A DNA stretch of 64,000 nucleotides from a virus. The notes beneath the pieces are model-generated. The model had not been told where the DNA came from. It saw nothing but the letters and a program-made list of their open reading frames with translations, and searched no databases. The stretch spans positions 1,213 to 65,212 of the IMG/VR virus record IMGVR_UViG_3300037847_003323; one strand, written 5' to 3'. Positions within the stretch are counted from its first letter, which is position 1, and every line of letters begins with the position of its first letter. A program made the translations under genes and the position numbers. Shown here in pieces: positions 1 through 64,000 of this stretch.

Positions 1-111
1 TGTATTGTTGATGACTTCTTTTATGAAAAATACAATGGTGATATTGCAGAAAGAGATGAGTTAGTTGCCCTCTTATGTGATACAGTTTGCAAAAACTTTC
101 CTTCTAATTGA
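1..111 (+). CDS. C-terminal fragment of an unknown small protein (cut by window edge)
   Basis: An open frame enters from the left edge and stops at TGA 109-111, giving 36 residues ending in ..CKNFPSN. It is acidic with aromatic residues (DDFFYEKYNGD), like the small phage proteins that follow. The next gene starts one base after this stop, so both are probably on one transcript. The start lies outside the window and I do not recognise the family. Confidence 0.55.
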   Translation, partial: CIVDDFFYEKYNGDIAERDELVALLCDTVCKNFPSN

Positions 112-112
112 C

Positions 113-286
113 ATGAACCGCGATCAACTGCAAAACGACTACATCGAAAGCATCATTGATGGTATGGATCACAAGGACTTGTGGCAATATGTTTATGATA
201 CGATAGAGCAGAATCTTGAAAAATACAGTGACGAAGAGTTGGTGACAGAAGTAAAAGACTACTATCCACATCTTTTGGAGGAATGA
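113..286 (+). CDS. Small acidic protein of unknown function (57 aa)
   Basis: I choose ATG 113, directly after the upstream stop, rather than the TTG at 65 that would overlap the previous gene by 47 bases. The 57-residue product starts MNRDQLQND and is rich in Asp/Glu (SDEELVTEVKDYYPHLLEE at the C-terminus). It is predicted helical and soluble with no membrane segment. No clear Shine-Dalgarno is visible, consistent with translational coupling to the upstream frame. Short acidic proteins of this kind are common in early regions of T4-like phages, but nothing in it shows a function. Confidence 0.6.
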   Translation: MNRDQLQNDYIESIIDGMDHKDLWQYVYDTIEQNLEKYSDEELVTEVKDYYPHLLEE

Positions 287-293
287 TAAGAAT

Positions 294-354
294 ATGTGCC
301 AATAGTTTTACTGGCACATAATATCACCAAAACAGATTAAAACCTGTATTGTAT
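294..354 (+). repeat. 61-bp intergenic element, copy A (hairpin plus TGTATTGTAT box)
   Basis: The element begins with a perfect 8-bp inverted repeat, ATGTGCCA (294-301) and TGGCACAT (312-319), around a 10-base loop, and ends with TGTATTGTAT (345-354). A second copy of exactly the same length is at 880-940. About three quarters of the 61 positions match, and the hairpin and the terminal decamer are the best conserved parts. TATTAT at 352-357 could be a -10 box, but no -35 is visible. There is no U-run after the stem, so it is not a classical terminator. Confidence 0.75.
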
Positions 355-380
355 TATCAAGTTCAAAAGGAACCCAACCA

Positions 381-533
381 ATGACTGCTCAATTCAACAC
401 TTTCACTGAAGAAGAACAGTATCAAGAAATCTTCACGATGTTATTGATGAGTGGTGAATATCGCGAACAAGATATTGATGAGCAAGTAATGTATATCATG
501 GACAACCCTACTATTTTCCCTGAGTATTTTTGA
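381..533 (+). CDS. Small protein of unknown function (50 aa)
   Basis: ATG 381 is preceded by AAAGGAA at a normal ribosome-binding distance; the frame ends at TGA 531-533. The product (MTAQFNTFTEEEQYQEI...) is acidic and largely helical, ending in an aromatic/proline tail (NPTIFPEYF). It follows the first copy of the 61-bp element, so the element may drive or delimit it. I do not recognise the family. Confidence 0.6.
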   Translation: MTAQFNTFTEEEQYQEIFTMLLMSGEYREQDIDEQVMYIMDNPTIFPEYF

Positions 534-537
534 TTGA

Positions 538-693
538 ATGTTTACACTAGAAGAACTGAAGTATTTGGAACATGTTCTCAATCAAACGAGCAATTATACG
601 ATTGCTCAAGGAGAACAAATTAAGTTCACTTCAGTAACACATAAGAAGGTAAAGTCCAAAGTCCAAGAGTACATCCACCGCCTCACAATCTGA
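538..693 (+). CDS. Small basic protein of unknown function (51 aa)
   Basis: The frame starts at ATG 538, four bases after the previous stop, and ends at TGA 691-693, overlapping the start of the next gene (ATGA). The 51 residues split into an acidic N-terminal helix (FTLEELKYLEHVLNQ) and a basic C-terminal segment (THKKVKSKVQEYIHRL). The layout could suit a small nucleic-acid or protein adaptor, but that is speculation. The tight overlap on the 3' side supports it as a real gene in a 381-878 operon. Confidence 0.55.
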   Translation: MFTLEELKYLEHVLNQTSNYTIAQGEQIKFTSVTHKKVKSKVQEYIHRLTI

Positions 694-878
694 TGAAAAG
701 CAACACTCAAACCTATCTTGTTCGGGTTTACGATGAGTTCACCATGATGCAAGTTTCCCGCACAATGCCTACCAAACCAACAACAAATAAGGGCATCAAA
801 GCACAAAACAATCGAGTGCTAAAATGGGCACAAAAAACATATCCAAATCAAATTCGTTATGAGGTTGAAGCAATCTAA
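693..878 (+). CDS. Small basic protein of unknown function (61 aa)
   Basis: ATG 693 overlaps the stop of the preceding gene (ATGA), so translation is probably coupled. The 61-residue product begins MKSNTQTYLVRVYDEFTMM, a likely beta-hairpin, followed by a Lys/Arg-rich helix (RVLKWAQKTYPNQIRYEVEAI). It is the last gene of the small operon and ends two bases before the second copy of the 61-bp hairpin element. Family not recognised. Confidence 0.6.
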   Translation: MKSNTQTYLVRVYDEFTMMQVSRTMPTKPTTNKGIKAQNNRVLKWAQKTYPNQIRYEVEAI

Positions 879-879
879 T

Positions 880-940
880 ATGTGCCACTAATTCTACTGG
901 CACACAATTCTTCCAAATACAATCAAACCCTGTATTGTAT
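880..940 (+). repeat. 61-bp intergenic element, copy B (hairpin plus TGTATTGTAT box)
   Basis: Second copy of the element at 294-354, with no length difference. The stem is TGTGCCA (881-887) with TGGCACA (898-904) around a 10-base loop that differs in three positions from copy A; the terminal TGTATTGTAT is at 931-940. TATACA (938-943) overlapping the terminal box could be a -10 element. As in copy A, it sits directly between two small genes. Confidence 0.75.
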
Positions 941-1012
941 ACACATCAAGCAAATCCACCGATGAATCTTCTCAACTTCAAGAACCGCAATCCTCTTAAA
1001 GGTGAAGAACTT

Positions 1013-1468
1013 ATGAATCACACAATGGACTTCTATCTTGATAATGGAGAGTGGAATCCGAAGTATACAAAAACCGAGATGATTGCGAGCGCCGGTTATA
1101 CTGATGGTGAGAAAGTATTCTATGTCGAGTTTTATACCGAGTTGCTCAGCGCCAAGAATTTTACCCCTGGAATTGTTGCTGAAGATGATAAGAACCAAGA
1201 GCGTATTGATGACTTGATTGAGTTATATTCTGAAGAAGCAGTTGCTGCCTTTATTGAACTTTATGGCGAAGATTATTTGGATAACTTTGAAGATGCTTAT
1301 GTGGGAGAATTTGATTCAGAAGAAGATTTTGCAGAAGGATATACCACTGATTGTTATTCACTAGACTTGCCTGCATTTGTTGTAGTGGATTGGAAAATGA
1401 CTTGGGAATGTAATCTTAGGTATGATTATTCCTATGAGAATGGACACGTTTTCTGTGATAACTTCTGA
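1013..1468 (+). CDS. Acidic protein of unknown function (151 aa)
   Basis: I prefer ATG 1013 because AAAGGTGA lies about eight bases upstream. An in-frame ATG at 962 would add 17 residues but lacks a ribosome-binding site. The product is very acidic, with a run of Glu/Asp-rich helices in the centre (ELYSEEAVAAFIELYGEDYL) and an aromatic C-terminus. The composition resembles DNA-mimic or antirestriction (ArdA-like) proteins: ArdA-family proteins are elongated acidic proteins with FxDAYxGxF-type segments, and here 'FEDAYVGEFDSEEDFAEGY' is strikingly close to that motif. I therefore suggest an ArdA-like antirestriction protein, which would block type I restriction enzymes by mimicking DNA. Similarity is from memory and needs a profile search. 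Confidence 0.65.
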   Translation: MNHTMDFYLDNGEWNPKYTKTEMIASAGYTDGEKVFYVEFYTELLSAKNFTPGIVAEDDKNQERIDDLIELYSEEAVAAFIELYGEDYLDNFEDAYVGEFDSEEDFAEGYTTDCYSLDLPAFVVVDWKMTWECNLRYDYSYENGHVFCDNF

Positions 1469-1510
1469 GTAAAAAATATCAGTAAACATCAGTAAGATTG
1501 TCCTGGGTAA

Positions 1511-1539
1511 TTGACACTAAACTGCCTGTAATCTACACT
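1511..1539 (+). promoter_or_regulatory. Sigma70-type promoter for the 30-aa gene
   Basis: TTGACA (1511-1516), 17-base spacer, TACACT (1534-1539). The start codon of the next small gene is nine bases after the -10 box, so the leader would be very short or absent. Confidence 0.7.
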
Positions 1540-1547
1540 CATTTCTT

Positions 1548-1640
1548 ATGTCTAAAACCGAACTGTTTGATGTACTCGAAGCATGTGAATCTGGTTCTGA
1601 AATGATGTTAATCCTGGAGGCAATCGACGCCCTTTATTGA
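1548..1640 (+). CDS. Micro-protein of unknown function (30 aa)
   Basis: ATG 1548 to TGA 1638-1640 encodes MSKTELFDVLEACESGSEMM followed by ten residues ending AIDALY. It has its own strong promoter just upstream and an intrinsic terminator just downstream, an arrangement that argues for a dedicated monocistronic transcript. The peptide is predicted to be one or two acidic helices. It is too short for family assignment, and it has no evident ribosome-binding site because the predicted transcript is nearly leaderless. Confidence 0.6.
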   Translation: MSKTELFDVLEACESGSEMMLILEAIDALY

Positions 1641-1668
1641 TACATAGGCAACACACACAGGAATACTC

Positions 1669-1694
1669 AAAGGGGGCAAAAAACCCCCTTTTTT
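1669..1694 (+). terminator. Intrinsic terminator
   Basis: Stem AAAGGGGG (1669-1676), a short A-rich loop, CCCCC (1684-1688), then TTTTTT (1689-1694). It closes the 30-aa transcription unit and insulates the non-coding region that follows. Confidence 0.85.
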
Positions 1695-1718
1695 ATGTCA
1701 TATAGATAAAGATTATGC

Positions 1719-1812
1719 TTTTTTTATATTAAAAAAGGTTTTATAAATGTATTTGCGTTGTTTATACGTTATCCACAATGTGTGTGGAAAAGTGTTATCT
1801 ATGTGTGGAAAA
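1719..1812. other. Origin-like element: AT-rich tract and three DnaA-box-like 9-mers
   Basis: An AT-rich tract (about 1719-1755) is followed by TTATCCACA (1769-1777), identical to the E. coli DnaA R1 box, and by TGTGGAAAA twice (1783-1791 and 1804-1812), which is the reverse complement of TTTTCCACA, the box reported for cyanobacterial DnaA. The last two are 21 bp apart, two helical turns, and lie in an imperfect tandem repeat (GTTATC...TGTGTGGAAAA). No gene overlaps. The sequence matches are direct; the role as an origin or as a DnaA-binding decoy is inference. Confidence 0.55.
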
Positions 1813-1994
1813 CTTCTCTATTGATGTACTTTAAGGTGTCTGCTAAGTGTCTCTGAAGCACCTGTAAAGACACTCATTAAATGTACTCAGGTGTTGTGAT
1901 CTTAGCGTCCATTCTATCACCCTCTCGCAGAAAAGTCAAGAGGGGCGGCGTTAGAAATTCCAGACATATAACAACACAAAATATCAGCGTCCCT
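1813..1994. other. Non-coding remainder of the long intergenic gap
   Basis: No open frame with a plausible start is visible. Two inverted repeats can be seen: CACCTG (1859-1864) with CAGGTG (1888-1893), and CCCTCT (1920-1925) with AGAGGG (1939-1944). Both are modest and lack a U-run, so they may be structural parts of a leader or of the adjoining DnaA-box region. Otherwise I see nothing. Confidence 0.5.
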
Positions 1995-2002
1995 TATAAA
2001 TA
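1995..2002 (+). promoter_or_regulatory. Late-promoter octamer TATAAATA
   Basis: A perfect match to the T4 late-promoter -10 element recognised by gp55. It lies 13 bases upstream of the -35 box of a sigma70-type promoter, so the gene at 2072 may have both early and late start sites. Confidence 0.55.
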
Positions 2003-2014
2003 TTCGATGGTACG

Positions 2015-2043
2015 TTGACATAATATCTCTGGTAGTTTATACT
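2015..2043 (+). promoter_or_regulatory. Sigma70-type promoter for the 57-aa gene
   Basis: TTGACA (2015-2020), 17-base spacer, TATACT (2038-2043). This is a near-consensus host promoter, 28 bases before ATG 2072. Confidence 0.8.
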
Positions 2044-2071
2044 AAGAAAGCATCTACTTCGGAGTCTCACA

Positions 2072-2245
2072 ATGCCTGCTATCTATCATCAAGCACAAAA
2101 GAGTAAGTATCGCATCACGTTGGAAATTGATGCACTTGGTGACTTTAATCCGCATCAGATTAACTGGGAAGAGTTATTCGATTTGCAGGGAGATGAGACA
2201 GTGGAAAGTTATATCGAAGACTTATCAAATCCTGGGCATTGGTGA
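2072..2245 (+). CDS. Small protein of unknown function (57 aa)
   Basis: ATG 2072 follows CGGAGTCTCACA, where GGAG can serve as ribosome-binding site; the stop is TGA 2243-2245. The product begins MPAIYHQAQKSKYRITLEID and continues with an acidic, aromatic second half (NWEELFDLQGDETVESYIED). The first half has the alternation of a beta-hairpin. It is the first gene after the origin-like gap and has a strong host-type promoter, so it is probably expressed early. Family not recognised. Confidence 0.65.
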   Translation: MPAIYHQAQKSKYRITLEIDALGDFNPHQINWEELFDLQGDETVESYIEDLSNPGHW

Positions 2246-2338
2246 TACTTAGTGAATCACCGTTAGTATCAGTACCATAGATTATGTGTATATCATCAGT
2301 GTATATGCCAGTGTAACTAGTGGCACAGTGATGGTAGT

Positions 2339-2367
2339 TTGGCAGTGAATCTGTGCAAATATAGGTA
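2339..2367 (+). promoter_or_regulatory. Possible weak sigma70-type promoter
   Basis: TTGGCA (2339-2344), 17-base spacer, TAGGTA (2362-2367). Only partial matches, but the spacing and the location 17 bases before the next gene's start are right. Confidence 0.35.
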
Positions 2368-2384
2368 CATCAAAGGAACAGCAC

Positions 2385-2618
2385 ATGTCCACTCCAATCT
2401 TCACAATCTCCCCCGAAATGCAGTCTGCTTGGGATGACATCATGGGGCAGATGATTGTCTTCGTTAATGATACAAATGCAGACGTAGATATGGCATACGA
2501 TTGGGTATGTGAGATGCTGGATATTCCGTCGTTCGTTGACAACAACCGTGCATGGGATTCGTTCTATGATACGTGGGAATCTTGTGACAATCGTTGTTAT
2601 CAACAGTTGCGCTACTGA
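2385..2618 (+). CDS. Small acidic protein of unknown function (77 aa)
   Basis: ATG 2385 is preceded by AAAGGA. The 77-residue product (MSTPIFTISPEMQSAWDDIM...) is acidic and Trp/Cys-rich (two Cys in the last 12 residues plus one in VCEML), with mostly helical prediction. It stands alone between two non-coding gaps of 139 and 176 bases. Nothing recognisable; the richness in Asp and aromatic residues matches other small proteins in this block. Confidence 0.65.
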   Translation: MSTPIFTISPEMQSAWDDIMGQMIVFVNDTNADVDMAYDWVCEMLDIPSFVDNNRAWDSFYDTWESCDNRCYQQLRY

Positions 2619-2630
2619 TTGTTACTTAGT

Positions 2631-2658
2631 GGGGGGACAGTTCTTGACAGTCTCCCCC
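2631..2658 (+). other. Hairpin carrying a -35 box in its loop
   Basis: GGGGGGAC (2631-2638) can pair, with one bulge, with GTCTCCCCC (2650-2658), leaving TTGACA (2644-2649) in the loop. There is no U-run, so it is not a normal terminator for the upstream gene. Confidence 0.45.
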
Positions 2659-2673
2659 GTAATGTGCTAGAAT
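2644..2673 (+). promoter_or_regulatory. Sigma70-type promoter with a structured leader
   Basis: TTGACA (2644-2649), 18-base spacer, TAGAAT (2668-2673). The predicted leader up to ATG 2795 is about 115 bases and contains a G5...C6 inverted repeat (2700-2704 with 2726-2731) separated by 21 bases, so the transcript start is followed by a potential long stem-loop. Confidence 0.65.
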
Positions 2674-2794
2674 CAGTGTTAGGCAGTGATGCCGATTTAG
2701 GGGGTGTTTGTGTTATTTTGCGTTGCCCCCCGTATATAAAATCCCTAACTACCCTAACCTACAGAGGTGACAAAACGCCATCTCTATATCACTC

Positions 2795-2953
2795 ATGAAA
2801 AAAAATTCCCGGAGATATAAAGAACCCTACTGGAGTTTTTGGAGAGTTGTATTAGCGGGGTGGTGTATCAGATATCCTAGAACAATGAGTAAGGTAGTGT
2901 TAATACCACTTGCCTTTATTATTGTGTTGATATATAATGCTATAGCGAGTTAG
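2795..2953 (+). CDS. Small membrane protein of unknown function (52 aa)
   Basis: ATG 2795 to TAG 2951-2953 encodes a basic, Trp-rich N-terminal half (KEPYWSFWRVVLAGWC) followed by one strong membrane segment (KVVLIPLAFIIVLIYNAIA, about residues 33-51). Positive residues before the segment predict an N-in orientation. Small single-span proteins in phage early regions often act on the host envelope, but no specific role is visible. There is no clear ribosome-binding site. It lies downstream of a good promoter, and the promoter of the next gene is inside its 3' end. Confidence 0.6.
   Translation: MKKNSRRYKEPYWSFWRVVLAGWCIRYPRTMSKVVLIPLAFIIVLIYNAIAS
2910..2938 (+). promoter_or_regulatory. Sigma70-type promoter inside the membrane-protein gene
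   Basis: TTGCCT (2910-2915), 17-base spacer, TATAAT (2933-2938). It points at the 64-aa gene at 2992 and lies within the 3' end of the preceding frame. Confidence 0.7.
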
Positions 2954-2991
2954 ACTCGTAGAAAAAAAATCCGGAGGAAAAAAATCCCCCT

Positions 2992-3186
2992 ATGGAGAAA
3001 ATTTATCACATCTATGCGAAAGGAGAGTGTCTCTACAATAACTTGACTGAACAACAATTTAATAGTACCTGGCAACAATTGCAAGGTATGGTTGGGTTAA
3101 TGAAGACAGAGTATGCTCAAGAGGACTTGACATATGAGGAAGTATTCTTGTTAACCGAACAAGTAAATGAAGAACAATCGTATTGA
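2992..3186 (+). CDS. Small acidic protein of unknown function (64 aa)
   Basis: ATG 2992 follows a textbook ribosome-binding site (GGAGG) 17 bases upstream, with a second possible weak one nearer. The product (MEKIYHIYAKGECLYNNLTE...) starts with a likely beta-strand pair and then helices (EEVFLLTEQVNEEQS). Proteins with a short 'IYHIYAKGECLYN' start look like conserved small cyanophage proteins seen near the glycosyltransferase gene, but I cannot name a family. The downstream promoter overlaps its last codon and stop. Confidence 0.65.
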   Translation: MEKIYHIYAKGECLYNNLTEQQFNSTWQQLQGMVGLMKTEYAQEDLTYEEVFLLTEQVNEEQSY

Positions 3187-3211
3187 CATACTATACATAA
3201 CATACTAGAAT
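3183..3211 (+). promoter_or_regulatory. Sigma70-type promoter for the glycosyltransferase-like gene
   Basis: TTGACA (3183-3188), 17-base spacer, TAGAAT (3206-3211), 23 bases before ATG 3235. The -35 box overlaps the stop codon of the preceding gene. Confidence 0.8.
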
Positions 3212-3234
3212 TGAACTGAAGTAATTTTAAACTC

Positions 3235-4008
3235 ATGGCAAAAGGATTCACTGTAAAGACTACTCCTCCTAAGAAGAAGACAGAGGATTGGGACATTGAA
3301 GCAATTAAAGAGAGGATGAAAGGCAAGAGTATTGTCTTCTGTCTACCTGGACGAGGATGCTCTTATATCTTCATGAAGAACTTCGTACAACTGTGCTTTG
3401 ATATGGTACAGAATGGAATGAGTATTCAGATTAGTCAAGATTACTCTTCTATGGTTAACTTTGCACGTTGTAAGTGTTTGGGTGCAAATGTCCTTCGCGG
3501 TCCTGATCAGATTCCTTGGGATGGTAAGTTGAAGTATGATTATCAACTGTGGATTGACTCGGATATTGTCTTTGACACAAACAAATTCTGGCAGTTGTGT
3601 GATCTTGCTGTCTCTGAAGATGGCACAGAACGTGAAATCACTGCTGGGTGGTATGCCACAGAAGACGGCAGGACTACCTCTGTTGCACATTGGTTAGAAG
3701 AAGATGACTTCCGCAAGAATGGTGGAGTCATGAATCATGAAACTGTTGAATCTATTTCTAAGCGTAAGAAACCTTTCACTGTTGATTACACTGGATTTGG
3801 TTGGGTAATGATTAAGAATGGAGTGTTTGAGAATAAGGAGATGAAGTATCCTTGGTTTGCTCCTAAGATGCAAGTCTTTGAATCTGGTGCTGTTCAGGAC
3901 ATGTGTGGTGAAGACGTATCATTCTGTCTGGATGCCATTGAAGCAGGTTATGAGATCTGGTGCGACCCTCGTATCAGAGTTGGGCACGAAAAGTCTCGTA
4001 TCATCTGA
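3235..4008 (+). CDS. Glycosyltransferase-like protein (GT-A fold, DxD motif)
   Basis: The 257-residue protein has the marks of a GT-A glycosyltransferase. After a short basic N-terminus (residues 1-18) comes a beta-strand with a Gly-rich turn (IVFCLPGRGCSY, about 33-44), then QLWIDSDIVF with the metal-binding Asp-Ser-Asp at about 108-110. The C-terminal block has GEDVSFCLDAIEAGYEIWCD with Glu-Asp at about 226-227 and a late VGHEK His at about 251, as in GT2-type enzymes. It would transfer a sugar from a nucleotide donor in the cytoplasm; the acceptor (phage DNA base, virion protein or host glycan) cannot be told. It has its own promoter and overlaps the next start by one base. Likely conserved in cyanophages; exact family not certain. 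Confidence 0.7.
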   Translation: MAKGFTVKTTPPKKKTEDWDIEAIKERMKGKSIVFCLPGRGCSYIFMKNFVQLCFDMVQNGMSIQISQDYSSMVNFARCKCLGANVLRGPDQIPWDGKLKYDYQLWIDSDIVFDTNKFWQLCDLAVSEDGTEREITAGWYATEDGRTTSVAHWLEEDDFRKNGGVMNHETVESISKRKKPFTVDYTGFGWVMIKNGVFENKEMKYPWFAPKMQVFESGAVQDMCGEDVSFCLDAIEAGYEIWCDPRIRVGHEKSRII

Positions 4009-4211
4009 TGTATAATGTTGTCTATAAAGACATCGTAATGTATCGAAACCTCAGTGACGAACGTGCCGCTGAGGTTTTATTAGACTTATCTGAGCGTTTT
4101 TACTCGGATGAAGATTTTAACATAGAACAATTAAAACTGGAGCAAGTTCATGGCAATGATGAAGAACGGCAATTACGTGCCGAGTCAACCGAAGAAAACT
4201 CGCCAAGGTAG
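4008..4211 (+). CDS. Small acidic protein of unknown function (67 aa)
   Basis: I choose ATG 4008, which overlaps the glycosyltransferase stop (TGATG), rather than the upstream TTG 3960. The product has a convincing helical core (ERAAEVLLDLSERFYSDED) and a low-complexity charged tail. The last 62 bases overlap the next gene in another frame, so the tail may be constrained by that gene and not by its own function. ATG 4038 is a possible alternative start. No family recognised. Confidence 0.6.
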   Translation: MYNVVYKDIVMYRNLSDERAAEVLLDLSERFYSDEDFNIEQLKLEQVHGNDEERQLRAESTEENSPR

Positions 4212-4284
4212 TTCACAATATACAAAACTGGCGGCATCATCCCGTAATGGTAAAAAGAAAGCATATCGTGGACAAGGCAAATGA
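4150..4284 (+). CDS. Small very basic protein (44 aa)
   Basis: ATG 4150 to TGA 4282-4284 encodes MAMMKNGNYVPSQPKKTRQG plus 24 residues rich in Lys/Arg/Ser/Gly (RNGKKKAYRGQGK at the end). GGAGC upstream (4139-4143) is a plausible ribosome-binding site. It overlaps the 3' end of the preceding gene by 62 bases in another frame and the next gene by four bases. The strong positive charge and lack of hydrophobic core suggest an unstructured nucleic-acid or ribosome-binding peptide; this is inference. Its codon pattern and clean coupling on both sides make me think it is real. Confidence 0.6.
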   Translation: MAMMKNGNYVPSQPKKTRQGSSQYTKLAASSRNGKKKAYRGQGK

Positions 4285-4451
4285 TGAAACAATATCCATA
4301 TCAAGTTACCTATAAGTTGAAGAGTACAGGTAATAAGAGGTTGAGTAAAAGAGTAGAAGCAGCATGTCAGGCGGAAGCAAAACGATTGTTTGAAGCAGAT
4401 ATGCCATCAGCTACGATTCTTTATGCTACACCACTACCTCAAAATCGCTAA
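4281..4451 (+). CDS. Small basic protein of unknown function (56 aa)
   Basis: Starts at ATG 4281 (or the adjacent ATG 4284) overlapping the previous stop, and ends at TAA 4449-4451. The product MMKQYPYQVTYKLKSTGNKR continues with a helix (RVEAACQAEAKRLFEA) and a C-terminal strand (PSATILYATPLP). The beta-alpha-beta pattern with a conserved-looking 'YQVTYKLKSTGNKR' hairpin resembles small phage adaptor folds. Function unknown. It ends the early-type gene block; a 78-base gap separates it from the next gene. Confidence 0.6.
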   Translation: MMKQYPYQVTYKLKSTGNKRLSKRVEAACQAEAKRLFEADMPSATILYATPLPQNR

Positions 4452-4529
4452 AACCCTACATACCTTTGTATGGTTTGAACGGGAAGCTCTAGGTTCTTTG
4501 AATACATAGAGGCAGATACATTAATTAAC

Positions 4530-5225
4530 ATGGCTGCACTGATATGTAACCTACCTTCTGTAGAAGTATGGGTAAGAAAAGAATATTTAACAGATCATCA
4601 GTCTGGATGGGGTGAATTTGTAAAAGGCGTCTGGGTATCGGCTAAGTCGATTCCTGGGCGCACTTTTTATTTTGAGACATATTTACCAGAATATGCTGCA
4701 ATGTATGATAAATTGCCAATTAGTGCCTTTGTATCTGCACCGGAAACTCCCAGTCCAGATATGAATCTACCTAATTTACAATTTTGGAACTGTATGGACT
4801 ATGGTGTAGTGTCTGTCACCAAGCAATTCATCGGTTCTATGGACTATGAACTGTATACAAGAGACTTTGGCATTCAAAAAGGAACTTACATTTGCACATT
4901 AGACAATTATCATCAGGATCCTGAGGTAGTTGACTATGCAACAAGTGAAAATCCTGCTGAACATAAGTCTCATAACCTAATTGAATTGGAAAATGGACAG
5001 TATGCACTGTATCCAAACAACAGAATGCGAATTTATGACAACAGTTTGACGCCTGTTGAACCAAAAATGCCTGATTTTAAGGTGTCAACACAGTATTATC
5101 AGGTAGAAAATGGGTTTGAACGCCTTGGAATGGGTAGAGAAGACGAATATTTCTGGAAAACCTCTAAAGAGAGGGCAGAAATTGAAAATATTGGTGAAGA
5201 ATCTTCCGAAGAGGGTGATAAATAA
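4530..5225 (+). CDS. Conserved cyanophage-type protein upstream of gp25, function unknown (231 aa)
   Basis: The 231-residue protein is rich in aromatic residues and beta prediction, starts MAALICNLPSVEVWVRKEYL and has a charged, acidic C-terminal tail (SEEGDK). The fragment 'GWGEFVKGVWVSAKSIPGRT' suggests a small beta-barrel fold. It sits immediately before the baseplate operon, so it may be an assembly or virion protein, yet nothing shows a domain I can name. The last two codons and the stop form GATAAATAA, which doubles as a late-promoter octamer for gene 25. Confidence 0.6.
   Translation: MAALICNLPSVEVWVRKEYLTDHQSGWGEFVKGVWVSAKSIPGRTFYFETYLPEYAAMYDKLPISAFVSAPETPSPDMNLPNLQFWNCMDYGVVSVTKQFIGSMDYELYTRDFGIQKGTYICTLDNYHQDPEVVDYATSENPAEHKSHNLIELENGQYALYPNNRMRIYDNSLTPVEPKMPDFKVSTQYYQVENGFERLGMGREDEYFWKTSKERAEIENIGEESSEEGDK
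5217..5224 (+). promoter_or_regulatory. Late-promoter-like octamer GATAAATA before gene 25
   Basis: Seven of eight bases match T4 TATAAATA. It overlaps the final codons of the upstream gene and lies 21 bases before the gp25 start, the correct place for transcription of the baseplate genes. Confidence 0.5.
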
Positions 5226-5245
5226 AACATAGAATACAATATTAA

Positions 5246-5647
5246 ATGCCAGTACAGCGCCAAAGTAAGAAATTTAAGGACATTTCGTCCAGTTTTCAGG
5301 TGAATCCCATCACTTTTGACTTGCTGGCGCTTACAAATGCGAATGCAATTCAACGTTCTATTAGAAATCTTGTTCTTACGGGGCAAGGTGAGCGATTTTT
5401 CCAACCAGAATTGGGTTCACAGGTAAATAATTTACTGTTTAGTCAACTTGATGAGATTACAGCATCGCAAGTTAAGGATGAAATTGAAAATGTAATCACA
5501 ATTTATGAACCAAGAGTGGAATTGATTGAAGTTACAGTCAATCCCGACTTCGATACCAATGAATTGAACTGCACAGTGGAGTATAACATCATTGGTGCTG
5601 AGGTAGCACCACAACAGTTAACGTTTGCATTACAGCCGACACGATAA
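5246..5647 (+). CDS. 25: Baseplate wedge subunit gp25
   Basis: The 133-residue length and the sequence pattern fit T4 gp25, a lysozyme-like-fold wedge protein that with gp6 and gp53 forms the core bundle joining wedge and hub/sheath. Family signatures include ANAIQRSIRNLVLTGQGERF and FQPELGSQVNNLLF (about residues 31-65), the 'one-G-E-R-F-x-P' region, then EPRVELIEV near residues 89-97. The stop overlaps the gp6 start (TAATG), matching the known stoichiometric partnership of the two proteins. Transcribed from the late octamer at 5217. Confidence 0.93.
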   Translation: MPVQRQSKKFKDISSSFQVNPITFDLLALTNANAIQRSIRNLVLTGQGERFFQPELGSQVNNLLFSQLDEITASQVKDEIENVITIYEPRVELIEVTVNPDFDTNELNCTVEYNIIGAEVAPQQLTFALQPTR

Positions 5648-7731
5648 TGTCATTAGTAAATTTTTCTGATCTTGATTTCGATCAGATAAAAACGTCCATC
5701 AAGGACTATCTACGCTCTAATAGTAACTTTACAGATTACGATTTTGAAGGATCGAATCTGTCAACGATTATTGATGTCTTAGCATACAACACTTATATTA
5801 CCTCATACAACGCTAACATGTTGTCGAATGAGGTTTTTCTTGATAGTGCAACACTAAGAGAGAATGTAGTCTCCCTTGCAAGGAATATTGGATATGTTCC
5901 TTCTTCAAAAAAGGCAGCATTAGCAAACATTAGTTTTTTTGTTGACACAAGTGCGCTATCATCTCAACCAGAAACGTTAACTGTTAACAAAGGTCCTATT
6001 GCAGTATCTAGACTCTTTGGTGCTGAGAACTATACTTTCAATCTTTTAGATGATGTTACTGCAACGGTTTCTAACCAAGAAGCATCTTTTGATAATATCT
6101 CTGTATATGAAGGAACATACGTTACTACTAAGTTTACAGTAGACTCATTCGATCCGAATCAAAGATTTATCTTACCTAATGCTGGTATTGATGTCTCTAC
6201 AATCAGAGTTGATGTAAAACCATCAGCAACTTCGTTAATTAAGAGGAAATATATTCAGGCAGATAGTTTATTCGATGTAGGTTCTGAATCGCCCGTATAC
6301 TGGGTGCAGGAGATTGCAGACGAGAGATATGAACTTATCTTCGGTGACGGTGTATTTGGAATTAAATTAGACGCACCTTCGGAGATTGAAGTTGCTTATC
6401 TGGTTACAAATGGAGAAGGTGCAAATAATATTACAGGTTTAGGTTGGATTGGTAAGGTTACTTCGGCAAGAGGTGGTAATACTATCCTTGCTCAGGTTTC
6501 TCCACTGACTAGTGATGCACCATCATTTGGTGGAAAGAACATTGAAAGTGTTGAATCTGTTAAGAAGTATTCTTCCAGAATCTATTCATCACAGTTCAGA
6601 GCAGTTACTGCTGCTGATTATGAAGCAATCATTCCAACTGTCTTCCCTCAAGCAGAATCTGTTGCTGCTTTTGGTGGAGAAGACTTGACACCACCACAGT
6701 TTGGTAAGGTATTCATCACGATTAAACCAATCAATGGCTCTTACCTGTCGATTGCAAGTAAGGAAAATATCAAGTCTTCAATCAGACAATACTCTGTTGC
6801 AGGTATTGTACCAGATATTATTGATTTAAAATACCTTTATGTAGAACCAGAAGTTACAGTATACTACAATCCAAATAGAGCATCCTCTGCTGCTGATGTT
6901 GGAACCATCGTCAACTCCAATGTAACCAGGTATGCTGCATCAGAGGAGATGAATAAGTTTGGTGCAAGGTTTAAGTATAGTAAGTTCTTGAAGATTATTG
7001 ATGATAGTTCAGTTGCTATCACATCAAACATCACAACAATCACCATGAGAAGGGATTTGAGAGTGGTGTTAAATAGTTTTACCGAATATGAAATCTGTTT
7101 TGGTAACAGATTCTACATTAAGAACCACGGACACTCTGCAATGAGCGGAGTTGGATATAATATCAAATCCTCTGGATTTAATGTGAGTGGTATCGTTGGA
7201 ACTGTTTATTTGGCAGATGTGCCAAACAGAGGATTTGAAACTGGTGTAGTCAATTTGATTCAGTTAGATTCTCCTACAGAACCAAAGGTTGTTAGAAGTA
7301 ATGTAGGAACGATTGATTACATTAAGGGAGAAGTTAGACTATCTCCAATTAATATTACAGGAACAGTTTACAGTGATGTATATCCTTTGATTGAAATTTC
7401 AGCAGTTCCATATTCAAATGATGTGATTGGACTTCAGGACTTATATCTACAGTTAGATGTAAGGAATAACAATATCGTTAACTTACCTGACAACATTGCA
7501 TCTGGTAATGATATTTCTGGAAGCAACTATCTGGTTACATCTAGTTTTGCAAATGGTGAATTGGTTCGTGGACCTGTTCTACTTGCAAATCAAATTTCTA
7601 GAGAGACTGCTACAACCTTGAATAGAAATATCAATCGCTCTCGTACTACCAGCACTCAAACAACCAGTGCAACTACACAGTATACATCAACCCCAATAAA
7701 CACAACCTCAGGCGGAAGTTCTTCCTATTAA
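5647..7731 (+). CDS. 6: Baseplate wedge subunit gp6
   Basis: At 694 residues it is close to T4 gp6 (660). The N-terminus (SLVNFSDLDFDQIKTSIKDY) followed by DYDFEGSNLSTIIDVLAYNT and 'LSNEVFLDSATLRENVVSLA' is the typical gp6/gpJ-like baseplate wedge signature. A central segment (about 295-360) carries SSRIYSSQFRAVTAADYEAI, also characteristic. gp6 dimers form the inner baseplate ring and interact with gp25 and gp7. The C-terminal 40 residues are Thr/Ser-rich and probably flexible. It starts on the gp25 stop and ends nine bases before the giant gene. Confidence 0.92.
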   Translation: MSLVNFSDLDFDQIKTSIKDYLRSNSNFTDYDFEGSNLSTIIDVLAYNTYITSYNANMLSNEVFLDSATLRENVVSLARNIGYVPSSKKAALANISFFVDTSALSSQPETLTVNKGPIAVSRLFGAENYTFNLLDDVTATVSNQEASFDNISVYEGTYVTTKFTVDSFDPNQRFILPNAGIDVSTIRVDVKPSATSLIKRKYIQADSLFDVGSESPVYWVQEIADERYELIFGDGVFGIKLDAPSEIEVAYLVTNGEGANNITGLGWIGKVTSARGGNTILAQVSPLTSDAPSFGGKNIESVESVKKYSSRIYSSQFRAVTAADYEAIIPTVFPQAESVAAFGGEDLTPPQFGKVFITIKPINGSYLSIASKENIKSSIRQYSVAGIVPDIIDLKYLYVEPEVTVYYNPNRASSAADVGTIVNSNVTRYAASEEMNKFGARFKYSKFLKIIDDSSVAITSNITTITMRRDLRVVLNSFTEYEICFGNRFYIKNHGHSAMSGVGYNIKSSGFNVSGIVGTVYLADVPNRGFETGVVNLIQLDSPTEPKVVRSNVGTIDYIKGEVRLSPINITGTVYSDVYPLIEISAVPYSNDVIGLQDLYLQLDVRNNNIVNLPDNIASGNDISGSNYLVTSSFANGELVRGPVLLANQISRETATTLNRNINRSRTTSTQTTSATTQYTSTPINTTSGGSSSY

Positions 7732-7740
7732 TGGCGTAAA

Positions 7741-10700
7741 ATGATATCAACAGATTCTCAAAGAGTACAAGTCCAGGATGTAGTCGGAACTCAACTTCCA
7801 TCCTTCGTGAGGGATGACTTCCCTCTAGTCGTAGAATTTTTAAAGGAATATTATGTTTCTCAGGAATATCCTGGAGCATCTGTTGACTTATTGAATAATA
7901 TTGATCAGTATGTAAATCTTACCACATTAACGAGCAATACTAATACTACTGAGACATCTTCAGCAGTTAGTATTGGTGATGATACCATTTCTGTGTCTTA
8001 TAATATTCGTGAAGGTATCTTAGGAACATATCAGTTCCCCGACAGAAATGGACTGATTCAAATTGATGATGAAGTTATTCTATACAGAGAGAAAACAACC
8101 ACAAGTTTCCTTGGTTGCGTTAGAGGATTCAGTGGTGTTACCTCATATAAGAGTTCAACGCCAGATAAATTAACTTTCACAGACTCAGTAGTAGCACAGC
8201 ACGATAAAGGTTCTACTGTAAAGAATCTGAGTGCGTTAATTCTCAATGAGTTCTTACTTAAGTTCAAGAGGCAGTTTGCTCCAGGATTTGATGAGAGAAC
8301 TCTTGCTCCTGAAGTAAATGAGAAGTTATTTGTATCTGAAGTAAATTCCTTCTACAAAGCAAAGGGAACAGACAATTCCTTTAAGATTCTGTTCAAAGCA
8401 CTCTTTGGTGAAACCGTAGAAGTATTACGTCCATCGGAAAATCTCTTCAAACCTTCCGATGCAAACTACAAGATTACAAAAGATGTTGTAGCAGATTTAA
8501 TCTCTATCGATGGAACTGATGTTGACAGTTCTGAAAGAACACCATTAGATTTAAAAAATCAAACATTATTCCAAGATGGATACGGAAATGTAACTATCGG
8601 CACTGATAAGACTGCAAAGTATGATATTGAAAATGCATCTGCAACTATCAGTGATGTAGAAAAAGTTTTTGAAGGCGGTAAAGAATATTGGAAGTTATCT
8701 CTTGGATTTGGATACTCTAGAGACACTCCTGTCGATGGAACTATCTTTGGTGACTTTACTATCCATCCTAAGACTAGAAACTTAAATTCAGTTTCAGCGG
8801 GTGCTACTGCCATTGACGTAGATTCTACACTTGGTTTCCCAGAGTCTGGAGAACTGGCAGTAGTCTATGATAGTGGCGATGCTGGCATTGTAAGTTATAC
8901 TTCTAGAACTGTAAACCAGTTCCTAAGTGTTGATGGAGTTTCTCAAGAACTTACAAGAAACTCTGATTTGAGATTGAATGTATCTGCATATGCATATGTT
9001 GGTATTGGAACTACAACAAGAATTGATTTAAGAATTGGTGGTGTTTTAGATGAAGTTAAAATTACATCCCCCAAAACTTATAACTTTACCGATGAAGACG
9101 TTGCAAGAATCAGTTCTCTTGGCATCACGACTGACGTACCTACTTCGTACAGTTGGATTTACAACATTGCTCCAAGTTTTGAAGTTGAGAGTGCAGTACA
9201 AATTAACTCCGACAACATCACATACAGAATCACTACTACGGTGCCAAATGATTTCATTAATGGCACTAGGCTTTTATTCGACTCTAACGGGCAGCAGTTT
9301 GAAGCGAACGTTTCTAGCGTATCAAATGACAGGACTTTTACTGCCGTTACTGGAAGATTAATTACAGTAAACTCTGTTACTGTTCAAAGGGTAGCAACTA
9401 GAGCATTTATCGATCCTAACTACTCTTCTCAGAGTGGTGGTGCAGAAAATACTCTTACCGATGTATCCAATGTTTATGTTACATCTGATGGAAAGTCTCT
9501 GGTAGCAGCATCCTCCATCCCATACTATGCATCCAATCCTCTTCAGACTAACAAGAGGCAGTCCATCCTGAATGGTGCATACTCTGGAGATACTTTCACA
9601 ATTCCTCAGCATGGATATTATAGTGGCGATGCTCTTTACTATGAAAAGTCCAGAACTTCCACAACAGTTGAAGGCGTTAAAGTAGAAACTGTAAATGGAT
9701 TTGATAATCTGTTTGAAAGAATCTACTACGTTAAAAGAGTAAACGATAATCAAATCAAACTGGCAACAAGTCAGTCTAACCTTTACAATAACAATTTTGT
9801 TTCAGTTGATGGAACTGTAACTAATAACAAGTTATATCCATCTGAATTCCAAGGAAAAGAACTTAACAACCAAAGACTTCTTAGAAAGTTTGAGACTCCC
9901 GATGAAGAGTCTGGAACATACCCCACCCAACCAGGTGCCAAAATTGGTATGTTAATTAATGGAGTTGAGATTCTCAACTACAAAGCAAATCAATATTGCT
10001 ACTATGGAACCCTGGATGGCGTAGATGTTTCAAATCCTGGTAGCGACTATGATGTTATTAATCCACCCCTTCTTGTAATTAATGATGCTGTAGGAACAGG
10101 TGCAACTGGTGTTGCTGCTGTTAGAGGAAACTTAGACAGTATTCAAATTATTGATAGCGGTTTTGACTATGTTGAGGAACCAATTATCACTATCACTGGT
10201 GGCAATGGTAGAGGTGCGGTAGCAAAAGCGAATACAATCTTCATTGATTATGCTGCATCTGTTAATGCAGAGAATCCAAATCGAATTGCTATTGGTGGTT
10301 CTGATACTGTTGGATTTACAACATTCCATAAGTTCAGAAATGCTGAGCAAATCATCTACAAACCAGATGGACAAACTGGAATTGTTGGATTGGTAACGGA
10401 TGCGAAGTATTATGTTCAAACTGTTGATGCATTCACCATCAAACTGTTTAAGAATGAGGGTGATGCAATCACTGGTTCTAACGCTATTGGATTAACTGGA
10501 CTTGGAAAAGGAACTCATAGATTCCAGTCAGTTAATAAAAAGCGTATCATCTCCAACATTTTTGTTGAAGATTCTGGCGAAGGATATGAAAATAAAGAAA
10601 GAAAGATTGGTACAGTTGGTATTCTGACTGCATCAAACTATATCAACATTGAGAATCATGGTTATTCTTCTGGTGAACGTGTTCGCTATTCATCTACAGG

Positions 10701-13700
10701 TGATGTAGCAGAACCCCTTGCAGCAGATACATCTTATATCGTAACTAAGGTTGATAATGATAATTTTGCTCTGTCTAGCGTTGGACTTGGAACAACAGGA
10801 GCAAACTTCTACTATGACACAAATCAGTACATTGATATTGCCACACAAGGAAGTGGAGTTCACTCATTCAACTATGAACCCATCACCGTAGCAGTTACTG
10901 GCAAAATTGGAGTAACTACATTTGCTGGACAAGATTCTTCTACATTCAATGCAGTAATTCAACCCCTCTTCAGAGGCACCCTGGAGAGCGTACAACTGAC
11001 TTCAAACGGAGTTGGGTATGGTTCTTCCGATATCATTGGATTTGATAGACAACCTAGAATTTCTGTGTTCAGTGGACATGAAGCAGAACTTCTGCCCGTT
11101 GTAAGTAATGGAAGAATTCAAGAAGTTCTTGTAGTTAAGTCTGGTAGTGGATATAATTCTGCACCACACTTGAAAGTTAGTGGATTGGGTAAGGATGCAA
11201 TTCTAACTCCTGTTCTACTCAATGGCGCTATCGATAGAGTCGTCATTCAAAATGCAGGTGTTGACTACACTGAGGATACAACTGTAGCAGTTATTCCTAG
11301 TGGTACTGGTTCGGTATTTAATTCTAAGATTCAAACCTGGAATGTAAACCTATTCCAGAAGTATTTTGACAACATTACTGAAGATGATGGTATCTTAGAA
11401 CCAGGATTGAATTCGGATTATGGCATTCAATACACTCATGTGTATGCTCCAAGAAGTTTAAGAGAATCTGTTTTCAGCAAATCTGCAGGCAATAACACTG
11501 AATTTGGAACACCAGACTTACTTAAGTTAAATGGACTTGAGCAAACCTCTGAAAATCATTCTCCTATCTTAGGATGGGCATATGATGGCAATCCAATTTA
11601 CGGACCTTTTGCATATAACACAACCACTGGTGGTTCCATCAAGGAGATGAAGTCTGGATATGAGCGTATCACCAGAGCAAATCGTCCCGCTGCTTTCCCT
11701 CTAGGTTTCTTTGTTGAAGACTTTGAGTATAAGGGCACTGGAGATTTGGATGAGCACAACGGAAGATTCTGTGTTACTCCAGATTATCCAAACGGAACGT
11801 ATGCATACTTTGCCACAATCGGCATTGTAATTGATGGTTCAGGACCTTTCAGAAATTATCGTCCACCTCAGTTCCCATATCTGATTGGTAATAGTTTCAA
11901 TAACAAACCAAATCAATTTAACTTTGAATTTGATTCAAATCAGGATGTCTTTGATTTGAATAATAGCGAATACTTTAGAAATGTCACACCATATAAGATG
12001 AACTCTTCTGGTGTTGACTACAAGTATCTGCTTCAACCAAACAAAGTAAAGAGTCCATCTATTACTATCAATGATACTAGAAAAGGTAGTATTGAAACCG
12101 TTGGCATCTTAACTGGTGGTAAGGGTTACCAAGTAGGAGATAAGATTGTATTTGAATCTGTTCTCGAAAATATTCCAGTAATTCCTGCAAGAGCAAGAGT
12201 TGGTAGAGTTTTAGGAAAACCCGTAAGCACTGTTAGTGTAGCATCATCCATTATTGACAACCTTGAAGTTGTACCTAATGGAAAAAATTACGTTGCATTC
12301 TCAACAGCACCCAACTTATTCTCAACAAGAGAGGTTGTAACCGTTGCTGGACTATCTACTGCAACTTCTACTATCAGTGGAGTTCATAGAGTTGGAGTCA
12401 ATTCCTCGTTCTTTAAACTGATTAACGCTGTCAGTGACTCAGATTCAACTGGTATCGTAACCTTCTTCAATATCTCTGGTGAGATTCTTGATGACAAGTT
12501 TAATATCAGAGAGAATGATATTTTTGCCGTTGGTGCAGAGAATGTCAGAATTCTCAATATTGATTCCTTAAGTTCTAGAGTTAGAGTTCTTCGCTCTGTA
12601 AATGGAACAGTATCTGCTGCACATACTGCAACTACTAGTGTAATTGAAAGAAGCAGGAAGTTTAGTTTCACTCCAACGCAAGTTGAAAACAAAGTTACGT
12701 TCAACTTAAACAAAGAATACTATTTCAATCCCCTCGAAGCATTAGGAATTGGAACTGAAAGTGGCGTTGGTGTTGGTGTAACACTTTCCTTTGCAAACCC
12801 AGGTGCAGGTAAGACACAACTCTTCATTCAAACAAGAGCAATTTATCTTCCTAACCACCAACTTCAAACTGGAGACATTCTTAAGTACAACACATATGAC
12901 GGAGATTCTATTGGAGTCTCTACAGTTGGTGCTGCAAATACATTCCCACTTCCAGAGTTTGTATATGTTGCAAGAATCTCCAACGATTTGATTGGCATTT
13001 CAACAGTACAAGTTGGACTTGGTGCAACCGGTACGTTCGCTGGTATTGCTGCTACAACCGCAAATGATGGCACTTTGTATTTTGCTGGTATTGGAACAGG
13101 TGTATATCACAGTTTCACTACTCAAAAGCAAAACGTTGTAACCGCAGAAGCATACAAAAACGTTGTTACAGTATCCACAGGTGAAACACATGGACTTTCA
13201 GTTGGCGACAACGCTTTCGTTGATTTATCTGCAGGGGTTACAACAAGCATTACCGTCAAATACGATGATGCAAATAGAAGACTCGTCTTCAATCCTAAAG
13301 CATTTGTTGCGGGTAATGTAAACATTGTTGAAAATAGTATCACACTTACTAGTCATGGACTAAGCACTGGTGATAAAGTTATCCATACAGCATCTACTGC
13401 GTCTGGTGGATTAGTAGATGGCAAAATCTATTACGTCTTCAAGAACAGCAATGATACTATTAAGTTGTGTCTCACTAGACACGATGCTCAAAAATTCAAT
13501 CCAACATTTATTGACATCACTTCTGCAAGTGCTGGAACCCTTTCTCCAATTAATCCACCACTCAGCGTTTATAAGAATGATACAGTTGAGTTTGACTTAA
13601 CCGATTCCAGTCTGTCCTTTGACAGTTCTGGCACTTCATATCCTGCATTTAACTTCCACTTATTCAGTGATGCTAATTGCACAAACAAGTTTGTTTCTAC

Positions 13701-16700
13701 AAAGGTTGATTCTTCCTTTGAAGTTTCTAGCACTGGAACAATTGGTGTTAGCACAGATGCTAAAGTAACCCTCAGAGTTACTGACACTCTTCCCGAAAAA
13801 CTGTATTACAAGGCATCTCCAAGTTCTGAAAACTTCTTGCCCGCAGTTAAGAGTGAAATCATTAATGATTTGGATGTATCGGGACATAATCAAATTCAAG
13901 TCAACGATAGTGTATATTCTGGTGCATATCAAATCACTGGAGTAACAACAAATACCTTTACATACAATACTAACAGTATTCCTGAGAGAACTTCATACAG
14001 CACTACTGATTCTAAGGCAAAGTATGAAACTGATTCTACCAATGCATATGGTGCAATCTCTAAGGTTGATTTCCAATTCAATGGTTCTGGATATCCATAC
14101 TTAGTTGGAATTGCCACTATTGTTGGAGTAAGCACTAACCCTGATAGAAGTGGTGCAATCCTTCTTCCCGATAGCACAGATATCGGTAACATCGTCACTA
14201 CAACAGTTGACGATATTGGATTCGATTACTCTGCAGATAATACTTTACGTCCTACACTCAACTTGCCTGAAGTTCTGTTTGTAGATCCTCTGGTTTCCTT
14301 TGACAGAATTGGTATTACTTCCGCAGGTAAGAACTACACCATTCCTCCTAAGTTGAATGTACTTGATGGATTGACTGGCAATCTTATTACTGACACCATC
14401 ATTGAATATGACATTGGTGATACTGTAGTAAGAATTCCTAAGAACACCAAAGGAATGAGTGATGTAACTCCCACCATCATTCCTACAAACAATGTTAATG
14501 GTATTGCGGTTGGTAGTATTTCTTATGACATCTCCTCTAAGAATGTCACTGTTGGATTAGCAACTGCCTTTAGCGATTCTGCTCCTCTTTCGGTTGGCGA
14601 TAAAGTTCTGATTGAGGGTGTTAGTGTTGGCGTTGGTTCAACAGGAAATGGATATAACTCTAGAAATTATGGATATAAGTTATTCACTCTGACGGATGTT
14701 AACATCCCTCTTGGTGGTGCAGTTGGTGTTGTCACCTACAGTATGGTAGGTGACTTAGATGAAGGTAAGATTGCTGGCAATTTTGATTCTCTGAACTCTG
14801 TTGCACGTATCGTACCTGAGAAGTTCTTCCCACAGTTTGACATTAGACTGAAGAGAAACAACTTCTTGATTGGTGAAGAAGTAACTTCTGGCACTAAAGT
14901 TGGTGTTGTAGAGAACTGGAACAATCAACTGGACTTGCTCAAAGTTGATAGTAAGTTTAACTTCAACGTCGGTGATAGAATTGTCGGTTCTTCCTCTAAA
15001 GCACAGAGTGTTGTGAGAGAGAAGTCTGACTTTATTGCAGAGGCAACTGTTGCTTCTTCTGCTGTCGTCAACAAAGGATGGAGCAGAGAGACTGGTTTCT
15101 TAAGTTATAACACTGAAAGACTCTCTGATAACAACTATTATCAGAACCTTTCTTATTCTCTCAAGTCTAAAGTAAGTCTCGAAGATTGGGACGATGCAGT
15201 TTCCTCGTTGGCACACCCTGCTGGATTAGTTAAGTTTAGCGATCACATCGTTGAAAGTATTGATGAGGACTTCAGAGGTGTATTTACTAAGACATCTGGT
15301 TCTACCATTGACATCATTAGCGACTTGGTTAGTGTAAGCAGTCTGAACTGCTACAATGATTTTGACTTAGTTTCCGAAAACGCTCTCAACATTGATGGAG
15401 AAATCACCTCGACTGAGATTAACTTCCAGTCTAGAGTTCTTACGAATTACTTTGAATCGATTGGCAATAGGGTGTTGACGATTGATGACATCAGCACACA
15501 GTTCAGCAACACCCCACTGCCCAACAGATTTGCGATTGTTGGTGCTTTCAACGCACTGCAGAAGACTAATAAGTTCTTGACATTCGTTCAAGACTCTAGA
15601 TTCACTGATGAAAGACAGACAATGATTGTCAATGTCTTGTCTGATGGAATCACAAATCATATTAACCAATATGGTAGAGTTGAAACAACCTATGATATGG
15701 GAACGTTTGATATTCAAACTCAAGGCACTGAAGGAAAACTTCAATTCTTCCCAACCAAGTTTAGTATCAACAACTTTAACGTAAGTAGCGTTAACATTGG
15801 AATCAACAACGCTGTTGCAAGTATCGGTTCTACCATGCTTGGCAACATCGCTGATATTCAAACATTCCGTCAAACCTCTTCTGGAATCAGCACTGAGATT
15901 GTCAGTTTTGCAACAACTTACCGTTCCGCAAAACTCATGGTTGAGATTGACACTTTCAACGGTGAAATGGAGTTTGATGAAATCAACCTCATTCATGATG
16001 GAACAACAGTTGATATTGTAGAGTATGGTTCTTTAACAAATCAGGGACAAGGAACATTTGTTCCTTCTGGATTTGGAACATACAGTGCTTCTATTAGTGG
16101 CAGCAATGTAAGTCTTGTGCTCAACTCTACTGTCGGTGCAGCATACACTGTCACTTCTCTCGGCATCTTGATGGCAGATGACACTGCAACTGGTGTTGGT
16201 AATACTCTTATCATCGGTAATGCATTTGAGTCAGAGGGTATTCTTGATACTCACTTCACATCCCTTTCATCCTCTGCAACTCCTGGTATTCATACCATTG
16301 CTACCTATAATCATGACTTACCCAATAGATTCTCTGCAGCGTATTATGTAATCAGTATTGAAGACACTACCAACAATGCATATCAAATTTCTGAGTGTAT
16401 TGTCACTAATAACAGCACTGACGCTTACATCTCAGAGTATGGTACTATTGCAACTAACGTTGGTGGAATTGGAACTATTGGCGTTCTTCTCACTTCTGCA
16501 GACACATTCCTCCAGTACACACCACCTGCAAGTGCAGATGTAGAAGTACGTGTCTTACAACTTGGTATCGGTCCCGTTGCTGGAATTGATGATGGAACAT
16601 CTGTTGACTTGAACAACGGAAGCATTACAGGTTCCTTCGGTAACTATAGTGGAACAAATGTTACGATTAAGAGAGCATTTGACTTGAAGCATGGTGGCAA

Positions 16701-19700
16701 GACAATTTTCTCTAGAGAATTTAATCCCACTGAAACTGATATCATCGACTTGGAGAACAATACAGTTCTTCTCCCAGAACACTTCTTTGTCACTGGTGAA
16801 GAAATTGTATATGACTTCCCCGAAACCGCTGGTGCTGAGGGTGTTGGAATTGCAACAACTACATTCTCTGGAATCGGAGCAACTTCCGCATTGCCAAGAA
16901 ACAATATCTCGATGTTCGCTGTCAAGGTTGACTCTAAGCACATCAAGGTTGCAAGAACTGCAGAAGATGCCCTGAAATCCACTCCTGTTGTCATTGACTT
17001 GACATCAGTTGGTGTAGGAACAGGACACAACTTTATTGCAAAGAATCAGAACACCAAGTGTTTGGTTGCACTTGATAACATGATTCAATCTCCCGTTACT
17101 AAGACAACTGTAACATCTGGATTGACTACATCCATTCAATTGACTGATGTCATCATTAAGATGAGTGGAATCTCTTCGTTCTTCGGTGGAGACTTGATTC
17201 AGATTGATAATGAAATTATGAAGATTAACACTGTTGGTATTGGAAGCACCAACTTTGTTCTTGTTGAACGTCCTTGGATGGGAACAGAAGTTGCTATTCA
17301 CACTGAGGGTGCATCTGTAACTAGAGTTTCTGGTTCTTATAATATTGTTGACAATACAATCAACTTCTACACCGCACCTCAAGGTCCTACTCCAATTAGT
17401 AGCACGACAAATGCACCTGATTCTAGAGACTTTACTGGTATTACCACATTCTCCACGTTCCAAGGAAGAGCATTCCTGAGAAGTGGAACTGAGGGTGGTT
17501 CTGATAGAACTTACAACACTAACTACATCTTCGATGATATTTCTGAAGACTTTGATGCTACAACTAAGACATTTACACTTAAGTCTAACGGAGACAATGT
17601 TGTTGGATTCAAGACTGATAATGCAGTCATTCTTATCAATAATATCTTCCAGAGTCCAACTGGAGATTTGACTACCAATCAAGATTACACTCTCACTGAA
17701 GGTTCTGGAATCTCTAGTGTTACATTTACTGGAACAGCAACATCTCTGGCATCAGATCCTAACAATGCATCTATTCCAGTTGGAGGAATCATCGTTTCTG
17801 TTGGTTCAACTGGAGGATTTGGTTATCAACCATTGGTTGCTGCTGGTGGAACTGCCATTGTTTCTACCGCAGGAACAATCACGAGCATCAGCATCGGAAG
17901 CAGTGGTTCTGGTTACAGAGTTGGTATTCAAACAGTTGTTAATGTTGGAGTTCAAACTTCCAGCACTGGAAAACCCAACATTCAGTTTATTGGAACAGCA
18001 GCAGTTGCAAATGGACAAGTTGTTAGTGTTGCGGTTACAACTGGCGGTTCTGGATTCTCTCAAGGTTCTGAACCAATCGTTGTATTCGATCAACCACTCT
18101 CTTACTCTGGAATTGCGCTTACATATGCTGCAGGCACCTCTGGATTTGGAACAGAAGCAACTGTCGATGTAATTGTTGGACAAGGTTCTAGCGTCATCGG
18201 ATTTGAAATTAGAAATACTGGATATGGATACGGACAGGGTGAGACATTAACCATCGGTACAGGTGGAACTACAGGAATTCCTCTCGTATCTGGTTCAACT
18301 CTTGAAGAGTTCCAAATCACGATTGATAGAGTTCAGTCTGATTCTTTCAATGCATGGCACTTCGGTGAACTTCAGGTTCTTGACTTGGTTCACGATCAGT
18401 TTGATGGAATCAAGCGTTCCTTTACTCTGAAGACTAACGGTTCTCCTGTTACCATTAGGGCAACTGCAGGTTCTCAGGTTGATACTCAAGCAACACTCTT
18501 GGTATTCTTGAACGACATTCTGCAAGTTCCTGGTGATGGATATAGTTTCGATGGTGGTAGCACAATCACATTCGCAAGTGCTCCTAGAGGCAGATCTGCT
18601 GATGGATACTTTGGTGGTGATAAGTGTAAGATTCTCTTCTACAAGGGAACGGGTTCTGTAGACGTTAAATTCAGAGAAGTTCTTCAAACTGTTAAAGATG
18701 GCGATACTGTCGTCATCAAGAGAGGTTCTGCAGAGCAAAGTGAGCGTCTGGTTGATGAGGTTGTCTCTACCGATCAGATTAGCACTGAAGCATACGTTGG
18801 ATTTGGTATTGATGGCAACCCTGATAACAAGCGTTCCCTCCAATGGTGCAAGCAAACTGAAGACAAGATTGTCGGTGGAAAGGTTGTCAGTAAAGCAAGA
18901 GTTCCTAATTCTGGAAACATCTTCCCAACCACGCACATTATTCAATCTGTCGGTGTTGGTTCTACAAACGCATACGTCGAAAGTGTATCTACATTCTTCA
19001 ACCCTGCAAATGAGAACACCACATCTGCGAAGACTCAAACAATTGATTTGACATCTCAAGATGTTATCGTCGGTGCTGCTGCAACTGCGGTTGTATCTGC
19101 TGCAGGAACTATTTCATCTATCGTCATCGGGGTTGGTGGAACTGGTTATACAAGCGCACCTGCAGTTACCATTGCAAATCCTGTTGGACTTGGAACAACT
19201 GCTCGCGCAACCGCAACTGCAACCCTCACTGGTGACACTGTATCTGCCATTACAGTTTCTACGCCTGGAGTAGCATATACCAGTGCAACTCCACCTGTAG
19301 TTCTGATTGAGAATCCTCAGACAATCAGTGAAGAAAATATCTCAAGTCAGTATCTTGGGGACTTTGGTGAAATTGTCGGAGTCACTTCAACTTCAGTTGG
19401 AGTTGCATCTACAGGATTCGTCTTTGACTTCTTTATTCCTATTGACTCTGCTCTAAGAGATACTAATCTTGTTGGTGCTGCAGTCACAGTTAGTGGAATC
19501 AATGCTGGAGATTATTTCGTGGTAAATAGTAGCAATGTTGGTAGTGGTGTTACATCCCTCTATCAAAATGGTGCTACCCTTGGTGTAACAACACAATTCC
19601 TGGATAGCGTCTATGAAGTCGCTGCTGTTTCTACTGCAACAACTGCGGTAGCAGGAGTTGGTATTACATATGTAAGAAGAGTAACTGTAAGCGTTGAAGA

Positions 19701-19887
19701 CTTAGGAGACATCACTGGAATCGGACTTACCGAATTCTATGGAAACTACTCCTGGGGAAGAATTGATTTGGGTACAAGAGTCAGTGCTCAGGCATTTAAC
19801 GCCTATACACTGAACGGTTCTGCTGGTGTTTCTACCTCAGCAGTCGTTACTAGATTGTCTCCTCTGAAGATTCAAAACTATTCATAA
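7741..19887 (+). CDS. 7: Giant gp7-like baseplate wedge protein with YHYH-like domain (4048 aa)
   Basis: This 12.1-kb frame occupies the gene 7 position. Two segments resemble the C-terminal part of T4 gp7 as I remember it: FYKAKGTDNSFKILFKALFG (about 204-223) and SLKSKVSLEDWDDAVSSLAH (about 2473-2492). In T4 these lie about 100 residues apart, here about 2270, so a large insertion is inferred. The insertion has a YHYH-type domain (about 1275-1375; ILGWAYDGNPIYGPF and DLDEHNGRF, but AYF in place of the YHYH tetrad), many GSGY-type repeats, and repeats of the form HGxxxGDxVxY. The last 1500 residues add more beta modules, including two copies of a phage-fibre type 'FLNDILQVPGDGYSF' unit. The protein is all beta, low in Cys and Lys, and probably forms part of the external wedge. 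Start ATG 7741 follows the gp6 stop by nine bases. Confidence 0.85.
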   Translation: MISTDSQRVQVQDVVGTQLPSFVRDDFPLVVEFLKEYYVSQEYPGASVDLLNNIDQYVNLTTLTSNTNTTETSSAVSIGDDTISVSYNIREGILGTYQFPDRNGLIQIDDEVILYREKTTTSFLGCVRGFSGVTSYKSSTPDKLTFTDSVVAQHDKGSTVKNLSALILNEFLLKFKRQFAPGFDERTLAPEVNEKLFVSEVNSFYKAKGTDNSFKILFKALFGETVEVLRPSENLFKPSDANYKITKDVVADLISIDGTDVDSSERTPLDLKNQTLFQDGYGNVTIGTDKTAKYDIENASATISDVEKVFEGGKEYWKLSLGFGYSRDTPVDGTIFGDFTIHPKTRNLNSVSAGATAIDVDSTLGFPESGELAVVYDSGDAGIVSYTSRTVNQFLSVDGVSQELTRNSDLRLNVSAYAYVGIGTTTRIDLRIGGVLDEVKITSPKTYNFTDEDVARISSLGITTDVPTSYSWIYNIAPSFEVESAVQINSDNITYRITTTVPNDFINGTRLLFDSNGQQFEANVSSVSNDRTFTAVTGRLITVNSVTVQRVATRAFIDPNYSSQSGGAENTLTDVSNVYVTSDGKSLVAASSIPYYASNPLQTNKRQSILNGAYSGDTFTIPQHGYYSGDALYYEKSRTSTTVEGVKVETVNGFDNLFERIYYVKRVNDNQIKLATSQSNLYNNNFVSVDGTVTNNKLYPSEFQGKELNNQRLLRKFETPDEESGTYPTQPGAKIGMLINGVEILNYKANQYCYYGTLDGVDVSNPGSDYDVINPPLLVINDAVGTGATGVAAVRGNLDSIQIIDSGFDYVEEPIITITGGNGRGAVAKANTIFIDYAASVNAENPNRIAIGGSDTVGFTTFHKFRNAEQIIYKPDGQTGIVGLVTDAKYYVQTVDAFTIKLFKNEGDAITGSNAIGLTGLGKGTHRFQSVNKKRIISNIFVEDSGEGYENKERKIGTVGILTASNYINIENHGYSSGERVRYSSTGDVAEPLAADTSYIVTKVDNDNFALSSVGLGTTGANFYYDTNQYIDIATQGSGVHSFNYEPITVAVTGKIGVTTFAGQDSSTFNAVIQPLFRGTLESVQLTSNGVGYGSSDIIGFDRQPRISVFSGHEAELLPVVSNGRIQEVLVVKSGSGYNSAPHLKVSGLGKDAILTPVLLNGAIDRVVIQNAGVDYTEDTTVAVIPSGTGSVFNSKIQTWNVNLFQKYFDNITEDDGILEPGLNSDYGIQYTHVYAPRSLRESVFSKSAGNNTEFGTPDLLKLNGLEQTSENHSPILGWAYDGNPIYGPFAYNTTTGGSIKEMKSGYERITRANRPAAFPLGFFVEDFEYKGTGDLDEHNGRFCVTPDYPNGTYAYFATIGIVIDGSGPFRNYRPPQFPYLIGNSFNNKPNQFNFEFDSNQDVFDLNNSEYFRNVTPYKMNSSGVDYKYLLQPNKVKSPSITINDTRKGSIETVGILTGGKGYQVGDKIVFESVLENIPVIPARARVGRVLGKPVSTVSVASSIIDNLEVVPNGKNYVAFSTAPNLFSTREVVTVAGLSTATSTISGVHRVGVNSSFFKLINAVSDSDSTGIVTFFNISGEILDDKFNIRENDIFAVGAENVRILNIDSLSSRVRVLRSVNGTVSAAHTATTSVIERSRKFSFTPTQVENKVTFNLNKEYYFNPLEALGIGTESGVGVGVTLSFANPGAGKTQLFIQTRAIYLPNHQLQTGDILKYNTYDGDSIGVSTVGAANTFPLPEFVYVARISNDLIGISTVQVGLGATGTFAGIAATTANDGTLYFAGIGTGVYHSFTTQKQNVVTAEAYKNVVTVSTGETHGLSVGDNAFVDLSAGVTTSITVKYDDANRRLVFNPKAFVAGNVNIVENSITLTSHGLSTGDKVIHTASTASGGLVDGKIYYVFKNSNDTIKLCLTRHDAQKFNPTFIDITSASAGTLSPINPPLSVYKNDTVEFDLTDSSLSFDSSGTSYPAFNFHLFSDANCTNKFVSTKVDSSFEVSSTGTIGVSTDAKVTLRVTDTLPEKLYYKASPSSENFLPAVKSEIINDLDVSGHNQIQVNDSVYSGAYQITGVTTNTFTYNTNSIPERTSYSTTDSKAKYETDSTNAYGAISKVDFQFNGSGYPYLVGIATIVGVSTNPDRSGAILLPDSTDIGNIVTTTVDDIGFDYSADNTLRPTLNLPEVLFVDPLVSFDRIGITSAGKNYTIPPKLNVLDGLTGNLITDTIIEYDIGDTVVRIPKNTKGMSDVTPTIIPTNNVNGIAVGSISYDISSKNVTVGLATAFSDSAPLSVGDKVLIEGVSVGVGSTGNGYNSRNYGYKLFTLTDVNIPLGGAVGVVTYSMVGDLDEGKIAGNFDSLNSVARIVPEKFFPQFDIRLKRNNFLIGEEVTSGTKVGVVENWNNQLDLLKVDSKFNFNVGDRIVGSSSKAQSVVREKSDFIAEATVASSAVVNKGWSRETGFLSYNTERLSDNNYYQNLSYSLKSKVSLEDWDDAVSSLAHPAGLVKFSDHIVESIDEDFRGVFTKTSGSTIDIISDLVSVSSLNCYNDFDLVSENALNIDGEITSTEINFQSRVLTNYFESIGNRVLTIDDISTQFSNTPLPNRFAIVGAFNALQKTNKFLTFVQDSRFTDERQTMIVNVLSDGITNHINQYGRVETTYDMGTFDIQTQGTEGKLQFFPTKFSINNFNVSSVNIGINNAVASIGSTMLGNIADIQTFRQTSSGISTEIVSFATTYRSAKLMVEIDTFNGEMEFDEINLIHDGTTVDIVEYGSLTNQGQGTFVPSGFGTYSASISGSNVSLVLNSTVGAAYTVTSLGILMADDTATGVGNTLIIGNAFESEGILDTHFTSLSSSATPGIHTIATYNHDLPNRFSAAYYVISIEDTTNNAYQISECIVTNNSTDAYISEYGTIATNVGGIGTIGVLLTSADTFLQYTPPASADVEVRVLQLGIGPVAGIDDGTSVDLNNGSITGSFGNYSGTNVTIKRAFDLKHGGKTIFSREFNPTETDIIDLENNTVLLPEHFFVTGEEIVYDFPETAGAEGVGIATTTFSGIGATSALPRNNISMFAVKVDSKHIKVARTAEDALKSTPVVIDLTSVGVGTGHNFIAKNQNTKCLVALDNMIQSPVTKTTVTSGLTTSIQLTDVIIKMSGISSFFGGDLIQIDNEIMKINTVGIGSTNFVLVERPWMGTEVAIHTEGASVTRVSGSYNIVDNTINFYTAPQGPTPISSTTNAPDSRDFTGITTFSTFQGRAFLRSGTEGGSDRTYNTNYIFDDISEDFDATTKTFTLKSNGDNVVGFKTDNAVILINNIFQSPTGDLTTNQDYTLTEGSGISSVTFTGTATSLASDPNNASIPVGGIIVSVGSTGGFGYQPLVAAGGTAIVSTAGTITSISIGSSGSGYRVGIQTVVNVGVQTSSTGKPNIQFIGTAAVANGQVVSVAVTTGGSGFSQGSEPIVVFDQPLSYSGIALTYAAGTSGFGTEATVDVIVGQGSSVIGFEIRNTGYGYGQGETLTIGTGGTTGIPLVSGSTLEEFQITIDRVQSDSFNAWHFGELQVLDLVHDQFDGIKRSFTLKTNGSPVTIRATAGSQVDTQATLLVFLNDILQVPGDGYSFDGGSTITFASAPRGRSADGYFGGDKCKILFYKGTGSVDVKFREVLQTVKDGDTVVIKRGSAEQSERLVDEVVSTDQISTEAYVGFGIDGNPDNKRSLQWCKQTEDKIVGGKVVSKARVPNSGNIFPTTHIIQSVGVGSTNAYVESVSTFFNPANENTTSAKTQTIDLTSQDVIVGAAATAVVSAAGTISSIVIGVGGTGYTSAPAVTIANPVGLGTTARATATATLTGDTVSAITVSTPGVAYTSATPPVVLIENPQTISEENISSQYLGDFGEIVGVTSTSVGVASTGFVFDFFIPIDSALRDTNLVGAAVTVSGINAGDYFVVNSSNVGSGVTSLYQNGATLGVTTQFLDSVYEVAAVSTATTAVAGVGITYVRRVTVSVEDLGDITGIGLTEFYGNYSWGRIDLGTRVSAQAFNAYTLNGSAGVSTSAVVTRLSPLKIQNYS

Positions 19888-19890
19888 CCT

Positions 19891-19898
19891 GATAAATA
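19891..19898 (+). promoter_or_regulatory. Late-promoter-like octamer GATAAATA before gene 8
   Basis: Seven of eight bases match the T4 late -10 element; it lies four bases after the giant gene's stop and 20 bases before the gp8 start. Confidence 0.5.
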
Positions 19899-19917
19899 AG
19901 TAAAAAACTATTCCGAA

Positions 19918-21477
19918 ATGTCAGCAATCATAACTGATCAACTTCGTATTTTAAATGCAAAGGAGTTTGTTGCTAGTGTTGCGTCCACTAGCAACTCTTA
20001 CTATACCTTTGTAGGTTTGCCTAATCCTACGGAGGTTAGTTCCACATGGGATACGGCACCTCCTGATCCGAAGGACAATTTCAATGAAGAGAATAGTTAT
20101 TGGGACACAATGATTGCTCTCAAGAAGATTACATCTTCTGACGTGAAGCAGGTTGTTAGAAAGTTGACATGGGCATCAGGTGTCACTTATGACATGTATA
20201 GAAATGATATTTCTGCAAACAACCCATCTAAGTCAACCAACGCTACCACGTTGTATGCGTCGAATTTTTATATTGTAAACTCTGACTTTAGAGTTTATAT
20301 TTGTCTGCAGAATGGAACTAACCCAGAGAACCCCTCTGGAAGAGCATCTCTGGATGAACCTACTTTTACTGACTTAGAACCAAGAGAAGCAGGAACAAGT
20401 GGTGATGGATATATTTGGAAATACCTCTTTACTATTAGTCCAAGTGACATTATCAAGTTTGACTCTACAAACTTCATGCCTGTTCCCAAAGATTGGGAAA
20501 CATCTACAGACGCAAATGTAGTTGCAGTAAGAAATAACGCTTCCTCTAGTGGACAACTGAAAGTTGTAACTATTACCAATAGAGGTGTTGGACTTGGCAC
20601 TGCTAATAGAACATATACTAAGGTTCCCATTAAGGGAGATGGAAGAGATGCAGAGGCAACTGTTGTAATTAACAATAACTCTAAGGTTGAATCGGTTACT
20701 ATTTCTAAAGGTGGTTCTGGATATACTTTTGGTACTCTTGATTTAGAATCTGGAAACGTTCCAACGGGAACTACTAATCCCACCTTTAATGTAATCATTC
20801 CTCCTGAGGGTGGACATGGTGCTGATATTTACAGAGAACTTGGTGCATTCAACTCTCTGATTTATTCTAGAATTGAAAATGATACTGAGAATCCAGACTT
20901 CATCACTGGAAACCAGATTGCAAGAGTTGGAATCATTCAGAATCCTAAGGCATATGATTCAAGCGAGAACCTTGAATTAGAAAAAGCAGCAACAACATAT
21001 GCATTGAAGTTGACTGGTGCAGGATATAGTTCTGCTTCGTTTACTCCCGATGCTTTGATTACACAAACTATTGGTATTGGTTCTACAGCAGTTGGTAAAG
21101 TTGTTTCTTATGACGAAACAACTGGTGTTCTTAAGTATTGGCAAGATAGAACTCTGGCAGGATTTACGACTGCTGGAAGTGCAGACACAAATCCACAATA
21201 TGGATTCCAACTTCAAAGATTTACTTCCAATATTACCAACGGCGGTTCCTTTGATATTGTAGGTGGTTCCGCCAATCTTGGTATTGATACTAACTTTACC
21301 GGTTTGTCAACGGTAATAAATAGTAGGACATATTATCTCGGTCAAGAGTTTACACAGGGTGTTGCCCAACCAGAGGCACAAAAGTATTCTGGAAATATTA
21401 TTTACGTCGATAATAGACCCTCGATTACTCGTTCCGTGAATCAAAAAGAAGATATCAAAGTCATTTTGCAGTTCTAA
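19918..21477 (+). CDS. 8: Baseplate wedge subunit gp8
   Basis: Clear gp8 signatures are present: GTSGDGYIWKYLFTISPSDI (about 160-179), matching 'GDGYVWEYLF' of T4 gp8, and at the C-terminus KYSGNIIYVDNRPSITRSVN followed by EDIKVILQF, matching the conserved 'GEMIYMENRPPI...INILFTF' ending. The protein is 519 residues against 334 in T4. The surplus is in the middle (about 215-430), where two GSGY-type beta modules are inserted (for example ISKGGSGYTFGTLDL). gp8 dimers link gp7 and gp10 in the T4 wedge. It starts 30 bases after the giant gene and ends seven bases before the next one. Confidence 0.93.
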   Translation: MSAIITDQLRILNAKEFVASVASTSNSYYTFVGLPNPTEVSSTWDTAPPDPKDNFNEENSYWDTMIALKKITSSDVKQVVRKLTWASGVTYDMYRNDISANNPSKSTNATTLYASNFYIVNSDFRVYICLQNGTNPENPSGRASLDEPTFTDLEPREAGTSGDGYIWKYLFTISPSDIIKFDSTNFMPVPKDWETSTDANVVAVRNNASSSGQLKVVTITNRGVGLGTANRTYTKVPIKGDGRDAEATVVINNNSKVESVTISKGGSGYTFGTLDLESGNVPTGTTNPTFNVIIPPEGGHGADIYRELGAFNSLIYSRIENDTENPDFITGNQIARVGIIQNPKAYDSSENLELEKAATTYALKLTGAGYSSASFTPDALITQTIGIGSTAVGKVVSYDETTGVLKYWQDRTLAGFTTAGSADTNPQYGFQLQRFTSNITNGGSFDIVGGSANLGIDTNFTGLSTVINSRTYYLGQEFTQGVAQPEAQKYSGNIIYVDNRPSITRSVNQKEDIKVILQF

Positions 21478-21483
21478 AGAATT

Positions 21484-24400
21484 ATGCCACAGGAAACTAA
21501 TCTCAACGTCGCTCCCTACTTTGACGATTTTGACGCAAACAATGACTATTACAAAGTTCTGTTCAAACCTGGTTATCCAGTACAGGCGAGGGAGTTAAAT
21601 AACCTACAGTCAATATTACAGAGTCAGATTGAAAACTTTGGACAGCACTTCTTTAAAGAAGGTGCCAAAGTAATTCCTGGTAACACTTCATATAGCTCGA
21701 CGTATGATTGTGTTCAGTTAGTCAATACTTATGTTGGAATTCCTCTGTCCAACTACCTTAAGCAGTTAGTAGGTTCAACAATCACTGGAGAATCCAGTGG
21801 AGTAACTGCTGTCGTAGAAGAGTGCCTTTTAGATTCTGAATCTGAAAGAAATAACACAACACTCTACATTAGTTACCTCTCTTCTGGCATTGACGATGCT
21901 CAGAAGACTTTTTCTGATGGAGAACTTCTTTCATCTAGCGCAAACATCGCTACTGGAAGAACAATTATTGGAGCTGGAGAACCTTTCGCTTCAACTATTC
22001 CAACAGATGCAACCACCACAGGTTCTGCATTCTTTATTCAAAACGGAATTTACTTTGCTAAAGGTAATTTCATTCAAGTTGCTGATGAAACCATGCTGCT
22101 CGATCAGTATGGTTCGGAACCAAGTTATAGAATCGGACTGCTGATTACAGAGAACGTTGTAAACTCTGATATTGACGAAACTTTAACAGACAATGCAAGA
22201 GGATTTAACAACTATGCTGCACCAGGTGCAGATAGACTGAAAATCACTGCATCTCTGACTAAGAAAGAATTAACAGATTTTAATGATAGCAACTTCATCG
22301 AACTTGCTGTAGTTCAAGCGGGACGTTTAAGAAGTAAGAAAGAAACTACAAGTTACAAGCATCTTGAGGATAAACTTGCTAGTAGAACTTATGCAGAATC
22401 TGGAGATTACTATGTCAAACCTTTTGACTTAGTAGTTAAGGAATCTCTGAATGATAATGTTGGAAATAGAGGTGTATTTGAGCCAGGACAACTGACATAC
22501 AGTGGTTCTTCTCCTGCAGAAGATCTTGCTCTGTATAAAATTTCTCCAGGTAGAGCATTTGTAAAAGGATATGATATTGAGACTTTAGGAACCACATATC
22601 TTGATTCTCTGAAACCAAGAAGTCTGAAAATTCTTGAAGGACAAGCAATCAATTACAATGCTGGTTCAACTTTCAAACTGAATAGAGTTTTTGGTTCTCC
22701 TGAGATTGGAATTGGAAATACATTTATTCTCAGTCTTAGAGATGCTAGAGTTGGTATTGCATCAACCATTGCAGCTGGTAGTGAGATTGGACTTGCAAGA
22801 GTTTATGACTTTAACTTAGATTCTGGTTCATATAATGCTGCTGTCCCCGACACAAATGAGTGGAGTCTGCGTCTTTATGATATTCAAACCGTAACTGAGA
22901 TTTCGGTTAATGAACCAATCACTCTGACTGTTCCTACACATATTAAAGGTGAACGAAGTGGTGCTACTGCATTCTTGAGGAGTGCTGTAACAGATAAGGT
23001 TTCATTCAATGTTTATGATAAGAGTGGCGACTTCCTTGTTGGAGAATCTTTTATCATTGATGGTGTTGCAAATACTAGAGTTGCAACAGCAGTTACTGCA
23101 TATGGTTTCAGTGATGTCAAATCTGTACATGCCACCACTGGTAGTGGTTCTACAGTAACATACTTCTCTGGTGACACTATTCAAACTTTAGGATTCTCTG
23201 TTGGCGTTTCTTCAATTAGTGGAGAGAGTGGTGGTGTTAGCACCGTAACTAGTGTTAACACCAGATTCCCATCCAACATCAGTGTTGGCAACATTGTAAG
23301 ATTCTCTAACGGAACTTCATCGGATCCTGCATTTGCATCTGTTGTTAGTGTTGCATCTTCTGCAATTGTTGTTTCTGGTGTTACCACTGTTGCTGGTGTA
23401 GCAGATGGAAAACTTCCAGCATCTCAAACAGACTTGTCTGCGTTTGATGTAATGGTAACCAGACAAGATGCGTCTGTTGACAATTCGTTCTTTACTGAGA
23501 TGCCTAGAGCGAATATTGCAGAAATTGACTTAACTGATGCATCTTTGATTATCAGAAGAAGTTATTCGGTTAATATTGCCAACAATCAACTTTCTTCTAA
23601 GGTTGTTGCTGGTAATAATGAGACATTCCAACCATTTGATGTTGAAAGATATACACTTATTCGCTCTAATGGTAAAACTGAAGTATTGACATCAGATAAG
23701 TTTGAACTGACTGTAGGTAACTCTCAGTTGCAACTTTATAACTTGGGTGCAGATGATACTGCTGCTACGCTGGTAGCGACTCTGAAGAAAGTCAATCCTA
23801 AGTCAAAAGTCAAACTCAAGAATAGAGTCAATACCTTAATTGTAGATAAGTCAACTAATGTTGCCTCTGGTATCGGAACCACAACAATTAATGATGGATT
23901 GACTTATGGTAACTATCCATTTGGAACAAGAGTGCAGGACGAATTTATCTCACTCAATACTCCAGATATTATTAAGATTCATGCCATTTATGAGGTAGCA
24001 ACAAACCCTGCTACAGATAACTCAGATCCTTCAGCACCGAAGGCAGTTCTAACTTCTATTACTGGAGCAACAGGGAAAACGACAGACTTAATCTCTGGGG
24101 AAATGCTTGAGGGTGAAGAAAGTGGTGCAATCGCTATGGTTGCCGAAAAAGTTAATGACACAACAATTTCGTTTATCCCAGAAAATAAATTTAACTTTAT
24201 TTTAGGAGAAACTGTCTTCTTCAAAGAGTCTAATCTCAGAGCAGTAGTATCAAACGTCCAGGTTCCTAGTCTTGAAGTTTCTGCAAACTTTAAGTTTAAT
24301 ACAGGACAAAATCCTTCCTTCTATGATACTGGATTCATCACCAAGAGAGAAGGTAAGAAGTCCCCTCAAAGAAAACTGAAGATTTACTTTGAGTCTGGAA

Positions 24401-27400
24401 ACTATCAGTCATCTGACGACGGTGATATTACAACTGTTCAGTCTTATGATACGTTTGATTACAAGACTGAAATTCAATCTATCAATGGTGTAAGAAACAC
24501 GGATATGATTGATATCCGTCCCAGAACTGCACCATATACGGTGTCTGAGAACTCACGTTCACCATTAGAGTTCCTTGGAAGAACTTTCACTCAGAGTGGA
24601 GATTCTGCAGCAAACATCTTGGCATCTAATGAATCTATCGTCACAGACTTCTCATTCTATTTGGGAAGAATTGATAGAGTCTATGTGAATAAGTTTGGAC
24701 AAATGCAAGTTAAGTATGGTACTCCTTCGGAGAATCCACAAAAACCTGCACCAATTCAAGATGCTCTGGAAATTGCAAGCATCACACTCCCACCATATCT
24801 CTATGATGTTGGAACAGCAGATGTTCAGTTCTTAGATCATAAGAGATATAGAATGGTTGATATCAAGAAACTTGAGGGTAGAATCAAGAATCTTGAATAT
24901 TATACAACTCTTTCTCTATTAGAAACTAACACTGCCAATCTGTTCATCTCTGATGATTCTGGACTCAATAGATTCAAGTCTGGATTCTATGTAGATAACT
25001 TTACTTCCCTGAATGCACAGGAAGATAACGTAAAGTTCAAGAACAGTATTGACGCCAAACATAAAGAACTGCGTCCTGAGCACTTTACTACTTCTGTTGA
25101 CTTGATGCCAGGTCCTGTAGAAGGAGTCAATGCACAAACTGATAAACAGTTTGCTGCTCCACAAGGAAGCAACATCAGAAAGACTGGCGATATTGTCAGT
25201 CTTGACTACACTGAAGTCGAATGGCTTTCTCAGCAATTTGCTACAAGAACTGAGAGTGTAACTCCTTTCTTGATTAGTTTCTGGCAAGGCAGCATCGAAC
25301 TGACGCCTGCTTCTGATACTTGGACAGATCAACAAAGAATTGATGCAAGAGTTATTAATGTAGAAGGTAACTTTGCTGAAACTCTGCAAGTTGCATCTAG
25401 AACTCTGGATGTTGATCCTCAAACTGGATTCGCACCTTCTATCTGGAACGCATGGGAAACTGAGTGGACTGGGCAAGAAATCATTGACACCAGCAGTGAA
25501 AGATTCGTCAGTGGTGGTGGAGATAGAACTATCGGTTCTGGTAACGGAATTGTTAATAGATGGCAAGAAACTGTAACTGACAGAGTAGTTCAGGACAACT
25601 TCCGTGAAATTATTGATACTGGCATTCAAACTAGAACTGGAACAAGAACTGTAATCACTGAGCAGTTTGATGAAACGTCTCAAGGAGATAGAGTTGTTAG
25701 TAGAGCACTGATTTCTTTCATGCGCTCTAGAAACATCCAGTTTAATGCCAATAGTGTAAAACCATCCACCAGACTCTATCCATTCTTCGATGGAGAAGGT
25801 GTAAGTAAATATTGTGTTCCAAAACTTCTGGAAATCACAATGCTTTCTGGAACCTTCCAGGTTGGAGAAACTGTTTCTGGCGTGATGCTTCCTTCTGCAC
25901 AACAACCAGTAGATGATGAAGGCACTGCTGCTGCAATTACATTCAGAGTTGCTACTTCAAATCATAGAGCAGGTCCATACAATTCTCCAACTGCGGTTTA
26001 TCTGATTAATCCATATGATAGACAAACATTGCCTGGAACATATTCATCAACTTCTCAGGTATTGAACGTTGACTGCTTCTCTCTTTCCAATGAACCCGAG
26101 GGAACATATTCTGGATTTGTTGCAAAAGACATGAGACTGACTGGACAAACCAGTGGTGCTCAAGCAACCGTTTCTAACCTCAGATTGGTTTCTGATATCA
26201 GTGCAAATATTCAGGGTAGTTTCTTCATTCCAGATCCTAACTTTGCTAATAATCCAAGATTTGAGACAGGTGCTAAAGTATTTGCTCTCAATAATCTTGA
26301 TAGTAATGATAGAATGGCAGCAACTTCATATTCTGAAGAGCAGTTTACTTCAACTGGAACTTTAGAGACAGTTCAAGAAACCATCATTTCTACAAGAAAT
26401 GCAAGAACTGAGATTCAGAATGTAAGTGAGCAAAGAGATACTTCTAGAACTACTGGAACTCAGTTCGTTGGAACTGAAACTCTTTCCACAAGTCAGAGAA
26501 GAATTACTGTCAACCAAAGAGGATGGGTTGGAGATCCTCTGGCACAATCCTTCGGCATCGATGATGAGACTGGAATTTATCTTACCAGTTGCGATATTTA
26601 CTTCGCTTCCGTGGATGATGGCAGTACTCCTGTCACGTTCCAACTCAGAACGATGGATAATGGACTGCCAACTGGAAGAATTTTACCATTCTCCGAAGTA
26701 GTTCTGTCTCCTTCTGATATTGAAACTTCTGCAGATGGTTCTGTTGCTACTAGATTTACCTTTAAGGCTCCAGTATACATGGAGGCAGGTGTTGAATATT
26801 GCATGGTTCTTCTTTCTAACTCTACGAAGTATCAAGTTTACATCTCTAGAGTTGGTGAAGTTGATTTAATTACGCAAACATTCATCTCTAACCAACCTTT
26901 CTTAGGTTCTCTGTTCAAGTCTCAGAACGCATCTACTTGGGAACCAAGTCAATGGGAAGACTTGAAGTTCAACCTGTATAGAGCAGAGTTCAGTCAACTG
27001 ACTGGTTCTGTTGATTTGTTCAACCCAGAACTGTCGAAAGGCAATCAACAAATTGCTAGACTGCAACCCAATCCTATTGAGTTCACTTCAAGAACAATTA
27101 GAGTTGGCATTAACTCGACTTTAGAGGACACTGCTCTAGTCATTGGCAACACTGTCACTCAGTTTGGAACTAATGCTTCGGGTACGTTCGTTGCGAGTGC
27201 AGGTGTTGCTACAGACACATTAAATGTCATCAACACAGGTATTGGATACACTCCTTCTGAAGACACACTTCTGTTTGGTAGTGTTCCTCTTGTTACGATT
27301 ACTGGTAGTGGTAGAGATGCAAAGGCAGATGTTACCATCAACAATGGTGTTGCAGTTGCAGCAACCATCACAGAATCTGGAAGTGGTTATGTAGTTGGTG

Positions 27401-28980
27401 ATGTTCTTGGCATTAATACAATTGGAAATAATTCTCTTGGACTTGGAGCACAATTCTCCGTTGTTTCTATCGCAAGCACTAGCGAATTGGTTCTTGAGGG
27501 AGTTCAGGGTGACTTTGTTGTTGCTGGTTCTGGAAGCACAGTTACTTTCTTCAACGGTGTTACTGGACTTACTACAGACTTAAATGCCGCTGCTGGTGGT
27601 AATGTTCAAATCAACAATTTGGCAACAGTTTCTGATGGTGTTCACTTCGTTGTCAACCATAAGAACCACGGTATGTACTTTAATGACAACCGTGTAACGA
27701 TTGAAGGTGTCAAGTCCGATCAACCTGCTACTAGACTAACAACAACTCTGAATTCTACTTCCACTTCACCAATTTCTATTGAAAGTGATAGTGGTTTCGA
27801 TACCTTTGAGAATGTTGGAGTTGGAACCACTAATGCTGGTTATCTCTTAATTGGAAATGAAATCATCTCCTACACATCTGCAGATAGCAACACTATCAGT
27901 GGTGTAACTAGAAGTGTTGATTCCACCACCAGTAGAGAGTATCCATCAGGAACACCAGTCTTCAAGTATGAGACAAACGGTGTGTCCTTGAGAAGAATCA
28001 ATAAGACACACAATCTTAATAACACCACAGTTTCCAATCCAATCACATTTGATTCATATACAATCAAACTCGATCAGGGTTCTAGTGGAGTTGGTAGAAG
28101 CACAGGTGAAAGTCAACCAATTCTGTATTTTGCTACTACCAAGTCTGCTGGTGGAAACAGCGTTTTTGCAACTCAGAATATTCCCTTTGAACTTATTACC
28201 CCAATGGTTCAACATGTTTCTGTTCCAGGAACTGTTCTTAATGCATCTCTCAGAAGTATTACTGCAACAAGTCAGAGTGGAAATGAACTTCCATATCTGA
28301 ACACTGGATTTGAAGACGTTGCAGTCAACAGAACCAACTACTTACCAACTCCTAGAGCAATCTACTCTAGAATCAATGAGACTACAAAACTGACTACTGA
28401 GGCAGGTAATAAGTCAATGCACTTGAGAGTTAATCTCAATAGCACTGACTCTAGAATCTCGCCTATGGTTGACTTGCAGAGAGTCAATGCAGTTCTTACA
28501 TCAAATAGAGTTAACAAAATCATCACTAATTACGCGACTGACAATAGAGTTAACTCTGTATTCAACGATCCTACTGCATTCCAATATCTCTCCAAGGAAA
28601 TCGATCTTGAGAATCCTGCAACAGGACTCAAGATTCTGGTTGACGCTCACATTAATGAATACTCTGACATTAGAGCATTCTACGCGATTGGTGATTCTGA
28701 CAACTTCAACCCCATTTACGTTCCATTCCCAGGTTTCAATAATCTTAATTCTAGAGGCGACGTTCTCAATGTTGCTGACAGCGATGGATTGCCTGATACC
28801 TTCGTACCACCCAACACAGATCGTGGATTCCGTTCTTCTGAAATTGATTATCGTGAGTATGTATTTACTGCAGATAATCTGCCTTCCTTCAGAAATTATA
28901 GAATCAAGATTGTCATGACATCTACTTCTCAGGTTTACGTTCCTAGAGCAAGAGATTTGAGAGTTATTGCACTTGCATGA
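21484..28980 (+). CDS. DUF4815-type baseplate/fibre protein (2498 aa)
   Basis: The N-terminus (LNVAPYFDDFDANNDYYKVL, then PGYPVQARELNNLQSILQSQ) is the hallmark of the DUF4815 phage tail proteins; KISPGRAFVKGYDIE (about 352-366) belongs to the same domain. Around 1405-1440 is the fibre motif FMRSRNIQFNANSVKPSTRL followed by YPFFDG. From about 1684, DPLAQSFGIDDETGIYLTS starts a module common in T4-like tail proteins. Between these are at least three SGA-type repeats (ITGESSGVTAVVEE; IKGERSGATAFLRS) and two GSGY units (about 1915-1970). The position between gp8 and gp13 corresponds to T4 genes 9-12, so it probably replaces the peripheral baseplate and short-fibre attachment proteins. Overlaps the next start (ATGATGG). 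Confidence 0.85.
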   Translation: MPQETNLNVAPYFDDFDANNDYYKVLFKPGYPVQARELNNLQSILQSQIENFGQHFFKEGAKVIPGNTSYSSTYDCVQLVNTYVGIPLSNYLKQLVGSTITGESSGVTAVVEECLLDSESERNNTTLYISYLSSGIDDAQKTFSDGELLSSSANIATGRTIIGAGEPFASTIPTDATTTGSAFFIQNGIYFAKGNFIQVADETMLLDQYGSEPSYRIGLLITENVVNSDIDETLTDNARGFNNYAAPGADRLKITASLTKKELTDFNDSNFIELAVVQAGRLRSKKETTSYKHLEDKLASRTYAESGDYYVKPFDLVVKESLNDNVGNRGVFEPGQLTYSGSSPAEDLALYKISPGRAFVKGYDIETLGTTYLDSLKPRSLKILEGQAINYNAGSTFKLNRVFGSPEIGIGNTFILSLRDARVGIASTIAAGSEIGLARVYDFNLDSGSYNAAVPDTNEWSLRLYDIQTVTEISVNEPITLTVPTHIKGERSGATAFLRSAVTDKVSFNVYDKSGDFLVGESFIIDGVANTRVATAVTAYGFSDVKSVHATTGSGSTVTYFSGDTIQTLGFSVGVSSISGESGGVSTVTSVNTRFPSNISVGNIVRFSNGTSSDPAFASVVSVASSAIVVSGVTTVAGVADGKLPASQTDLSAFDVMVTRQDASVDNSFFTEMPRANIAEIDLTDASLIIRRSYSVNIANNQLSSKVVAGNNETFQPFDVERYTLIRSNGKTEVLTSDKFELTVGNSQLQLYNLGADDTAATLVATLKKVNPKSKVKLKNRVNTLIVDKSTNVASGIGTTTINDGLTYGNYPFGTRVQDEFISLNTPDIIKIHAIYEVATNPATDNSDPSAPKAVLTSITGATGKTTDLISGEMLEGEESGAIAMVAEKVNDTTISFIPENKFNFILGETVFFKESNLRAVVSNVQVPSLEVSANFKFNTGQNPSFYDTGFITKREGKKSPQRKLKIYFESGNYQSSDDGDITTVQSYDTFDYKTEIQSINGVRNTDMIDIRPRTAPYTVSENSRSPLEFLGRTFTQSGDSAANILASNESIVTDFSFYLGRIDRVYVNKFGQMQVKYGTPSENPQKPAPIQDALEIASITLPPYLYDVGTADVQFLDHKRYRMVDIKKLEGRIKNLEYYTTLSLLETNTANLFISDDSGLNRFKSGFYVDNFTSLNAQEDNVKFKNSIDAKHKELRPEHFTTSVDLMPGPVEGVNAQTDKQFAAPQGSNIRKTGDIVSLDYTEVEWLSQQFATRTESVTPFLISFWQGSIELTPASDTWTDQQRIDARVINVEGNFAETLQVASRTLDVDPQTGFAPSIWNAWETEWTGQEIIDTSSERFVSGGGDRTIGSGNGIVNRWQETVTDRVVQDNFREIIDTGIQTRTGTRTVITEQFDETSQGDRVVSRALISFMRSRNIQFNANSVKPSTRLYPFFDGEGVSKYCVPKLLEITMLSGTFQVGETVSGVMLPSAQQPVDDEGTAAAITFRVATSNHRAGPYNSPTAVYLINPYDRQTLPGTYSSTSQVLNVDCFSLSNEPEGTYSGFVAKDMRLTGQTSGAQATVSNLRLVSDISANIQGSFFIPDPNFANNPRFETGAKVFALNNLDSNDRMAATSYSEEQFTSTGTLETVQETIISTRNARTEIQNVSEQRDTSRTTGTQFVGTETLSTSQRRITVNQRGWVGDPLAQSFGIDDETGIYLTSCDIYFASVDDGSTPVTFQLRTMDNGLPTGRILPFSEVVLSPSDIETSADGSVATRFTFKAPVYMEAGVEYCMVLLSNSTKYQVYISRVGEVDLITQTFISNQPFLGSLFKSQNASTWEPSQWEDLKFNLYRAEFSQLTGSVDLFNPELSKGNQQIARLQPNPIEFTSRTIRVGINSTLEDTALVIGNTVTQFGTNASGTFVASAGVATDTLNVINTGIGYTPSEDTLLFGSVPLVTITGSGRDAKADVTINNGVAVAATITESGSGYVVGDVLGINTIGNNSLGLGAQFSVVSIASTSELVLEGVQGDFVVAGSGSTVTFFNGVTGLTTDLNAAAGGNVQINNLATVSDGVHFVVNHKNHGMYFNDNRVTIEGVKSDQPATRLTTTLNSTSTSPISIESDSGFDTFENVGVGTTNAGYLLIGNEIISYTSADSNTISGVTRSVDSTTSREYPSGTPVFKYETNGVSLRRINKTHNLNNTTVSNPITFDSYTIKLDQGSSGVGRSTGESQPILYFATTKSAGGNSVFATQNIPFELITPMVQHVSVPGTVLNASLRSITATSQSGNELPYLNTGFEDVAVNRTNYLPTPRAIYSRINETTKLTTEAGNKSMHLRVNLNSTDSRISPMVDLQRVNAVLTSNRVNKIITNYATDNRVNSVFNDPTAFQYLSKEIDLENPATGLKILVDAHINEYSDIRAFYAIGDSDNFNPIYVPFPGFNNLNSRGDVLNVADSDGLPDTFVPPNTDRGFRSSEIDYREYVFTADNLPSFRNYRIKIVMTSTSQVYVPRARDLRVIALA

Positions 28981-29201
28981 TGGAACATTTAAGAGTTGAA
29001 GGGCACAACAATCTGTACAGAGATCCTCAAACTGGTTCAATTATTAACAAAAATAGGACTCAGTTTGAGGAATATGTAACAAAACGAAGTGCGAAATCTG
29101 AAGAGAATCAAAAGATACAACGACTAGAAGACGACTTTGCTAACATTAAGAATGATATTGACGAAATAAAAAGTCTACTAAGGAGTCTTTCAAACAAATG
29201 A
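28977..29201 (+). CDS. Small coiled-coil protein downstream of the DUF4815 gene (74 aa)
   Basis: ATG 28977 (or 28980) overlaps the stop of the giant fibre gene. The N-terminal half (HLRVEGHNNLYRDPQTGSII) reads like the short 'VxGxxxLxRDxxTGAIIN' start seen in small T4-like phage proteins next to tail genes; the C-terminal half (QRLEDDFANIKNDIDEIKSL) is a clear coiled coil with heptad Leu/Ile. It may help assemble or trimerise a neighbouring fibre. The stop overlaps the next start (ATGA). Confidence 0.7.
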   Translation: MMEHLRVEGHNNLYRDPQTGSIINKNRTQFEEYVTKRSAKSEENQKIQRLEDDFANIKNDIDEIKSLLRSLSNK

Positions 29202-29377
29202 ACCCAGACAGTATCGAATTGAAAAATCTTTCAAAGATGTTTGCATATACCCAACTTGCATCTGAGATAGATAGTTGTAATGATATTGAAACTCTGCGAA
29301 ATACTGCGAAGTCTTTCTGCAAATTATATTATAAGCAACAAGAAACAATGTCAGTTATAGGGATGCCCGATGTCTAA
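29198..29377 (+). CDS. Small helical protein of unknown function (59 aa)
   Basis: ATG 29198 overlaps the previous stop and TAA 29375-29377 overlaps the following start, so three consecutive genes are translationally coupled. The 59 residues (MNPDSIELKNLSKMFAYTQL...) form likely helices with two Cys (DSCND, FCKLYY). It shares operon position with the coiled-coil protein and the beta-rich 128-aa protein, which suggests a virion or assembly role. No family recognised. Confidence 0.6.
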   Translation: MNPDSIELKNLSKMFAYTQLASEIDSCNDIETLRNTAKSFCKLYYKQQETMSVIGMPDV

Positions 29378-29756
29378 TAGGAATATCACTTTCGATGAGC
29401 AGTCTGGTGTGCCTTATGCCGCCAATCTGACTATCTTTGGTGGCGCAGATTTCAGTAATGTTTTTACAGTTAAAGATCCTAATGGTTCTTTAATTAACTT
29501 TACTGGATATGATGCATCTTCACAGATGACAAAAAGCGTTTCTATTGGTTCATCTGGATTCCCTGCAGCAACTTTTACCGCAGGAATCTCTAGTGCTCTT
29601 GGCGGAAAAATCAAAATTTCATTAGGTTCTACTGAGACACGTACCTTGGCAGAGGGTAGATATGTTTATAATGTTTTAGTGAGTTCTGGTTCTACAATTT
29701 ACAGTATTGTAAACGGGAATATTACCGTTCAACCAGGCATTTCCTCAGCTCCCTAA
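29370..29756 (+). CDS. Beta-rich virion-type protein (128 aa)
   Basis: Starts at ATG 29370, eight bases inside the previous gene, and stops at TAA 29754-29756. The sequence (NITFDEQSGVPYAANLTIFG, then GADFSNVFTVKDPNGSLINF) reads as an immunoglobulin-like beta sandwich of the kind found upstream of neck genes in many phages: 'GADFxxxFxVxDxxGxxxNLTGY' is common to such proteins. The terminal TISIVNGNITVQP-type strands complete the sandwich. A late-promoter variant overlaps its stop. Probable minor structural component, location in the virion unknown. Confidence 0.7.
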   Translation: MSNRNITFDEQSGVPYAANLTIFGGADFSNVFTVKDPNGSLINFTGYDASSQMTKSVSIGSSGFPAATFTAGISSALGGKIKISLGSTETRTLAEGRYVYNVLVSSGSTIYSIVNGNITVQPGISSAP

Positions 29757-29759
29757 ATA
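29752..29759 (+). promoter_or_regulatory. Late-promoter variant CCTAAATA before gene 13
   Basis: CTAAATA core instead of ATAAATA, overlapping the TAA stop of the 128-aa gene, 22 bases before the gp13 start. The same CTAAATA core occurs before genes 18 and 3, so it may be a genuine variant. Confidence 0.4.
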
Positions 29760-29781
29760 TTACTATAGAGGTATCAGGTAA

Positions 29782-30642
29782 ATGGCTCAACCATCTACTA
29801 GGCAAGAACTGATTGATTATTGTAAAAGAAAACTTGGAGCACCAGTTCTAGAAATTAACGTTGCAGATGAGCAGATTCAAGACTTAGTTGATGATGCGCT
29901 GCAATTTTTCTATGAAAGGCATTTTGATGGTGTCATTCAGAGTTATTTAAAGTATCAAATCACTGATGATGATGTCAGTAGAGGAAAAGCACGTCCTCCT
30001 GGCGCAACTGGTGAAGATCAGACTGGAATTACAACCTCAACTGCTTCAGCAAATATTGTTGGCACTGCAGTAACTTTCAGTTATTACGAAAATAGCAATT
30101 ATATTCAAGTTCCACCTGCAATTATTGGAATCAACAAGATTTTCCAATATGATGATGCAAGAGGACTGAGCATGAACAACATGTTCAGTTTCAAATATCA
30201 GTTATTCCTCAACGATTTCTATTATTGGGGCAATACTGACTTATTGACGTATTCTATGGGAATGAGTTATCTAGAGACTATCAATTTCCTGACAAATACG
30301 CACAAACAAATTAGATTCAATCAGAGACAAGATAGATTATATCTCGATGTTGACTGGAGTAACTTAAAGTCTGGCGATTTCATCATTCTTGATTGTTGGA
30401 GAACGGTAGATCCTGACGATTATTCAAGAGTATACAACGATTCTTTCCTGAAACCATATTTGACTGCCTTAATTAAGAAGCAATGGGGACAAAACCTCAT
30501 CAAATTCAATGGTGTCAAACTTCCTGGTGGAGTTGAACTCAATGGAAGACAAATTTATGATGATGCAGAGAAAGAAATTGAAAAAATCATGGAAAAGATG
30601 TCCAATACTTATGAACTGCCACCTTTAGACATGATTGGTTGA
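29782..30642 (+). CDS. 13: Neck protein gp13
   Basis: The 286-residue protein has the gp13 N-terminus of cyanophages: TRQELIDYCKRKLGAPVLEI followed by 'NVADEQIQDLVDDALQFFYE', helical, in the fashion of head-completion adaptors. A central stretch (about 118-165) has the conserved GINKIFQYDDARG and YQLFLNDFYYWGN. gp13 binds to the portal after packaging and with gp14 seals the head for tail joining. Neighbours are gp14, directly downstream with only one base between stop and start. Confidence 0.9.
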   Translation: MAQPSTRQELIDYCKRKLGAPVLEINVADEQIQDLVDDALQFFYERHFDGVIQSYLKYQITDDDVSRGKARPPGATGEDQTGITTSTASANIVGTAVTFSYYENSNYIQVPPAIIGINKIFQYDDARGLSMNNMFSFKYQLFLNDFYYWGNTDLLTYSMGMSYLETINFLTNTHKQIRFNQRQDRLYLDVDWSNLKSGDFIILDCWRTVDPDDYSRVYNDSFLKPYLTALIKKQWGQNLIKFNGVKLPGGVELNGRQIYDDAEKEIEKIMEKMSNTYELPPLDMIG

Positions 30643-30643
30643 T

Positions 30644-32035
30644 ATGTTAAATCCATTCTTCCTCCAAGGTTCCTCTGGGGAACAAAATCTTGTTCAAGAC
30701 TTAATCAACGAACAGTTGAGGATGTATGGTGTCGAGGTGCATTATATTCCTAGACAGTATATCACCTCAAATACTGTTCTTAGAGAGGTAATTGAGTCAG
30801 AATTTAATCATGCATATCCAATCGAGGCATATATCAACAATTTTGACGGATATGGCGACAATACTCAATTATTGTCCAAATTTGGCATTCAGGCAACAAA
30901 CGAAATTAACTTAATTATCTCTCAAGAGAGATTTACTGACTATATTTCCCCTTTGATGGCAAATTTGCCCAATGTTAGGTTGTCAACCCGTCCAAAAGAA
31001 GGCGATTTGATTTATTTCCCTCTTGGAAAGCGTCTTTTTGAGATAAAATTCGTAGAACATGAAAAACCCTTCTATCAATTACAGAAAAACTACGTTTATG
31101 AACTGAGATGTGAACTCTTCCGTTATGAAGACGAAGATATTGACACTGGAATTGAGACAATCGATGAACTTGTTGAAGATGCAGGTAATATTCAGACTTT
31201 GACACTCATTGGCGGTGGCACAACAGCAACGGCATCTGTTGGAATTGTTGATGGTGCTGTTATGAAAGTCAACATCACAAATAGAGGTGAGGGATATCGA
31301 TATCCACCTAGAGTTGCATTCTCATCAGCACCAACTGGTGGATTGACTGCGGTTGGTATTGCAACACTGCTTGGAGACTTGACAAATTGCGATGGAACAC
31401 AAGTTGGTAGCAAAGTTCAGGGTGTTCAGATTATAAACCCTGGTTTTGGATACACTGTTGCTCCAGGAATCGCATTCATTGGACTTTCAACAGATCCTGG
31501 CGTCGGTGCTGCTGCATCCACAGTTATTGGTAATGGTTCTGTTGGTGTTGTCACGCTCACAGATCCAGGTTCTGGTTATGTTGTGGCACCAACGGTTACA
31601 ATTACTGCTCCAGGAATTGGAACAACAGCAGCAACAGCAATCGCACTTGTCAGTGCTGCAGGAACAATTACAGGAATCAGACTCACAAATGCAGGTGCTG
31701 GATATACAGAGGCACCTACAATCACTATTGGCAATCCTGCAGTGGGAGGAACTGGAAACTTCATCGATGGAGAGACAGTCACAGGTTCTCAGTCTGGAAT
31801 TACTGCAAGAGTCAAGACTTGGAATTCTTCGACAAACAAACTCAATATCACCGAAGTTACTGGAGACTTTATACCAGGGGAAACCATCACAGGTGGAACG
31901 AGTGGTGCATCTTATCAATTAAGTGTCTACGAAGAAAACAATATCGTTGGCGCATTCCCAGATAACGACACGATTCAAAACGAAGCAGATGCAATTCTAG
32001 ACTTCAGTGAAAAGAATCCTTTTGGTACACCGTGA
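30644..32035 (+). CDS. 14: Neck protein gp14 with added beta-module C-terminus
   Basis: I choose ATG 30644 because the upstream TTG would overlap gp13. Residues 1-180 are gp14-like: NPFFLQGSSGEQNLVQDLIN, 'EQLRMYGVEVHYIPRQYI', and ERFTDYISPLMANLPNVRLS, then EGDLIYFPLGKRLFEIKFVE. The total of 463 residues far exceeds T4 gp14 (256). The additional part (about 185-455) is made of four GSGY-type units (for example DPGSGYVVAPTVTITAP) and two SGA-type units (DGETVTGSQSGITARV; PGETITGGTSGASYQL). gp14 forms the second neck ring; the extension would be displayed at the neck and could serve as whisker-like or adhesion decoration. Confidence 0.9.
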   Translation: MLNPFFLQGSSGEQNLVQDLINEQLRMYGVEVHYIPRQYITSNTVLREVIESEFNHAYPIEAYINNFDGYGDNTQLLSKFGIQATNEINLIISQERFTDYISPLMANLPNVRLSTRPKEGDLIYFPLGKRLFEIKFVEHEKPFYQLQKNYVYELRCELFRYEDEDIDTGIETIDELVEDAGNIQTLTLIGGGTTATASVGIVDGAVMKVNITNRGEGYRYPPRVAFSSAPTGGLTAVGIATLLGDLTNCDGTQVGSKVQGVQIINPGFGYTVAPGIAFIGLSTDPGVGAAASTVIGNGSVGVVTLTDPGSGYVVAPTVTITAPGIGTTAATAIALVSAAGTITGIRLTNAGAGYTEAPTITIGNPAVGGTGNFIDGETVTGSQSGITARVKTWNSSTNKLNITEVTGDFIPGETITGGTSGASYQLSVYEENNIVGAFPDNDTIQNEADAILDFSEKNPFGTP

Positions 32036-32043
32036 TATAAATA
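32036..32043 (+). promoter_or_regulatory. Late-promoter octamer TATAAATA before gene 15
   Basis: Perfect match to the T4 late element directly after the gp14 stop, 35 bases before the gp15 start. Confidence 0.7.
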
Positions 32044-32077
32044 CTAATTAAGTTAGAAGTGTATTGTAGGCAATGCC

Positions 32078-33082
32078 ATGTTTGAATATTTTTATCACGA
32101 AATCTTAAGAAAGACTATCATTGCCTTTGGTACTCTTTTTAATGGAATTGAGATAAAACACACGGACTCTGATGACTCAGTAACAGAAGTCATCCGTGTC
32201 CCTCTTGCATACGGTCCTACCCAGAAATTTCTAGCAAGACTTGAGCAGTCGCCTAATCTGAGCAAATCAACTCAGATTTCTTTACCCAGAATGTCCTTTG
32301 AATTTGTTGGACTTCAATATGATGGGACTAGAAAGGTAACAACGACTCAAACTTTTATTACAACCGATCCTAACGATAAAACTCAAGTCAAAAAGGCATA
32401 TATGCCTGTGCCATATAACATGGCGTTTGAGATGACAATCTATACTAAATTGAATGATGACATGCTTCAGATTGTGGAGCAAATTTTGCCATATTTCCAA
32501 CCAGCATTCAACTTAACGGTTGATTTAGTTGAATCTATCGGAGAAAAGAGAGATATTCCCGTCACTATCGAGAATATCACAATGCAAGATGATTATGAAG
32601 GTGATTTCTCTACAAGGAGAGCACTGTATTACACTATTAGATTTACTGCGAAAACATACATGTTTGGACCTGTTACGACAGCAACCAAAGATCTTATCAA
32701 GAAGGTTCAGATTGGTTACGTTGCAGGTGGAGCAACACAAACTCCTACAAGAGACGTTACTTATTCTGTTACACCAAGAGCAACTCAAAATTATACTGGA
32801 GATGCTGTTACAACTCTGTCTCAAGATATCGGTGTTACTGGTAAGTATGTTGAGATGGCGGATACCTCTGGTATTGCAGATGGTAGTTACATTAACATTG
32901 ATAATGAGCAAATGTATGTACTTGAGATTACCTCAGGAACCAAGATTAAGGTTGATAGAGGTGTAGATAACACGACGGCAGAAAAACACGTTTCTGGTGC
33001 GGAAGTACACCTTATCACCGCTGCTGATAATGCACTTATTGAAATTGGCGATGACTTCGGATTTGACGGAAATCTCTTCTAA
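32078..33082 (+). CDS. 15: Tail terminator / sheath stabiliser gp15
   Basis: The start (MFEYFYHEILRKTIIAFGTL) and the middle (MTIYTKLNDDMLQIVEQILP followed by YFQPAFN) correspond closely to T4 gp15 (MFGYFY..., DDMFQIVEQILPYFQPHFN). gp15 hexamers cap the tail and join it to the neck. At 334 residues it is longer than T4 gp15 (272). The extra C-terminus (about 245-330) includes a module with YINIDNEQMYVLEITSGTKI then a DRGVDNTTAEKH segment; the same unit occurs in the gp7-like and DUF4815 proteins. Overlaps gene 16 by one base (TAATG). Confidence 0.92.
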   Translation: MFEYFYHEILRKTIIAFGTLFNGIEIKHTDSDDSVTEVIRVPLAYGPTQKFLARLEQSPNLSKSTQISLPRMSFEFVGLQYDGTRKVTTTQTFITTDPNDKTQVKKAYMPVPYNMAFEMTIYTKLNDDMLQIVEQILPYFQPAFNLTVDLVESIGEKRDIPVTIENITMQDDYEGDFSTRRALYYTIRFTAKTYMFGPVTTATKDLIKKVQIGYVAGGATQTPTRDVTYSVTPRATQNYTGDAVTTLSQDIGVTGKYVEMADTSGIADGSYINIDNEQMYVLEITSGTKIKVDRGVDNTTAEKHVSGAEVHLITAADNALIEIGDDFGFDGNLF

Positions 33083-33519
33083 TGACTACTATGAGTAAAA
33101 AATTTGATGAGTTAAATGATGCTTTTGAGGTTGAAAGCGAAGTTTTGTCTAGTGAAATTAAGAAGGTAGAAACAAATCCTTCAAATCCAAAGCATGATGA
33201 TGATATTCAGAAGGATTATGAATATACAAGAGGTAATCTTTACTCCATCATTGAGAAAGGACAGGAAGCATTGAACGGTGTCCTTGAACTTGCTCAAGAG
33301 AGTGAGATGCCTCGTGCCTATGAAGTCGCTGGGCAGTTAATTAAGAACGTTGCAGATGCAACTGATAAGTTACTTGATTTGCAGAAGAAACTGAAAGACG
33401 TAAACGAAGAAAAAGAAGTCAAAGGTCCGTCTACCGTCAACAATGCACTATTTGTAGGTTCTACCGCTGAACTTGCAAAACTCCTCAAAAATCCTCCAAC
33501 TGACAAGTTAGATAAATAA
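33082..33519 (+). CDS. 16: Small terminase subunit gp16
   Basis: At 145 residues and with a central coiled-coil (about 40-115), it fits T4 gp16. Family-like features are the DDDIQKDYEYTRGNLYSIIE segment (T4: 'DLEDDYGVVRRNMHFQQ'), SEMPRAYEVAGQLIKNVADA, and NALFVGSTAELAKLLK near the C-terminus (T4: 'ATVFMGSPTELMDEI'). gp16 recognises concatemeric DNA and regulates gp17. In T4 it lies just before 17; here it is separated from 17 by 7.4 kb of fibre and other genes. The last codons and stop overlap a GATAAATAA octamer. Confidence 0.92.
   Translation: MTTMSKKFDELNDAFEVESEVLSSEIKKVETNPSNPKHDDDIQKDYEYTRGNLYSIIEKGQEALNGVLELAQESEMPRAYEVAGQLIKNVADATDKLLDLQKKLKDVNEEKEVKGPSTVNNALFVGSTAELAKLLKNPPTDKLDK
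33511..33518 (+). promoter_or_regulatory. Late-promoter-like octamer GATAAATA
   Basis: Overlaps the final Asp-Lys codons and stop of gp16, 47 bases upstream of the 1116-aa fibre-like gene. Confidence 0.45.
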
Positions 33520-33565
33520 ACAAAGGAGAGAAATCCTACAGTATTTTTACTAATAACTTTGTCGA

Positions 33566-36500
33566 ATGACGGAAGATAGAGACAATCTGCCATCTATTAA
33601 TGATATCACCAATTCTGGTGAGGACTTACCTTCTGTAGAGGAATTTTTGGAGGAAGAGTCCCTACCATCTGTAGAAGATTTCATCGAGAAGGAAGAAGAA
33701 GAGGAAATAGAAGAAGAAGTAGTTGAGATAAACGATGCGGACGGAAAACCTTTTCTAGAGGTAATCGACATCAACTCTCTCGGACAACTTGTCCGTTTGA
33801 TTAATGATGTCAGAAAAGATATTCCTGACATCCCAGAAGTCAAGTATTACGACAACGAACTTGAGCAACTAACCGAACAGATTGCTCAATTACAAACAGA
33901 ACTGTCAGAAGCACCTGAAGTTCGCTACTACGAATCCGAAGTAGAAGCAATTTGCGAACAAATTGATTTTGTTCGACAGGAAATCAAAAATCTTCCTGAA
34001 GTCAAGTATTATGATGAGCAAGTTAATGCTATCGAAGATAGAATTGACACTCTTCAAACTGAATTAACAAATCTCCCTGAAGTAAAATATTACGATGCTG
34101 AAATCGTAGCGATTTGTGACGCTATTGATGAAGTCAAGGCATCAATCCCAACTTTCCCCAAATGGGTAAATGAAGTCAATGAAGTTCCCGACTTCTCTTG
34201 GATTGGTAAGACTTTTAGTGTCATTGATGATGATTTTATCAAAATCAATGATGTTGTTGAAAATCTTAAGACAAGATTTTCTATTGATTTTGATACACTA
34301 ACAGAAAAACTTGAAACTAAAGATTTTAACACTAATGTTAGTATTAATAGTAAAAGTGAAGAAATCAATCAGAGAATTGATGAAGAAAAGAAAAAGATTT
34401 GGAAGGAACTAAGTGATACATCTCTGAAAATTTGGGAACATCATAAGACTTTCAAGGATGATGATAAAAAGTTAAAGAAACAGATTCTTGGTGAGTATAA
34501 TAAGTTAAAACAAGAACTCACAAAGTCTATTAAAAAGACTACTGATGAAAGTGTAAAAACAGATGAGTTGCTTCTTAAGTATTTTAACGATTTAAAAGAA
34601 GAAGTTACAAGTATTCCTGAAATAAAATATTATGACGAAGATATTAAAGATGTAAAAAGTGAAATTAAAGCACTACAAAAAATTGTAGGGGAGATTAAAT
34701 TATCTCAAAAGACTTTTAATGAAGAATTAAAACAACTAAATGAAGTTGCACTTGAAGAACCTCACGATACGCCTCAAAGTGTTGGTGGAGAACAAGATCC
34801 TTTAACGCCCATCGATCAAAAGTTTGCTACTTTTAAGGATTTAAAAGAGCACTATCAAATCTTCATCAATAGAATCCAAACTCAACTTGCTGCCGTAGGT
34901 GGCGGTGGTGCTGGATTCATCAAAGATCTTGATGATGTTGATATCTCAGGATTGGAAGATGGATACATCCTTCAATATAACGCTACAGATTCAAAGTGGG
35001 AAACTGTTGAAAATTCTGGAGTGGGTGCTGGTGGAACTTGGGCAGTAACTGCTGCGGGTATTCATACAACTAAAAATGTTGGCATTGGAACAACTCAGGC
35101 AAAATCAACTGTAGCACTTTTTGTAAATGGTGATATTGAAGCACTTGGTAATGTCACTGTCGGCGGTACAATTACATATCAAGATGTAAGACATATTGAT
35201 GCTGTTGGTATTATCACAGCACAACAAGGTGTTCAAATCCTTAACAATGGTTTGAATATCATAAGTGGTATTGCAACTATTGTTGGTGCTGCTGGCACTG
35301 TAACTGTTGGTGCTGGACAAACGGCACTTTACGTTGACGGAGATGCAAGAGTCGTAGGACTTCTTACGGTTGGTAGAGCATCTGTCACTATTGATGGTGA
35401 CAATAATCAAATTACGATTGGAGATGATGTTGTCATCTCTGGTTCGCAAATCACACTTGGAGATAATATCACTCTAAGTGCAGCAGCATCTGGTATTAAC
35501 TCCGCACCTAATGTTCTGTATGTTGCGAAGGATGGTAGTGATAGCAATAATGGTACATCTATTGATAATGCATTCTTGACAATCAAAGCTGCTGTTGGCG
35601 CTGCTACATCTGGCACGACTGTCAAAGTTCTGTCTGGAAATTATGTTGAGGATAATCCAATCACACTCCCAGCATTTAGTGCTGTTGTGGGTGATGATTT
35701 GAGGACAACCAAAGTCTTACCAAACAATACAACTTCTGATATATTCCATGTTAATAAAGGGTGTAAGTTGCAGAACATGACGTTCTCTGGACACTTAGCA
35801 CCCAGTGCCGCTGTTGCATTCCCAACAGCGGGTGCAACTAACGTGGGTGGTGGTAAGTGGAAAGGTCCATACGTTCAAAACTGTACCAGTGATACCACCA
35901 CAGGAACTGGAATCAGAGTTGATGGAAACTTAGCAGTCAAAACTAAGTCCATGAACGTTGACGCATTCACTCAATACAATCAGGGTGGTGTGGGTGTTGC
36001 AGTTACTAATGAAGGTTATGCTCAGTTAGTTTCTGTATTCACCATTTGCTGCGATAAAGCAATTACATGTCATGCGGGTGGACAAGCAGATATTGCCAAT
36101 AGTAACTGCAGTTTTGGTACGTTAGGTTTGGTTGCCGATGGAAAGGGTGGTACTCAATTCATTGGAACAGTCACATCTGACGCTGCCATCTCTCAAGACA
36201 ATGTTACTTTGAATATTGGCATAGGACAAACTCGTCCTTACAATGGACAAATTGTTTTCTTCGGAGAACTATTTGAATCCGTTGATACTATTACCGTTGG
36301 TTCGGGGGGCACAGGTTATACATCAACCCCAACGGTAACTATTGATGCACCAACAGGCTCCAGTGGTGAAAATGCAACGGCGTTCGCGACACTTGAGGGA
36401 GAAAGTGTTGCATCCATTACTATCATCAGTAGTGGTTCTCAATATCAAACAACGCCAAATGTTACGATTAGTGCTCCCAACGTTGGTTCAAATGGTGCGA

Positions 36501-36916
36501 CTGCAACCGCAACCATGGCTCCGATTTACTATACAATAAATAGTTCGACACCCCCTAATGCCGGTATTACGACATTAACGCTTGATGAAAATCTTCTTAA
36601 TGCTGTTGGCACTGGATCTTCGGTTCATTTCTTCCAGCAAAGCAAGATTGTCGCAAGTTCCCATACTTTTGAATACATTGGCTCTGGAAACACTATCACA
36701 TTGGCAACACCAAAACGTGGTGGTGTTACTATCCAGGCAAATGAGGTTACAAGTTCCAATGGTGGTAAAGTAATTTACACCAGTACGGATCAGGCGGGTA
36801 ACTTTAGAGTTGGTGACGACTTACAAATCAATCAGAACACAGGCACAATTAGTGGTAGAGCATTCTCTAGAAGTCTCTTCTCAGAAATGACACCATTCAT
36901 CCTAGCACTAAGTTAA
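33566..36916 (+). CDS. Fibre-like virion protein: coiled-coil N-terminus, parallel beta-helix (1116 aa)
   Basis: The N-terminus (1-75) is strongly acidic. From residue 91 an EVKYYD-type motif recurs at 91, 118, 145 and 172, a 27-residue period, and once more at about 352, in a helical region up to about 390 (KKIWKELSDTSLKIWEHHKT). Then a linker with GGGGAGFIKDLDDVDISGL (about 446-465) leads to a 44-residue module shared with the 307-aa S74 fibre. Residues about 650-860 look like a right-handed beta-helix (VLYVAKDGSDSNNGTSIDNA, as in DUF1565/pectate-lyase-like proteins). Two GSGY-type units follow (about 910-980). The order alpha-helical stalk then beta-helix suggests a trimeric tail or neck fibre. 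Confidence 0.75.
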   Translation: MTEDRDNLPSINDITNSGEDLPSVEEFLEEESLPSVEDFIEKEEEEEIEEEVVEINDADGKPFLEVIDINSLGQLVRLINDVRKDIPDIPEVKYYDNELEQLTEQIAQLQTELSEAPEVRYYESEVEAICEQIDFVRQEIKNLPEVKYYDEQVNAIEDRIDTLQTELTNLPEVKYYDAEIVAICDAIDEVKASIPTFPKWVNEVNEVPDFSWIGKTFSVIDDDFIKINDVVENLKTRFSIDFDTLTEKLETKDFNTNVSINSKSEEINQRIDEEKKKIWKELSDTSLKIWEHHKTFKDDDKKLKKQILGEYNKLKQELTKSIKKTTDESVKTDELLLKYFNDLKEEVTSIPEIKYYDEDIKDVKSEIKALQKIVGEIKLSQKTFNEELKQLNEVALEEPHDTPQSVGGEQDPLTPIDQKFATFKDLKEHYQIFINRIQTQLAAVGGGGAGFIKDLDDVDISGLEDGYILQYNATDSKWETVENSGVGAGGTWAVTAAGIHTTKNVGIGTTQAKSTVALFVNGDIEALGNVTVGGTITYQDVRHIDAVGIITAQQGVQILNNGLNIISGIATIVGAAGTVTVGAGQTALYVDGDARVVGLLTVGRASVTIDGDNNQITIGDDVVISGSQITLGDNITLSAAASGINSAPNVLYVAKDGSDSNNGTSIDNAFLTIKAAVGAATSGTTVKVLSGNYVEDNPITLPAFSAVVGDDLRTTKVLPNNTTSDIFHVNKGCKLQNMTFSGHLAPSAAVAFPTAGATNVGGGKWKGPYVQNCTSDTTTGTGIRVDGNLAVKTKSMNVDAFTQYNQGGVGVAVTNEGYAQLVSVFTICCDKAITCHAGGQADIANSNCSFGTLGLVADGKGGTQFIGTVTSDAAISQDNVTLNIGIGQTRPYNGQIVFFGELFESVDTITVGSGGTGYTSTPTVTIDAPTGSSGENATAFATLEGESVASITIISSGSQYQTTPNVTISAPNVGSNGATATATMAPIYYTINSSTPPNAGITTLTLDENLLNAVGTGSSVHFFQQSKIVASSHTFEYIGSGNTITLATPKRGGVTIQANEVTSSNGGKVIYTSTDQAGNFRVGDDLQINQNTGTISGRAFSRSLFSEMTPFILALS

Positions 36917-36917
36917 A

Positions 36918-37250
36918 ATGGCACAACTAGCACTGAATAGGTTTCAAACAGAAACCTTCCCTTTAACAACAGCAAAAGACACCGCGTATACTGCACCAAC
37001 AGGATACACTGGTATTGTTTTGTATGCCCATGTAACTAATGTAGGTTCGGGTGCAACAACTTTCTCTATGTTCCACAATAGAAGTGGTACAGAGACTGAA
37101 ATCGTTGTTGATGCGACGGTTCCTGCTAATGATGCATATATCCCTCTTGAGGGAAAACTGGTTCTAGAAACAAGTGATACTATTACAGTTCAAGCAGCTG
37201 CAAATAGTGAACTTAAGTTGATACTCAGTGTTCTGGAGACTGCTAACTAA
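36918..37250 (+). CDS. Small beta-rich virion-type protein (110 aa)
   Basis: The frame begins one base after the previous stop. The sequence (FPLTTAKDTAYTAPTGYTGI and 'AHVTNVGSGATTFSMFHNRS') is all-beta with a repeating Thr/Val pattern and a typical 'VxLxSGDTIxVQA' end (LETSDTITVQAAANSELKL). Such small beta sandwiches occur as fibre-associated or capsid-decorating proteins in T4-like cyanophages. It lies between two fibre genes and overlaps the next start by one base. Function not certain. Confidence 0.65.
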   Translation: MAQLALNRFQTETFPLTTAKDTAYTAPTGYTGIVLYAHVTNVGSGATTFSMFHNRSGTETEIVVDATVPANDAYIPLEGKLVLETSDTITVQAAANSELKLILSVLETAN

Positions 37251-37543
37251 TGGGAAAGTTACTTAGCGTAAAAAATAGGGCACGTCCTGCTGTTGATGGT
37301 TACGTCCTTAAGGGTAATACAGACGGAACCCAATTTTGGGCGCAGGCAAGTGACATTAATACCATCAATGCAGTTCTTGTCGTCACTGCGAGAGATGACA
37401 CACTTACAAATATATCATTATCTAATTTTTCATTCAATGTAACGGATAGAAGTGGTTCTGATGTCTCCATCACCTCTATGCAAGTCACAACGAGAGACTC
37501 TTACGAAGCACCACTACAAACATTCATAACATCCATATCTTAG
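37250..37543 (+). CDS. Small protein in the fibre cluster (97 aa)
   Basis: TAATG overlap with the previous stop. The first part (VKNRARPAVDGYVLKGNTDG, then TQFWAQ) reads like the capping motif of phage fibres ('xGYVLxxxxdGTxxWxx'), which usually ends a fibre shaft; the rest is beta-rich with no motif. It may be a fibre fragment or adaptor. It is followed four bases later by the S74-domain fibre gene. Family not recognised. Confidence 0.6.
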   Translation: MGKLLSVKNRARPAVDGYVLKGNTDGTQFWAQASDINTINAVLVVTARDDTLTNISLSNFSFNVTDRSGSDVSITSMQVTTRDSYEAPLQTFITSIS

Positions 37544-37547
37544 TACA

Positions 37548-38471
37548 ATGGCAAATAGATACCCCTTAATACTTGACAGCAGTAATAATAAAATCAAGGA
37601 ACTCCCTAGTGGTGATAACCTTGACTTGACTGGTGCTGGTATTAGTAGTGTAAGTAGTGTTAGTGTAGGCACAGCGGTTACCATAGGTTCCTACGGTGTT
37701 CACGCTACTGGAGTTGTCACTGCAACCTCTTTTGTCAGTGATACCGCGACTGTTGGTAGTGCTGTAACAATTTCCGATTATGGCATTCACGCTACTGGAG
37801 TTGTCACTGCAACCTCTTTTGTTGGTGCTCTTACTGGTGCAGTTACTGGAGATGCTACTGGACTTAGTGGAACTCCAAACATTACGGTTGGTTCTGTTAA
37901 CGCTACATCTGGAACTTTCAGTGGTAATGTCACTATTGGTGGAACATTAACGTATCAGGATGTTACCAATATTGACGCTGTTGGATTAATTACTGCACAG
38001 CAAGGTATTCAAATTCTTGCTAATGGTATTAATATTACAAGTGGTATTGCAACGGTTGGTTTAACCACAATCAAGAGTGGTGAGATTGAAGTTGTTGGTA
38101 TTATTACAGCAAGCACATTACACACTGACACCTTTGACACTGTTGTTGGTGGTGCTGTAGTTACTGGTGTCATTACTGCAACAGACTTCAACGCAACATC
38201 TGATACCGCAGTTAAAGAAAATATTCAACCAATTGAAAATCCTCTCGCATCAATCGTTCGTATCGATGGTGTTACTTTCCAATGGAAGGAAAGTAAAAAG
38301 GATTCTGCAGGTGTCACTGCTCAGAACTTGGAGCAAGTTCTGCCCAATCTGGTAAACGACGGAGAACTCAAATCTGTTAACTATAACGGATTGGTTGGAT
38401 ACCTGATTGAGGCAGTTAAAGATCAACAAAGACAAATTGATGAGTTAAGAGAAAGATTGGACGCTATATAG
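37548..38471 (+). CDS. Tail-fibre protein with C-terminal S74 intramolecular chaperone (307 aa)
   Basis: Residues 1-210 are a beta-rich repetitive shaft with a duplicated segment (YGVHATGVVTATSFV twice) and the ITYQDV-type module shared with the 1116-aa protein. Residues about 215-307 form an S74 domain: SDTAVKENIQPIENPLASIV with Ser218 and Lys223 in the Ser-x4-Lys spacing of the endosialidase-type cleavage dyad, then DGVTFQWKESKKDSAGVTAQ, 'LEQVLPNLV', and a terminal coiled coil (DQQRQIDELRERLDAI). S74 domains trimerise the fibre and cut themselves off. So this is likely a short receptor-binding or spike fibre, 210 residues after processing. Confidence 0.85.
   Translation: MANRYPLILDSSNNKIKELPSGDNLDLTGAGISSVSSVSVGTAVTIGSYGVHATGVVTATSFVSDTATVGSAVTISDYGIHATGVVTATSFVGALTGAVTGDATGLSGTPNITVGSVNATSGTFSGNVTIGGTLTYQDVTNIDAVGLITAQQGIQILANGINITSGIATVGLTTIKSGEIEVVGIITASTLHTDTFDTVVGGAVVTGVITATDFNATSDTAVKENIQPIENPLASIVRIDGVTFQWKESKKDSAGVTAQNLEQVLPNLVNDGELKSVNYNGLVGYLIEAVKDQQRQIDELRERLDAI
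37699..37822 (+). repeat. Two identical 37-bp direct repeats within the S74 fibre gene
   Basis: The segments 37699-37735 and 37786-37822 are identical and 87 bp apart (29 codons), encoding HATGVVTATSFV twice in frame. Identity at silent positions implies recent duplication or gene conversion. Confidence 0.85.
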
Positions 38472-38497
38472 ATTAGCGTACTGTCGGTACATGTGAA

Positions 38498-39073
38498 ATG
38501 AACTCATCTCTTAAATGGACTGCAATCACTGTTGGTGGAGTTGTAGCTATTGCTCATATTGGCGTTTTAGGACATCTTATTAGAAGACAAGAACCTAGAA
38601 TTCCTACAGTTCCCACTATTAATATTCCAAAGGGAACTCCATACTCTTCATACAAGATTGAAGCAAGTAAAGATGGGTATACGATTGAATATAAAGCAAA
38701 TGATCCTAAAGTTCTTGAATCCAGCAAATCCCTTGACTTGAACAAAAGTCAAAGCGGTTTCTTTGGTGGTAAGAAGTATGAGGATAGAAAAGAGACTCGA
38801 TACGATCAGTACACCATGGAAGGTGTGAGAAATATGGGAGGAGTGACAGGCGAGGGAAAGTCTGCGAGCGACATCGAGTGCATCGTGGCGGACGCTGGAG
38901 CACGGAGTCAAGGTGCTATGGCAGGAACCGCAATTAGCACTGGACTTTTGGCACCTGCCGTAATTAACATTCCTTACATTGGATGGTTGGCAGCAGGATG
39001 GGCAAACCTCTTAGGACAGCGAGCAGGTGAAGCAGCGGGTTCTCAAGTCAACTCTATGATTAGCGATTGCTAA
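38498..39073 (+). CDS. Membrane protein with glycine-zipper-like C-terminus (191 aa)
   Basis: One membrane segment at the N-terminus (about 7-27, TAITVGGVVAIAHIGVLGHL) follows a short charged start, so it may be anchored with the rest on the other side. The middle (45-125) is hydrophilic and charged (SASDIECIVADAGARSQGAM marks its end). From about 137 to 185 a Gly/Ala-rich hydrophobic stretch (GTAISTGLLAPAVINIPYIG) followed by GQRAGEAAGSQV resembles glycine-zipper membrane domains. It lies between the fibre and terminase groups. Possible roles are host-membrane perturbation or a virion membrane-contact protein; neither is shown. Confidence 0.65.
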   Translation: MNSSLKWTAITVGGVVAIAHIGVLGHLIRRQEPRIPTVPTINIPKGTPYSSYKIEASKDGYTIEYKANDPKVLESSKSLDLNKSQSGFFGGKKYEDRKETRYDQYTMEGVRNMGGVTGEGKSASDIECIVADAGARSQGAMAGTAISTGLLAPAVINIPYIGWLAAGWANLLGQRAGEAAGSQVNSMISDC

Positions 39074-39098
39074 ATAGAAAGAGAGCCTTGTCCCTTTC

Positions 39099-40901
39099 AT
39101 GAAAAAGTGTCCTGCTGGACAGTATTACTGTTTTACTGACAAAAAATGTAAGAAGATTCCCATGGGATACCATGTGGGTGGAAGAGGTATGCTTGAGCCT
39201 GACGAGGAAACTTCTAAGAAAAAGAACGGTAATGGCAATGGAAATGGTAATGCTAATGGAAATGGCAATGGTGGCGGAAATGGCGGCAATGGTAACGGCG
39301 GCAATGGAGGTGGCATGGGAGAAGAAGTAGTTCATGAGGGCGGAAGTCTTCATAATTGGTTCAAAGGTTCCAAATCTAAAGACGGTAAACCAGGTTGGGT
39401 TCAATCTGATGGTTCTCCCTGTGCTAATGAACCTGGAGAAACTAAAACTCCAAAATGCTACAGTAGCAAGAGACTTGCTGCTTTAAAGAGAAAGGGTAAA
39501 AAGGGCGAAAATATTATCAAGTCTGCAGATAGACGCAAGAGAGAGAAAGATCCTGGACAACAGTCAAAATCAGGAGCAGCAAAACCTACAAATGTAAAGA
39601 CATTTGCTAAGGGTAGAAAGGACAAGAACTATGTCAAACCAGAACCAGGACTGAAAGAAACCATGGAAATTCAAGAGGCACAAAAGGATAAAAAAGGAGC
39701 AGGTAGTGGTACAAAGGATGCTTGCTATCATAAGGTGAAGTCCCGTTACAGCGTATGGCCTTCTGCATATGCATCTGGAGCACTTGTAAAATGTCGTAAG
39801 GTAGGTGCTGCTAACTGGGGTAACTCCAAAAAAGAAGAAGTGGATTATGGTATTGAGGCAATCAAAGAAAAGTTCAGAGCACAGTATGGCAAACCTGACA
39901 AGATGAGTCAGTCCTCTGAACGTAAGTCTCTTGGTAGAGGTTCTTCTATTAAAGATGGTTCTAAGAAGACTGGATATGAGTCTAAGAAAGAGTTTCGTGA
40001 TCAGTCAATGAAACTCAGAAAGCATCGTGAAAGATTTGGCGACTTAGCAAAAGAAGAAACTACCCTGGACGAGAAATGTTGGAAGGGGTATGAAAAGAAA
40101 GGTATGAAGACAATGTTTGGAAAGAGATATCCAAACTGCGTCAAGAAAACCAAGAAAGAAGAAGTAGAATTGACTACTGAAGGAAAGTATTCTAGTTCAG
40201 TCAGAGCTACCTATGGTGGAAAGACAGAAACTTTCCCCAAAGAAACTTATAAGAAAAAGTCAAAGAAGACTGCTTCTGAAGCAACAAGTTTTGATATCAA
40301 TCCTTCTGAGCACAAGAAAGCACAGAAGCAACAAAAGATTAGAAACATGACGAAATCGCCAAATGAAAATGAGGCGAATGTTGCAAAGAAAATGGCAAAA
40401 GGTCCTGAATTGGCGAATGAGGCGGTAAGAGTTCCAACAAAGACTGGTAATATTATTGCTTCAACAGTTTCCTTTAGAGGAAAGTACTACATGTTGAAGA
40501 TGTTCTTTCCACAAGTAATTAAACCTACAAGAACAGAAGTTCAGGCACAGGTTGAGAAAGTTTATCCTGGCGCAAGATTGGCATCTTATATGGTTAGTGA
40601 TTACAAACCAGGAGAACCTGTTTTTCACACTGAAGATTGGCAAAAAGTAAACCGTAAAGATAAGACTGACGGTTTGAGTCAGAAGGCAGTTGATGCTTAT
40701 CGTAGAGAGAATCCAGGTTCTAAATTGAAGACTGCTGTTACTAAGAAACCTTCTGAACTTAAGAAGGGTTCAAAAGATGCAAACCGTCGTAAGTCTTTTT
40801 GTTCCAGAATGAAAGGAATGAAAAAGAGACTGACTTCTGCTAAAACTGCAAGAGATCCAGACAGCAGAATCAATAAAGCCCTTAGACGTTGGAATTGCTG
40901 A
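39099..40901 (+). CDS. Basic mosaic protein with several small Cys-containing domains (600 aa)
   Basis: A very basic protein made of short domains joined by low-complexity linkers. Residues 1-20 hold CPAGQYYCFTDKKC; 43-74 is an NGNGNG linker; 81-135 has GGSLHNWFKGSKSKDGKPGW, then a CANE...PKCYSSKR pair. At about 209-240 is CYHKVKSRYSVWPSAYASGA followed by LVKCRKVG, like DUF5872. At 323-350 is LDEKCWKGYEKKGMKTMFGK. Around 443-512 is a more globular region (TVSFRGKYYMLKMFFPQ). The last 34 residues (FCSRMKGMKKRLTSAKTARD) look like DUF6321. Some linkers carry I/L-x-E (IQE near 191-193, LDE at 323-325), the cleavage type of T4 prohead protease. I infer a DNA-binding or internal head protein. Gene 17 starts seven bases after it. 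Confidence 0.7.
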   Translation: MKKCPAGQYYCFTDKKCKKIPMGYHVGGRGMLEPDEETSKKKNGNGNGNGNANGNGNGGGNGGNGNGGNGGGMGEEVVHEGGSLHNWFKGSKSKDGKPGWVQSDGSPCANEPGETKTPKCYSSKRLAALKRKGKKGENIIKSADRRKREKDPGQQSKSGAAKPTNVKTFAKGRKDKNYVKPEPGLKETMEIQEAQKDKKGAGSGTKDACYHKVKSRYSVWPSAYASGALVKCRKVGAANWGNSKKEEVDYGIEAIKEKFRAQYGKPDKMSQSSERKSLGRGSSIKDGSKKTGYESKKEFRDQSMKLRKHRERFGDLAKEETTLDEKCWKGYEKKGMKTMFGKRYPNCVKKTKKEEVELTTEGKYSSSVRATYGGKTETFPKETYKKKSKKTASEATSFDINPSEHKKAQKQQKIRNMTKSPNENEANVAKKMAKGPELANEAVRVPTKTGNIIASTVSFRGKYYMLKMFFPQVIKPTRTEVQAQVEKVYPGARLASYMVSDYKPGEPVFHTEDWQKVNRKDKTDGLSQKAVDAYRRENPGSKLKTAVTKKPSELKKGSKDANRRKSFCSRMKGMKKRLTSAKTARDPDSRINKALRRWNC

Positions 40902-40908
40902 GTAAGTT

Positions 40909-42567
40909 ATGAGTGATAATGTATATCTTGGCAATCCCAATCTAAAAAAGGCGAATACTGCCATTGAATTTACTGAGGAACAAGTCATTGAATTCCTCAG
41001 ATGTAAGGAAGATCCTGTTTACTTTGCAAATAACTACGTTAAGATTGTTTCGCTGGACGAAGGACTTACGCAGTTTCATCCATATCACTTTCAAGAGAAG
41101 TTAATTAATAACTTCCACAATAACAGATTTAATATCTGTAAGATGCCAAGACAGACTGGTAAATCCACTACAGTGGTATCTTACCTTTTGCATTATGCTG
41201 TATTCAATGACAGTGTAAACATTGGCATTCTTGCAAACAAAGCAGCAACCGCAAGAGAACTTCTTGGAAGGTTACAGACTGCATACGAGAACTTACCAAA
41301 ATGGATGCAACAGGGTATCATATCATGGAACAAAGGATCATTGGAGTTAGAGAATGGCAGTAAGATATTGGCAGCTTCTACGTCTGCAAGTGCTGTCCGA
41401 GGCATGTCGTTTAACGTTCTCTTCCTCGACGAGTTCGCCTTCGTTCCAAACCATGTTGCAGACTCGTTCTTTGCCTCTGTTTATCCTACTATTACTTCTG
41501 GTAAAAACACCAAAGTAATTATTGTATCCACTCCACACGGTATGAATCACTTCTACCGTATGTGGCATGATGCAGAAAAAGAGAAGAATGAATATATTCC
41601 AACTGATGTTCACTGGAGTGAAGTTCCAGGACGTGATGAGAAGTGGAAAGCAACCACAATTAAAAACACATCTGAAGCACAGTTCAAGGTTGAGTTTGAG
41701 TGTGAGTTCCTTGGTTCTGTTGATACACTAATCGCTCCCAGTAAATTACGTTCTCTTATCTACGAAAACCCAATCAAGAGAAATGCTGGATTGGATATCT
41801 ATGAGCAACCTCAAGACAAACATGATTATGTAATGACGGTTGATGTGGCGAGAGGTGTTGGCGAAGACTACTCAGCATTTGTAATCGTAGATATTACAGA
41901 ATTTCCGCATAAGGTTGTTGGAAAGTATAGAAATAATGATATTAAACCTATGCTATTCCCAAACATTATCTACGAATTAGCAAAGAGTTACAATAGCGCA
42001 TATATTTTATGCGAAGTAAATGATATTGGAGATCAGGTTGCAAGTATTCTTCAATATGATTTGGAGTATCAAAATTTATTGATGTGTTCTATGAGAGGTA
42101 GAGCAGGACAAATTGTTGGACAAGGATTCTCTGGTAAGAAGACACAGTTAGGTGTCAAGATGTCTAAAACCGTTAAGAAGGTTGGTTCTCTGAACTTAAA
42201 GACTCTAATTGAAGAAAACAAACTTCTCTTCACAGACTATGAGATTATCTCAGAGTTGACAACCTTTATCTCAAAACACAACTCATTTGAGGCAGAGGAA
42301 GGGTGCAATGATGACTTGGCAATGTGTCTCGTCATCTATGCTTGGTTAGTTCAAATGGACTATTTCAAGGAACTTACCGATCAGGATGTTCGTAAGAGAT
42401 TGTATGAAGAGCAAAAGAATCAGATTGAACAGGACATGGCACCTTTTGGATTCTTAGATGATGGATTAGGAGATAGTAGTTTTGTTGAAGATGGAGATAG
42501 ATGGTATAACGCATCTGAATATGGAAATACTGCAGGCGGTATGGATTATATGTGGAACTATAGGTAA
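40909..42567 (+). CDS. 17: Large terminase subunit gp17 (ATPase and nuclease)
   Basis: At 552 residues. The ATPase domain has Walker A MPRQTGKST (Lys85) and Walker B VLFLDE (Asp174, Glu175). The nuclease domain has catalytic acids Asp312 (MTVDVARGVGEDYSAFVIVD), Glu369 (CEVNDIGDQ) and Asp468/469 (GCNDDLAMCLVI). The 57-residue spacing of the first two acids equals that of T4 gp17. It docks on the gp20 portal, pumps DNA into the prohead and cuts the concatemer. Domain layout complete. The stop overlaps the following start (TAATGG). Confidence 0.96.
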   Translation: MSDNVYLGNPNLKKANTAIEFTEEQVIEFLRCKEDPVYFANNYVKIVSLDEGLTQFHPYHFQEKLINNFHNNRFNICKMPRQTGKSTTVVSYLLHYAVFNDSVNIGILANKAATARELLGRLQTAYENLPKWMQQGIISWNKGSLELENGSKILAASTSASAVRGMSFNVLFLDEFAFVPNHVADSFFASVYPTITSGKNTKVIIVSTPHGMNHFYRMWHDAEKEKNEYIPTDVHWSEVPGRDEKWKATTIKNTSEAQFKVEFECEFLGSVDTLIAPSKLRSLIYENPIKRNAGLDIYEQPQDKHDYVMTVDVARGVGEDYSAFVIVDITEFPHKVVGKYRNNDIKPMLFPNIIYELAKSYNSAYILCEVNDIGDQVASILQYDLEYQNLLMCSMRGRAGQIVGQGFSGKKTQLGVKMSKTVKKVGSLNLKTLIEENKLLFTDYEIISELTTFISKHNSFEAEEGCNDDLAMCLVIYAWLVQMDYFKELTDQDVRKRLYEEQKNQIEQDMAPFGFLDDGLGDSSFVEDGDRWYNASEYGNTAGGMDYMWNYR

Positions 42568-42788
42568 TGGAGTTTGATAAGCAGATAAAGTTAGGACATC
42601 TGTTGTTGACAGACAGGAAGTGTCGTATCTGCGGAGAAGAGAAAAATTTAATGGAGGGATTTTACAGAACTAGAAAAGATAGAGGTCCAGTAGCATCATC
42701 ATATTCGTATGAGTGTAAGGAATGCACGATAAAAAGAATAAGAGAAACTAAAAGATGTAATAACCTATGGGAATATCCAGACTGGTAG
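42567..42788 (+). CDS. Small zinc-ribbon protein (73 aa)
   Basis: Overlaps the gp17 stop by one base. It has two CxxC pairs, CRIC (19-22) and CKEC (50-53), in the pattern KCRICGEEKNLMEGFY...YECKECTIKR that typifies the zinc-binding N-terminal part of some phage HNH nucleases and recognises a small adaptor here. No HNH catalytic residues follow, because the protein ends 20 residues later. Likely a structural zinc finger with a basic C-terminus; the target is unknown. Location between 17 and 18 would allow a role in packaging or assembly. Confidence 0.7.
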   Translation: MEFDKQIKLGHLLLTDRKCRICGEEKNLMEGFYRTRKDRGPVASSYSYECKECTIKRIRETKRCNNLWEYPDW

Positions 42789-42824
42789 TTCACGTCATGT
42801 TTCCCCTCTGAAAGTGCTCTAAAT

Positions 42825-42832
42825 TCTAAATA
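42825..42832 (+). promoter_or_regulatory. Late-promoter variant TCTAAATA before gene 18
   Basis: Same TCTAAATA sequence as before gene 3 (51692). It is the only octamer-like element in the 79-base gap upstream of the sheath gene, 35 bases before its start. Confidence 0.4.
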
Positions 42833-42867
42833 TCTACAGATAAACTTGAGACTCGGAGACAACTAGC

Positions 42868-45072
42868 ATGGCAACTCCTCAATTATCTCCCGGTGTAATT
42901 ACGAGGGAAGTTGATCTTACCTTAGGGAGAGCTGATAACGTTCTGTCGAACGTTGGTGCGATTGCAGGACCTTTTGAACTGGGACCTGTAGACGAAGCAG
43001 TAGACATTACAACTGAGCAGCAGCTCATCAGTGTTTTTGGTAAACCAATCTCTACTGATAGACAGTACGAATATTGGATGAGCGCAGCCTCTTACCTTTC
43101 TTATGGAGGCGTTCTTAAGGTTGTAAGAACGAACGGTGCAAACCTTAACAACGCAAACGCTGGTGTTGGTGCAGCAAGCACAACCTCAGCAAAAATTAAG
43201 AATTTCGACGACTACGAAGCGAATTATTCTGACAACGCTCAGAACTTCACGTATGCAGCAAAAACTCCAGGTACTTGGGGTAATGGACTGAAGGTTTGCT
43301 TCATCGACGACTTAGCAGATCAGGTAATCGGTGTTACCACAACTGACTTAGGCAACGCTGGTTGCACAATCGGTTTCGGTGTTACCACCACATTATCTGG
43401 AACTCTCGCTGGCATTGGTACAACTTCCAGCGTTGATGGACATCTTAAGGCAATCATCACTGGCGTTAGCACTGATGCAACAAACGGTGCATCTACAATT
43501 GACGTTAAAATTGTTTCTAGAGTCTCTGGTGCAGGAACAGAAACCGCAATTACCTACAAAGAAAACGATCCTCTCTCTTCCATTGAGACTGGAGATACCC
43601 TTCACTTTGTTAACAACTCTGGTGTTAATACTGGTGGCGGACACGCTGCTGCTCTCGCAGGAACTGCTGGAACTGTAACCGACTGGTACAACGGACAAAC
43701 ACTTTCGCTGACTAACTCAACTATTTTCTGGAAGCAACTTGCAAGCAAGCCTGTAACCAACCAATATAGTCTTGACAGAAACAGTAAAGGTGATGCGATG
43801 CACGTCGCTATCGTTGATGACAACGGTACTGTCACTGGTGTCAAGGGCACAATTCTTGAGAGCAATACGTTCCTCTCTAAAGCAGCAGATGGCGTATCCT
43901 CCGTTGAGTCTCCAGAAAGAAGTTTCTACAAGGACTTCCTCGCACAAAGATCTCAATACGTCTACGCAGGAAGAAATCCATCCGCAGGATTGGATGCATA
44001 TCATGCTACCGAACCAAGAGCAACTGGATTCTCTACCGACTTTACTCCAGTAACCACTGCAAACGGACTCTGGGCACAAGATACTCAGGATGTAACCTTC
44101 GCCGCATTGGGCAACGTTACTTACAATCTCGCAGGCGGTAAGGTTTACACCGATCAGGGTGGATATGCCGCAACTCTGGGAGACTTGTCAGCGTCTTACG
44201 ATTTGTTCGCTAACAAGGATGAGCAAACTGTTGACTTCCTGATTAACGGACCTGGACTTTCCGTTGAAGAAGAGTCTCAGGCAAAAGCAAACAAACTCAT
44301 CTCTATCGCAAACGATAGAAAGGATTGTATTGCAGTCATCTCTCCTGATAGAGGAAATGTCGTTAACGTAACCAGCGCAGCAGATCAGACGAATAACGTC
44401 ATCAAGTTCTTCGCGCCTATCAACTCCTCATCCTATGCGGTGTTTGATTCTGGTTACAAGTACACCTATGACAGATTCAACAACCAGTTTAGATTCCTTC
44501 CAACCAACGCTGACGTTGCTGGATTGATGGTTAGAACTGAAGTTGAACAGTTCCCTTGGTATTCTCCCGCAGGTGCTAACAGAGGAACTCTGAATAATGC
44601 AATCAAACTTGCATACAACCCCAATAAGGCACAGAGAGACTCGCTGTATGAGTCTAGAATCAACGCTATCATCAATCAACCTGGTTCTGGCGTCATTCTC
44701 TTCGGTGATAGAACTGGATTGTCCTTCGCATCCGCGTTCGACAGAATCAACGTTCGCCGTCTCTTCCTTACCGTTGAGAAGGCACTCGAAGGAATTGCTA
44801 ACAACCAACTCTTCGAGTTCAACGATGAAATCACTCGTAACAACTTCCTGAATGTTGTTGAACCTTACCTCCGCGATGTGCAGGCGAAGAGAGGACTCTT
44901 TGATTTCAGAGTAATCTGTGATGAAACCAACAACACTCCAAGTGTAATTGATAACAATGAATTCCGCGCAGACATCTTCTTGAAACCAACTCGTTCCATC
45001 AACTTCGTCACCCTGACGTTCGTTGCTACTAGAACTGGCGTTGATTTCCAGGAAGTGACTGGCAGAGTTTGA
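42868..45072 (+). CDS. 18: Tail sheath protein gp18
   Basis: A 734-residue protein with the sheath start (QLSPGVITREVDLTLGR, about 4-20), matching the conserved 'SPGVxxxExD' of T4 gp18, then IAGPFELGPVDEAVDITTEQ and 'YWMSAASYLSYGGVLKVVR'. The C-terminal domain has the typical RINVRRLFLTVEKALEGIA and FLNVVEPYLRDVQAKRGLF, ending in the domain that inter-links neighbouring subunits (FVTLTFVATRTGVDFQEVTG). It contracts to drive the tube. The middle (about 85-330) is variable and exposed. A clear GGAG site lies upstream. Confidence 0.95.
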   Translation: MATPQLSPGVITREVDLTLGRADNVLSNVGAIAGPFELGPVDEAVDITTEQQLISVFGKPISTDRQYEYWMSAASYLSYGGVLKVVRTNGANLNNANAGVGAASTTSAKIKNFDDYEANYSDNAQNFTYAAKTPGTWGNGLKVCFIDDLADQVIGVTTTDLGNAGCTIGFGVTTTLSGTLAGIGTTSSVDGHLKAIITGVSTDATNGASTIDVKIVSRVSGAGTETAITYKENDPLSSIETGDTLHFVNNSGVNTGGGHAAALAGTAGTVTDWYNGQTLSLTNSTIFWKQLASKPVTNQYSLDRNSKGDAMHVAIVDDNGTVTGVKGTILESNTFLSKAADGVSSVESPERSFYKDFLAQRSQYVYAGRNPSAGLDAYHATEPRATGFSTDFTPVTTANGLWAQDTQDVTFAALGNVTYNLAGGKVYTDQGGYAATLGDLSASYDLFANKDEQTVDFLINGPGLSVEEESQAKANKLISIANDRKDCIAVISPDRGNVVNVTSAADQTNNVIKFFAPINSSSYAVFDSGYKYTYDRFNNQFRFLPTNADVAGLMVRTEVEQFPWYSPAGANRGTLNNAIKLAYNPNKAQRDSLYESRINAIINQPGSGVILFGDRTGLSFASAFDRINVRRLFLTVEKALEGIANNQLFEFNDEITRNNFLNVVEPYLRDVQAKRGLFDFRVICDETNNTPSVIDNNEFRADIFLKPTRSINFVTLTFVATRTGVDFQEVTGRV

Positions 45073-45109
45073 TTGATAACATAATTACCAAAACGGAGGA
45101 ATTCTAACA

Positions 45110-45751
45110 ATGTCAAACCTTAAAACTATCTCTCAATTTAAATCCAGATTACAGGGCGGCGGTGCCCGCTCTAATCTGTTTGAAGTCAACATCAATGACT
45201 TCAAGTTTGCACCTGCCTGGGACAATGAAACATTCCAGTTCTTGTGCAAAGCAGCTCAGTTGCCTGGTTCTAATGTCACTCCAATTGAAATTCCTTTTAG
45301 AGGTAGAACTCTGAAGGTTGCTGGTGACAGAACCTTTGATGAGTGGACTGTTACAGTCATCAACGACGAAGATTTCAAACTCAGAAATTCTTTCGAGCAG
45401 TGGATGAACGGTATCAGCAAACTGTCTGATGCATCTGGTGCAACTAAACCTGATGCTTACATGGGCAACGGTGTTGTTCATCAACTTGGTAGAGGATACA
45501 ACCAAGGACGTTTTTCTTCTGAAAACAGTGGTGTTGGAAATGGTGCTGGTGGTACAGCAGGTATTCAACCACTCAAAACGTACTTTTTTGAAGGTATCTT
45601 CCCAACAACAGTCTCCCCTATCGAACTTTCTTATGAAAATGAGAATGCGATTGAGGAATTCCAGGTGACTTTCCAGGTTCAGTACTTTGTATCTGGTTCT
45701 AACTCTGCAGCAGGTTCTGCTTCGGATCAGGCAAATACAGTCATTATCTGA
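45110..45751 (+). CDS. 19: Tail tube protein gp19
   Basis: The 213-residue protein has a gp19 start (ISQFKSRLQGGGARSNLFEV, about 6-25, then FLCKAAQLPGSNVTPIEIPF) and the usual tube core 'RGRTLKVAGDRTFDEWTVTV'. The end includes the conserved IEEFQVTFQVQYF strand. Gly-rich loop about 140-160 (GNGAGGTAGIQ) may be the inner or outer decoration. It polymerises inside the sheath. Preceded by CGGAGG, a strong ribosome-binding site, typical of an abundant protein. Confidence 0.94.
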   Translation: MSNLKTISQFKSRLQGGGARSNLFEVNINDFKFAPAWDNETFQFLCKAAQLPGSNVTPIEIPFRGRTLKVAGDRTFDEWTVTVINDEDFKLRNSFEQWMNGISKLSDASGATKPDAYMGNGVVHQLGRGYNQGRFSSENSGVGNGAGGTAGIQPLKTYFFEGIFPTTVSPIELSYENENAIEEFQVTFQVQYFVSGSNSAAGSASDQANTVII

Positions 45752-45754
45752 TAA

Positions 45755-45762
45755 TATAAATA
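45755..45762 (+). promoter_or_regulatory. Late-promoter octamer TATAAATA before gene 20
   Basis: Perfect octamer, four bases after the gp19 stop and 26 bases before the gp20 start. Confidence 0.7.
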
Positions 45763-45787
45763 TATCAGGTAAAAAGTTCCGAGTCTA

Positions 45788-47458
45788 ATGTCTGCTAGAT
45801 TATTTGGTTTTTCAATTGAAGACAACGAACCACTCAGTAAGGATACGGTCTCTCCCGTCCCGCCTAATAATGCGGACGGGAATGACTTTTACCTAACGAG
45901 TGGTTTTTTTGGTTCTTATGTAGATATTGAGGGAGTATATAGAACTGAAACAGAGTTAATCAAGAGGTACAGGGAGATGTCCCTGCACCCTGAAGTTGAT
46001 AGTGCAATTGAAGATATTGTAAACGAAGCAATTGTTTCGGACTCTTCAGATACACCAGTTCAGATTGAACTGTCAAATCTTAAGGCGAGTGATGGTATTA
46101 AGAAAAAAATTAGAGAAGAGTTTAAGTTTGTTTTAGACTTACTCGACTTTAATAATAAGGCACACGAAATTTATAGGAATTGGTATATTGACGGTAGACT
46201 TTATTATCATAAAGTCATCGATATGAAGAAACCCCAAGAGGGGATTCAGGAACTTCGTTACATTGACGCAATGAAGATGCGTTATGTAAGAAAACTCAAA
46301 ACAAAACCCGAAGACAAAATTCGTCTTGCAAATGCTGCCATTGGTGCAAAGAATCCAATGGATTATGATTTTCCTGAGGTTGAAGAATACTTTGAATACA
46401 CTCCTAAGGATGTATATCCTAGTGCAACTAACACTAGTAGCGGTGGTTCTAAAATTAAGATGACGAAAGATGCAGTTACATACTGCTCATCTGGACTTGT
46501 CGATAGAATCAAAGGTTCTACTCTTTCATATCTTCACAAATCAATCAAAGCACTCAATCAACTTAGAATGATTGAGGACTCTCTGGTTATCTATCGTCTG
46601 TCTAGAGCACCAGAACGTAGAATTTTCTACATCGATGTTGGTAATCTGCCTAAGCAAAAGGCAGAACAATACCTTCGTGATGTCATGATGCGTTATAGAA
46701 ACAAACTTGTCTATGATGCAAACACTGGTGAGATTCGTGATGACAAGAAATTCATGTCTATGATGGAGGATTTCTGGCTTCCTAGACGTGAAGGTGGTAG
46801 AGGAACTGAGATTACTACTCTTCCTGGTGGACAAAATCTTGGCGAAATCACCGATATTAACTACTTCCAGAGAAAGTTATATAAGGCATTGAACGTACCC
46901 GTATCTAGAATTGAAGGAGAGGGTGGTTTCAATCTTGGACGTTCTTCCGAAATTCTGAGAGATGAAGTCAAATTCAGCAAGTTTGTTGGACGTTTGAGAA
47001 AGAGATTCTCTAACATGTTCAATGATATTTTGAGAACTCAACTGTTACTCAAGAATGTCATCACTCCCGAAGATTGGGACTTGATGAGTGAGCATATTCA
47101 ATATGACTTCCTGTATGACAACCACTTCAGTGAACTGAAAGAATCGGAACTCATGCAAGAAAGACTTGGACTTCTTCAGAGTGCAGAACCATATATTGGC
47201 AAATACTATTCTCAAGATTATATTCGCCGTAAGGTTCTCCGTCAAACCGATGAAGAAATTATTGAGCAGGATGATTTGATTGCACAAGAAATCAAGGATG
47301 GAGTAATTCCAGATCCTGCAGAAATGATGGTAGATCCTGCGACTGGACAACCAGTAGCAGGTGGTGGTGATTTAGGAGCACCAGTAATGGAACCTGAGAT
47401 TGATGACTCTTCTGTAGAAGCACCAGAAATCAAGATGCCCAAAGGGGGCGAAATCTAG
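45788..47458 (+). CDS. 20: Portal vertex protein gp20
   Basis: At 556 residues, slightly longer than T4 gp20 (524). Typical portal features are YREMSLHPEVDSAIEDIVNE (about 61-80), FNNKAHEIYRNWYIDGRLYY, 'RIKGSTLSYLHKSIKALNQL', RAPERRIFYIDVGNLPKQKA and 'PGGQNLGEITDINYFQRKLY', all cyanophage gp20 hallmarks and the target of commonly used gp20 diversity markers. The 12-mer forms the DNA channel and nucleates prohead assembly. The C-terminal 45 residues are acidic/Pro/Gly-rich and probably disordered. Preceded by a late promoter. Confidence 0.96.
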   Translation: MSARLFGFSIEDNEPLSKDTVSPVPPNNADGNDFYLTSGFFGSYVDIEGVYRTETELIKRYREMSLHPEVDSAIEDIVNEAIVSDSSDTPVQIELSNLKASDGIKKKIREEFKFVLDLLDFNNKAHEIYRNWYIDGRLYYHKVIDMKKPQEGIQELRYIDAMKMRYVRKLKTKPEDKIRLANAAIGAKNPMDYDFPEVEEYFEYTPKDVYPSATNTSSGGSKIKMTKDAVTYCSSGLVDRIKGSTLSYLHKSIKALNQLRMIEDSLVIYRLSRAPERRIFYIDVGNLPKQKAEQYLRDVMMRYRNKLVYDANTGEIRDDKKFMSMMEDFWLPRREGGRGTEITTLPGGQNLGEITDINYFQRKLYKALNVPVSRIEGEGGFNLGRSSEILRDEVKFSKFVGRLRKRFSNMFNDILRTQLLLKNVITPEDWDLMSEHIQYDFLYDNHFSELKESELMQERLGLLQSAEPYIGKYYSQDYIRRKVLRQTDEEIIEQDDLIAQEIKDGVIPDPAEMMVDPATGQPVAGGGDLGAPVMEPEIDDSSVEAPEIKMPKGGEI

Positions 47459-47459
47459 T

Positions 47460-47467
47460 TATAAATA
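47460..47467 (+). promoter_or_regulatory. Late-promoter octamer TATAAATA before the gene 67-like gene
   Basis: Perfect octamer immediately after the gp20 stop, 24 bases before the next start. Confidence 0.7.
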
Positions 47468-47490
47468 CACACAACCAAAGGTATTAAAAA

Positions 47491-47715
47491 ATGGATGAAC
47501 TTATGGATATGATTGTGTCGGACGAAAGTCCATCACAAATCAGCGATAAAATCAAGGATATTCTTTTCGCTAAGTCTGCCGAAAGAATCGACGCTTTCCG
47601 TCCAGTTGCTGCAAACTCTTTATTCGGAGATGACTCTGGTTTGGAGATTGAAGATGGCGACACCGAAATTGATGGTGAAGCAGATGTAGATGACGTGGAA
47701 GATACAGAAGAATAA
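47491..47715 (+). CDS. 67: Prohead core protein, gp67-like (74 aa)
   Basis: The gene sits between 20 and 21 exactly where T4 has 67. Its layout is the same as T4 gp67 (80 residues): a helical N-terminal half (MDMIVSDESPSQISDKIKDI, then ERIDAFRPVAANSLF) and a highly acidic C-terminal tail (DGDTEIDGEADVDDVEDTEE). gp67 forms part of the scaffold core and is cleaved to internal peptides by the gp21 protease. Direct sequence identity to T4 is low, so the assignment depends on position, size and acidity. Confidence 0.75.
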   Translation: MDELMDMIVSDESPSQISDKIKDILFAKSAERIDAFRPVAANSLFGDDSGLEIEDGDTEIDGEADVDDVEDTEE

Positions 47716-47731
47716 ATAACTATTATAAATG
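47711..47731 (+). promoter_or_regulatory. Pair of late-promoter-like octamers
   Basis: AATAAATA (47711-47718), overlapping the gp67-like stop, and TATAAATG (47724-47731), each with one mismatch to TATAAATA. Either could serve the 187-aa gene starting at 47746. Confidence 0.4.
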
Positions 47732-47745
47732 AACTTTAAAGGATA

Positions 47746-48309
47746 ATGGCGCATAAACCGATTGGTGCAGGAACAAGTATTGCGACTACAGGCACGTCTG
47801 CAAAGACGGGTGCAATTAATGTTACATCGAGTGTATTGAGAATTACTGCTCTCAATACTGATGCATATGTTGCTGTTGGTGGAGATCCTACAGCATCCTT
47901 AAGTGATTATGTTATTCCTGCTGGAACTTCTGCTGGTATCGGTGTCACTAAGGCATCCCAAAGAGTTGTTGGAATTACAACTGGTACAACAACTATTGTT
48001 ACCTGTCCAGAAGGAACCCAAATGCCATTTGGTGTTGGTGAATTTGTAACCCTTCAAGCAAGCGGAATCAGTGATGCCCAATATACCACTGATTTGGCAC
48101 ACGTTGCTGTTGCTTCCGTTGACACTACTTCTGGTGTAGATGGATTCCATCAAACTAGAGTAACACTAACTGCAAATACTTCAGGAATTATTACTGACTT
48201 CAGTGCAACTGATGCACGATTGATTTCCTCCGTCAAAGTCGCTGCCATTTCCTATGGTACTGGCGGTTCTATTCATGTTCAACCCGTTCAAACCACAGGA
48301 ATTGCCTAA
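47746..48309 (+). CDS. Beta-rich virion protein between core and protease genes (187 aa)
   Basis: The 187-residue sequence is almost entirely Thr/Ser/Gly/Val/Ala with many beta-strands (GTSIATTGTSAKTGAINVTS; VYVAVGGDPTA-like region 'TDAYVAVGGDPTASLSDYVI'). 'VAVGGDPTA...YVIPAGTS' fits the jelly-roll or sandwich pattern of small phage capsid-decorating proteins, as does its location among the head genes. It replaces T4 gene 68 in position but is not similar in composition. Probably a head decoration or accessory capsid protein. It ends one base before gene 21. Confidence 0.7.
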   Translation: MAHKPIGAGTSIATTGTSAKTGAINVTSSVLRITALNTDAYVAVGGDPTASLSDYVIPAGTSAGIGVTKASQRVVGITTGTTTIVTCPEGTQMPFGVGEFVTLQASGISDAQYTTDLAHVAVASVDTTSGVDGFHQTRVTLTANTSGIITDFSATDARLISSVKVAAISYGTGGSIHVQPVQTTGIA

Positions 48310-48310
48310 A

Positions 48311-48961
48311 ATGAAACTCATTAGAGAAGAAATCGAAACAGTAGAGTTTCTTGTCGAGCAAAAGAACGGCAAGAAATCCATGTATATTGAAGGCGTATTC
48401 CTTCAGGGTAACATCAAAAACCGTAATGGTAGAATGTACCCTATGGAGACTCTTCGTAAGGAAGTTTCTCGTTACAATGAAAATCATGTCCAAGCAGGCA
48501 GAGCACTTGGTGAACTCGGACATCCTGACGGTCCTACCGTCAACTTAGACAGAGTTTCACATAAAATTGTTTCTCTGAAAGAAAGTGGTTCCAACTTTGT
48601 TGGAAAAGCAAAACTTCTGAATACACCCATGGGTAAGATTGCATCTTCTCTTATTGAAGAAGGTGTAAAACTCGGAGTGTCTTCTAGAGGTATTGGTTCT
48701 CTGAAGATGACGAAAGAGGGAATCAATGTTGTCGGTGACGACTTCATGTTAGCAACTGCTGCTGATATTGTTGCCGATCCTTCTGCCCCTGATGCTTTTG
48801 TTGAAGGCATTATGGAAGGTAAGGATTGGGTATGGGATGGAGGCATTCTTCGTGAGAAGTATGTCGAAAAAACATACAAAGAAATTAACACATTAGTTAC
48901 CCAGAAACAACTGGATGAGAAGAAGTTGGACTTGTTCAATTCCTTTCTCAATAACCTTTGA
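48311..48961 (+). CDS. 21: Prohead core protease gp21
   Basis: I choose ATG 48311, one base after the upstream stop, since the earlier in-frame start at 48254 would lie in the previous gene. At 216 residues it matches T4 gp21 (212). The catalytic His is His71 in ELGHPDGPTVNLDRVSH and the nucleophile is Ser124 or Ser125 in LGVSSRGIGSL, at the spacing known for the T4-type (S80) prohead proteases. It cleaves core and capsid proteins after I/L-x-E sites during maturation. KNRNGRMYPMETLRKEVSRY is a family-typical N-terminal motif. Confidence 0.93.
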   Translation: MKLIREEIETVEFLVEQKNGKKSMYIEGVFLQGNIKNRNGRMYPMETLRKEVSRYNENHVQAGRALGELGHPDGPTVNLDRVSHKIVSLKESGSNFVGKAKLLNTPMGKIASSLIEEGVKLGVSSRGIGSLKMTKEGINVVGDDFMLATAADIVADPSAPDAFVEGIMEGKDWVWDGGILREKYVEKTYKEINTLVTQKQLDEKKLDLFNSFLNNL

Positions 48962-48988
48962 TATTGACAATCATTAAATATTCTAATT

Positions 48989-48996
48989 TATAAATA
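48989..48996 (+). promoter_or_regulatory. Late-promoter octamer TATAAATA before genes 22-23
   Basis: Perfect octamer in the AT-rich 71-base gap before the scaffold gene, 36 bases before its start. The only gap between here and the terminator at 51662 is the 59 bases before gene 23, so this promoter can serve both. Confidence 0.75.
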
Positions 48997-49032
48997 AATA
49001 TAGATTTAATACGGTAAAATCGGAGAGTTCAA

Positions 49033-50151
49033 ATGTCGCGTGACAAAAATTTACAAGAAATGGAAGCTGGCACTACGCAATCCAAAACTGCTGTAAACGC
49101 AAACGCTAAAGCAGGAGAGGCAATGGCAGGACTGACAGGTTCCACCCCAGGACAAACTGGTAGTTACGAAGATCTTGGAGGTCCTACCCCCGAGAACTAC
49201 AGAACCGATGACGATTCAGCAAAGCTGAAGACTCCCGGTGGCACCCTTAAGCAAGTTAAGGATGTAGTTAACAAAGGAGCAAAAGCTGCTATGCCCATGA
49301 CAGGTAGTAAGGCATCCATGGAAGAGACTGAACTCGATACCGAAGAAACCATCGAAGAGGAAGAGGTAACAACTGACGAAGTAGTCGCTGAAGAAGAGAC
49401 TACTGAAGAGGAAGTTGTTGCTGAATCTGAGTATGACATCGAAGAAGATGTCAATGCTCTTCTCGGTGGTGAAGAACTCTCCGAGGAATTCAAAGAGAAG
49501 GCAAAAACCATCTTTGAAGCAGCAATCAATGCAAAGGTTGCATCTATTAAAGAAGAAATCGAAGCAAAGTATGCTGCTGCTCTTGACGAGCAAGTAGCAG
49601 AAGCTAAGGAAGAACTCGCAGAGCGTGTTGATTCCTACCTTGAGTATGTCTCTGACGAGTGGTTCAATGAGAACGCTCTTGCAGTCGAGGCAGGACTCAA
49701 GACTGAGATGACTGAATCATTCCTTGGCGGAATGAAGAGTCTTTTTGAAGAACATTATGTAACAATCCCTGAAGATAAGTATGATGTACTTGAGAGTATG
49801 GTAGAAAAACTTGATGATATGGAGACAAAACTCAACGAGCAAATCGAGAAGAATATCTCCCTCAACAAGCGTCTTTCTGAGTCGGTTGCTGATGGAATCC
49901 TGGATGAAGTCTCTGAAGGTCTTGCACAGACACAGAAAGAGAAGCTCGCGGCACTTTCCGAAGGTGTTGAGTTTGAAAGTGAAGAAGAATATCGTGAAAA
50001 ACTGGAAACCCTGAAGGAGTCGTATTTCTCTTCCAAGGTTCCTACCACTGCTAAGTCCGAAACCCTCTCCGAAGGTGTTGACACTGCACCCGTAACTCAT
50101 TCTGGCGCAATGGCTCACTATCTGAGAACCATGGGCAACATTAGTAAGTGA
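49033..50151 (+). CDS. 22: Prohead scaffold (core) protein gp22
   Basis: A 372-residue, highly acidic, helix-rich protein. The N-terminal third (1-95) is Thr/Gly-rich and disordered-looking with a NANAKAGEAMAGLTGSTPGQ stretch, followed by an acidic run (EETIEEEEVTTDEVVAEEET) and long coiled coils (about 155-330, KAKTIFEAAINAKVASIKEE). It ends in the conserved-type SGAMAHYLRTMGNISK. These are hallmarks of cyanophage gp22, the major internal scaffold that is degraded by gp21. In T4, gp22 is 269 residues; the added N-terminus is an extension. Spaced 59 bases from gene 23. Confidence 0.9.
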   Translation: MSRDKNLQEMEAGTTQSKTAVNANAKAGEAMAGLTGSTPGQTGSYEDLGGPTPENYRTDDDSAKLKTPGGTLKQVKDVVNKGAKAAMPMTGSKASMEETELDTEETIEEEEVTTDEVVAEEETTEEEVVAESEYDIEEDVNALLGGEELSEEFKEKAKTIFEAAINAKVASIKEEIEAKYAAALDEQVAEAKEELAERVDSYLEYVSDEWFNENALAVEAGLKTEMTESFLGGMKSLFEEHYVTIPEDKYDVLESMVEKLDDMETKLNEQIEKNISLNKRLSESVADGILDEVSEGLAQTQKEKLAALSEGVEFESEEEYREKLETLKESYFSSKVPTTAKSETLSEGVDTAPVTHSGAMAHYLRTMGNISK

Positions 50152-50210
50152 TTGAATTTAACATAATTCAAACCCAATACAAACTTTTTTAACTATTTTA
50201 GGTAAAGCAA

Positions 50211-51632
50211 ATGTTCCAATCTGAGCATCTGCAGGAAAAGTGGGCACCTCTCCTCAACTATGAGGGACTCGATCCTATTAAGGATTCCCACAGAAAGGCA
50301 GTTACTGCCGTCCTGCTCGAAAACCAAGAAAAATTCATGCGTGAGCAGTCTGCCTTCAACGAAGGTGGAATGCTTATGGAAACCCCCACCAACGCTGCTA
50401 ACGCTGCTGGTGCTGAAGGTGGTTTCGGTGGCGGTTCCGCTGCTGCTGGTCCTACCGCTGGTTTCGACCCCGTTCTGATTTCCTTAATCAGACGCTCCAT
50501 GCCTAACCTGATCGCATACGATCTGGCTGGAGTTCAACCAATGAGCGGTCCTACTGGACTCATCTTCGCAATGCGTTCCCGCTATCAGAATCAGAGCGGT
50601 TCGGAAACCTTCTATGATGAAGTCGATTCCGCATTCTCTGGACAGGACTTCGGACGCGATCAAGAAGGCGGCTTCACCGATGGTGCAGCTGGTATGGGTA
50701 CAACCAGTCAGTCTGGTTCCAACCCCGCTGTCCTGAACCCAACTGGTACTGCATCCTCCATCGGTTACAACGTTGGACAAGGGATGGTAACTGGTGATGC
50801 TGAGAACCTGAACACAGGTGCTAATGCATTCAACCAGATGGCGTTCTCTATCGAGAAAGTCACCGTTACCGCTAAGTCCAGAGCACTCAAAGCTGAGTAC
50901 TCCTTGGAACTGGCACAGGATCTGAAGGCAATCCACGGATTGAACGCTGAAGCAGAACTCGCTAACATCCTTAGCACTGAGATTCTTGCTGAAATCAACC
51001 GTGAAGTCATCAGAACCATCTACAAGGTTGCTGAGCAAGGTGCTGTACAAAACACCGCTACCGCTGGCGTCTTCGACTTAGACGTTGACTCTAACGGCAG
51101 ATGGAGTGTTGAGAAGTTCAAGGGACTCCTGTTCCAAATCGAGAGAGATGCGAACGCTATCGCACAAAGAACTCGTAGAGGAAAGGGCAACATCATCCTG
51201 TGTTCCGCAGACGTAGCATCTGCACTCACCATGGCTGGTGTTCTGGATTACACCCCTGCACTCAACGCTAACCTCACCGTCGATGACACTGGTAACACCT
51301 TCGCAGGTGTCCTGCAAGGTAAGTACAGAGTCTACATCGATCCTTATGCTGCTAACCTGACTTCTGGCAACGGAACTCCTGGTAACCAGTATTACGTCGT
51401 CGGTTATAAGGGTACTTCTCCTTATGACGCTGGTATCTTCTACTGCCCATACGTTCCTCTTCAGATGGTTCGTGCAGTTGGAGAGAACTCCTTCCAGCCC
51501 AAGATTGGCTTCAAGACTCGTTACGGTCTTGTTGCTAACCCATTCGCTGAAGGAACCAACCAGGGACTCGGCGCTCTGCACATCAACGCAAACCGTTACT
51601 ACAGACGAGTTGCTGTTAAGAACCTCATGTGA
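50211..51632 (+). CDS. 23: Major capsid protein gp23
   Basis: The 473-residue protein begins QSEHLQEKWAPLLNYEGLDP with DSHRKAVTAVLLENQEKFMR, characteristic of cyanophage gp23, followed by SLIRRSMPNLIAYDLAGVQP and MSGPTGLIFAMRSRYQNQSG, the HK97-fold capsid region. KRTRRGKGN-type P-domain (QRTRRGKGNIILCSADVASA) and 'YYVVGYKGTSPYDAGIFYCP' near the C-terminus are diagnostic. The first 65 or so residues are likely removed by gp21 during maturation, as in T4. GTAAAG precedes the start. The gene ends at a strong intrinsic terminator. Confidence 0.97.
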   Translation: MFQSEHLQEKWAPLLNYEGLDPIKDSHRKAVTAVLLENQEKFMREQSAFNEGGMLMETPTNAANAAGAEGGFGGGSAAAGPTAGFDPVLISLIRRSMPNLIAYDLAGVQPMSGPTGLIFAMRSRYQNQSGSETFYDEVDSAFSGQDFGRDQEGGFTDGAAGMGTTSQSGSNPAVLNPTGTASSIGYNVGQGMVTGDAENLNTGANAFNQMAFSIEKVTVTAKSRALKAEYSLELAQDLKAIHGLNAEAELANILSTEILAEINREVIRTIYKVAEQGAVQNTATAGVFDLDVDSNGRWSVEKFKGLLFQIERDANAIAQRTRRGKGNIILCSADVASALTMAGVLDYTPALNANLTVDDTGNTFAGVLQGKYRVYIDPYAANLTSGNGTPGNQYYVVGYKGTSPYDAGIFYCPYVPLQMVRAVGENSFQPKIGFKTRYGLVANPFAEGTNQGLGALHINANRYYRRVAVKNLM

Positions 51633-51661
51633 TATAATTTCCTTACGTGTGAAGGAAGTGC

Positions 51662-51690
51662 AAGGGGAGTCTTCGGACTCCCCTTTTTTT
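51662..51690 (+). terminator. Intrinsic terminator with TTCG tetraloop after gene 23
   Basis: Ten-base stem AAGGGGAGTC (51662-51671) with GACTCCCCTT (51676-51685) around TTCG (51672-51675), with a T-run to 51690. The very stable tetraloop stem is suited to ending the most heavily transcribed gene. Confidence 0.93.
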
Positions 51691-51691
51691 A

Positions 51692-51699
51692 TCTAAATA
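51692..51699 (+). promoter_or_regulatory. Late-promoter variant TCTAAATA before gene 3
   Basis: Directly after the terminator and 14 bases before the ATG, so a fresh late transcript for gene 3 and possibly uvsY is plausible. Confidence 0.45.
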
Positions 51700-51713
51700 A
51701 CTAGAAAGGATAA

Positions 51714-52262
51714 ATGACTGCCACCAGAAGCCCATATGATAATCAGGTAGAAAATAGGAATTTTCTATCACCTCAAGGTTTTAAATTAACCTTGAACAGG
51801 GCACCTAAAGTAGCGTTTTTAGGTAATAGTGCAAACATCCCATCAATGCAATTGGGTATTGCTGAACAACCAACCTACCTGAAAAACATTCCTCAACCAG
51901 GTGACAAAATTACATTTGAAGATTTCACCTTCCGTTTTTTGGTAGATGAAAATTTAGAGAACTACAAAGAGATTTTCAACTGGATTCGTGGACTAGGATA
52001 TCCAGAAACTCTAGATGAAATTATTCAACTGCAGAAAGAGGAAGTTAATGATTTCAATCAACCAATCAAATCTCTTTTGAATATTGTGTCCGATGGAACT
52101 TTACAAGTTCTTGGAAGCAGTTATAATACAGTTATGAAAGTCAAGTTCAAAGACTTATTTCCTTACAGTCTGTCAGCATTAGATTTTGATGCTACTAGTG
52201 AGGACTATCAATACTTTACCGCTGAGGTATCTTTCAAGTATACTATATACGATATTGACTAA
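51714..52262 (+). CDS. 3: Tail tube/completion protein, gp3-like (gp19-type fold)
   Basis: The 182-residue protein follows the major capsid gene, the place where cyanophages carry gene 3. The sequence NRNFLSPQGFKLTLNRAPKV (about 14-33), then 'NIPSMQLGIAEQPTYLKNIP', QPGDKITFEDFTFRFLVDEN and LENYKEIFNWIRGLGYP is the pattern of the gp19/gp3-type tube-like family, and ends with EDYQYFTAEVSFKYTIYDI. It would bind the tube end and stabilise it before head joining. It could alternatively be a second tube-like protein; symbol assigned by position. Preceded by GAAAGGA. Confidence 0.7.
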   Translation: MTATRSPYDNQVENRNFLSPQGFKLTLNRAPKVAFLGNSANIPSMQLGIAEQPTYLKNIPQPGDKITFEDFTFRFLVDENLENYKEIFNWIRGLGYPETLDEIIQLQKEEVNDFNQPIKSLLNIVSDGTLQVLGSSYNTVMKVKFKDLFPYSLSALDFDATSEDYQYFTAEVSFKYTIYDID

Positions 52263-52267
52263 CATTT

Positions 52268-52702
52268 ATGATTGATCTTGATAAACTTCAAGAGATGTGG
52301 GAGAAAGACTCAAAGATTGACATGGATAATCTACACAATGAGTCTACTAACATTCCCTCACTTCACGCGAAGTATTTTGAATTATACAATACCATCTTTC
52401 TAATGAGAAAGAAGGCAGAACAGCAGAAGAAAAATATTCGACACGAACGGTATGAATACTTCAGTGGTAAAGCAGATCCTGATGTATACATAGAGAACCC
52501 GTTTCCTAAAAAAATTCGCGACAAGGACACAATGCAGAAGTACCTTGACGCTGACGAAAAATTGTCTACAGTGTGTTTGAAGATAGACTACTACGAAACG
52601 ATGTTAGTATACATTGAAAGTATTCTAAAACAAATTACTAACCGCACTTATCAAATTAAGAACGCAATCGAATTTATGAGATTTAACGCAGGACTAGGAT
52701 GA
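52268..52702 (+). CDS. uvsY: Recombination mediator UvsY
   Basis: The 144 residues align in pattern to T4 UvsY (137): MIDLDKLQEMWEKDSKIDMD at the start (T4 'MRLEDLQEELKKDVFIDSTKLQ'), a central KNIRHERYEYFSGKADPDVY (T4 'KARLDYYSGRGDGD'), and NRTYQIKNAIEFMRFNAG at the end (T4 'SRGFAIKHIQDMRAFEAG'). UvsY loads the UvsX recombinase on gp32-coated single strands. It begins five bases after gp3 and overlaps the next start (ATGATG), so it is made along with the late gene and the rec cluster. Confidence 0.92.
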   Translation: MIDLDKLQEMWEKDSKIDMDNLHNESTNIPSLHAKYFELYNTIFLMRKKAEQQKKNIRHERYEYFSGKADPDVYIENPFPKKIRDKDTMQKYLDADEKLSTVCLKIDYYETMLVYIESILKQITNRTYQIKNAIEFMRFNAGLG

Positions 52703-52917
52703 TGAATGACGACTTAATTTTTCAAAATGAAGAGTTCGATGAGAATATTCCTTACATATCTCTTGACTTGGGTATCGAAGACATTTCCCTCATCACAGAA
52801 TCAGTTAGAGATGCAGCAAAGAACTGCCACCACGATTCAGATAAAAAAGAAAGTCTTGAAACCTTGGATGGTTTTTTAACAAGAATTATGCTCGAATACC
52901 GTTTTAGAGTCGAATAA
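52699..52917 (+). CDS. Small acidic helical protein, first of two tandem paralogues (72 aa)
   Basis: Starts in the uvsY stop (ATGATGAATG). Residues 25-72 (LGIEDISLITESVRDAAKNC and ESLETLDGFLTRIMLEYRF) share a pattern with the next protein (LTIQDVRLLHHCVMKRIE...LRDSLQRIMLEYKF). Both predict helix-loop-helix ending in RIMLEYxF. Tandem paralogy suggests duplication of a small adaptor that may regulate UvsY or another recombination protein. The TAATG overlap links it to the next gene. Confidence 0.7.
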   Translation: MMNDDLIFQNEEFDENIPYISLDLGIEDISLITESVRDAAKNCHHDSDKKESLETLDGFLTRIMLEYRFRVE

Positions 52918-53111
52918 TGGAAAAGGAAGAACCAGATTATACAGTTGGTTTAACTATTCAGGATGTTCGTCTTTTACACCATTGTGTCATGAAGAGGATT
53001 GAAACCTGGGAGGGTTCTCCTGCTAGACACCCTATGGAACAAGAACATTTGTGGTATCTGCGTGACTCATTGCAGAGAATCATGCTAGAATATAAGTTTA
53101 CTGAAATGTAA
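52917..53111 (+). CDS. Small helical protein, second tandem paralogue (64 aa)
   Basis: ATG 52917 overlaps the previous stop. Residues 13-61 repeat the architecture of the preceding protein, ending LQRIMLEYKF. The middle has HHCVMKRIETWEGSPARHPM, with a Pro-rich loop not found in the first copy. The C-terminal motif RIMLEY is the most conserved part in both copies, so it is likely the binding surface. Function unknown. It is followed one base later by the oxygenase gene. Confidence 0.7.
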   Translation: MEKEEPDYTVGLTIQDVRLLHHCVMKRIETWEGSPARHPMEQEHLWYLRDSLQRIMLEYKFTEM

Positions 53112-53112
53112 T

Positions 53113-53751
53113 ATGATTGAAGAAGATATTAAAGCAGTATTTCCAAATGAACTTGGTTGGTTAGAAGCCAAGTTAAAGGATGAAGCCATTGAATATCTTT
53201 GGAAAACAGTTGACAAATATAAACAGACAACAGACTTTAGAAAGAAACTTGCAGGCAACCTCTCTAATAGTTGGTTGATGGAAGATGAGAATGACTGGTT
53301 TTGGTTAAATGTTTTAGAACCTCTTTGCCATCAATACGCAGGAACTTTTCAAAATATGGGAAATGAAGTTCCCGTTAATCATAGACATCCATACAAACTG
53401 AATAGTTTTTGGGTTAACTATCAAAGAGAACATGAGTTCAACCCATATCATATTCATAATGCTGCAGTATATTCTTTTGTAGTTTGGATGCAAATTCCAA
53501 CAGATTGGAGAGAGCAGCATAAGTTAGAGCATTCTGCTTACACTAACGATCAGGCATCATCTAACTTTGTTTTCTATCCTCAAGATATTTTAGGTAGAGT
53601 AAATCCAAAATCATACTATCTGGATAAAAATAGTGAGGGAACTATTTTGTTTTTCCCCGCACAATTGCCACATGCAGTTCATCCATTCTTCAATTGTAAG
53701 GAAGATAGAATTACAATTTCAGGTAATATTGCACTAGACACTGCTCCATAA
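53113..53751 (+). CDS. 2-oxoglutarate/Fe(II) oxygenase-like protein (212 aa)
   Basis: The C-terminal part fits the putative 2OG-Fe(II) oxygenase family found in cyanophages: PYHIHNAAVYSFVVWMQIP with His113 and His115 (Fe ligand region), GTILFFPAQLPHAVHPFF with His187, and DRITISGNIAL with Arg199, the position that binds the 2-oxoglutarate carboxylate. The N-terminal 90 residues are helical. It would oxidise a substrate with O2 and 2-oxoglutarate in the cytoplasm; substrate unknown (protein, nucleic acid or metabolite). A CATAAATA octamer overlaps its stop region. No signal peptide. Confidence 0.8.
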   Translation: MIEEDIKAVFPNELGWLEAKLKDEAIEYLWKTVDKYKQTTDFRKKLAGNLSNSWLMEDENDWFWLNVLEPLCHQYAGTFQNMGNEVPVNHRHPYKLNSFWVNYQREHEFNPYHIHNAAVYSFVVWMQIPTDWREQHKLEHSAYTNDQASSNFVFYPQDILGRVNPKSYYLDKNSEGTILFFPAQLPHAVHPFFNCKEDRITISGNIALDTAP

Positions 53752-53754
53752 ATA
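53747..53754 (+). promoter_or_regulatory. Late-promoter-like octamer CATAAATA before uvsW
   Basis: Seven of eight bases match TATAAATA; it overlaps the oxygenase stop and lies 21 bases before the GTG start of uvsW. Late expression of uvsW is known in T4. Confidence 0.5.
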
Positions 53755-53775
53755 TTCACAGATGAATGGATCTAT

Positions 53776-55251
53776 GTGATTGACACGACTGCAAATCTTG
53801 TTATTTCAAAATCCAACGAAGTATTTTTAAAAATCAATACTGAACCTCATATTGAATACGAACTTAGAGATCACTTTAAGTTTGAGGTTCCTAATGCAAA
53901 ATTTATGCCACAGTACCGTGGTAGAAATTGGAACGGAGAGATTCATCTTTTTGATATGCGTTCCAAACAAATCTACGTCGGACTGTTAGATAAGATTGTA
54001 TCCTTCTGCAAGAACTATGGATACAGTTATAAGTTTGAGGAAAACAAATATTATGGCACTCCTTATGAGGAGAACGAACACATCTCAGAAGAGGGTGTCA
54101 AGGATTATATGCATTCCATTTGTGCTCATACTCCCAGGAAGTACCAAGTTGAGGGAGTATACGGTGCCCTAAAGCATAATAGAAAACTATTGATATCTCC
54201 CACTGCTTCTGGCAAATCGTTGATGATTTATTCTCTCGTAAGATACTACGTTGACAAAGGAGAAAAAATCCTTCTAGTTGTTCCAACGACATCTCTTGTA
54301 GAACAGATGTATAAAGATTTTCTTGATTATGGTTGGGACGCTGAGTCATACTGTCACCGTATCTATTCTGGTAGAGAAAAAAGTAATGATGCTCCAGTGA
54401 CAATTACAACTTGGCAGTCCGTATATAAACTAGAACGTTCTTTCTTTGAAGACTATGGTTGCATTATAGGCGATGAAGCACATTTATTCAAGTCCAAGTC
54501 ATTGATTAACATCATGACTAAACTTCATCATGCAAAGTATCGATTTGGTTTCACTGGAACACTAGACGGCACACAGACGCATAAATGGGTGTTAGAGGGA
54601 CTGTTTGGACCGTCATACAAGGTAACTAGAACTGATGAGTTGATGAGACAAGGACACTTGTCACAACTTGATATTCAATGTCTTGTACTTAAACATCCAC
54701 CACAAACGTTTGACACTTATGAGGATGAGATACAGTATTTAATCTCTCACGAACAACGCAATAAATTTATTACTAATCTTTCTCTAGATTTGAAAGGTAA
54801 CACTCTCATACTCTTCGCTAGAGTCGAAGCACATGGGGCAGTGTTGTATGATTTAATAAATAAAAAGAAACATGATACTCGTAAATTATTTTTTGTACAT
54901 GGCGGAGTAGACGCAGAAGAAAGGGAACAAGTAAGAGAAATCACAGAACGAGAATCCAACGCTATCATCGTTGCCTCTTATGGAACTTTTTCTACAGGTA
55001 TCAATATTAAAAACCTCCATAACGTTATCTTTGCCTCTCCAAGTAAGTCAAGAATCCGTAATCTTCAAAGTATTGGACGAGTTCTTAGAAAAGGAAAAGA
55101 CAAAGTAAAAGCAACTCTGTACGACATCTCTGATGATTGTTCAACCAAGTCCAGACGTAACTACACACTAAATCACTTTATCGAAAGGATTAAAACCTAT
55201 AACGAAGAAAAATTTAATTATGAGATAATCACTATCCAACTAAAAAAATGA
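53776..55251 (+). CDS. uvsW: Late helicase UvsW
   Basis: GTG 53776 is the start because ATG 53774 runs straight into a stop. At 491 residues it fits T4 UvsW (503). The N-terminal domain (1-115) is UvsW-specific, followed by an SF2 helicase: Walker A SPTASGKSL (141-149), DEAH box IGDEAH (233-236), TGTLDGTQTH, and motif VI LQSIGRVLRKG (431-435 QSIGR). UvsW removes R-loops and D-loops and thus shuts off origin-dependent replication late in infection while aiding recombination. Preceded by a late octamer, and overlaps the next gene by four bases. Confidence 0.93.
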   Translation: MIDTTANLVISKSNEVFLKINTEPHIEYELRDHFKFEVPNAKFMPQYRGRNWNGEIHLFDMRSKQIYVGLLDKIVSFCKNYGYSYKFEENKYYGTPYEENEHISEEGVKDYMHSICAHTPRKYQVEGVYGALKHNRKLLISPTASGKSLMIYSLVRYYVDKGEKILLVVPTTSLVEQMYKDFLDYGWDAESYCHRIYSGREKSNDAPVTITTWQSVYKLERSFFEDYGCIIGDEAHLFKSKSLINIMTKLHHAKYRFGFTGTLDGTQTHKWVLEGLFGPSYKVTRTDELMRQGHLSQLDIQCLVLKHPPQTFDTYEDEIQYLISHEQRNKFITNLSLDLKGNTLILFARVEAHGAVLYDLINKKKHDTRKLFFVHGGVDAEEREQVREITERESNAIIVASYGTFSTGINIKNLHNVIFASPSKSRIRNLQSIGRVLRKGKDKVKATLYDISDDCSTKSRRNYTLNHFIERIKTYNEEKFNYEIITIQLKK

Positions 55252-55640
55252 TGGAAGACGACTTTTATGCAACTATTAAACTTAAAACTGGTGAAGAACT
55301 CTTCTGTAAAGTAGCAGCAGAAGTAGAAGATGATAGAACGATGTTAGTCGTTTCTAATCCAATCATCATTCAAGAAGTAAAAGGAAAGATGGGAGTCATG
55401 GGTTACAAGATGGAACCCTGGCTAAAGACAACTAATGAAGATATGTTTATCATCAACATGGTTGATGTTCTTACGATGTCTGAATCTTCAGATATTGAAA
55501 TGATATTCATGTATCAACATTATGTTAATACAAATGAAAGCAGACAGAAAGGTTCTCCAGAACTCAATCGAAAGATGGGTTATCTAGGAAAAGTAAATGA
55601 TACTAAAGAATTACTTGAAAAGATATATAAAAACTCTTAG
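55248..55640 (+). CDS. Small conserved-type protein after uvsW (130 aa), Sm-like fold possible
   Basis: Begins in the uvsW stop (ATGATGG). The product DDFYATIKLKTGEELFCKVA continues with VVSNPIIIQEVKG and FIINMVDVLTMSESSD, a strand order and 'IxLxtGExfxxxV' opening reminiscent of LSm/Hfq-like beta barrels. This is an inference from pattern, not a recognised motif. The C-terminus (about 95-130) is helical and charged (QKGSPELNRKMGYLGKVNDT). Its persistence beside uvsW suggests a partner role in nucleic acid metabolism. Confidence 0.65.
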   Translation: MMEDDFYATIKLKTGEELFCKVAAEVEDDRTMLVVSNPIIIQEVKGKMGVMGYKMEPWLKTTNEDMFIINMVDVLTMSESSDIEMIFMYQHYVNTNESRQKGSPELNRKMGYLGKVNDTKELLEKIYKNS

Positions 55641-55695
55641 TAGCTAGATCTGTCTCTTTAACCCCAACAAAGGTATTCTACTTGTTATACAGAAC

Positions 55696-55724
55696 TTGTC
55701 AAGTGTTACCTTAGATGATATAAT
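55696..55724 (+). promoter_or_regulatory. Sigma70-type promoter for gene 55
   Basis: TTGTCA (55696-55701), 17-base spacer, TATAAT (55719-55724), 25 bases before ATG 55750. This host-type promoter is in the only gap (109 bases) of the recombination cluster and would allow gp55 to be made before late transcription starts. Confidence 0.8.
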
Positions 55725-55749
55725 CTATACATAGTGATGAGATAGCGTT

Positions 55750-56286
55750 ATGATTACTCCAGGTATGACAAGAAGAAAGAAATCAGAACACTACGTCAAT
55801 AACAAAGAGTTTCTTGCTGCCTTGGTAGAATATCGTAATGATGTAGAAAGAACTTTTATTCAGAAGTTTGGTAGAGAACCAACGAAAGAAGACAGAGGCA
55901 GCAAGTGGGACACTAAACCTCCCATCCCTCGCTACATTGGAGAGTGTTTCCTAAAGATTGCTAACCACCTGTCATTCAAACCAAACTTTGTTAACTACAT
56001 GTTCAAGGAGGACATGATTTCTGATGGAATCGAAAATTGCGTTCTCTACATTCATAATTTTAATCCTGAGAAATCCCAAAATCCTTTTGCTTACTTTACG
56101 CAAATCATTCATTATGCGTTTCTCCGCAGAATCCAAAGAGAGAAAAAGCAACTAGAAATCAAGAGCAAGATTATTGAACGCTCTGGATATAGTGAGGTGT
56201 TTGACGACAACAATACTCTTGACGGATCGAACTATTCTGATTACAATAGCATCAAGGATAATGTTCACGCAAAATTGCGGTATTGA
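55750..56286 (+). CDS. 55: Late-transcription sigma factor gp55
   Basis: The 178 residues compare well with T4 gp55 (185): after a basic start, REPTKEDRGSKWDTKPPIPR then the region-2-like GECFLKIANHLSFKPNFVNY, FKEDMISDGIENCVLYIHNF (helix contacting core), and NPFAYFTQIIHYAFLRRIQR, the '-10 recognition helix' region typical of sigma regions 2.3-2.4. It directs host RNA polymerase to TATAAATA promoters, many of which are visible in this window. The basic C-terminus may hold the sliding-clamp contact. Stop overlaps the gp47 start (TGATGA). Confidence 0.93.
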   Translation: MITPGMTRRKKSEHYVNNKEFLAALVEYRNDVERTFIQKFGREPTKEDRGSKWDTKPPIPRYIGECFLKIANHLSFKPNFVNYMFKEDMISDGIENCVLYIHNFNPEKSQNPFAYFTQIIHYAFLRRIQREKKQLEIKSKIIERSGYSEVFDDNNTLDGSNYSDYNSIKDNVHAKLRY

Positions 56287-57326
56287 TGAAGATAGCAATC
56301 ATCACAGATCAACACTTTGGTGCTCGTAAGAATTCCAAACTGTTTCACGATTACTTTTTAAAATTCTACAACGATATCTTCTTCCCTTATTTGGAGGAAC
56401 ATGGTATCACTACGATTGTAGACATGGGTGATACCTTTGACAGTCGCAAGGGTATCGACTTTTCTGCATTGTCCTGGGCAAAAAACAATTACTACGATCG
56501 TCTTGCGGATATGGGAATTCATATCCATACGATTGTTGGAAATCATACAGCATATTATAAGAATACAAACGAAGTCAATGCCGTCGATTTGCTTCTTCGT
56601 GAGTATGATAATGTAACCACCTATTCTAAAGCAACGGAAGTTGTGATAGATAAGTTAAATGTATTGTTCATTCCATGGATAAATCAGGAAAATGAAGAAG
56701 AAACTCTCAAACTTATTCAAAGTACAACTAGCTCGTGCGCGATGGGGCACCTTGAACTCACAGGATTTAGAGCTCATCGTGGGTGCATCATGGATCATGG
56801 TATGTCGAGCATGTTATTTGAGAAGTTCAGCCATGTCTTCAGCGGTCACTACCACACTAGATCGGATGATGGACGGATCTATTACTTGGGAAATCCGTAT
56901 GAAATGTTCTGGAACGATGTCGGTGATAGGAGAGGATTCACCATCTTTGACACAGAGACTCTTGAACATTTTCATGTAGATAATCCTTATAGGATGTTCT
57001 ACAACGTCTACTATGAAGACACTCCACATCAAATGTTTGATGTTAGTGAGTTCAATGACAAGATTGTCAAAGTTATTGTTCGCAAGAAGTCTGATAGTAA
57101 GAAGTTTGAAAAGTTCATTGACAAACTGTACGCTGCAGGTGTGTCTGACTTGAAGATTGTGGAAAACTTCCAAGTCATTGATGATGAGTCATTTGAAGCA
57201 TTTGAATCAGAAGACACTCTCTCAATTCTTAATAGGTATATTGAGGAGGCAGAGTTTACTCTTGATAAGGCAAAACTACAAAACTTTGTACGAAGTGTCT
57301 ATCAAGAGGCATGTGAACTGGTGTAA
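56286..57326 (+). CDS. 47: Recombination nuclease subunit gp47
   Basis: I choose ATG 56286, in the gp55 stop. The 346-residue protein is a Mre11-type phosphoesterase with its metal motifs in order: ITDQHFGAR (Asp8, His10), VDMGDTFDSR (Asp49), IVGNHTAY (Asn86, His87), GHLELTG, and FSGHYHTR. It combines with gp46 as a nuclease that resects ends for recombination-dependent replication. C-terminal 100 residues are the gp46-binding helices. Followed directly by the DUF3110-like gene in the overlap TAATG. Confidence 0.94.
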   Translation: MKIAIITDQHFGARKNSKLFHDYFLKFYNDIFFPYLEEHGITTIVDMGDTFDSRKGIDFSALSWAKNNYYDRLADMGIHIHTIVGNHTAYYKNTNEVNAVDLLLREYDNVTTYSKATEVVIDKLNVLFIPWINQENEEETLKLIQSTTSSCAMGHLELTGFRAHRGCIMDHGMSSMLFEKFSHVFSGHYHTRSDDGRIYYLGNPYEMFWNDVGDRRGFTIFDTETLEHFHVDNPYRMFYNVYYEDTPHQMFDVSEFNDKIVKVIVRKKSDSKKFEKFIDKLYAAGVSDLKIVENFQVIDDESFEAFESEDTLSILNRYIEEAEFTLDKAKLQNFVRSVYQEACELV

Positions 57327-57598
57327 TGTATATTTTAACGATTTATGGTAAGGAGACTGAGGGAGCATACTCAGTCCCCGATGAAACTGGAGAACAGATA
57401 TTATATTTGTTTGCAGAGGAAGACGATGCGATAAGATATGCTATGATGTTAGAAGAGGGAGGTTCTCCCGAAATGCACATCATCGAAGTAGACGATGAGG
57501 TGATGATAAAGACATGTGAATTGCATGACTACCCATACATTGTAATTACAAAAAATGACGTGGTGATTCCGCCAGAAACAGATTATGATTACATTTAA
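57326..57598 (+). CDS. DUF3110-like protein between genes 47 and 46 (90 aa)
   Basis: The sequence FAEEDDAIRYAMMLEEGGSP (about 29-48) followed by EMHIIEVDDEVMIKTCELHD fits DUF3110, a small family common in cyanobacteria and known for 'EDEDDATRYAGLLEAQ... I..FC' signatures. The function is unknown in hosts and phages. It is inserted between the two subunit genes of the Mre11/Rad50-like complex, overlapping both (TAATG on the left, 14 bases on the right), which argues for co-expression. A host origin of the gene is likely but unproven. Confidence 0.8.
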   Translation: MYILTIYGKETEGAYSVPDETGEQILYLFAEEDDAIRYAMMLEEGGSPEMHIIEVDDEVMIKTCELHDYPYIVITKNDVVIPPETDYDYI

Positions 57599-59297
57599 GA
57601 CAATTCGTTGGAAAAATTTTCTGAGCACTGGCAATCAGTTCACTGAAATTGCTCTTGATAAACACTCTACAACTTTAATTATTGGTAGTAATGGTGCTGG
57701 CAAGAGTACGATTCTGGATGCTCTGTGCTTTGCCCTTTATGGAAAGGCATTCCGTAAAATTAACAAACCACAACTTATCAATACAACAAACGAGAAAGAT
57801 TGTGTTGTTGAAGTAGAGTTTAATATTGGTGAAGTTGAGTGGAAAGTAGAAAGAGGAATCAAACCTAATCTGTTCAAAATTTACAGAAATGATGAACCTT
57901 TAGATCAGGCAGCATCTGCTGTCGATCAGCAGAAATGGTTTGAGCAGACTGTAATCAAGATGAATTACAAGTCGTTCACTCAGATTGTGATTTTGGGTAG
58001 TAGCACGTTTGTTCCTTTCATGCAACTGTCTGCAAACAATCGCAGGGATGTGATTGAAGATTTGCTTGATATTCGTATCTTCTCAACGATGAATACGGTT
58101 ATCAAAGATAAGATTCGTACAGTAAAAGATGAGATTAAAGTCTTTCAACTGAAGAAAGAATCTTTAAGTGATAAAGTTGAGATGCAACAGAATTTTATCA
58201 CTGAACTTGAGACGAATGCAGAGTGTGATATTAAGAACAAGGAGAAGAGAATTGAGAACCTTTTGGTAGAAGAAAATAAACTGATTAACTCCAATCAAGA
58301 TATTGAAAAAGATGTTACCAAGTTGAATATTGATATTGAAGAAGTTGTAGGTGCTACTGAAAAACTTCGTACACTTGGAAACCTTAAGGGTAAGATTTCT
58401 AACAAAGTATCAACCATTACGAAGGAACATAAATTTTTTACCGAAAATACGGTTTGTCCTACTTGCGATCAGGCGATTGAAGAGACGTTCAGAATAAATA
58501 GAATTACCGACGCTCAAAATAAAGCAAAGGAGTTGCAATCTGGTTTTAAAGAACTGGAGGAGGCAATTAATAGAGAAGAAGAGCGAGAGCGTCAATTTTC
58601 TATTCTATCAAAGGAGATTACTTCCCTAACGCATGGCATTTCTCAAAACAATATTAAGATCGCTGGATGTCAACGACAAGTCAGAGATCTGGAATCGGAA
58701 ATTCAAAGAGTTACCGACAACCTTGCAAACAGAAATACTGAGCATGAGAAGTTAGCAACCTTCAAAGACAACTTAAAAGAAACTTACGAAGAACTCGCTC
58801 AACGTAGAGACACTATTGACTATTACGATTTTGCGTATAGTCTGCTTAAAGACGGTGGAGTCAAAACCAAAATCATTAAGAAGTACCTACCGCTGATAAA
58901 TCAGCAAGTTAACCGTTATCTTCAGATGATGGATTTCTTTATTAACTTCACTCTTGATGAGGAATTCAACGAAACCGTCCAGTCTCCAATTCACGAGGAC
59001 TTCTCTTATGCTTCTTTCAGCGAGGGAGAGAAGATGAGAATCGACTTAGCACTCTTGTTCACCTGGAGAGAGGTGGCAAGGATGAAGAATTCTGTTAACA
59101 CCAATCTACTCATCATGGATGAGGTGTTTGACAGTTCTCTTGATGGATTTGGCACTGAAGAGTTCCTGAAGATTATCCGTTTTGTTATTCAGGATGCAAA
59201 CGTATTTGTCATCTCCCACAAGCAGGGGATGGAAGATAGGTTTGAAGAGTGCATCAAGTTTGAAAAGATTAAAGGATTCAGTCGTGCCAACGTATAG
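57585..59297 (+). CDS. 46: Recombination ATPase gp46 (Rad50/SbcC-like)
   Basis: Starts 14 bases inside the DUF3110-like gene. The 570-residue SMC-like protein has Walker A GSNGAGKSTI (34-43), coiled-coil arms (about 185-280 and 300-410), a zinc hook CPTC (291-294) at the apex, the ABC signature FSEGEKMRIDLALL (near 478-491) and Walker B/D-loop LLIMDEVFDSSLDG (about 508-521). It forms with gp47 the end-processing nuclease. The short coiled coil is typical of phage gp46. The last 14 bases overlap the sulfotransferase gene. Confidence 0.95.
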   Translation: MITFKTIRWKNFLSTGNQFTEIALDKHSTTLIIGSNGAGKSTILDALCFALYGKAFRKINKPQLINTTNEKDCVVEVEFNIGEVEWKVERGIKPNLFKIYRNDEPLDQAASAVDQQKWFEQTVIKMNYKSFTQIVILGSSTFVPFMQLSANNRRDVIEDLLDIRIFSTMNTVIKDKIRTVKDEIKVFQLKKESLSDKVEMQQNFITELETNAECDIKNKEKRIENLLVEENKLINSNQDIEKDVTKLNIDIEEVVGATEKLRTLGNLKGKISNKVSTITKEHKFFTENTVCPTCDQAIEETFRINRITDAQNKAKELQSGFKELEEAINREEERERQFSILSKEITSLTHGISQNNIKIAGCQRQVRDLESEIQRVTDNLANRNTEHEKLATFKDNLKETYEELAQRRDTIDYYDFAYSLLKDGGVKTKIIKKYLPLINQQVNRYLQMMDFFINFTLDEEFNETVQSPIHEDFSYASFSEGEKMRIDLALLFTWREVARMKNSVNTNLLIMDEVFDSSLDGFGTEEFLKIIRFVIQDANVFVISHKQGMEDRFEECIKFEKIKGFSRANV

Positions 59298-59919
59298 ACA
59301 TACTCCAACAGGTAAAAGATTTTTCTTTGCTCATATTCCTAGAACAGCAGGACGTTTCATAGAAGCTAACTTAGCAAACAATGATTGTGTCTGGGATGAA
59401 AGTCACATGGATACAGGACTAGGTGTTATGTCCGTTGTGCATGGTGTTGAACTTGCTCATTTTCATAGAAGTCACTATGAAAAGTATTTGGATGTGCAGG
59501 GTATCCCACATTTTTCTGTAATTAGAAATCCCCTCACTCGATTTAAGTCAGCATCAATTTATCTCAAGAGAACATACGGCGGAAACATTCAATCAGTTCT
59601 GGAGGATGAGTTCTTATTCTCTGAGATGATAAAAAACCTTCCATGGGATGAGGCATACAACTGGTATCGTCCACAAGTAGACTTCTTAAGAAACAATACT
59701 AAGGTATGGAAGTTTGAGAATAAGTTTGGTGAGGATTTTGCCAGTTGGTTAAGTGGCATAGTTGGTATTGACTTGAAGTTTGATGACAACGTAAAGTATC
59801 CAAAGTCGAAAGATGAAGGTTCTGGAGTGGAATTGACACCAGAACTTATACATATTTTAAAACACGCTTACAGGAAGGACATTGAGCACCTCTATCCCGA
59901 ACTGGCAACACCACTCTAA
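59284..59919 (+). CDS. Sulfotransferase-like protein (211 aa)
   Basis: I prefer GTG 59284 (AAAGGA lies about seven bases upstream) to the TTG at 59182 inside gene 46. The product has PAPS-binding motifs of the carbohydrate sulfotransferase type: KRFFFAHIPRTAGRFIEANL (5'-phosphosulfate loop, about 11-30) and HFSVIRNPLTRFKSASIYL (3'-phosphate motif, Arg81...Ser89). The region FHRSHYEKYLD contains the likely His. It would move sulfate from PAPS to a host or virion glycan or protein. Its location after gp46 is unexpected and the substrate is not known. No transmembrane segment. Confidence 0.75.
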   Translation: MPTYRHTPTGKRFFFAHIPRTAGRFIEANLANNDCVWDESHMDTGLGVMSVVHGVELAHFHRSHYEKYLDVQGIPHFSVIRNPLTRFKSASIYLKRTYGGNIQSVLEDEFLFSEMIKNLPWDEAYNWYRPQVDFLRNNTKVWKFENKFGEDFASWLSGIVGIDLKFDDNVKYPKSKDEGSGVELTPELIHILKHAYRKDIEHLYPELATPL

Positions 59920-60073
59920 GAAAGAACAAAAGCGTAAACTCAAACCGCAAGCGATGAGGGCACGTAAAGAAGCACTGCGCCAATTTAAAAAGCGTCACAT
60001 GAACCGCTCTGACAGGGCGGTTTCGTCGTATTATGTGTACATACGAAAGGAACACAATGTACGGTTGCCCTGA
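59882..60073 (+). CDS. Possible small basic protein overlapping the sulfotransferase end (63 aa)
   Basis: A TTG start at 59882 has AGGAAGGA just upstream, and the encoded peptide has a convincing basic stretch (HSKKEQKRKLKPQAMRARKE). It overlaps the sulfotransferase by 38 bases and runs 17 bases into the following gene, and a stem-loop lies within it. The basic helix looks like an RNA- or DNA-binding peptide. Because start codon and overlaps are unusual I hold this only as a possible gene; the alternative is that 59920-60056 is a plain leader. Confidence 0.35.
   Translation: MSTSIPNWQHHSKKEQKRKLKPQAMRARKEALRQFKKRHMNRSDRAVSSYYVYIRKEHNVRLP
60002..60023 (+). other. Hairpin before the VWA protein gene
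   Basis: AACCGCTCT (60002-60010), loop GAC, AGGGCGGTT (60014-60022), one G-T pair in nine. Only three T follow, so it would be a weak terminator or an RNA stability element between gene 46/sulfotransferase and the next transcript. Confidence 0.55.
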
Positions 60074-62183
60074 AGTCAAATCTCAACTTGCAAAACTTCT
60101 TGCCACTGAAGACTTGGTGGTTGAGCATCGCCAGGTGCAAACTGCACAGTTCAATGTCCACACTCGTGTGTTGACGCTTCCTCTGTGGGAGAAGGCAAGC
60201 AGTTTCGTTTATGACATGCTTGTTGGGCATGAGGTTGGACATGCTTTGTTTACTCCTGATGAGAACTGGTTGGAGAGATTCTCTATTCCTCCGCAGTTTG
60301 TGAATGTGGTTGAGGATGCTCGTATTGAAAAACTGATGAAGCGTAAGTATGCTGGCATCTCTAAGACTTTTTATCGTGGGTATCAAGAACTGAATCAGGA
60401 TGATTTCTTTAATATTAAAGATGAGAACATCGATAAGATGAATCTTGCTGACAGGTTGAATCTGTACTTCAAGATTGGTAACTTTGTTAATATCCCCATC
60501 AACTCTGGTGAAGAGGAAGTCATCCTCAAAATGGTATCTGAATGTGAGACATTTGAAGATGCATTGAAAGCTGCAGAGAAACTCTATCTCTACTGCAAAG
60601 AGCAACAGAATAATCCTCAGAAGGAGCAAGATATTGAGATGCCTCAGGGCAATCCTGGTGAGGGTGATACTGAGATGGAAATGACTGAGCAACCACCTGC
60701 TCCAGACTCTGATGAATCATCTGATGATGTTCAACCTATCAATGAGTCCGCTACTGATGGTGAGACAAAATCTGAAGAAGAACCTGATGTTCAGACTGCA
60801 GATAGTCTTGAGGAGAACCTTCGTGACTTGGTGAATGAGCACTCTAGGGATAACTGCTATATCGACTTTACTAAGGTGGATATTGATGCAGTCATTGCTA
60901 AAAATAGTGATGTTCATGAATTGATTAACAATTTCTTTGATGCTTACTCAGAGCATTTCACTATTGATATTTTTGAAACTGCTGACACTGAGTATGTCAA
61001 ATTCAAACGTTCTGCCCAAAAGGAGGTAAATTATCTTGTCAAAGAATTCGAGTGCCGTAAATCCGCAGACGCTTATGCTCGTGCTACTACTAGTCGGACT
61101 GGAGTGCTCGATACAACTAAGCTACACACTTATCGATATAATGAAGACTTGTTTAAAAAAGTCACCACGCTAGCAGATGGTAAGAATCATGGACTTGTAT
61201 TTGTCCTTGACTGGAGTGGTTCCATGGGTCCTGTTCTTCAGGATACGTTGAAGCAACTCTATAACTTGATTTGGTTCTGCAAGAAAGTGAATATTCCTTT
61301 TGAGGTTTATGCATTCTCAAATGAGTGGGAGCGTCCTGTCTATGACGTTAAGACTGAGAAGTATCTTCCTAGGAACATCAAGAGTCGTTATGATATTACA
61401 AAACCCAATCAACTTCATATCAGTGAAGACTTTACTATGATGAATATTCTCTCTAGTAAGTGTCCTTCCAGAGAGTTTGAGAGTCAAATGATTAACATGT
61501 GGCGTATTGCTAATCACTATTCAAATGTCTATCATGCAAATTATGCTATTCCTGAACAACTCAGTCTTTCTGGAACTCCTTTGAACGAAGCACTTCTGTC
61601 ACTTCGTCACATCATTCCTCAGTTCCAGAATGAAAACAAATTGCAAAAGGTTCAGTGTATTGTTCTGACTGATGGTGAAGCAAATCAACTTAATTATACG
61701 GTTGAGATTCGTCGTGGAAATGGTTATGAACCTTATATTGGAACACGTCGTCTAAATGCTGAGAAGTCTTATATTCGTGATAGGAAGATTGGTACAACTT
61801 ACAAAGTTCCTTATTGCTATCATGAGTTCACTGATATGATGTTGAGGAATCTGAAGGATAACTTCCCTAATGTCAATTTTGTTGGTATTCGTGTTCTTGC
61901 TCCTCGTGATGCCAATCACTTCATCAAATTGTATCATTCGCAGAACAGTGAAAAATATACTAAGATTCATTCTGAGTGGAGAAAGCAACGTAGTTTCTGC
62001 ATCAAAGATGCTGGATATGATGCTTATTTTGGACTCTCTTCTTCTGTTCTCTCTGAAAATGCAGAGTTTGAAGTTGATGAAGGTGCCACCAAATCTAAGA
62101 TTAAGTCAGCATTTGCCAAAAGTTTGAAGACTAAGAAACTAAATAAAAAAGTATTGGGAGAGTTTATCTCTCTAGTAGCATGA
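60057..62183 (+). CDS. VWA-domain protein with HExxH metalloprotease motif (CobT/MoxR-partner type)
   Basis: ATG 60057 has AAAGGA at the right distance, so I reject the earlier start 60033. The 708-residue protein has GHEVGHALF (HExxH at 58-62) and VVEDARIEKLM (Glu86 as probable third zinc ligand), an acidic spacer (about 190-265), and a VWA domain near 380-560 with the MIDAS motif VLDWSGSMGP (Asp385, Ser387, Ser389), VLTDGEANQ later, and a basic C-terminus. EDARIE together with VWA is typical of CobT-like proteins that work with MoxR/CobS AAA+ ATPases. Its partner CobS is encoded 203 bases downstream. It could be an active protease or an adaptor using the zinc site. Confidence 0.8.
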   Translation: MYGCPEVKSQLAKLLATEDLVVEHRQVQTAQFNVHTRVLTLPLWEKASSFVYDMLVGHEVGHALFTPDENWLERFSIPPQFVNVVEDARIEKLMKRKYAGISKTFYRGYQELNQDDFFNIKDENIDKMNLADRLNLYFKIGNFVNIPINSGEEEVILKMVSECETFEDALKAAEKLYLYCKEQQNNPQKEQDIEMPQGNPGEGDTEMEMTEQPPAPDSDESSDDVQPINESATDGETKSEEEPDVQTADSLEENLRDLVNEHSRDNCYIDFTKVDIDAVIAKNSDVHELINNFFDAYSEHFTIDIFETADTEYVKFKRSAQKEVNYLVKEFECRKSADAYARATTSRTGVLDTTKLHTYRYNEDLFKKVTTLADGKNHGLVFVLDWSGSMGPVLQDTLKQLYNLIWFCKKVNIPFEVYAFSNEWERPVYDVKTEKYLPRNIKSRYDITKPNQLHISEDFTMMNILSSKCPSREFESQMINMWRIANHYSNVYHANYAIPEQLSLSGTPLNEALLSLRHIIPQFQNENKLQKVQCIVLTDGEANQLNYTVEIRRGNGYEPYIGTRRLNAEKSYIRDRKIGTTYKVPYCYHEFTDMMLRNLKDNFPNVNFVGIRVLAPRDANHFIKLYHSQNSEKYTKIHSEWRKQRSFCIKDAGYDAYFGLSSSVLSENAEFEVDEGATKSKIKSAFAKSLKTKKLNKKVLGEFISLVA

Positions 62184-62323
62184 AGATGAATTGGAAAGAA
62201 ATAGCTCTCCAGTGTGAGAGCGATCCCAGGGTAAGAAAAGTCCTTAAGGAGGGTCCGAAGAGTCTTGCTCAAGCGTGGATGCTGCAAGCAATGAAGTTCA
62301 AGTATGGACGATTTGCAAAGTGA
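62180..62323 (+). CDS. Small basic protein between the VWA and CobS genes (47 aa)
   Basis: ATG 62180 overlaps the stop of the VWA gene (ATGA). The product MKMNWKEIALQCESDPRVRK continues with a helical amphipathic part (SLAQAWMLQAMKFKYGRF). It is in the same transcript as the VWA protein and ends six bases before the terminator stem. A short adaptor of the ATPase-VWA pair is possible. I do not recognise a family. Confidence 0.65.
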   Translation: MKMNWKEIALQCESDPRVRKVLKEGPKSLAQAWMLQAMKFKYGRFAK

Positions 62324-62328
62324 ACACC

Positions 62329-62352
62329 AGGGGGGCGAACTGCCCCCTTTTT
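62329..62352 (+). terminator. Intrinsic terminator after the VWA operon
   Basis: AGGGGGG (62329-62335), loop CGAACTG, CCCCC (62343-62347) and a five-base T-run. It separates the VWA/47-aa operon from cobS. TATAAT (62357-62362) just after it may be the -10 of a cobS promoter, though no -35 is visible. Confidence 0.85.
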
Positions 62353-62386
62353 CGTATATAATAACTTCAGTTCAAACAAACGACTA

Positions 62387-63487
62387 ATGCCTCTGTCCGC
62401 CGACTTCATCGTCACCTCTCTTCAGTCCTCCTTTGGTTCTGAGGTAACTTCTGGTGACATTCGCGGGTGGTGTGCCATGAACGGGCACAACTATCAAACC
62501 ATTACTAACAAACTGTCTGATTACAAAATTGGACGTGGTAAGTGGAATCTTGAAGTAACAAAGGAGACTGTAGAAGAACTGGAAGTATCTTATACTGCTC
62601 CTGCGGCGATGCCTGCCGTTGAACAGAACCTCATTCCTCAGAAAGATGATTCCTTCGTCCAGTTTGGTAATTTCACAGATATTAAAAAAATTATTAAGTC
62701 CGGTGTATTCTACCCTACGTTCATCACGGGTCTTTCGGGCAATGGTAAAACGTTCTCTGTCGAGCAAGCGTGTGCCCAAACAAAAAGGGAACTGATTCGC
62801 GTCAACATCACCATCGAGACTGATGAGGATGATTTGATTGGTGGTTTCCGTCTCATTGATGGCAACACCGTTTGGCATAACGGTCCTGTGATTGAAGCAT
62901 TGGAGCGTGGTGCTGTGCTCCTTCTGGATGAGATTGACTTGGCATCCAATAAGATTCTGTGTCTCCAATCTATCCTGGAGGGTAAGGGTGTCTTCTTGAA
63001 GAAGATTGGTAAGTGGGTTACTCCTAAGAACGGATTCAACGTCATTGCCACTGCCAACACTAAGGGTAAAGGTTCTGATGATGGACGCTTCATTGGTACT
63101 AATGTCCTGAACGAGGCATTCCTTGAGCGTTTCCCTGTCACTTTCGAGCAAGAGTATCCTACTTCTGCTATTGAAACCAAGATTCTCAACAAACTCTGCT
63201 CTGATGGTGAGTTCTGTAAGCGTCTTGCCGACTGGGCAGACATCATCCGTAAAACCTTCTATGATGGTGGTATTGAAGAAATCATCAGCACCCGTCGTCT
63301 AGTCCATATTGTTCAAGCATTCAACATCTTCGGAGACAAGGCAAAGGCAATCCAAGTCTGTGTCAATCGTTTTGATGATGAAACCAAGCAGGCATTCCTG
63401 GAACTGTACGATAAAGTTGATGCTGACTTCGTGATGCCTTCCGAAGATACCATTAAGGAATACATTGACACACGCTCCTCTCAGTGA
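62387..63487 (+). CDS. cobS: CobS-type MoxR AAA+ ATPase
   Basis: The 366-residue protein has an N-terminal DNA-binding-like or linker region (1-85), then an AAA+ domain: Walker A TGLSGNGKTFSV (114-125), DLIGGFRLIDGNTVWHNGPV (149-168) and Walker B AVLLLDEIDL (176-185), followed by sensor-like NVIATANTKGKGSDDGRF. This is CobS-like, the ATPase subunit of cobaltochelatase and common in T4-like cyanophages. MoxR-type ATPases act with VWA proteins; the gene just upstream encodes one. The role in cobalt insertion is plausible but not shown by sequence; see findings. A host-type promoter for the next gene is in its 3' end. Confidence 0.93.
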   Translation: MPLSADFIVTSLQSSFGSEVTSGDIRGWCAMNGHNYQTITNKLSDYKIGRGKWNLEVTKETVEELEVSYTAPAAMPAVEQNLIPQKDDSFVQFGNFTDIKKIIKSGVFYPTFITGLSGNGKTFSVEQACAQTKRELIRVNITIETDEDDLIGGFRLIDGNTVWHNGPVIEALERGAVLLLDEIDLASNKILCLQSILEGKGVFLKKIGKWVTPKNGFNVIATANTKGKGSDDGRFIGTNVLNEAFLERFPVTFEQEYPTSAIETKILNKLCSDGEFCKRLADWADIIRKTFYDGGIEEIISTRRLVHIVQAFNIFGDKAKAIQVCVNRFDDETKQAFLELYDKVDADFVMPSEDTIKEYIDTRSSQ

Positions 63488-63493
63488 TATACT
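63465..63493 (+). promoter_or_regulatory. Sigma70-type promoter for the DUF3310 gene
   Basis: TTGACA (63465-63470), 17-base spacer, TATACT (63488-63493). The -35 is inside the end of cobS. The start codon is six bases after the -10 box, so the transcript would be leaderless or nearly so. Confidence 0.75.
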
Positions 63494-63498
63494 AAATT

Positions 63499-64000
63499 AT
63501 GACTAACGCATGGAATTTCTTGTCCGACGCTATGGATGAACTAAAGAATGATGTTGTTACTCTTGGTGGCAACGTAAGTGAAGCAACAAAAGAAGACTGG
63601 AACGATTTCTGGGAAGGTGATGGGTTCAGTCTGACTGGCAATCCCTATGCCGCACCTGATACTATTAACTTCAGTACAAACTACACGGCATCTCGTGTTG
63701 TTGGTGGTTTGTTTGAAGATTACCTTAATCTTAACATGACTACTAGCAACAATCCCAATCGATTTAAGTACAGTGAAGAGAGTATTCTAAAAGAACTGCA
63801 AGACTATATTTCCTCAACATACAATCAGCACTATTCTGCTGGCGATGATGCTGTTCAAACCCTTGATTTGATTGAAGCATGTGGCGATGGTGAATCCTTC
63901 TGCCGCAGCAATATCCTCAAGTATGCATCACGATATGATAAGAAAGGCACTGCCCGTCGTGATATCATGAAGATTCTGCATTATGCTGTACTTCTGATGC
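63499..64000 (+). CDS. DUF3310-like protein, 3' end cut by the window
   Basis: ATG 63499 starts a frame of at least 167 codons. Residues about 111-160 match the DUF3310 pattern: HYSAGDDAVQTLDLIEACGD then FCRSNILKYASRYDKKGTAR and RDIMKILHYAVLL ('GNxxKYxxRxxKKG...DxxKxxxYL'), a small phage domain sometimes called SaV-like or annotated nucleotide kinase. The N-terminal 100 residues are acidic and not part of that family. It follows cobS by 11 bases and has its own promoter. Confidence 0.8.
   Translation, partial: MTNAWNFLSDAMDELKNDVVTLGGNVSEATKEDWNDFWEGDGFSLTGNPYAAPDTINFSTNYTASRVVGGLFEDYLNLNMTTSNNPNRFKYSEESILKELQDYISSTYNQHYSAGDDAVQTLDLIEACGDGESFCRSNILKYASRYDKKGTARRDIMKILHYAVLLM

Follow-up and report, generated by a model that had tools for sequence, protein, structure and literature searches.

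What takes the place of the wedge protein gp7 in phages from which it has been declared missing? T4 gp7 is a monomer of the baseplate wedge, present in six copies (PMC3004832), that links two chains of gp6 at the core of the wedge (PMC10457771). Its divergence kept it out of the T4 core gene set (PMC3037559), and it has been stated to be absent from pelagi- and cyanomyophages, where it would be substituted by VrlC (PMC7029224). We analyzed a stretch of viral DNA of 64,000 nucleotides (hereafter, the window), which covers bases 1213-65212 of a virus record 93,233 bases long and in which a single uninterrupted frame of 4048 aa lies between gp6 and gp8. An initial annotation had proposed that this frame encodes a gp7 homolog split by a large insertion. 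Here, we ask whether the giant protein is indeed gp7, how its core came to be interrupted and what its additional residues may do.

A giant protein in the gp7 slot

The window carries the synteny gp25-gp6-gp7 homolog-gp8, in which gp6-gp7-gp8 is the T4 order (Table 1). PHROGs places the 4048-aa protein in phrog_2885 "baseplate wedge subunit" (3381 bits), and its nearest sequenced relative by gene start is Prochlorococcus phage P-TIM68, with 48% identity over residues 2-252. A Pfam scan of the protein finds YHYH as the sole domain above cut-off and a weak match to PF23786 at the motif of the first core half (E 0.003). The T4 N-terminal domains (1-640) and domain VI have no Pfam match in it, and the whole protein used as a single sequence has no match in the PDB. 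Elsewhere in the window (42868-45072), the tail sheath protein is 734 aa long; sheath domains match only from residue 471, leaving a long N-terminal part uncovered.

On the strength of the sequence comparisons described below, the protein is almost certainly gp7, from a T4-like marine myophage of cyanophage type, with its core broken by some 2,090 residues of beta modules and its second core half followed by about 1,500 more residues. The first half, A, would comprise the N-terminal helices, the FYxxKGT helix and a domain-V-like piece, and the second, B, the YYQ..SY..KS..W....HPaG segment, the two together forming the gp7 core.

Table 1. Features of the gp7 locus in the window; residues are those of the protein named, and nucleotide positions are those of the window
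Feature	Position	Strand	Basis
gp25 (baseplate wedge, sheath initiator)	5246..5647	+	PF04965 E 1.7e-16
gp6 (baseplate wedge)	5647..7731	+	PF21379 E 3.4e-15, phrog_219
gp7 homolog with split core, 4048 aa	7741..19887	+	phrog_2885; core profiles A and B; slot between gp6 and gp8
N-terminal helices of gp7 core, residues 1-50	7741..7890	+	alignment with compact relatives, themselves aligned to T4 gp7 from 644/647
Small extra beta insert, residues 51-160 (about 110 residues), with M3 copy 1 (70-142)	7891..8220	+	missing from compact relatives in alignment
Core half A with FYKAKGT motif, residues 165-250	8233..8490	+	A profile E 7.8e-32; T4 gp7 profile and PDB matches
Domain-V-like beta piece after A, residues 251-345	8491..8775	+	hhalign as extension of A
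Insertion, residues 346-2438, about 2,090 residues	8776..15054	+	chain 9f4a break point; A-B gap 2212 vs 83-102 in T4 and compact relatives
M1 (HGL.TGD type) copies 1-5: 613-698, 853-930, 961-1045, 1694-1793, 1860-1936	span 9577..13548	+	E 4e-14 to 3e-20
M2 (G.GY type) copies 1-3: 753-821, 1076-1129, 1123-1187	span 9997..11301	+	E 7e-9 to 2e-17
YHYH domain, residues 1200-1400 (Pfam match 1256-1360)	11338..11940	+	PF14240 E 2.7e-26
M2 copy 4, residues 2101-2174	14041..14262	+	E 1e-13
Core half B, residues 2439-2540 (G-W ... D..YYQ.xSY.lKS....W...V..L.HPaG)	15055..15360	+	B profile E 1.1e-24; short-insert-trained profile
C-terminal tail, residues 2541-4048, three M4 (2612-2700, 2730-2824, 2868-2953)	15361..19884	+	
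M1 copy 6, in tail, residues 3002-3099	16744..17037	+	E 1e-17
M2 copies 5-7, in tail: 3375-3450, 3423-3508, 3786-3857	span 17863..19311	+	
gp8 (baseplate wedge), one M2 module at residues 209-279	19918..21477	+	PF09215 E 7.4e-14; M2 E 1e-7
phrog_358 / DUF4815 protein; family labeled VrlC in pelagiphage HTVC008M	21484..28980	+	

Two halves of the gp7 core flank an insertion

The proposal of a split gp7 started from two motifs, and these lie where they had been placed: FYKAKGTDNSFKILFKALFG begins at residue 204 and SLKSKVSLEDWDDAVSSLAH at residue 2473 (HP at 2492), their T4 gp7 counterparts being FYSTKGIEASYKFLFKVLYN at 734 and a segment ending HPVG at 884. They belong to A and B, the two halves of the T4 gp7 core (T4 about 644-890). 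The profile matches of A and B are 2212 residues apart in the window protein and 83-98 apart in T4-like gp7s, and the T4 spacing of about 100 given in the initial annotation was thus right.

Profiles for A (165-250, from eight phages) and B (2462-2520, from seven), both built with T4 excluded, were searched against 1,892 ORFs from 241 loci. A and B co-occur in 177 of these ORFs, always with A before B and with T4-type gp7s among them, where A matches at about 1e-9 to 1e-11 and B at 2e-3 to 3e-2, yet at the correct place. Reversed sequences gave nothing comparable. Among 514 open frames covering about 81% of the T4 genome, gp7 ranks first for both T4-free profiles (A, E 1e-12, next 0.14; B, E 0.0043, next 0.096). 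We also cross-trained the profiles, building them from the short-insert and mid-size relatives alone and testing them on the other groups. The resulting A profile matched 47/47 window-like and 19/19 T4-type ORFs (E 8e-13), and the B profile matched 47/47 window-like ORFs (E 3e-18 to 6e-12; best unrelated ORF 2.9, best reversed 12) and was weak on T4 (0.04 or worse). A and B therefore match the same protein, in the same order, in a gene that occupies the gp7 slot, which bears out the proposed split. Gene fission in the relatives was considered and rejected, as the few ORFs with A alone or B alone look like frameshifts or cut contigs. In two contigs (L030, 5206-11618; L102, 4751-7786) the gp7 frame is broken inside the gene, with A on one ORF and modules or B on the next.

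The window-like profile of residues 1-350 finds T4 gp7 as its best match in the PDB (E 1e-5; next unrelated 0.06), and the window-like profile aligns to T4 gp7 at 724-759 by hhalign (Prob 96.1, E 3.5e-9). Taken alone, the B region of the window clade does not match T4 gp7 significantly by hhalign, nor any entry of the PDB; it is too short for direct significance, so that its link to T4 depends on intermediate families. The profile match to gp7 that had been anticipated for both segments is thus direct for the N-terminal part and reached through intermediates for B. These intermediates include the compact relatives from phage OC and contigs L090 and L091, which align as one piece to T4 gp7 647-890 (Prob 95.6, E 1.3e-8). 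A profile of 34 short and mid-size relatives matched only gp7 chains below E 0.1 in the PDB (2.8e-9 and 4.9e-6), and it aligned to gp7 chain 9f4a in two colinear stretches with a break between gp7 832 and 862, which places the insert after domain V and before B.

By hhalign, A extended by residues 251-345 aligns to mid-size relatives with Prob 99.4 and to T4 gp7 723-813 with Prob 96.4, whereas residues 251-345 alone have no significant match to T4 domain V (Prob 3) and none to Pfam Gp7_5th. Because this domain-V-like piece precedes the insertion, the latter is somewhat smaller than the 2200 residues first given. A duplication of domain V on either side of the insert was also considered and rejected: the piece before B is only weakly like the post-A piece of mid-size relatives (Prob 79, 34 columns), and nothing was found when it was compared with the window clade's own post-A piece or with T4 domain V.

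At the level of structure, the AlphaFold2 model of the compact L090 protein is of low confidence (pLDDT 56), and its only matches to PDB folds at E<0.001 are three gp7 chains (1.3e-11, 4.5e-9, 2.2e-7) from Klebsiella phage KP1 and T4. A gp7 core fold is thus predicted for this compact relative only, from a low-confidence model.

Like T4 gp7 (PDB 5IV5, 5HX2), the window protein follows gp6 and precedes gp8, and it presents a helical core, an FYxxKG motif, a beta piece and an HPxG segment in the same sequence. T4 gp7 differs in that no YHYH, M1 or M2 modules lie in the 83-98 residues between its core halves and in that it carries domain VI and about 640 extra N-terminal residues, the latter absent from all these relatives. 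T4 gp7 is therefore not itself the unadorned form; its N-terminal domains and domain VI are lineage-specific and do not define gp7, given that gp17 of vibriophage XM1 is an ortholog at 242 aa (PMC10457771).

A ladder of insert sizes

The distance between A and B is graded across the relatives. At the short end, beyond T4-type gp7s (83-98), it is 94-102 in OC, L090 and L091, 198 in BUCT-ZZ01 and 258 in IME-SM1; others fall at 339-401, 503-553, 577-750, 801-907 and 1260-1264; and the long end comprises 1861-2334 in window-like contigs and 2722 in Syn33. From tblastn coordinates in one record each, the distance is about 1,550 in ACG-2014j and about 2,710 in S-SM1. The gp7s of Ochrobactrum phage OC (631 aa) and of L090 (449 aa) share the same A and B core at a T4-like spacing of 94-96, and differ from the window protein in having no insert modules between A and B. 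In S-SSM7, a second gene annotated gp7 (SSSM7_103, L003 26087-32732) is without A or B in the part covered, the true gp7 core being SSSM7_101.

In S-B68, where the A-B gap is 1614, B occupies residues 1855-1908 of 1915 and is followed by no C-terminal tail. This position of B at the extreme C-terminus makes the tail a separate addition: the added tail of about 1500 residues that had been reported is present in the window gp7 and is not universal. B also lies near the C-terminus in phiN3 and in many mid-size relatives.

The modules follow the same gradation. M2 is missing from all 19 T4-type ORFs and occurs in 64/78 mid-size, in 33/33 pelagiphage-type and in all 47 window-like ORFs; in the mid-size and pelagiphage-type sets, it always lies between A and B. 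M1 occurs in 10 of the 78 mid-size ORFs, and YHYH and M3 were found only in the window-like set and S-B68 in this group-wise search. Such a distribution fits stepwise accretion. In a tree of the short core (128 columns), window-like proteins group with Syn33 (support 0.99), and most deep branches are weak. The split thus characterizes a whole clade, in which insert sizes form a ladder, rather than one gene, and the ladder, from about 100 to 2,800 residues, shows the site between domain V and B to be a growth point for baseplate ornaments.

The insert and tail are built of repeated modules

Profile self-comparison and module searches resolve six copies of M1 in the window gp7 (five in the insert, one in the tail), seven of M2 (four and three), two of M3 (residues 70-142, N-terminal, and 345-409, at the start of the insert), three of M4, all in the tail, and one YHYH domain. 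The last had been noticed as a YHYH-like domain and is confirmed by PF14240 at 93.2 bits against a curated cut-off of 25; it lies within the A-B interval in 47/47 window-like gp7s and also in S-B68, S-SSM7 and Syn33. The intervening residues had been described as beta modules, in agreement with a model of residues 740-1400 that is predicted to be mostly strands (pLDDT 83, pTM 0.74). This model has no fold match in the PDB at E 0.001, and its partial matches to Uba1 were judged spurious. In BFVD, it matches other cyanophage virion proteins.

Within the window, M2 recurs in gp8, a gp14-like neck protein, a tail-fiber protein and the DUF4815 protein. The neck protein (30635-32035), which PHROGs labels "head closure Hc2," consists of a PF11649 domain followed by three M2 modules; the tail-fiber-like protein (33566-36916, 1116 aa), encoded between the small terminase gene and downstream tail-fiber-like genes, has M2 at 905-971; and the DUF4815 / phrog_358 protein of the VrlC family (21484-28980, 2498 aa) has one M2 near residue 1911.

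The insert is conserved and giant gp7s are found in virions

At 65-85% core identity, insert segments are 57-67% identical and YHYH 67%, compared with 69-75% for B and A. Residues 346-600 are the least conserved insert segment, and the identity comparison revealed no hypervariable stretches in the insert. Evolving nearly as slowly as the core, the insert is better accounted for as a structural part than as a fast-changing receptor-binding tip.

Large proteins of this kind are virion components. In the S-CREM2 virion proteome, ORF122 was represented by 91 unique peptides at 27.2% coverage, with 113 for gp6 and 55 for gp8 (PMC10665884); ORF122 (77594-83407) sits between gp6 and gp8 and is 40.6% identical to S-B68 gp7. 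In virions of S-SZBM1, 71 peptides came from S-SZBM1_208, a 6,619-aa, 724-kDa protein named "baseplate wedge initiator" (PMC9146016).

Discussion

The explanation that we favor, with a probability of about 0.6, is a split gp7 core whose insert and tail act as a peripheral scaffold for docking fibers. The mechanism that we propose, in which A and B meet as a wedge arm and the insert and tail form a built-in scaffold at the rim, has the odds slightly on its side. A and B would come to form gp7's arm in the (gp6)2-gp7 wedge, like the contiguous segment of T4. The insert would exit where related wedge proteins bear a wing or loop holding tail spikes or fibers, and would thereby project to the baseplate rim, where insert and tail would provide a built-in peripheral scaffold and fiber docking platform. 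There, they would replace T4 rim proteins undetectable in these phages: GP11 was undetected in the complete relatives HTVC008M, Syn33, P-TIM68 and S-SSM7 and in the window record (T4 control, E 1e-116), and the gp9/gp10 N-domain gave only weak single matches or none in the same relatives, S-SSM7 excepted. The insert would have grown stepwise, through gain and duplication of modules common to other virion proteins, M2 first and M1, M3 and YHYH later; we propose that it grew at a surface loop of the core because such a loop accepts added domains without upsetting wedge assembly.

This scheme draws on two related wedges. In XM1 gp17 (242 aa), the T4 gp7 ortholog, the core domain comprises residues 1-79 and 107-133, while the internal loop 80-106 holds six tail spikes and the C-terminal part holds the other six (PMC10457771). 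In A-1(L), the long fiber is held by two wedge chains, one contributing an insertion domain and the other its C-terminal loop (PMC10966104). The two appendage sites of XM1 gp17, the internal core loop and the C-terminal tail, are both enlarged in the window gp7; XM1 differs in that a loop of 27 residues binds separate tail spikes, against some 2,090 residues in the window. Loop 80-106 and the insert apparently occupy the same site, judging from the published domain description rather than from an alignment. Since XM1 anchors its tail spikes at this apparently corresponding position, a peripheral scaffold docking fibers would be the likeliest role of the insert. It is likewise plausible that the extra mass is exposed ornament, as the initial annotation had it. 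No solved fold matches the insert model, and fiber docking, exposure and wedge assembly are accordingly inferred.

Could the insert instead be mainly an array for receptor binding or surface gripping, in which lectin-like repeats and YHYH contact the host envelope and contribute to host range? The genome does encode related modules in its tail fibers and neck proteins, cyanophage fibers and lectin-fold proteins are among the BFVD matches of the insert model, and YHYH has been counted as a putative receptor-binding domain (PMC7029224). We nevertheless consider such an array rather unlikely, since neither the insert nor YHYH shows hypervariability at the identities given above, no solved lectin or adhesin fold matches the insert model, and the likeness to fibers holds only at the level of shared modules. 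That the insert carries an enzyme, with YHYH as a metal-dependent envelope hydrolase and gp7 as its carrier, appears less probable still. A zinc site (a histidine triad and an aspartate) and a tail-associated hydrolase role have been predicted for the domain (PMC7824862), and H1273, D1282 and D1337 are the same in all of 41 window-like sequences. Of the two remaining candidate histidines, however, H1233 is present in 35/41 and H1339 in 23/41; moreover, the domain accounts for no more than about 200 of the 2,090 residues and is absent from those short and mid-size inserts that were examined.

A processing protease acts on head proteins in T4-like phages, and giant chains are awkward to assemble, so one could imagine a polyprotein that is cut after translation to release the gp7 core and its ornaments as separate virion proteins. 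Neither a protease domain nor a recurring cleavage motif was noticed in the giant gp7, however, and at the level of the proteome tables, S-CREM2 and S-SZBM1 each show a single large protein. Moreover, with B at or near the C-terminus in S-B68, phiN3 and many mid-size relatives, excising the insert would part the core halves; we regard processing of this kind as highly improbable. An artifact, be it a fortuitous motif match, unrelated genes fused together or an assembly error, might be suspected from the shortness of B and from the many conflicting labels that this locus bears in cyanophages. Yet the A-B order recurs in 177 ORFs on independent contigs as well as in sequenced phages by the hundred, and profiles trained on one group find the others. 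This recurrence refutes an artifactual origin, to which we attach a negligible chance.

These results bear on how the locus is annotated. The VrlC family (phrog_358) and the gp7 core are both present in HTVC008M, phage OC and the window, and this coexistence means that VrlC is not a replacement for gp7. The family shares the baseplate locus with gp7, next after gp8, and differs in being present beside the gp7 core; PHROGs lists its function as unknown, yet the gene follows gp8 in all lineages looked at. Proteins of the gp7 slot are scattered over phrog_2885, 4406, 701, 19630, 18802, 3465 ("head closure Hc2"), 26741 and 17744, under labels that include "head closure Hc2," "head and packaging," "unknown" and "baseplate wedge." The first of these probably leaks to gp7 homologs such as HTVC008M gp055 via M2, which follows a neck domain in phrog_460.

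Many GenBank records say "baseplate wedge initiator," so that giant gp7 as such was already known. phrog_2885 (4179 positions) and the "baseplate wedge initiator" proteins of P-TIM68, S-SZBM1, Bellamy and ACG-2014f belong to the same family as the window gp7 over nearly full length and show no difference in kind, making the latter an ordinary member. The split core, its exact insertion point and the size ladder appear to be new, judging from the openly licensed papers searched.

More tentatively, the loop between domain V and B may be a general insertion hot spot at which T4-like phages build the baseplate rim in one polypeptide instead of from separate gp10, gp11 and gp12, with the size and modules of the insert setting baseplate architecture and fiber docking across marine phages. 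With the gp7 core present in two pieces, the conserved wedge no longer has the gap that had been supposed, and the labels of this slot can be corrected. The graded natural insert sizes offer a test of how an essential assembly protein tolerates more than 2,000 added residues, in phages that are some of the most abundant in the ocean.

Follow-up and report, generated by a model that had tools for sequence, protein, structure and literature searches.

A putative gp21-processed, head-internal polyprotein encoded upstream of gene 17 in a T4-like cyanophage

Introduction

The internal proteins IPI-III and Alt of bacteriophage T4 are head proteins (the IPs are basic) that carry a short N-terminal targeting sequence and are cut by the prohead protease gp21 after L/I-x-E (PMC9026906). 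The capsid-targeting sequence consists of ten residues; residues 4 and 7 are responsible for targeting, residues 8 and 10 for processing (PMC9026906). Each of these proteins is the product of one gene and receives one or two terminal cuts. From the prohead core proteins gp22, gp67 and gp68, gp21 generates several fragments each (PMC9026906). The ejection (inner body) proteins of phiKZ and SPN3US are also located in the inner head, and a gp21-like protease cleaves them after x-x-E (PMC5694885); these are large proteins from which a long N-terminal propeptide is processed.

The ocean holds abundant T4-like cyanophages. These phages are published to lack T4 alt, gp67 and gp68 (for gp67 and gp68, PMC2984593). 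The gp15-gp18 region of their genomes is a published hypervariable spot (PMC2984593), and mosaic proteins of the family T4-GC 119 (Sullivan et al. 2010), equivalent to PHROG 727, are encoded there. The family is already known and is uncharacterised; a search of the literature library found no published mechanism for it. The member described here differs from IPI-III and Alt in that several modules are chained in one protein with a predicted cleavage site before most of them, and in that the protein lacks a targeting N-terminus of its own. It would resemble gp22, gp67 and gp68 in being cut into several fragments, and it differs from the phiKZ and SPN3US proteins in being a chain of mini-domains.

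The mosaic gene and its family

The window is the whole 64,000-nucleotide stretch of DNA that was analysed, and it belongs to a 93 kb virus record; gp16, the mosaic with its modules and sites, gene 17, gp21 and gp23 lie on the plus strand. Its late genes are ordered as in a T4-like cyanophage: gp16 (small terminase), the mosaic open reading frame, gene 17 (large terminase, 40909-42567, aligned to annotated gp17), then gp21 (prohead protease, which presumably processes the mosaic, 48254-48961), gp22, and gp23 (major capsid protein, 50211-51632). An earlier note on this DNA had described a highly basic protein of 600 residues directly before the large terminase, and this description is accurate. 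The frame is intact at 39099-40901, a gap of 7 bases separates it from the start of gene 17, and the 600 aa product has a pI of 9.94, 23% K+R (17% Lys) and 11 Cys. Identity with the small terminase (TerS) is ruled out: gp16 has its own gene at 33082-33519, and the mosaic has no TerS family match.

The protein matches PHROG 727 at 5.2e-93 (the PHROG matches are all of unknown function) and the annotated GC119 members of S-SM2 and P-SSM2 by tblastn. This significant sequence match, together with its position in the gp15-gp17 region, places it in T4-GC 119 / PHROG 727. The window copy shares sequence, position and architecture with the family and differs by an additional block, B4. Relatives of some part of the mosaic occur in 508 phage records (tblastn), nearly all of Synechococcus or Prochlorococcus phages. 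The small modules that the earlier note called orphan minidomains are thus small but not orphan, recurring in several hundred cyanophages and some podophages.

Modular structure of the protein

Seven recurrent blocks, B1-B7, were defined with module profile HMMs, and five of them have Cys pairs or more, in agreement with the "at least five" short Cys-containing blocks claimed previously. B1 (residues 1-38, 39099-39212, CPAGQYYCFTDKKCKKIPMGYHV) has three Cys and is predicted to be beta-structured (pLDDT 83-91). It is followed at about residues 43-73 (39225-39317) by a Gly/Asn run of the kind described in the earlier note, predicted to be disordered (pLDDT 31-44). B2 (residues 81-180, 39339-39638) carries the motif W..GWV..C.....PKC and is predicted by AlphaFold2 to be helical in part. 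B3 (residues 197-248, 39687-39842) contains the near-invariant sequence KDACY..KSRYSVWPSAYASGALVKCRKVGAANWGN, exists elsewhere as a separate gene, and forms three short helices when modelled alone with AlphaFold2 (pLDDT 83-87). B4 (residues 249-318, 39843-40052) is present in a minority of relatives. B5 (residues 320-353, 40056-40157, CWKGYEKKGMKTMFGKRYPNC) is a predicted beta hairpin, B6 (residues 442-512, 40422-40634) has a predicted beta-beta-alpha-beta fold, and B7 (residues 513-600, 40635-40898) corresponds to DUF6321. In the AlphaFold2 model, confident small domains (B1, part of B2, B5, B6 and B7) are separated by disordered linkers.

One of the two domain names proposed in the earlier note stands. 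DUF6321 (PF19846) matches residues 520-598 at 1.3e-14 and 55 bits (61 bits for the module alone), above the curated Pfam cutoff of 28.5 bits, and is the only above-threshold match in a Pfam search of the protein; no fibre or baseplate domain is found with Pfam or PHROG. The assignment of B3 (the SAYAS block) to DUF5872 (PF19197) was rejected: its 15.1 bits, and the best score of 17.1 bits among relatives, lie below the 27.5-bit cutoff and are at most suggestive. The whole protein has no match among the sequences of solved structures, and DUF6321 finds HMG-D only, at a nonsignificant E of 0.35. Fold searches with B6 gave middling matches to ribosomal L18Ae/LX-like proteins, phi29 p6 and phi29 p56 (Z up to 5.8), none with a Foldseek E below 0.08, and these matches were not used for function.

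Candidate protease sites ahead of the modules

Candidate processing sites near the N-terminus of gp23 in four of these phages (FLAE|A, FLSE|A, MIAE|Q and MLME|T, the window's own being MLME|TPTNA) match the L/I-x-E at which T4 gp21 cuts (PMC9026906). The earlier note had pointed to I/L-x-E sites in the linkers of the mosaic. Such sites are present, but in the window protein alone they are not in excess over chance (4 sites versus 2.3 expected, p=0.19), and the signal appears when relatives are compared. Among non-redundant instances from divergent relatives, an [ILVM]xE is found no more than 15 residues ahead of the module core at 66 of 78 module starts (85%), versus 101 of 400 linker windows that do not adjoin a module start (Fisher p=4e-23). 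Short E-rich linkers push up the background of this motif; with the comparison confined to windows with at least two E, the counts are 55/66 versus 75/177 (p=8e-9). In a shuffle test the motif precedes modules in 69 of 80 cases (31.2 expected, z 9.8), and no enrichment is seen when E is replaced by D, K, R, G, S, A, N, Q or T.

Three junctions of the window protein have the [ILVM]xE form: Glu80 of VHE|G before B2 (39336-39338), Glu193 of IQE|A before B3 (39675-39677) and Glu325 of LDE|K at the start of the B5 core (40071-40073), which is invariant in alignment A3. IQE193 and LDE325 are of the L/I-x-E type cut in the T4 internal proteins, and all three are predicted prohead-protease sites. Three other junctions (TTE361, ANE441 and HTE512) are non-canonical here and canonical in many relatives; before B6, where the window has Glu441 of ANE|A (40419-40421), relatives have VSE|A, MTE|A, VDE|A or IEE|A. 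Sequences found at module starts of relatives include VSE|EGLRDWF, IDE|AGSLHHW, EIQE|AQKDKKG, DIEE|GKKDACY, LDE|KCWKGY, MTE|AVRVP and VSE|GAAWT.

The distance from the E to the module ranges from 0 to 12 residues, and this variation argues against a fixed structural part. The spacing of [LI]DE ahead of B5 is mostly fixed, and this motif may be inherited; the junction motif in general could likewise be inherited along with the modules and not selected. A weaker motif excess is also present downstream of modules (z 3.4), which counts against cleavage. It is thus conceivable, if unlikely, that the mosaic is an uncut DNA-binding protein inside the head, condensing or charge-neutralising, whose modules are beads on one chain and whose xE motifs are remnants of linkers inherited through gene fusions. 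The protein is basic throughout, its linkers are predicted to be disordered, and the chance-level frequency of [IL]xE in the window copy and its three non-canonical junctions agree with an uncut chain. An E-specific motif placed at variable spacing before most modules of divergent relatives, in a genome that also encodes gp21, speaks instead for cleavage.

Module shuffling among relatives

Comparison of domain order among related phages, proposed as a check in the earlier note, was carried out by profile searches of 80 IMG/VR loci and several isolates, and modules proved to be duplicated, lost and re-ordered. The common order is B1-B2-B3-(B4)-B5-B6-B7. B5 is duplicated in some relatives, and B1, B4 or B6 may be lost. 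P-SSM2 has the order B2-B5-B3-B7, three loci (L003, L004 and L006) place B5 between B6 and B7, and the N-terminal B1 is swapped in some relatives for other modules (e.g., DUF5661).

Free-standing modules and capsid-targeted sibling genes

Several modules also occur as genes of their own; podophages have B3 or DUF6321 in this free form, at 47-95 aa. Several marine contigs encode B3 as an independent gene of about 47-70 aa, often starting right after an x-x-E; the 47 aa B3-like gene of Roseobacter phage CRP-7 (L155:2980-3123), an unrelated phage, has no x-x-E site. DUF6321 is a stand-alone gene of 83-95 aa in Pelagibacter podophages and in Prochlorococcus phage P-SCSP1c, in the latter between the capsid and tail-tube genes. 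T7-type phages are not known to encode a gp21-like protease, so the module units would be made separately there. Such free units fit a mosaic that is predicted to be cut into units of the same kind. A host origin of B3 was considered and rejected: its 15 genome-scan matches all fall in metagenome-assembled genomes, several are flanked by phage genes, and none is a clear host gene.

The position of the mosaic directly upstream of gene 17 here, and of the free B3-like gene of CRP-7 two genes upstream of the large terminase, would suit a packaging accessory (e.g., a terminase cofactor) that is made together with gene 17 and ends up in particles. Such a role is improbable, given that gp16 is a separate gene, that many genes separate the mosaic from gene 17 in S-SM1 and S-P4, and that in podophages DUF6321 is encoded next to the capsid gene or has small genes unrelated to packaging as neighbours.

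B6 occurs in many relatives as a gene of about 105 aa adjoining the mosaic and starting MK[SNT]F..F[LIM][SK]ES, and the fused and separate forms are not mutually exclusive. B7 is a separate gene in S-SZBM1, starting MKTFKQYITEA. In sequence, these N-termini (MKxFxxFLSE|S type) resemble the T4 capsid-targeting sequence and are of the same kind as those of IPI-III and Alt. Long ORFs totalling 470,000 aa contain the targeting pattern nowhere in their interior. One relative of the mosaic (L079) has such a start, MKNFKEFIEEAS. The window mosaic opens at once with B1 (MKKCPAGQYYC) and lacks a capsid-targeting N-terminus, which counts against a head-internal polyprotein; the pattern occurs in no window ORF. 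The S-SCSM1 B6 protein with a capsid-targeting N-terminus is annotated as hypothetical only.

An NMNAT/cytidylyltransferase (GC190 type) served as a check of whether the targeting signature predicts packaging. It has a T4-like targeting N-terminus in 6/6 cyanophage genomes checked, including the record to which the window belongs, and has repeatedly been detected in virions (PMC3037559, PMC9602691, PMC9146016, PMC10665884). A common N-terminal targeting sequence would account for the entry of this metabolic enzyme into particles. The enzyme starts MRSFFSFLYE|AESQ both in the window's record, outside the window (G000:C1:82212, plus strand), and at L095:2212-3492.

Beside the mosaic homolog of S-CREM2, ORF136 (L154:2302-3015) encodes a basic protein of 237 aa that starts MQTFSMFFSEDAG. 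It was detected in virions by mass spectrometry with 8 peptides (PMC10665884) and is a candidate internal head protein.

Presence in virions

The presence of the mosaic family in mature virions is well supported through orthologs, by published proteomes and annotation, and the earlier proposal that the protein is packaged is upheld to that extent. The direct case is S-CREM2 ORF137, a mosaic relative carrying B6 and DUF6321, which is listed in the virion proteome of that phage (PMC10665884 Table 3; 4 unique peptides, coverage 4.1%). The S-SCSM1 ortholog is annotated "virion protein". For S-SM1 the evidence is an annotation in S-SM2, where GC119 is among exactly 18 CDS noted as "similar to Synechococcus phage S-SM1 protein". 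This set includes gp4, gp14, gp21, gp25, gp53, GC15 and GC190, each of which the published proteome reports from S-SM1 virions, and replication genes are missing from it; the GenBank note thus appears to mark virion proteins. The split genes 191 and 192 of S-SZBM1 are absent from the S-SZBM1 mass spectrometry table. S-SZBM1_190 was rejected as a detected ortholog, as its sequence lacks the modules.

The genes of mosaic relatives have tail-fibre and neck genes as neighbours in the interval from gp16 to gp17, and annotations read only "structural protein" or "virion protein", so that a structural protein of the tail, baseplate or neck with no role inside the head has to be weighed. The strongly basic composition of the mosaic, the lack of any fibre or baseplate domain in the Pfam and PHROG searches and the occurrence of its modules behind capsid-targeting N-termini make this quite unlikely, and a location in the head interior is likely.

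Proposed processing and function

The mosaic is best explained as a head-internal polyprotein that gp21 cuts into several small basic proteins, a reading to which we assign a probability of roughly 0.6. The polyprotein claim of the earlier note is therefore strongly suggested by the junction sites and the capsid-targeted single-gene modules, with cleavage itself a prediction from sequence. Modules B1-B7, which are small, basic and for the most part contain Cys, are chained through linkers predicted to be disordered, and this chain would be built into the prohead core. Cleavage by gp21 would follow, behind the Glu of the [I/L/V/M]-x-E sites that closely precede modules. The predicted pieces span approximately residues 1-80, 81-193, 194-325, 326-441, 442-512 and 513-600. 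These small basic proteins would stay in the head and, judging from their charge alone, may bind the packaged DNA; by analogy with the T4 internal proteins they may enter the host with it. Their role may lie in DNA binding or early host takeover; for the DNA condensation or action on the host proposed in the earlier note, the basic charge and the analogy with the internal proteins speak. The core peptides of T4 mostly exit the head, which counts against this reading; whereas gp22, gp67 and gp68 are core or scaffold proteins, the mosaic pieces would be conserved folded modules.

The mosaic would thus be a new variation on the T4 internal-protein theme. At about even odds, T4-like cyanophages more generally have a modular internal polyprotein, in which small injected-protein genes are fused, prohead-protease sites serve as joints, modules are swappable cassettes, and each copy of a single virion-targeted chain brings several small proteins into the host. 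From the junction rule follow predictions of the short proteins present in the head and of the positions of their termini; if true, the rule would offer a first molecular explanation of a "hypothetical structural protein" that is conserved.

Additional observations

In one contig (L142:1181-5417), an NMNAT-like gene starting MLVRELYE|AEK is followed by a free B3 gene and then by a mosaic of 761 aa. This mosaic joins B5, B1 and B2 with ParB-like and 5'-nucleotidase-like domains; enzymes too may be carried in such mosaics. A contig titled as a WOR-3 chromosome (L150:2782-4005) encodes a basic mosaic of 408 aa that combines a B3-like block with one reading W..PCGR...YPSCRPT. Within the window, the large fibre-like protein at 33566-36916 opens with an acidic repeat, LPSVEEFLEEES / LPSVEDFIEKEE.
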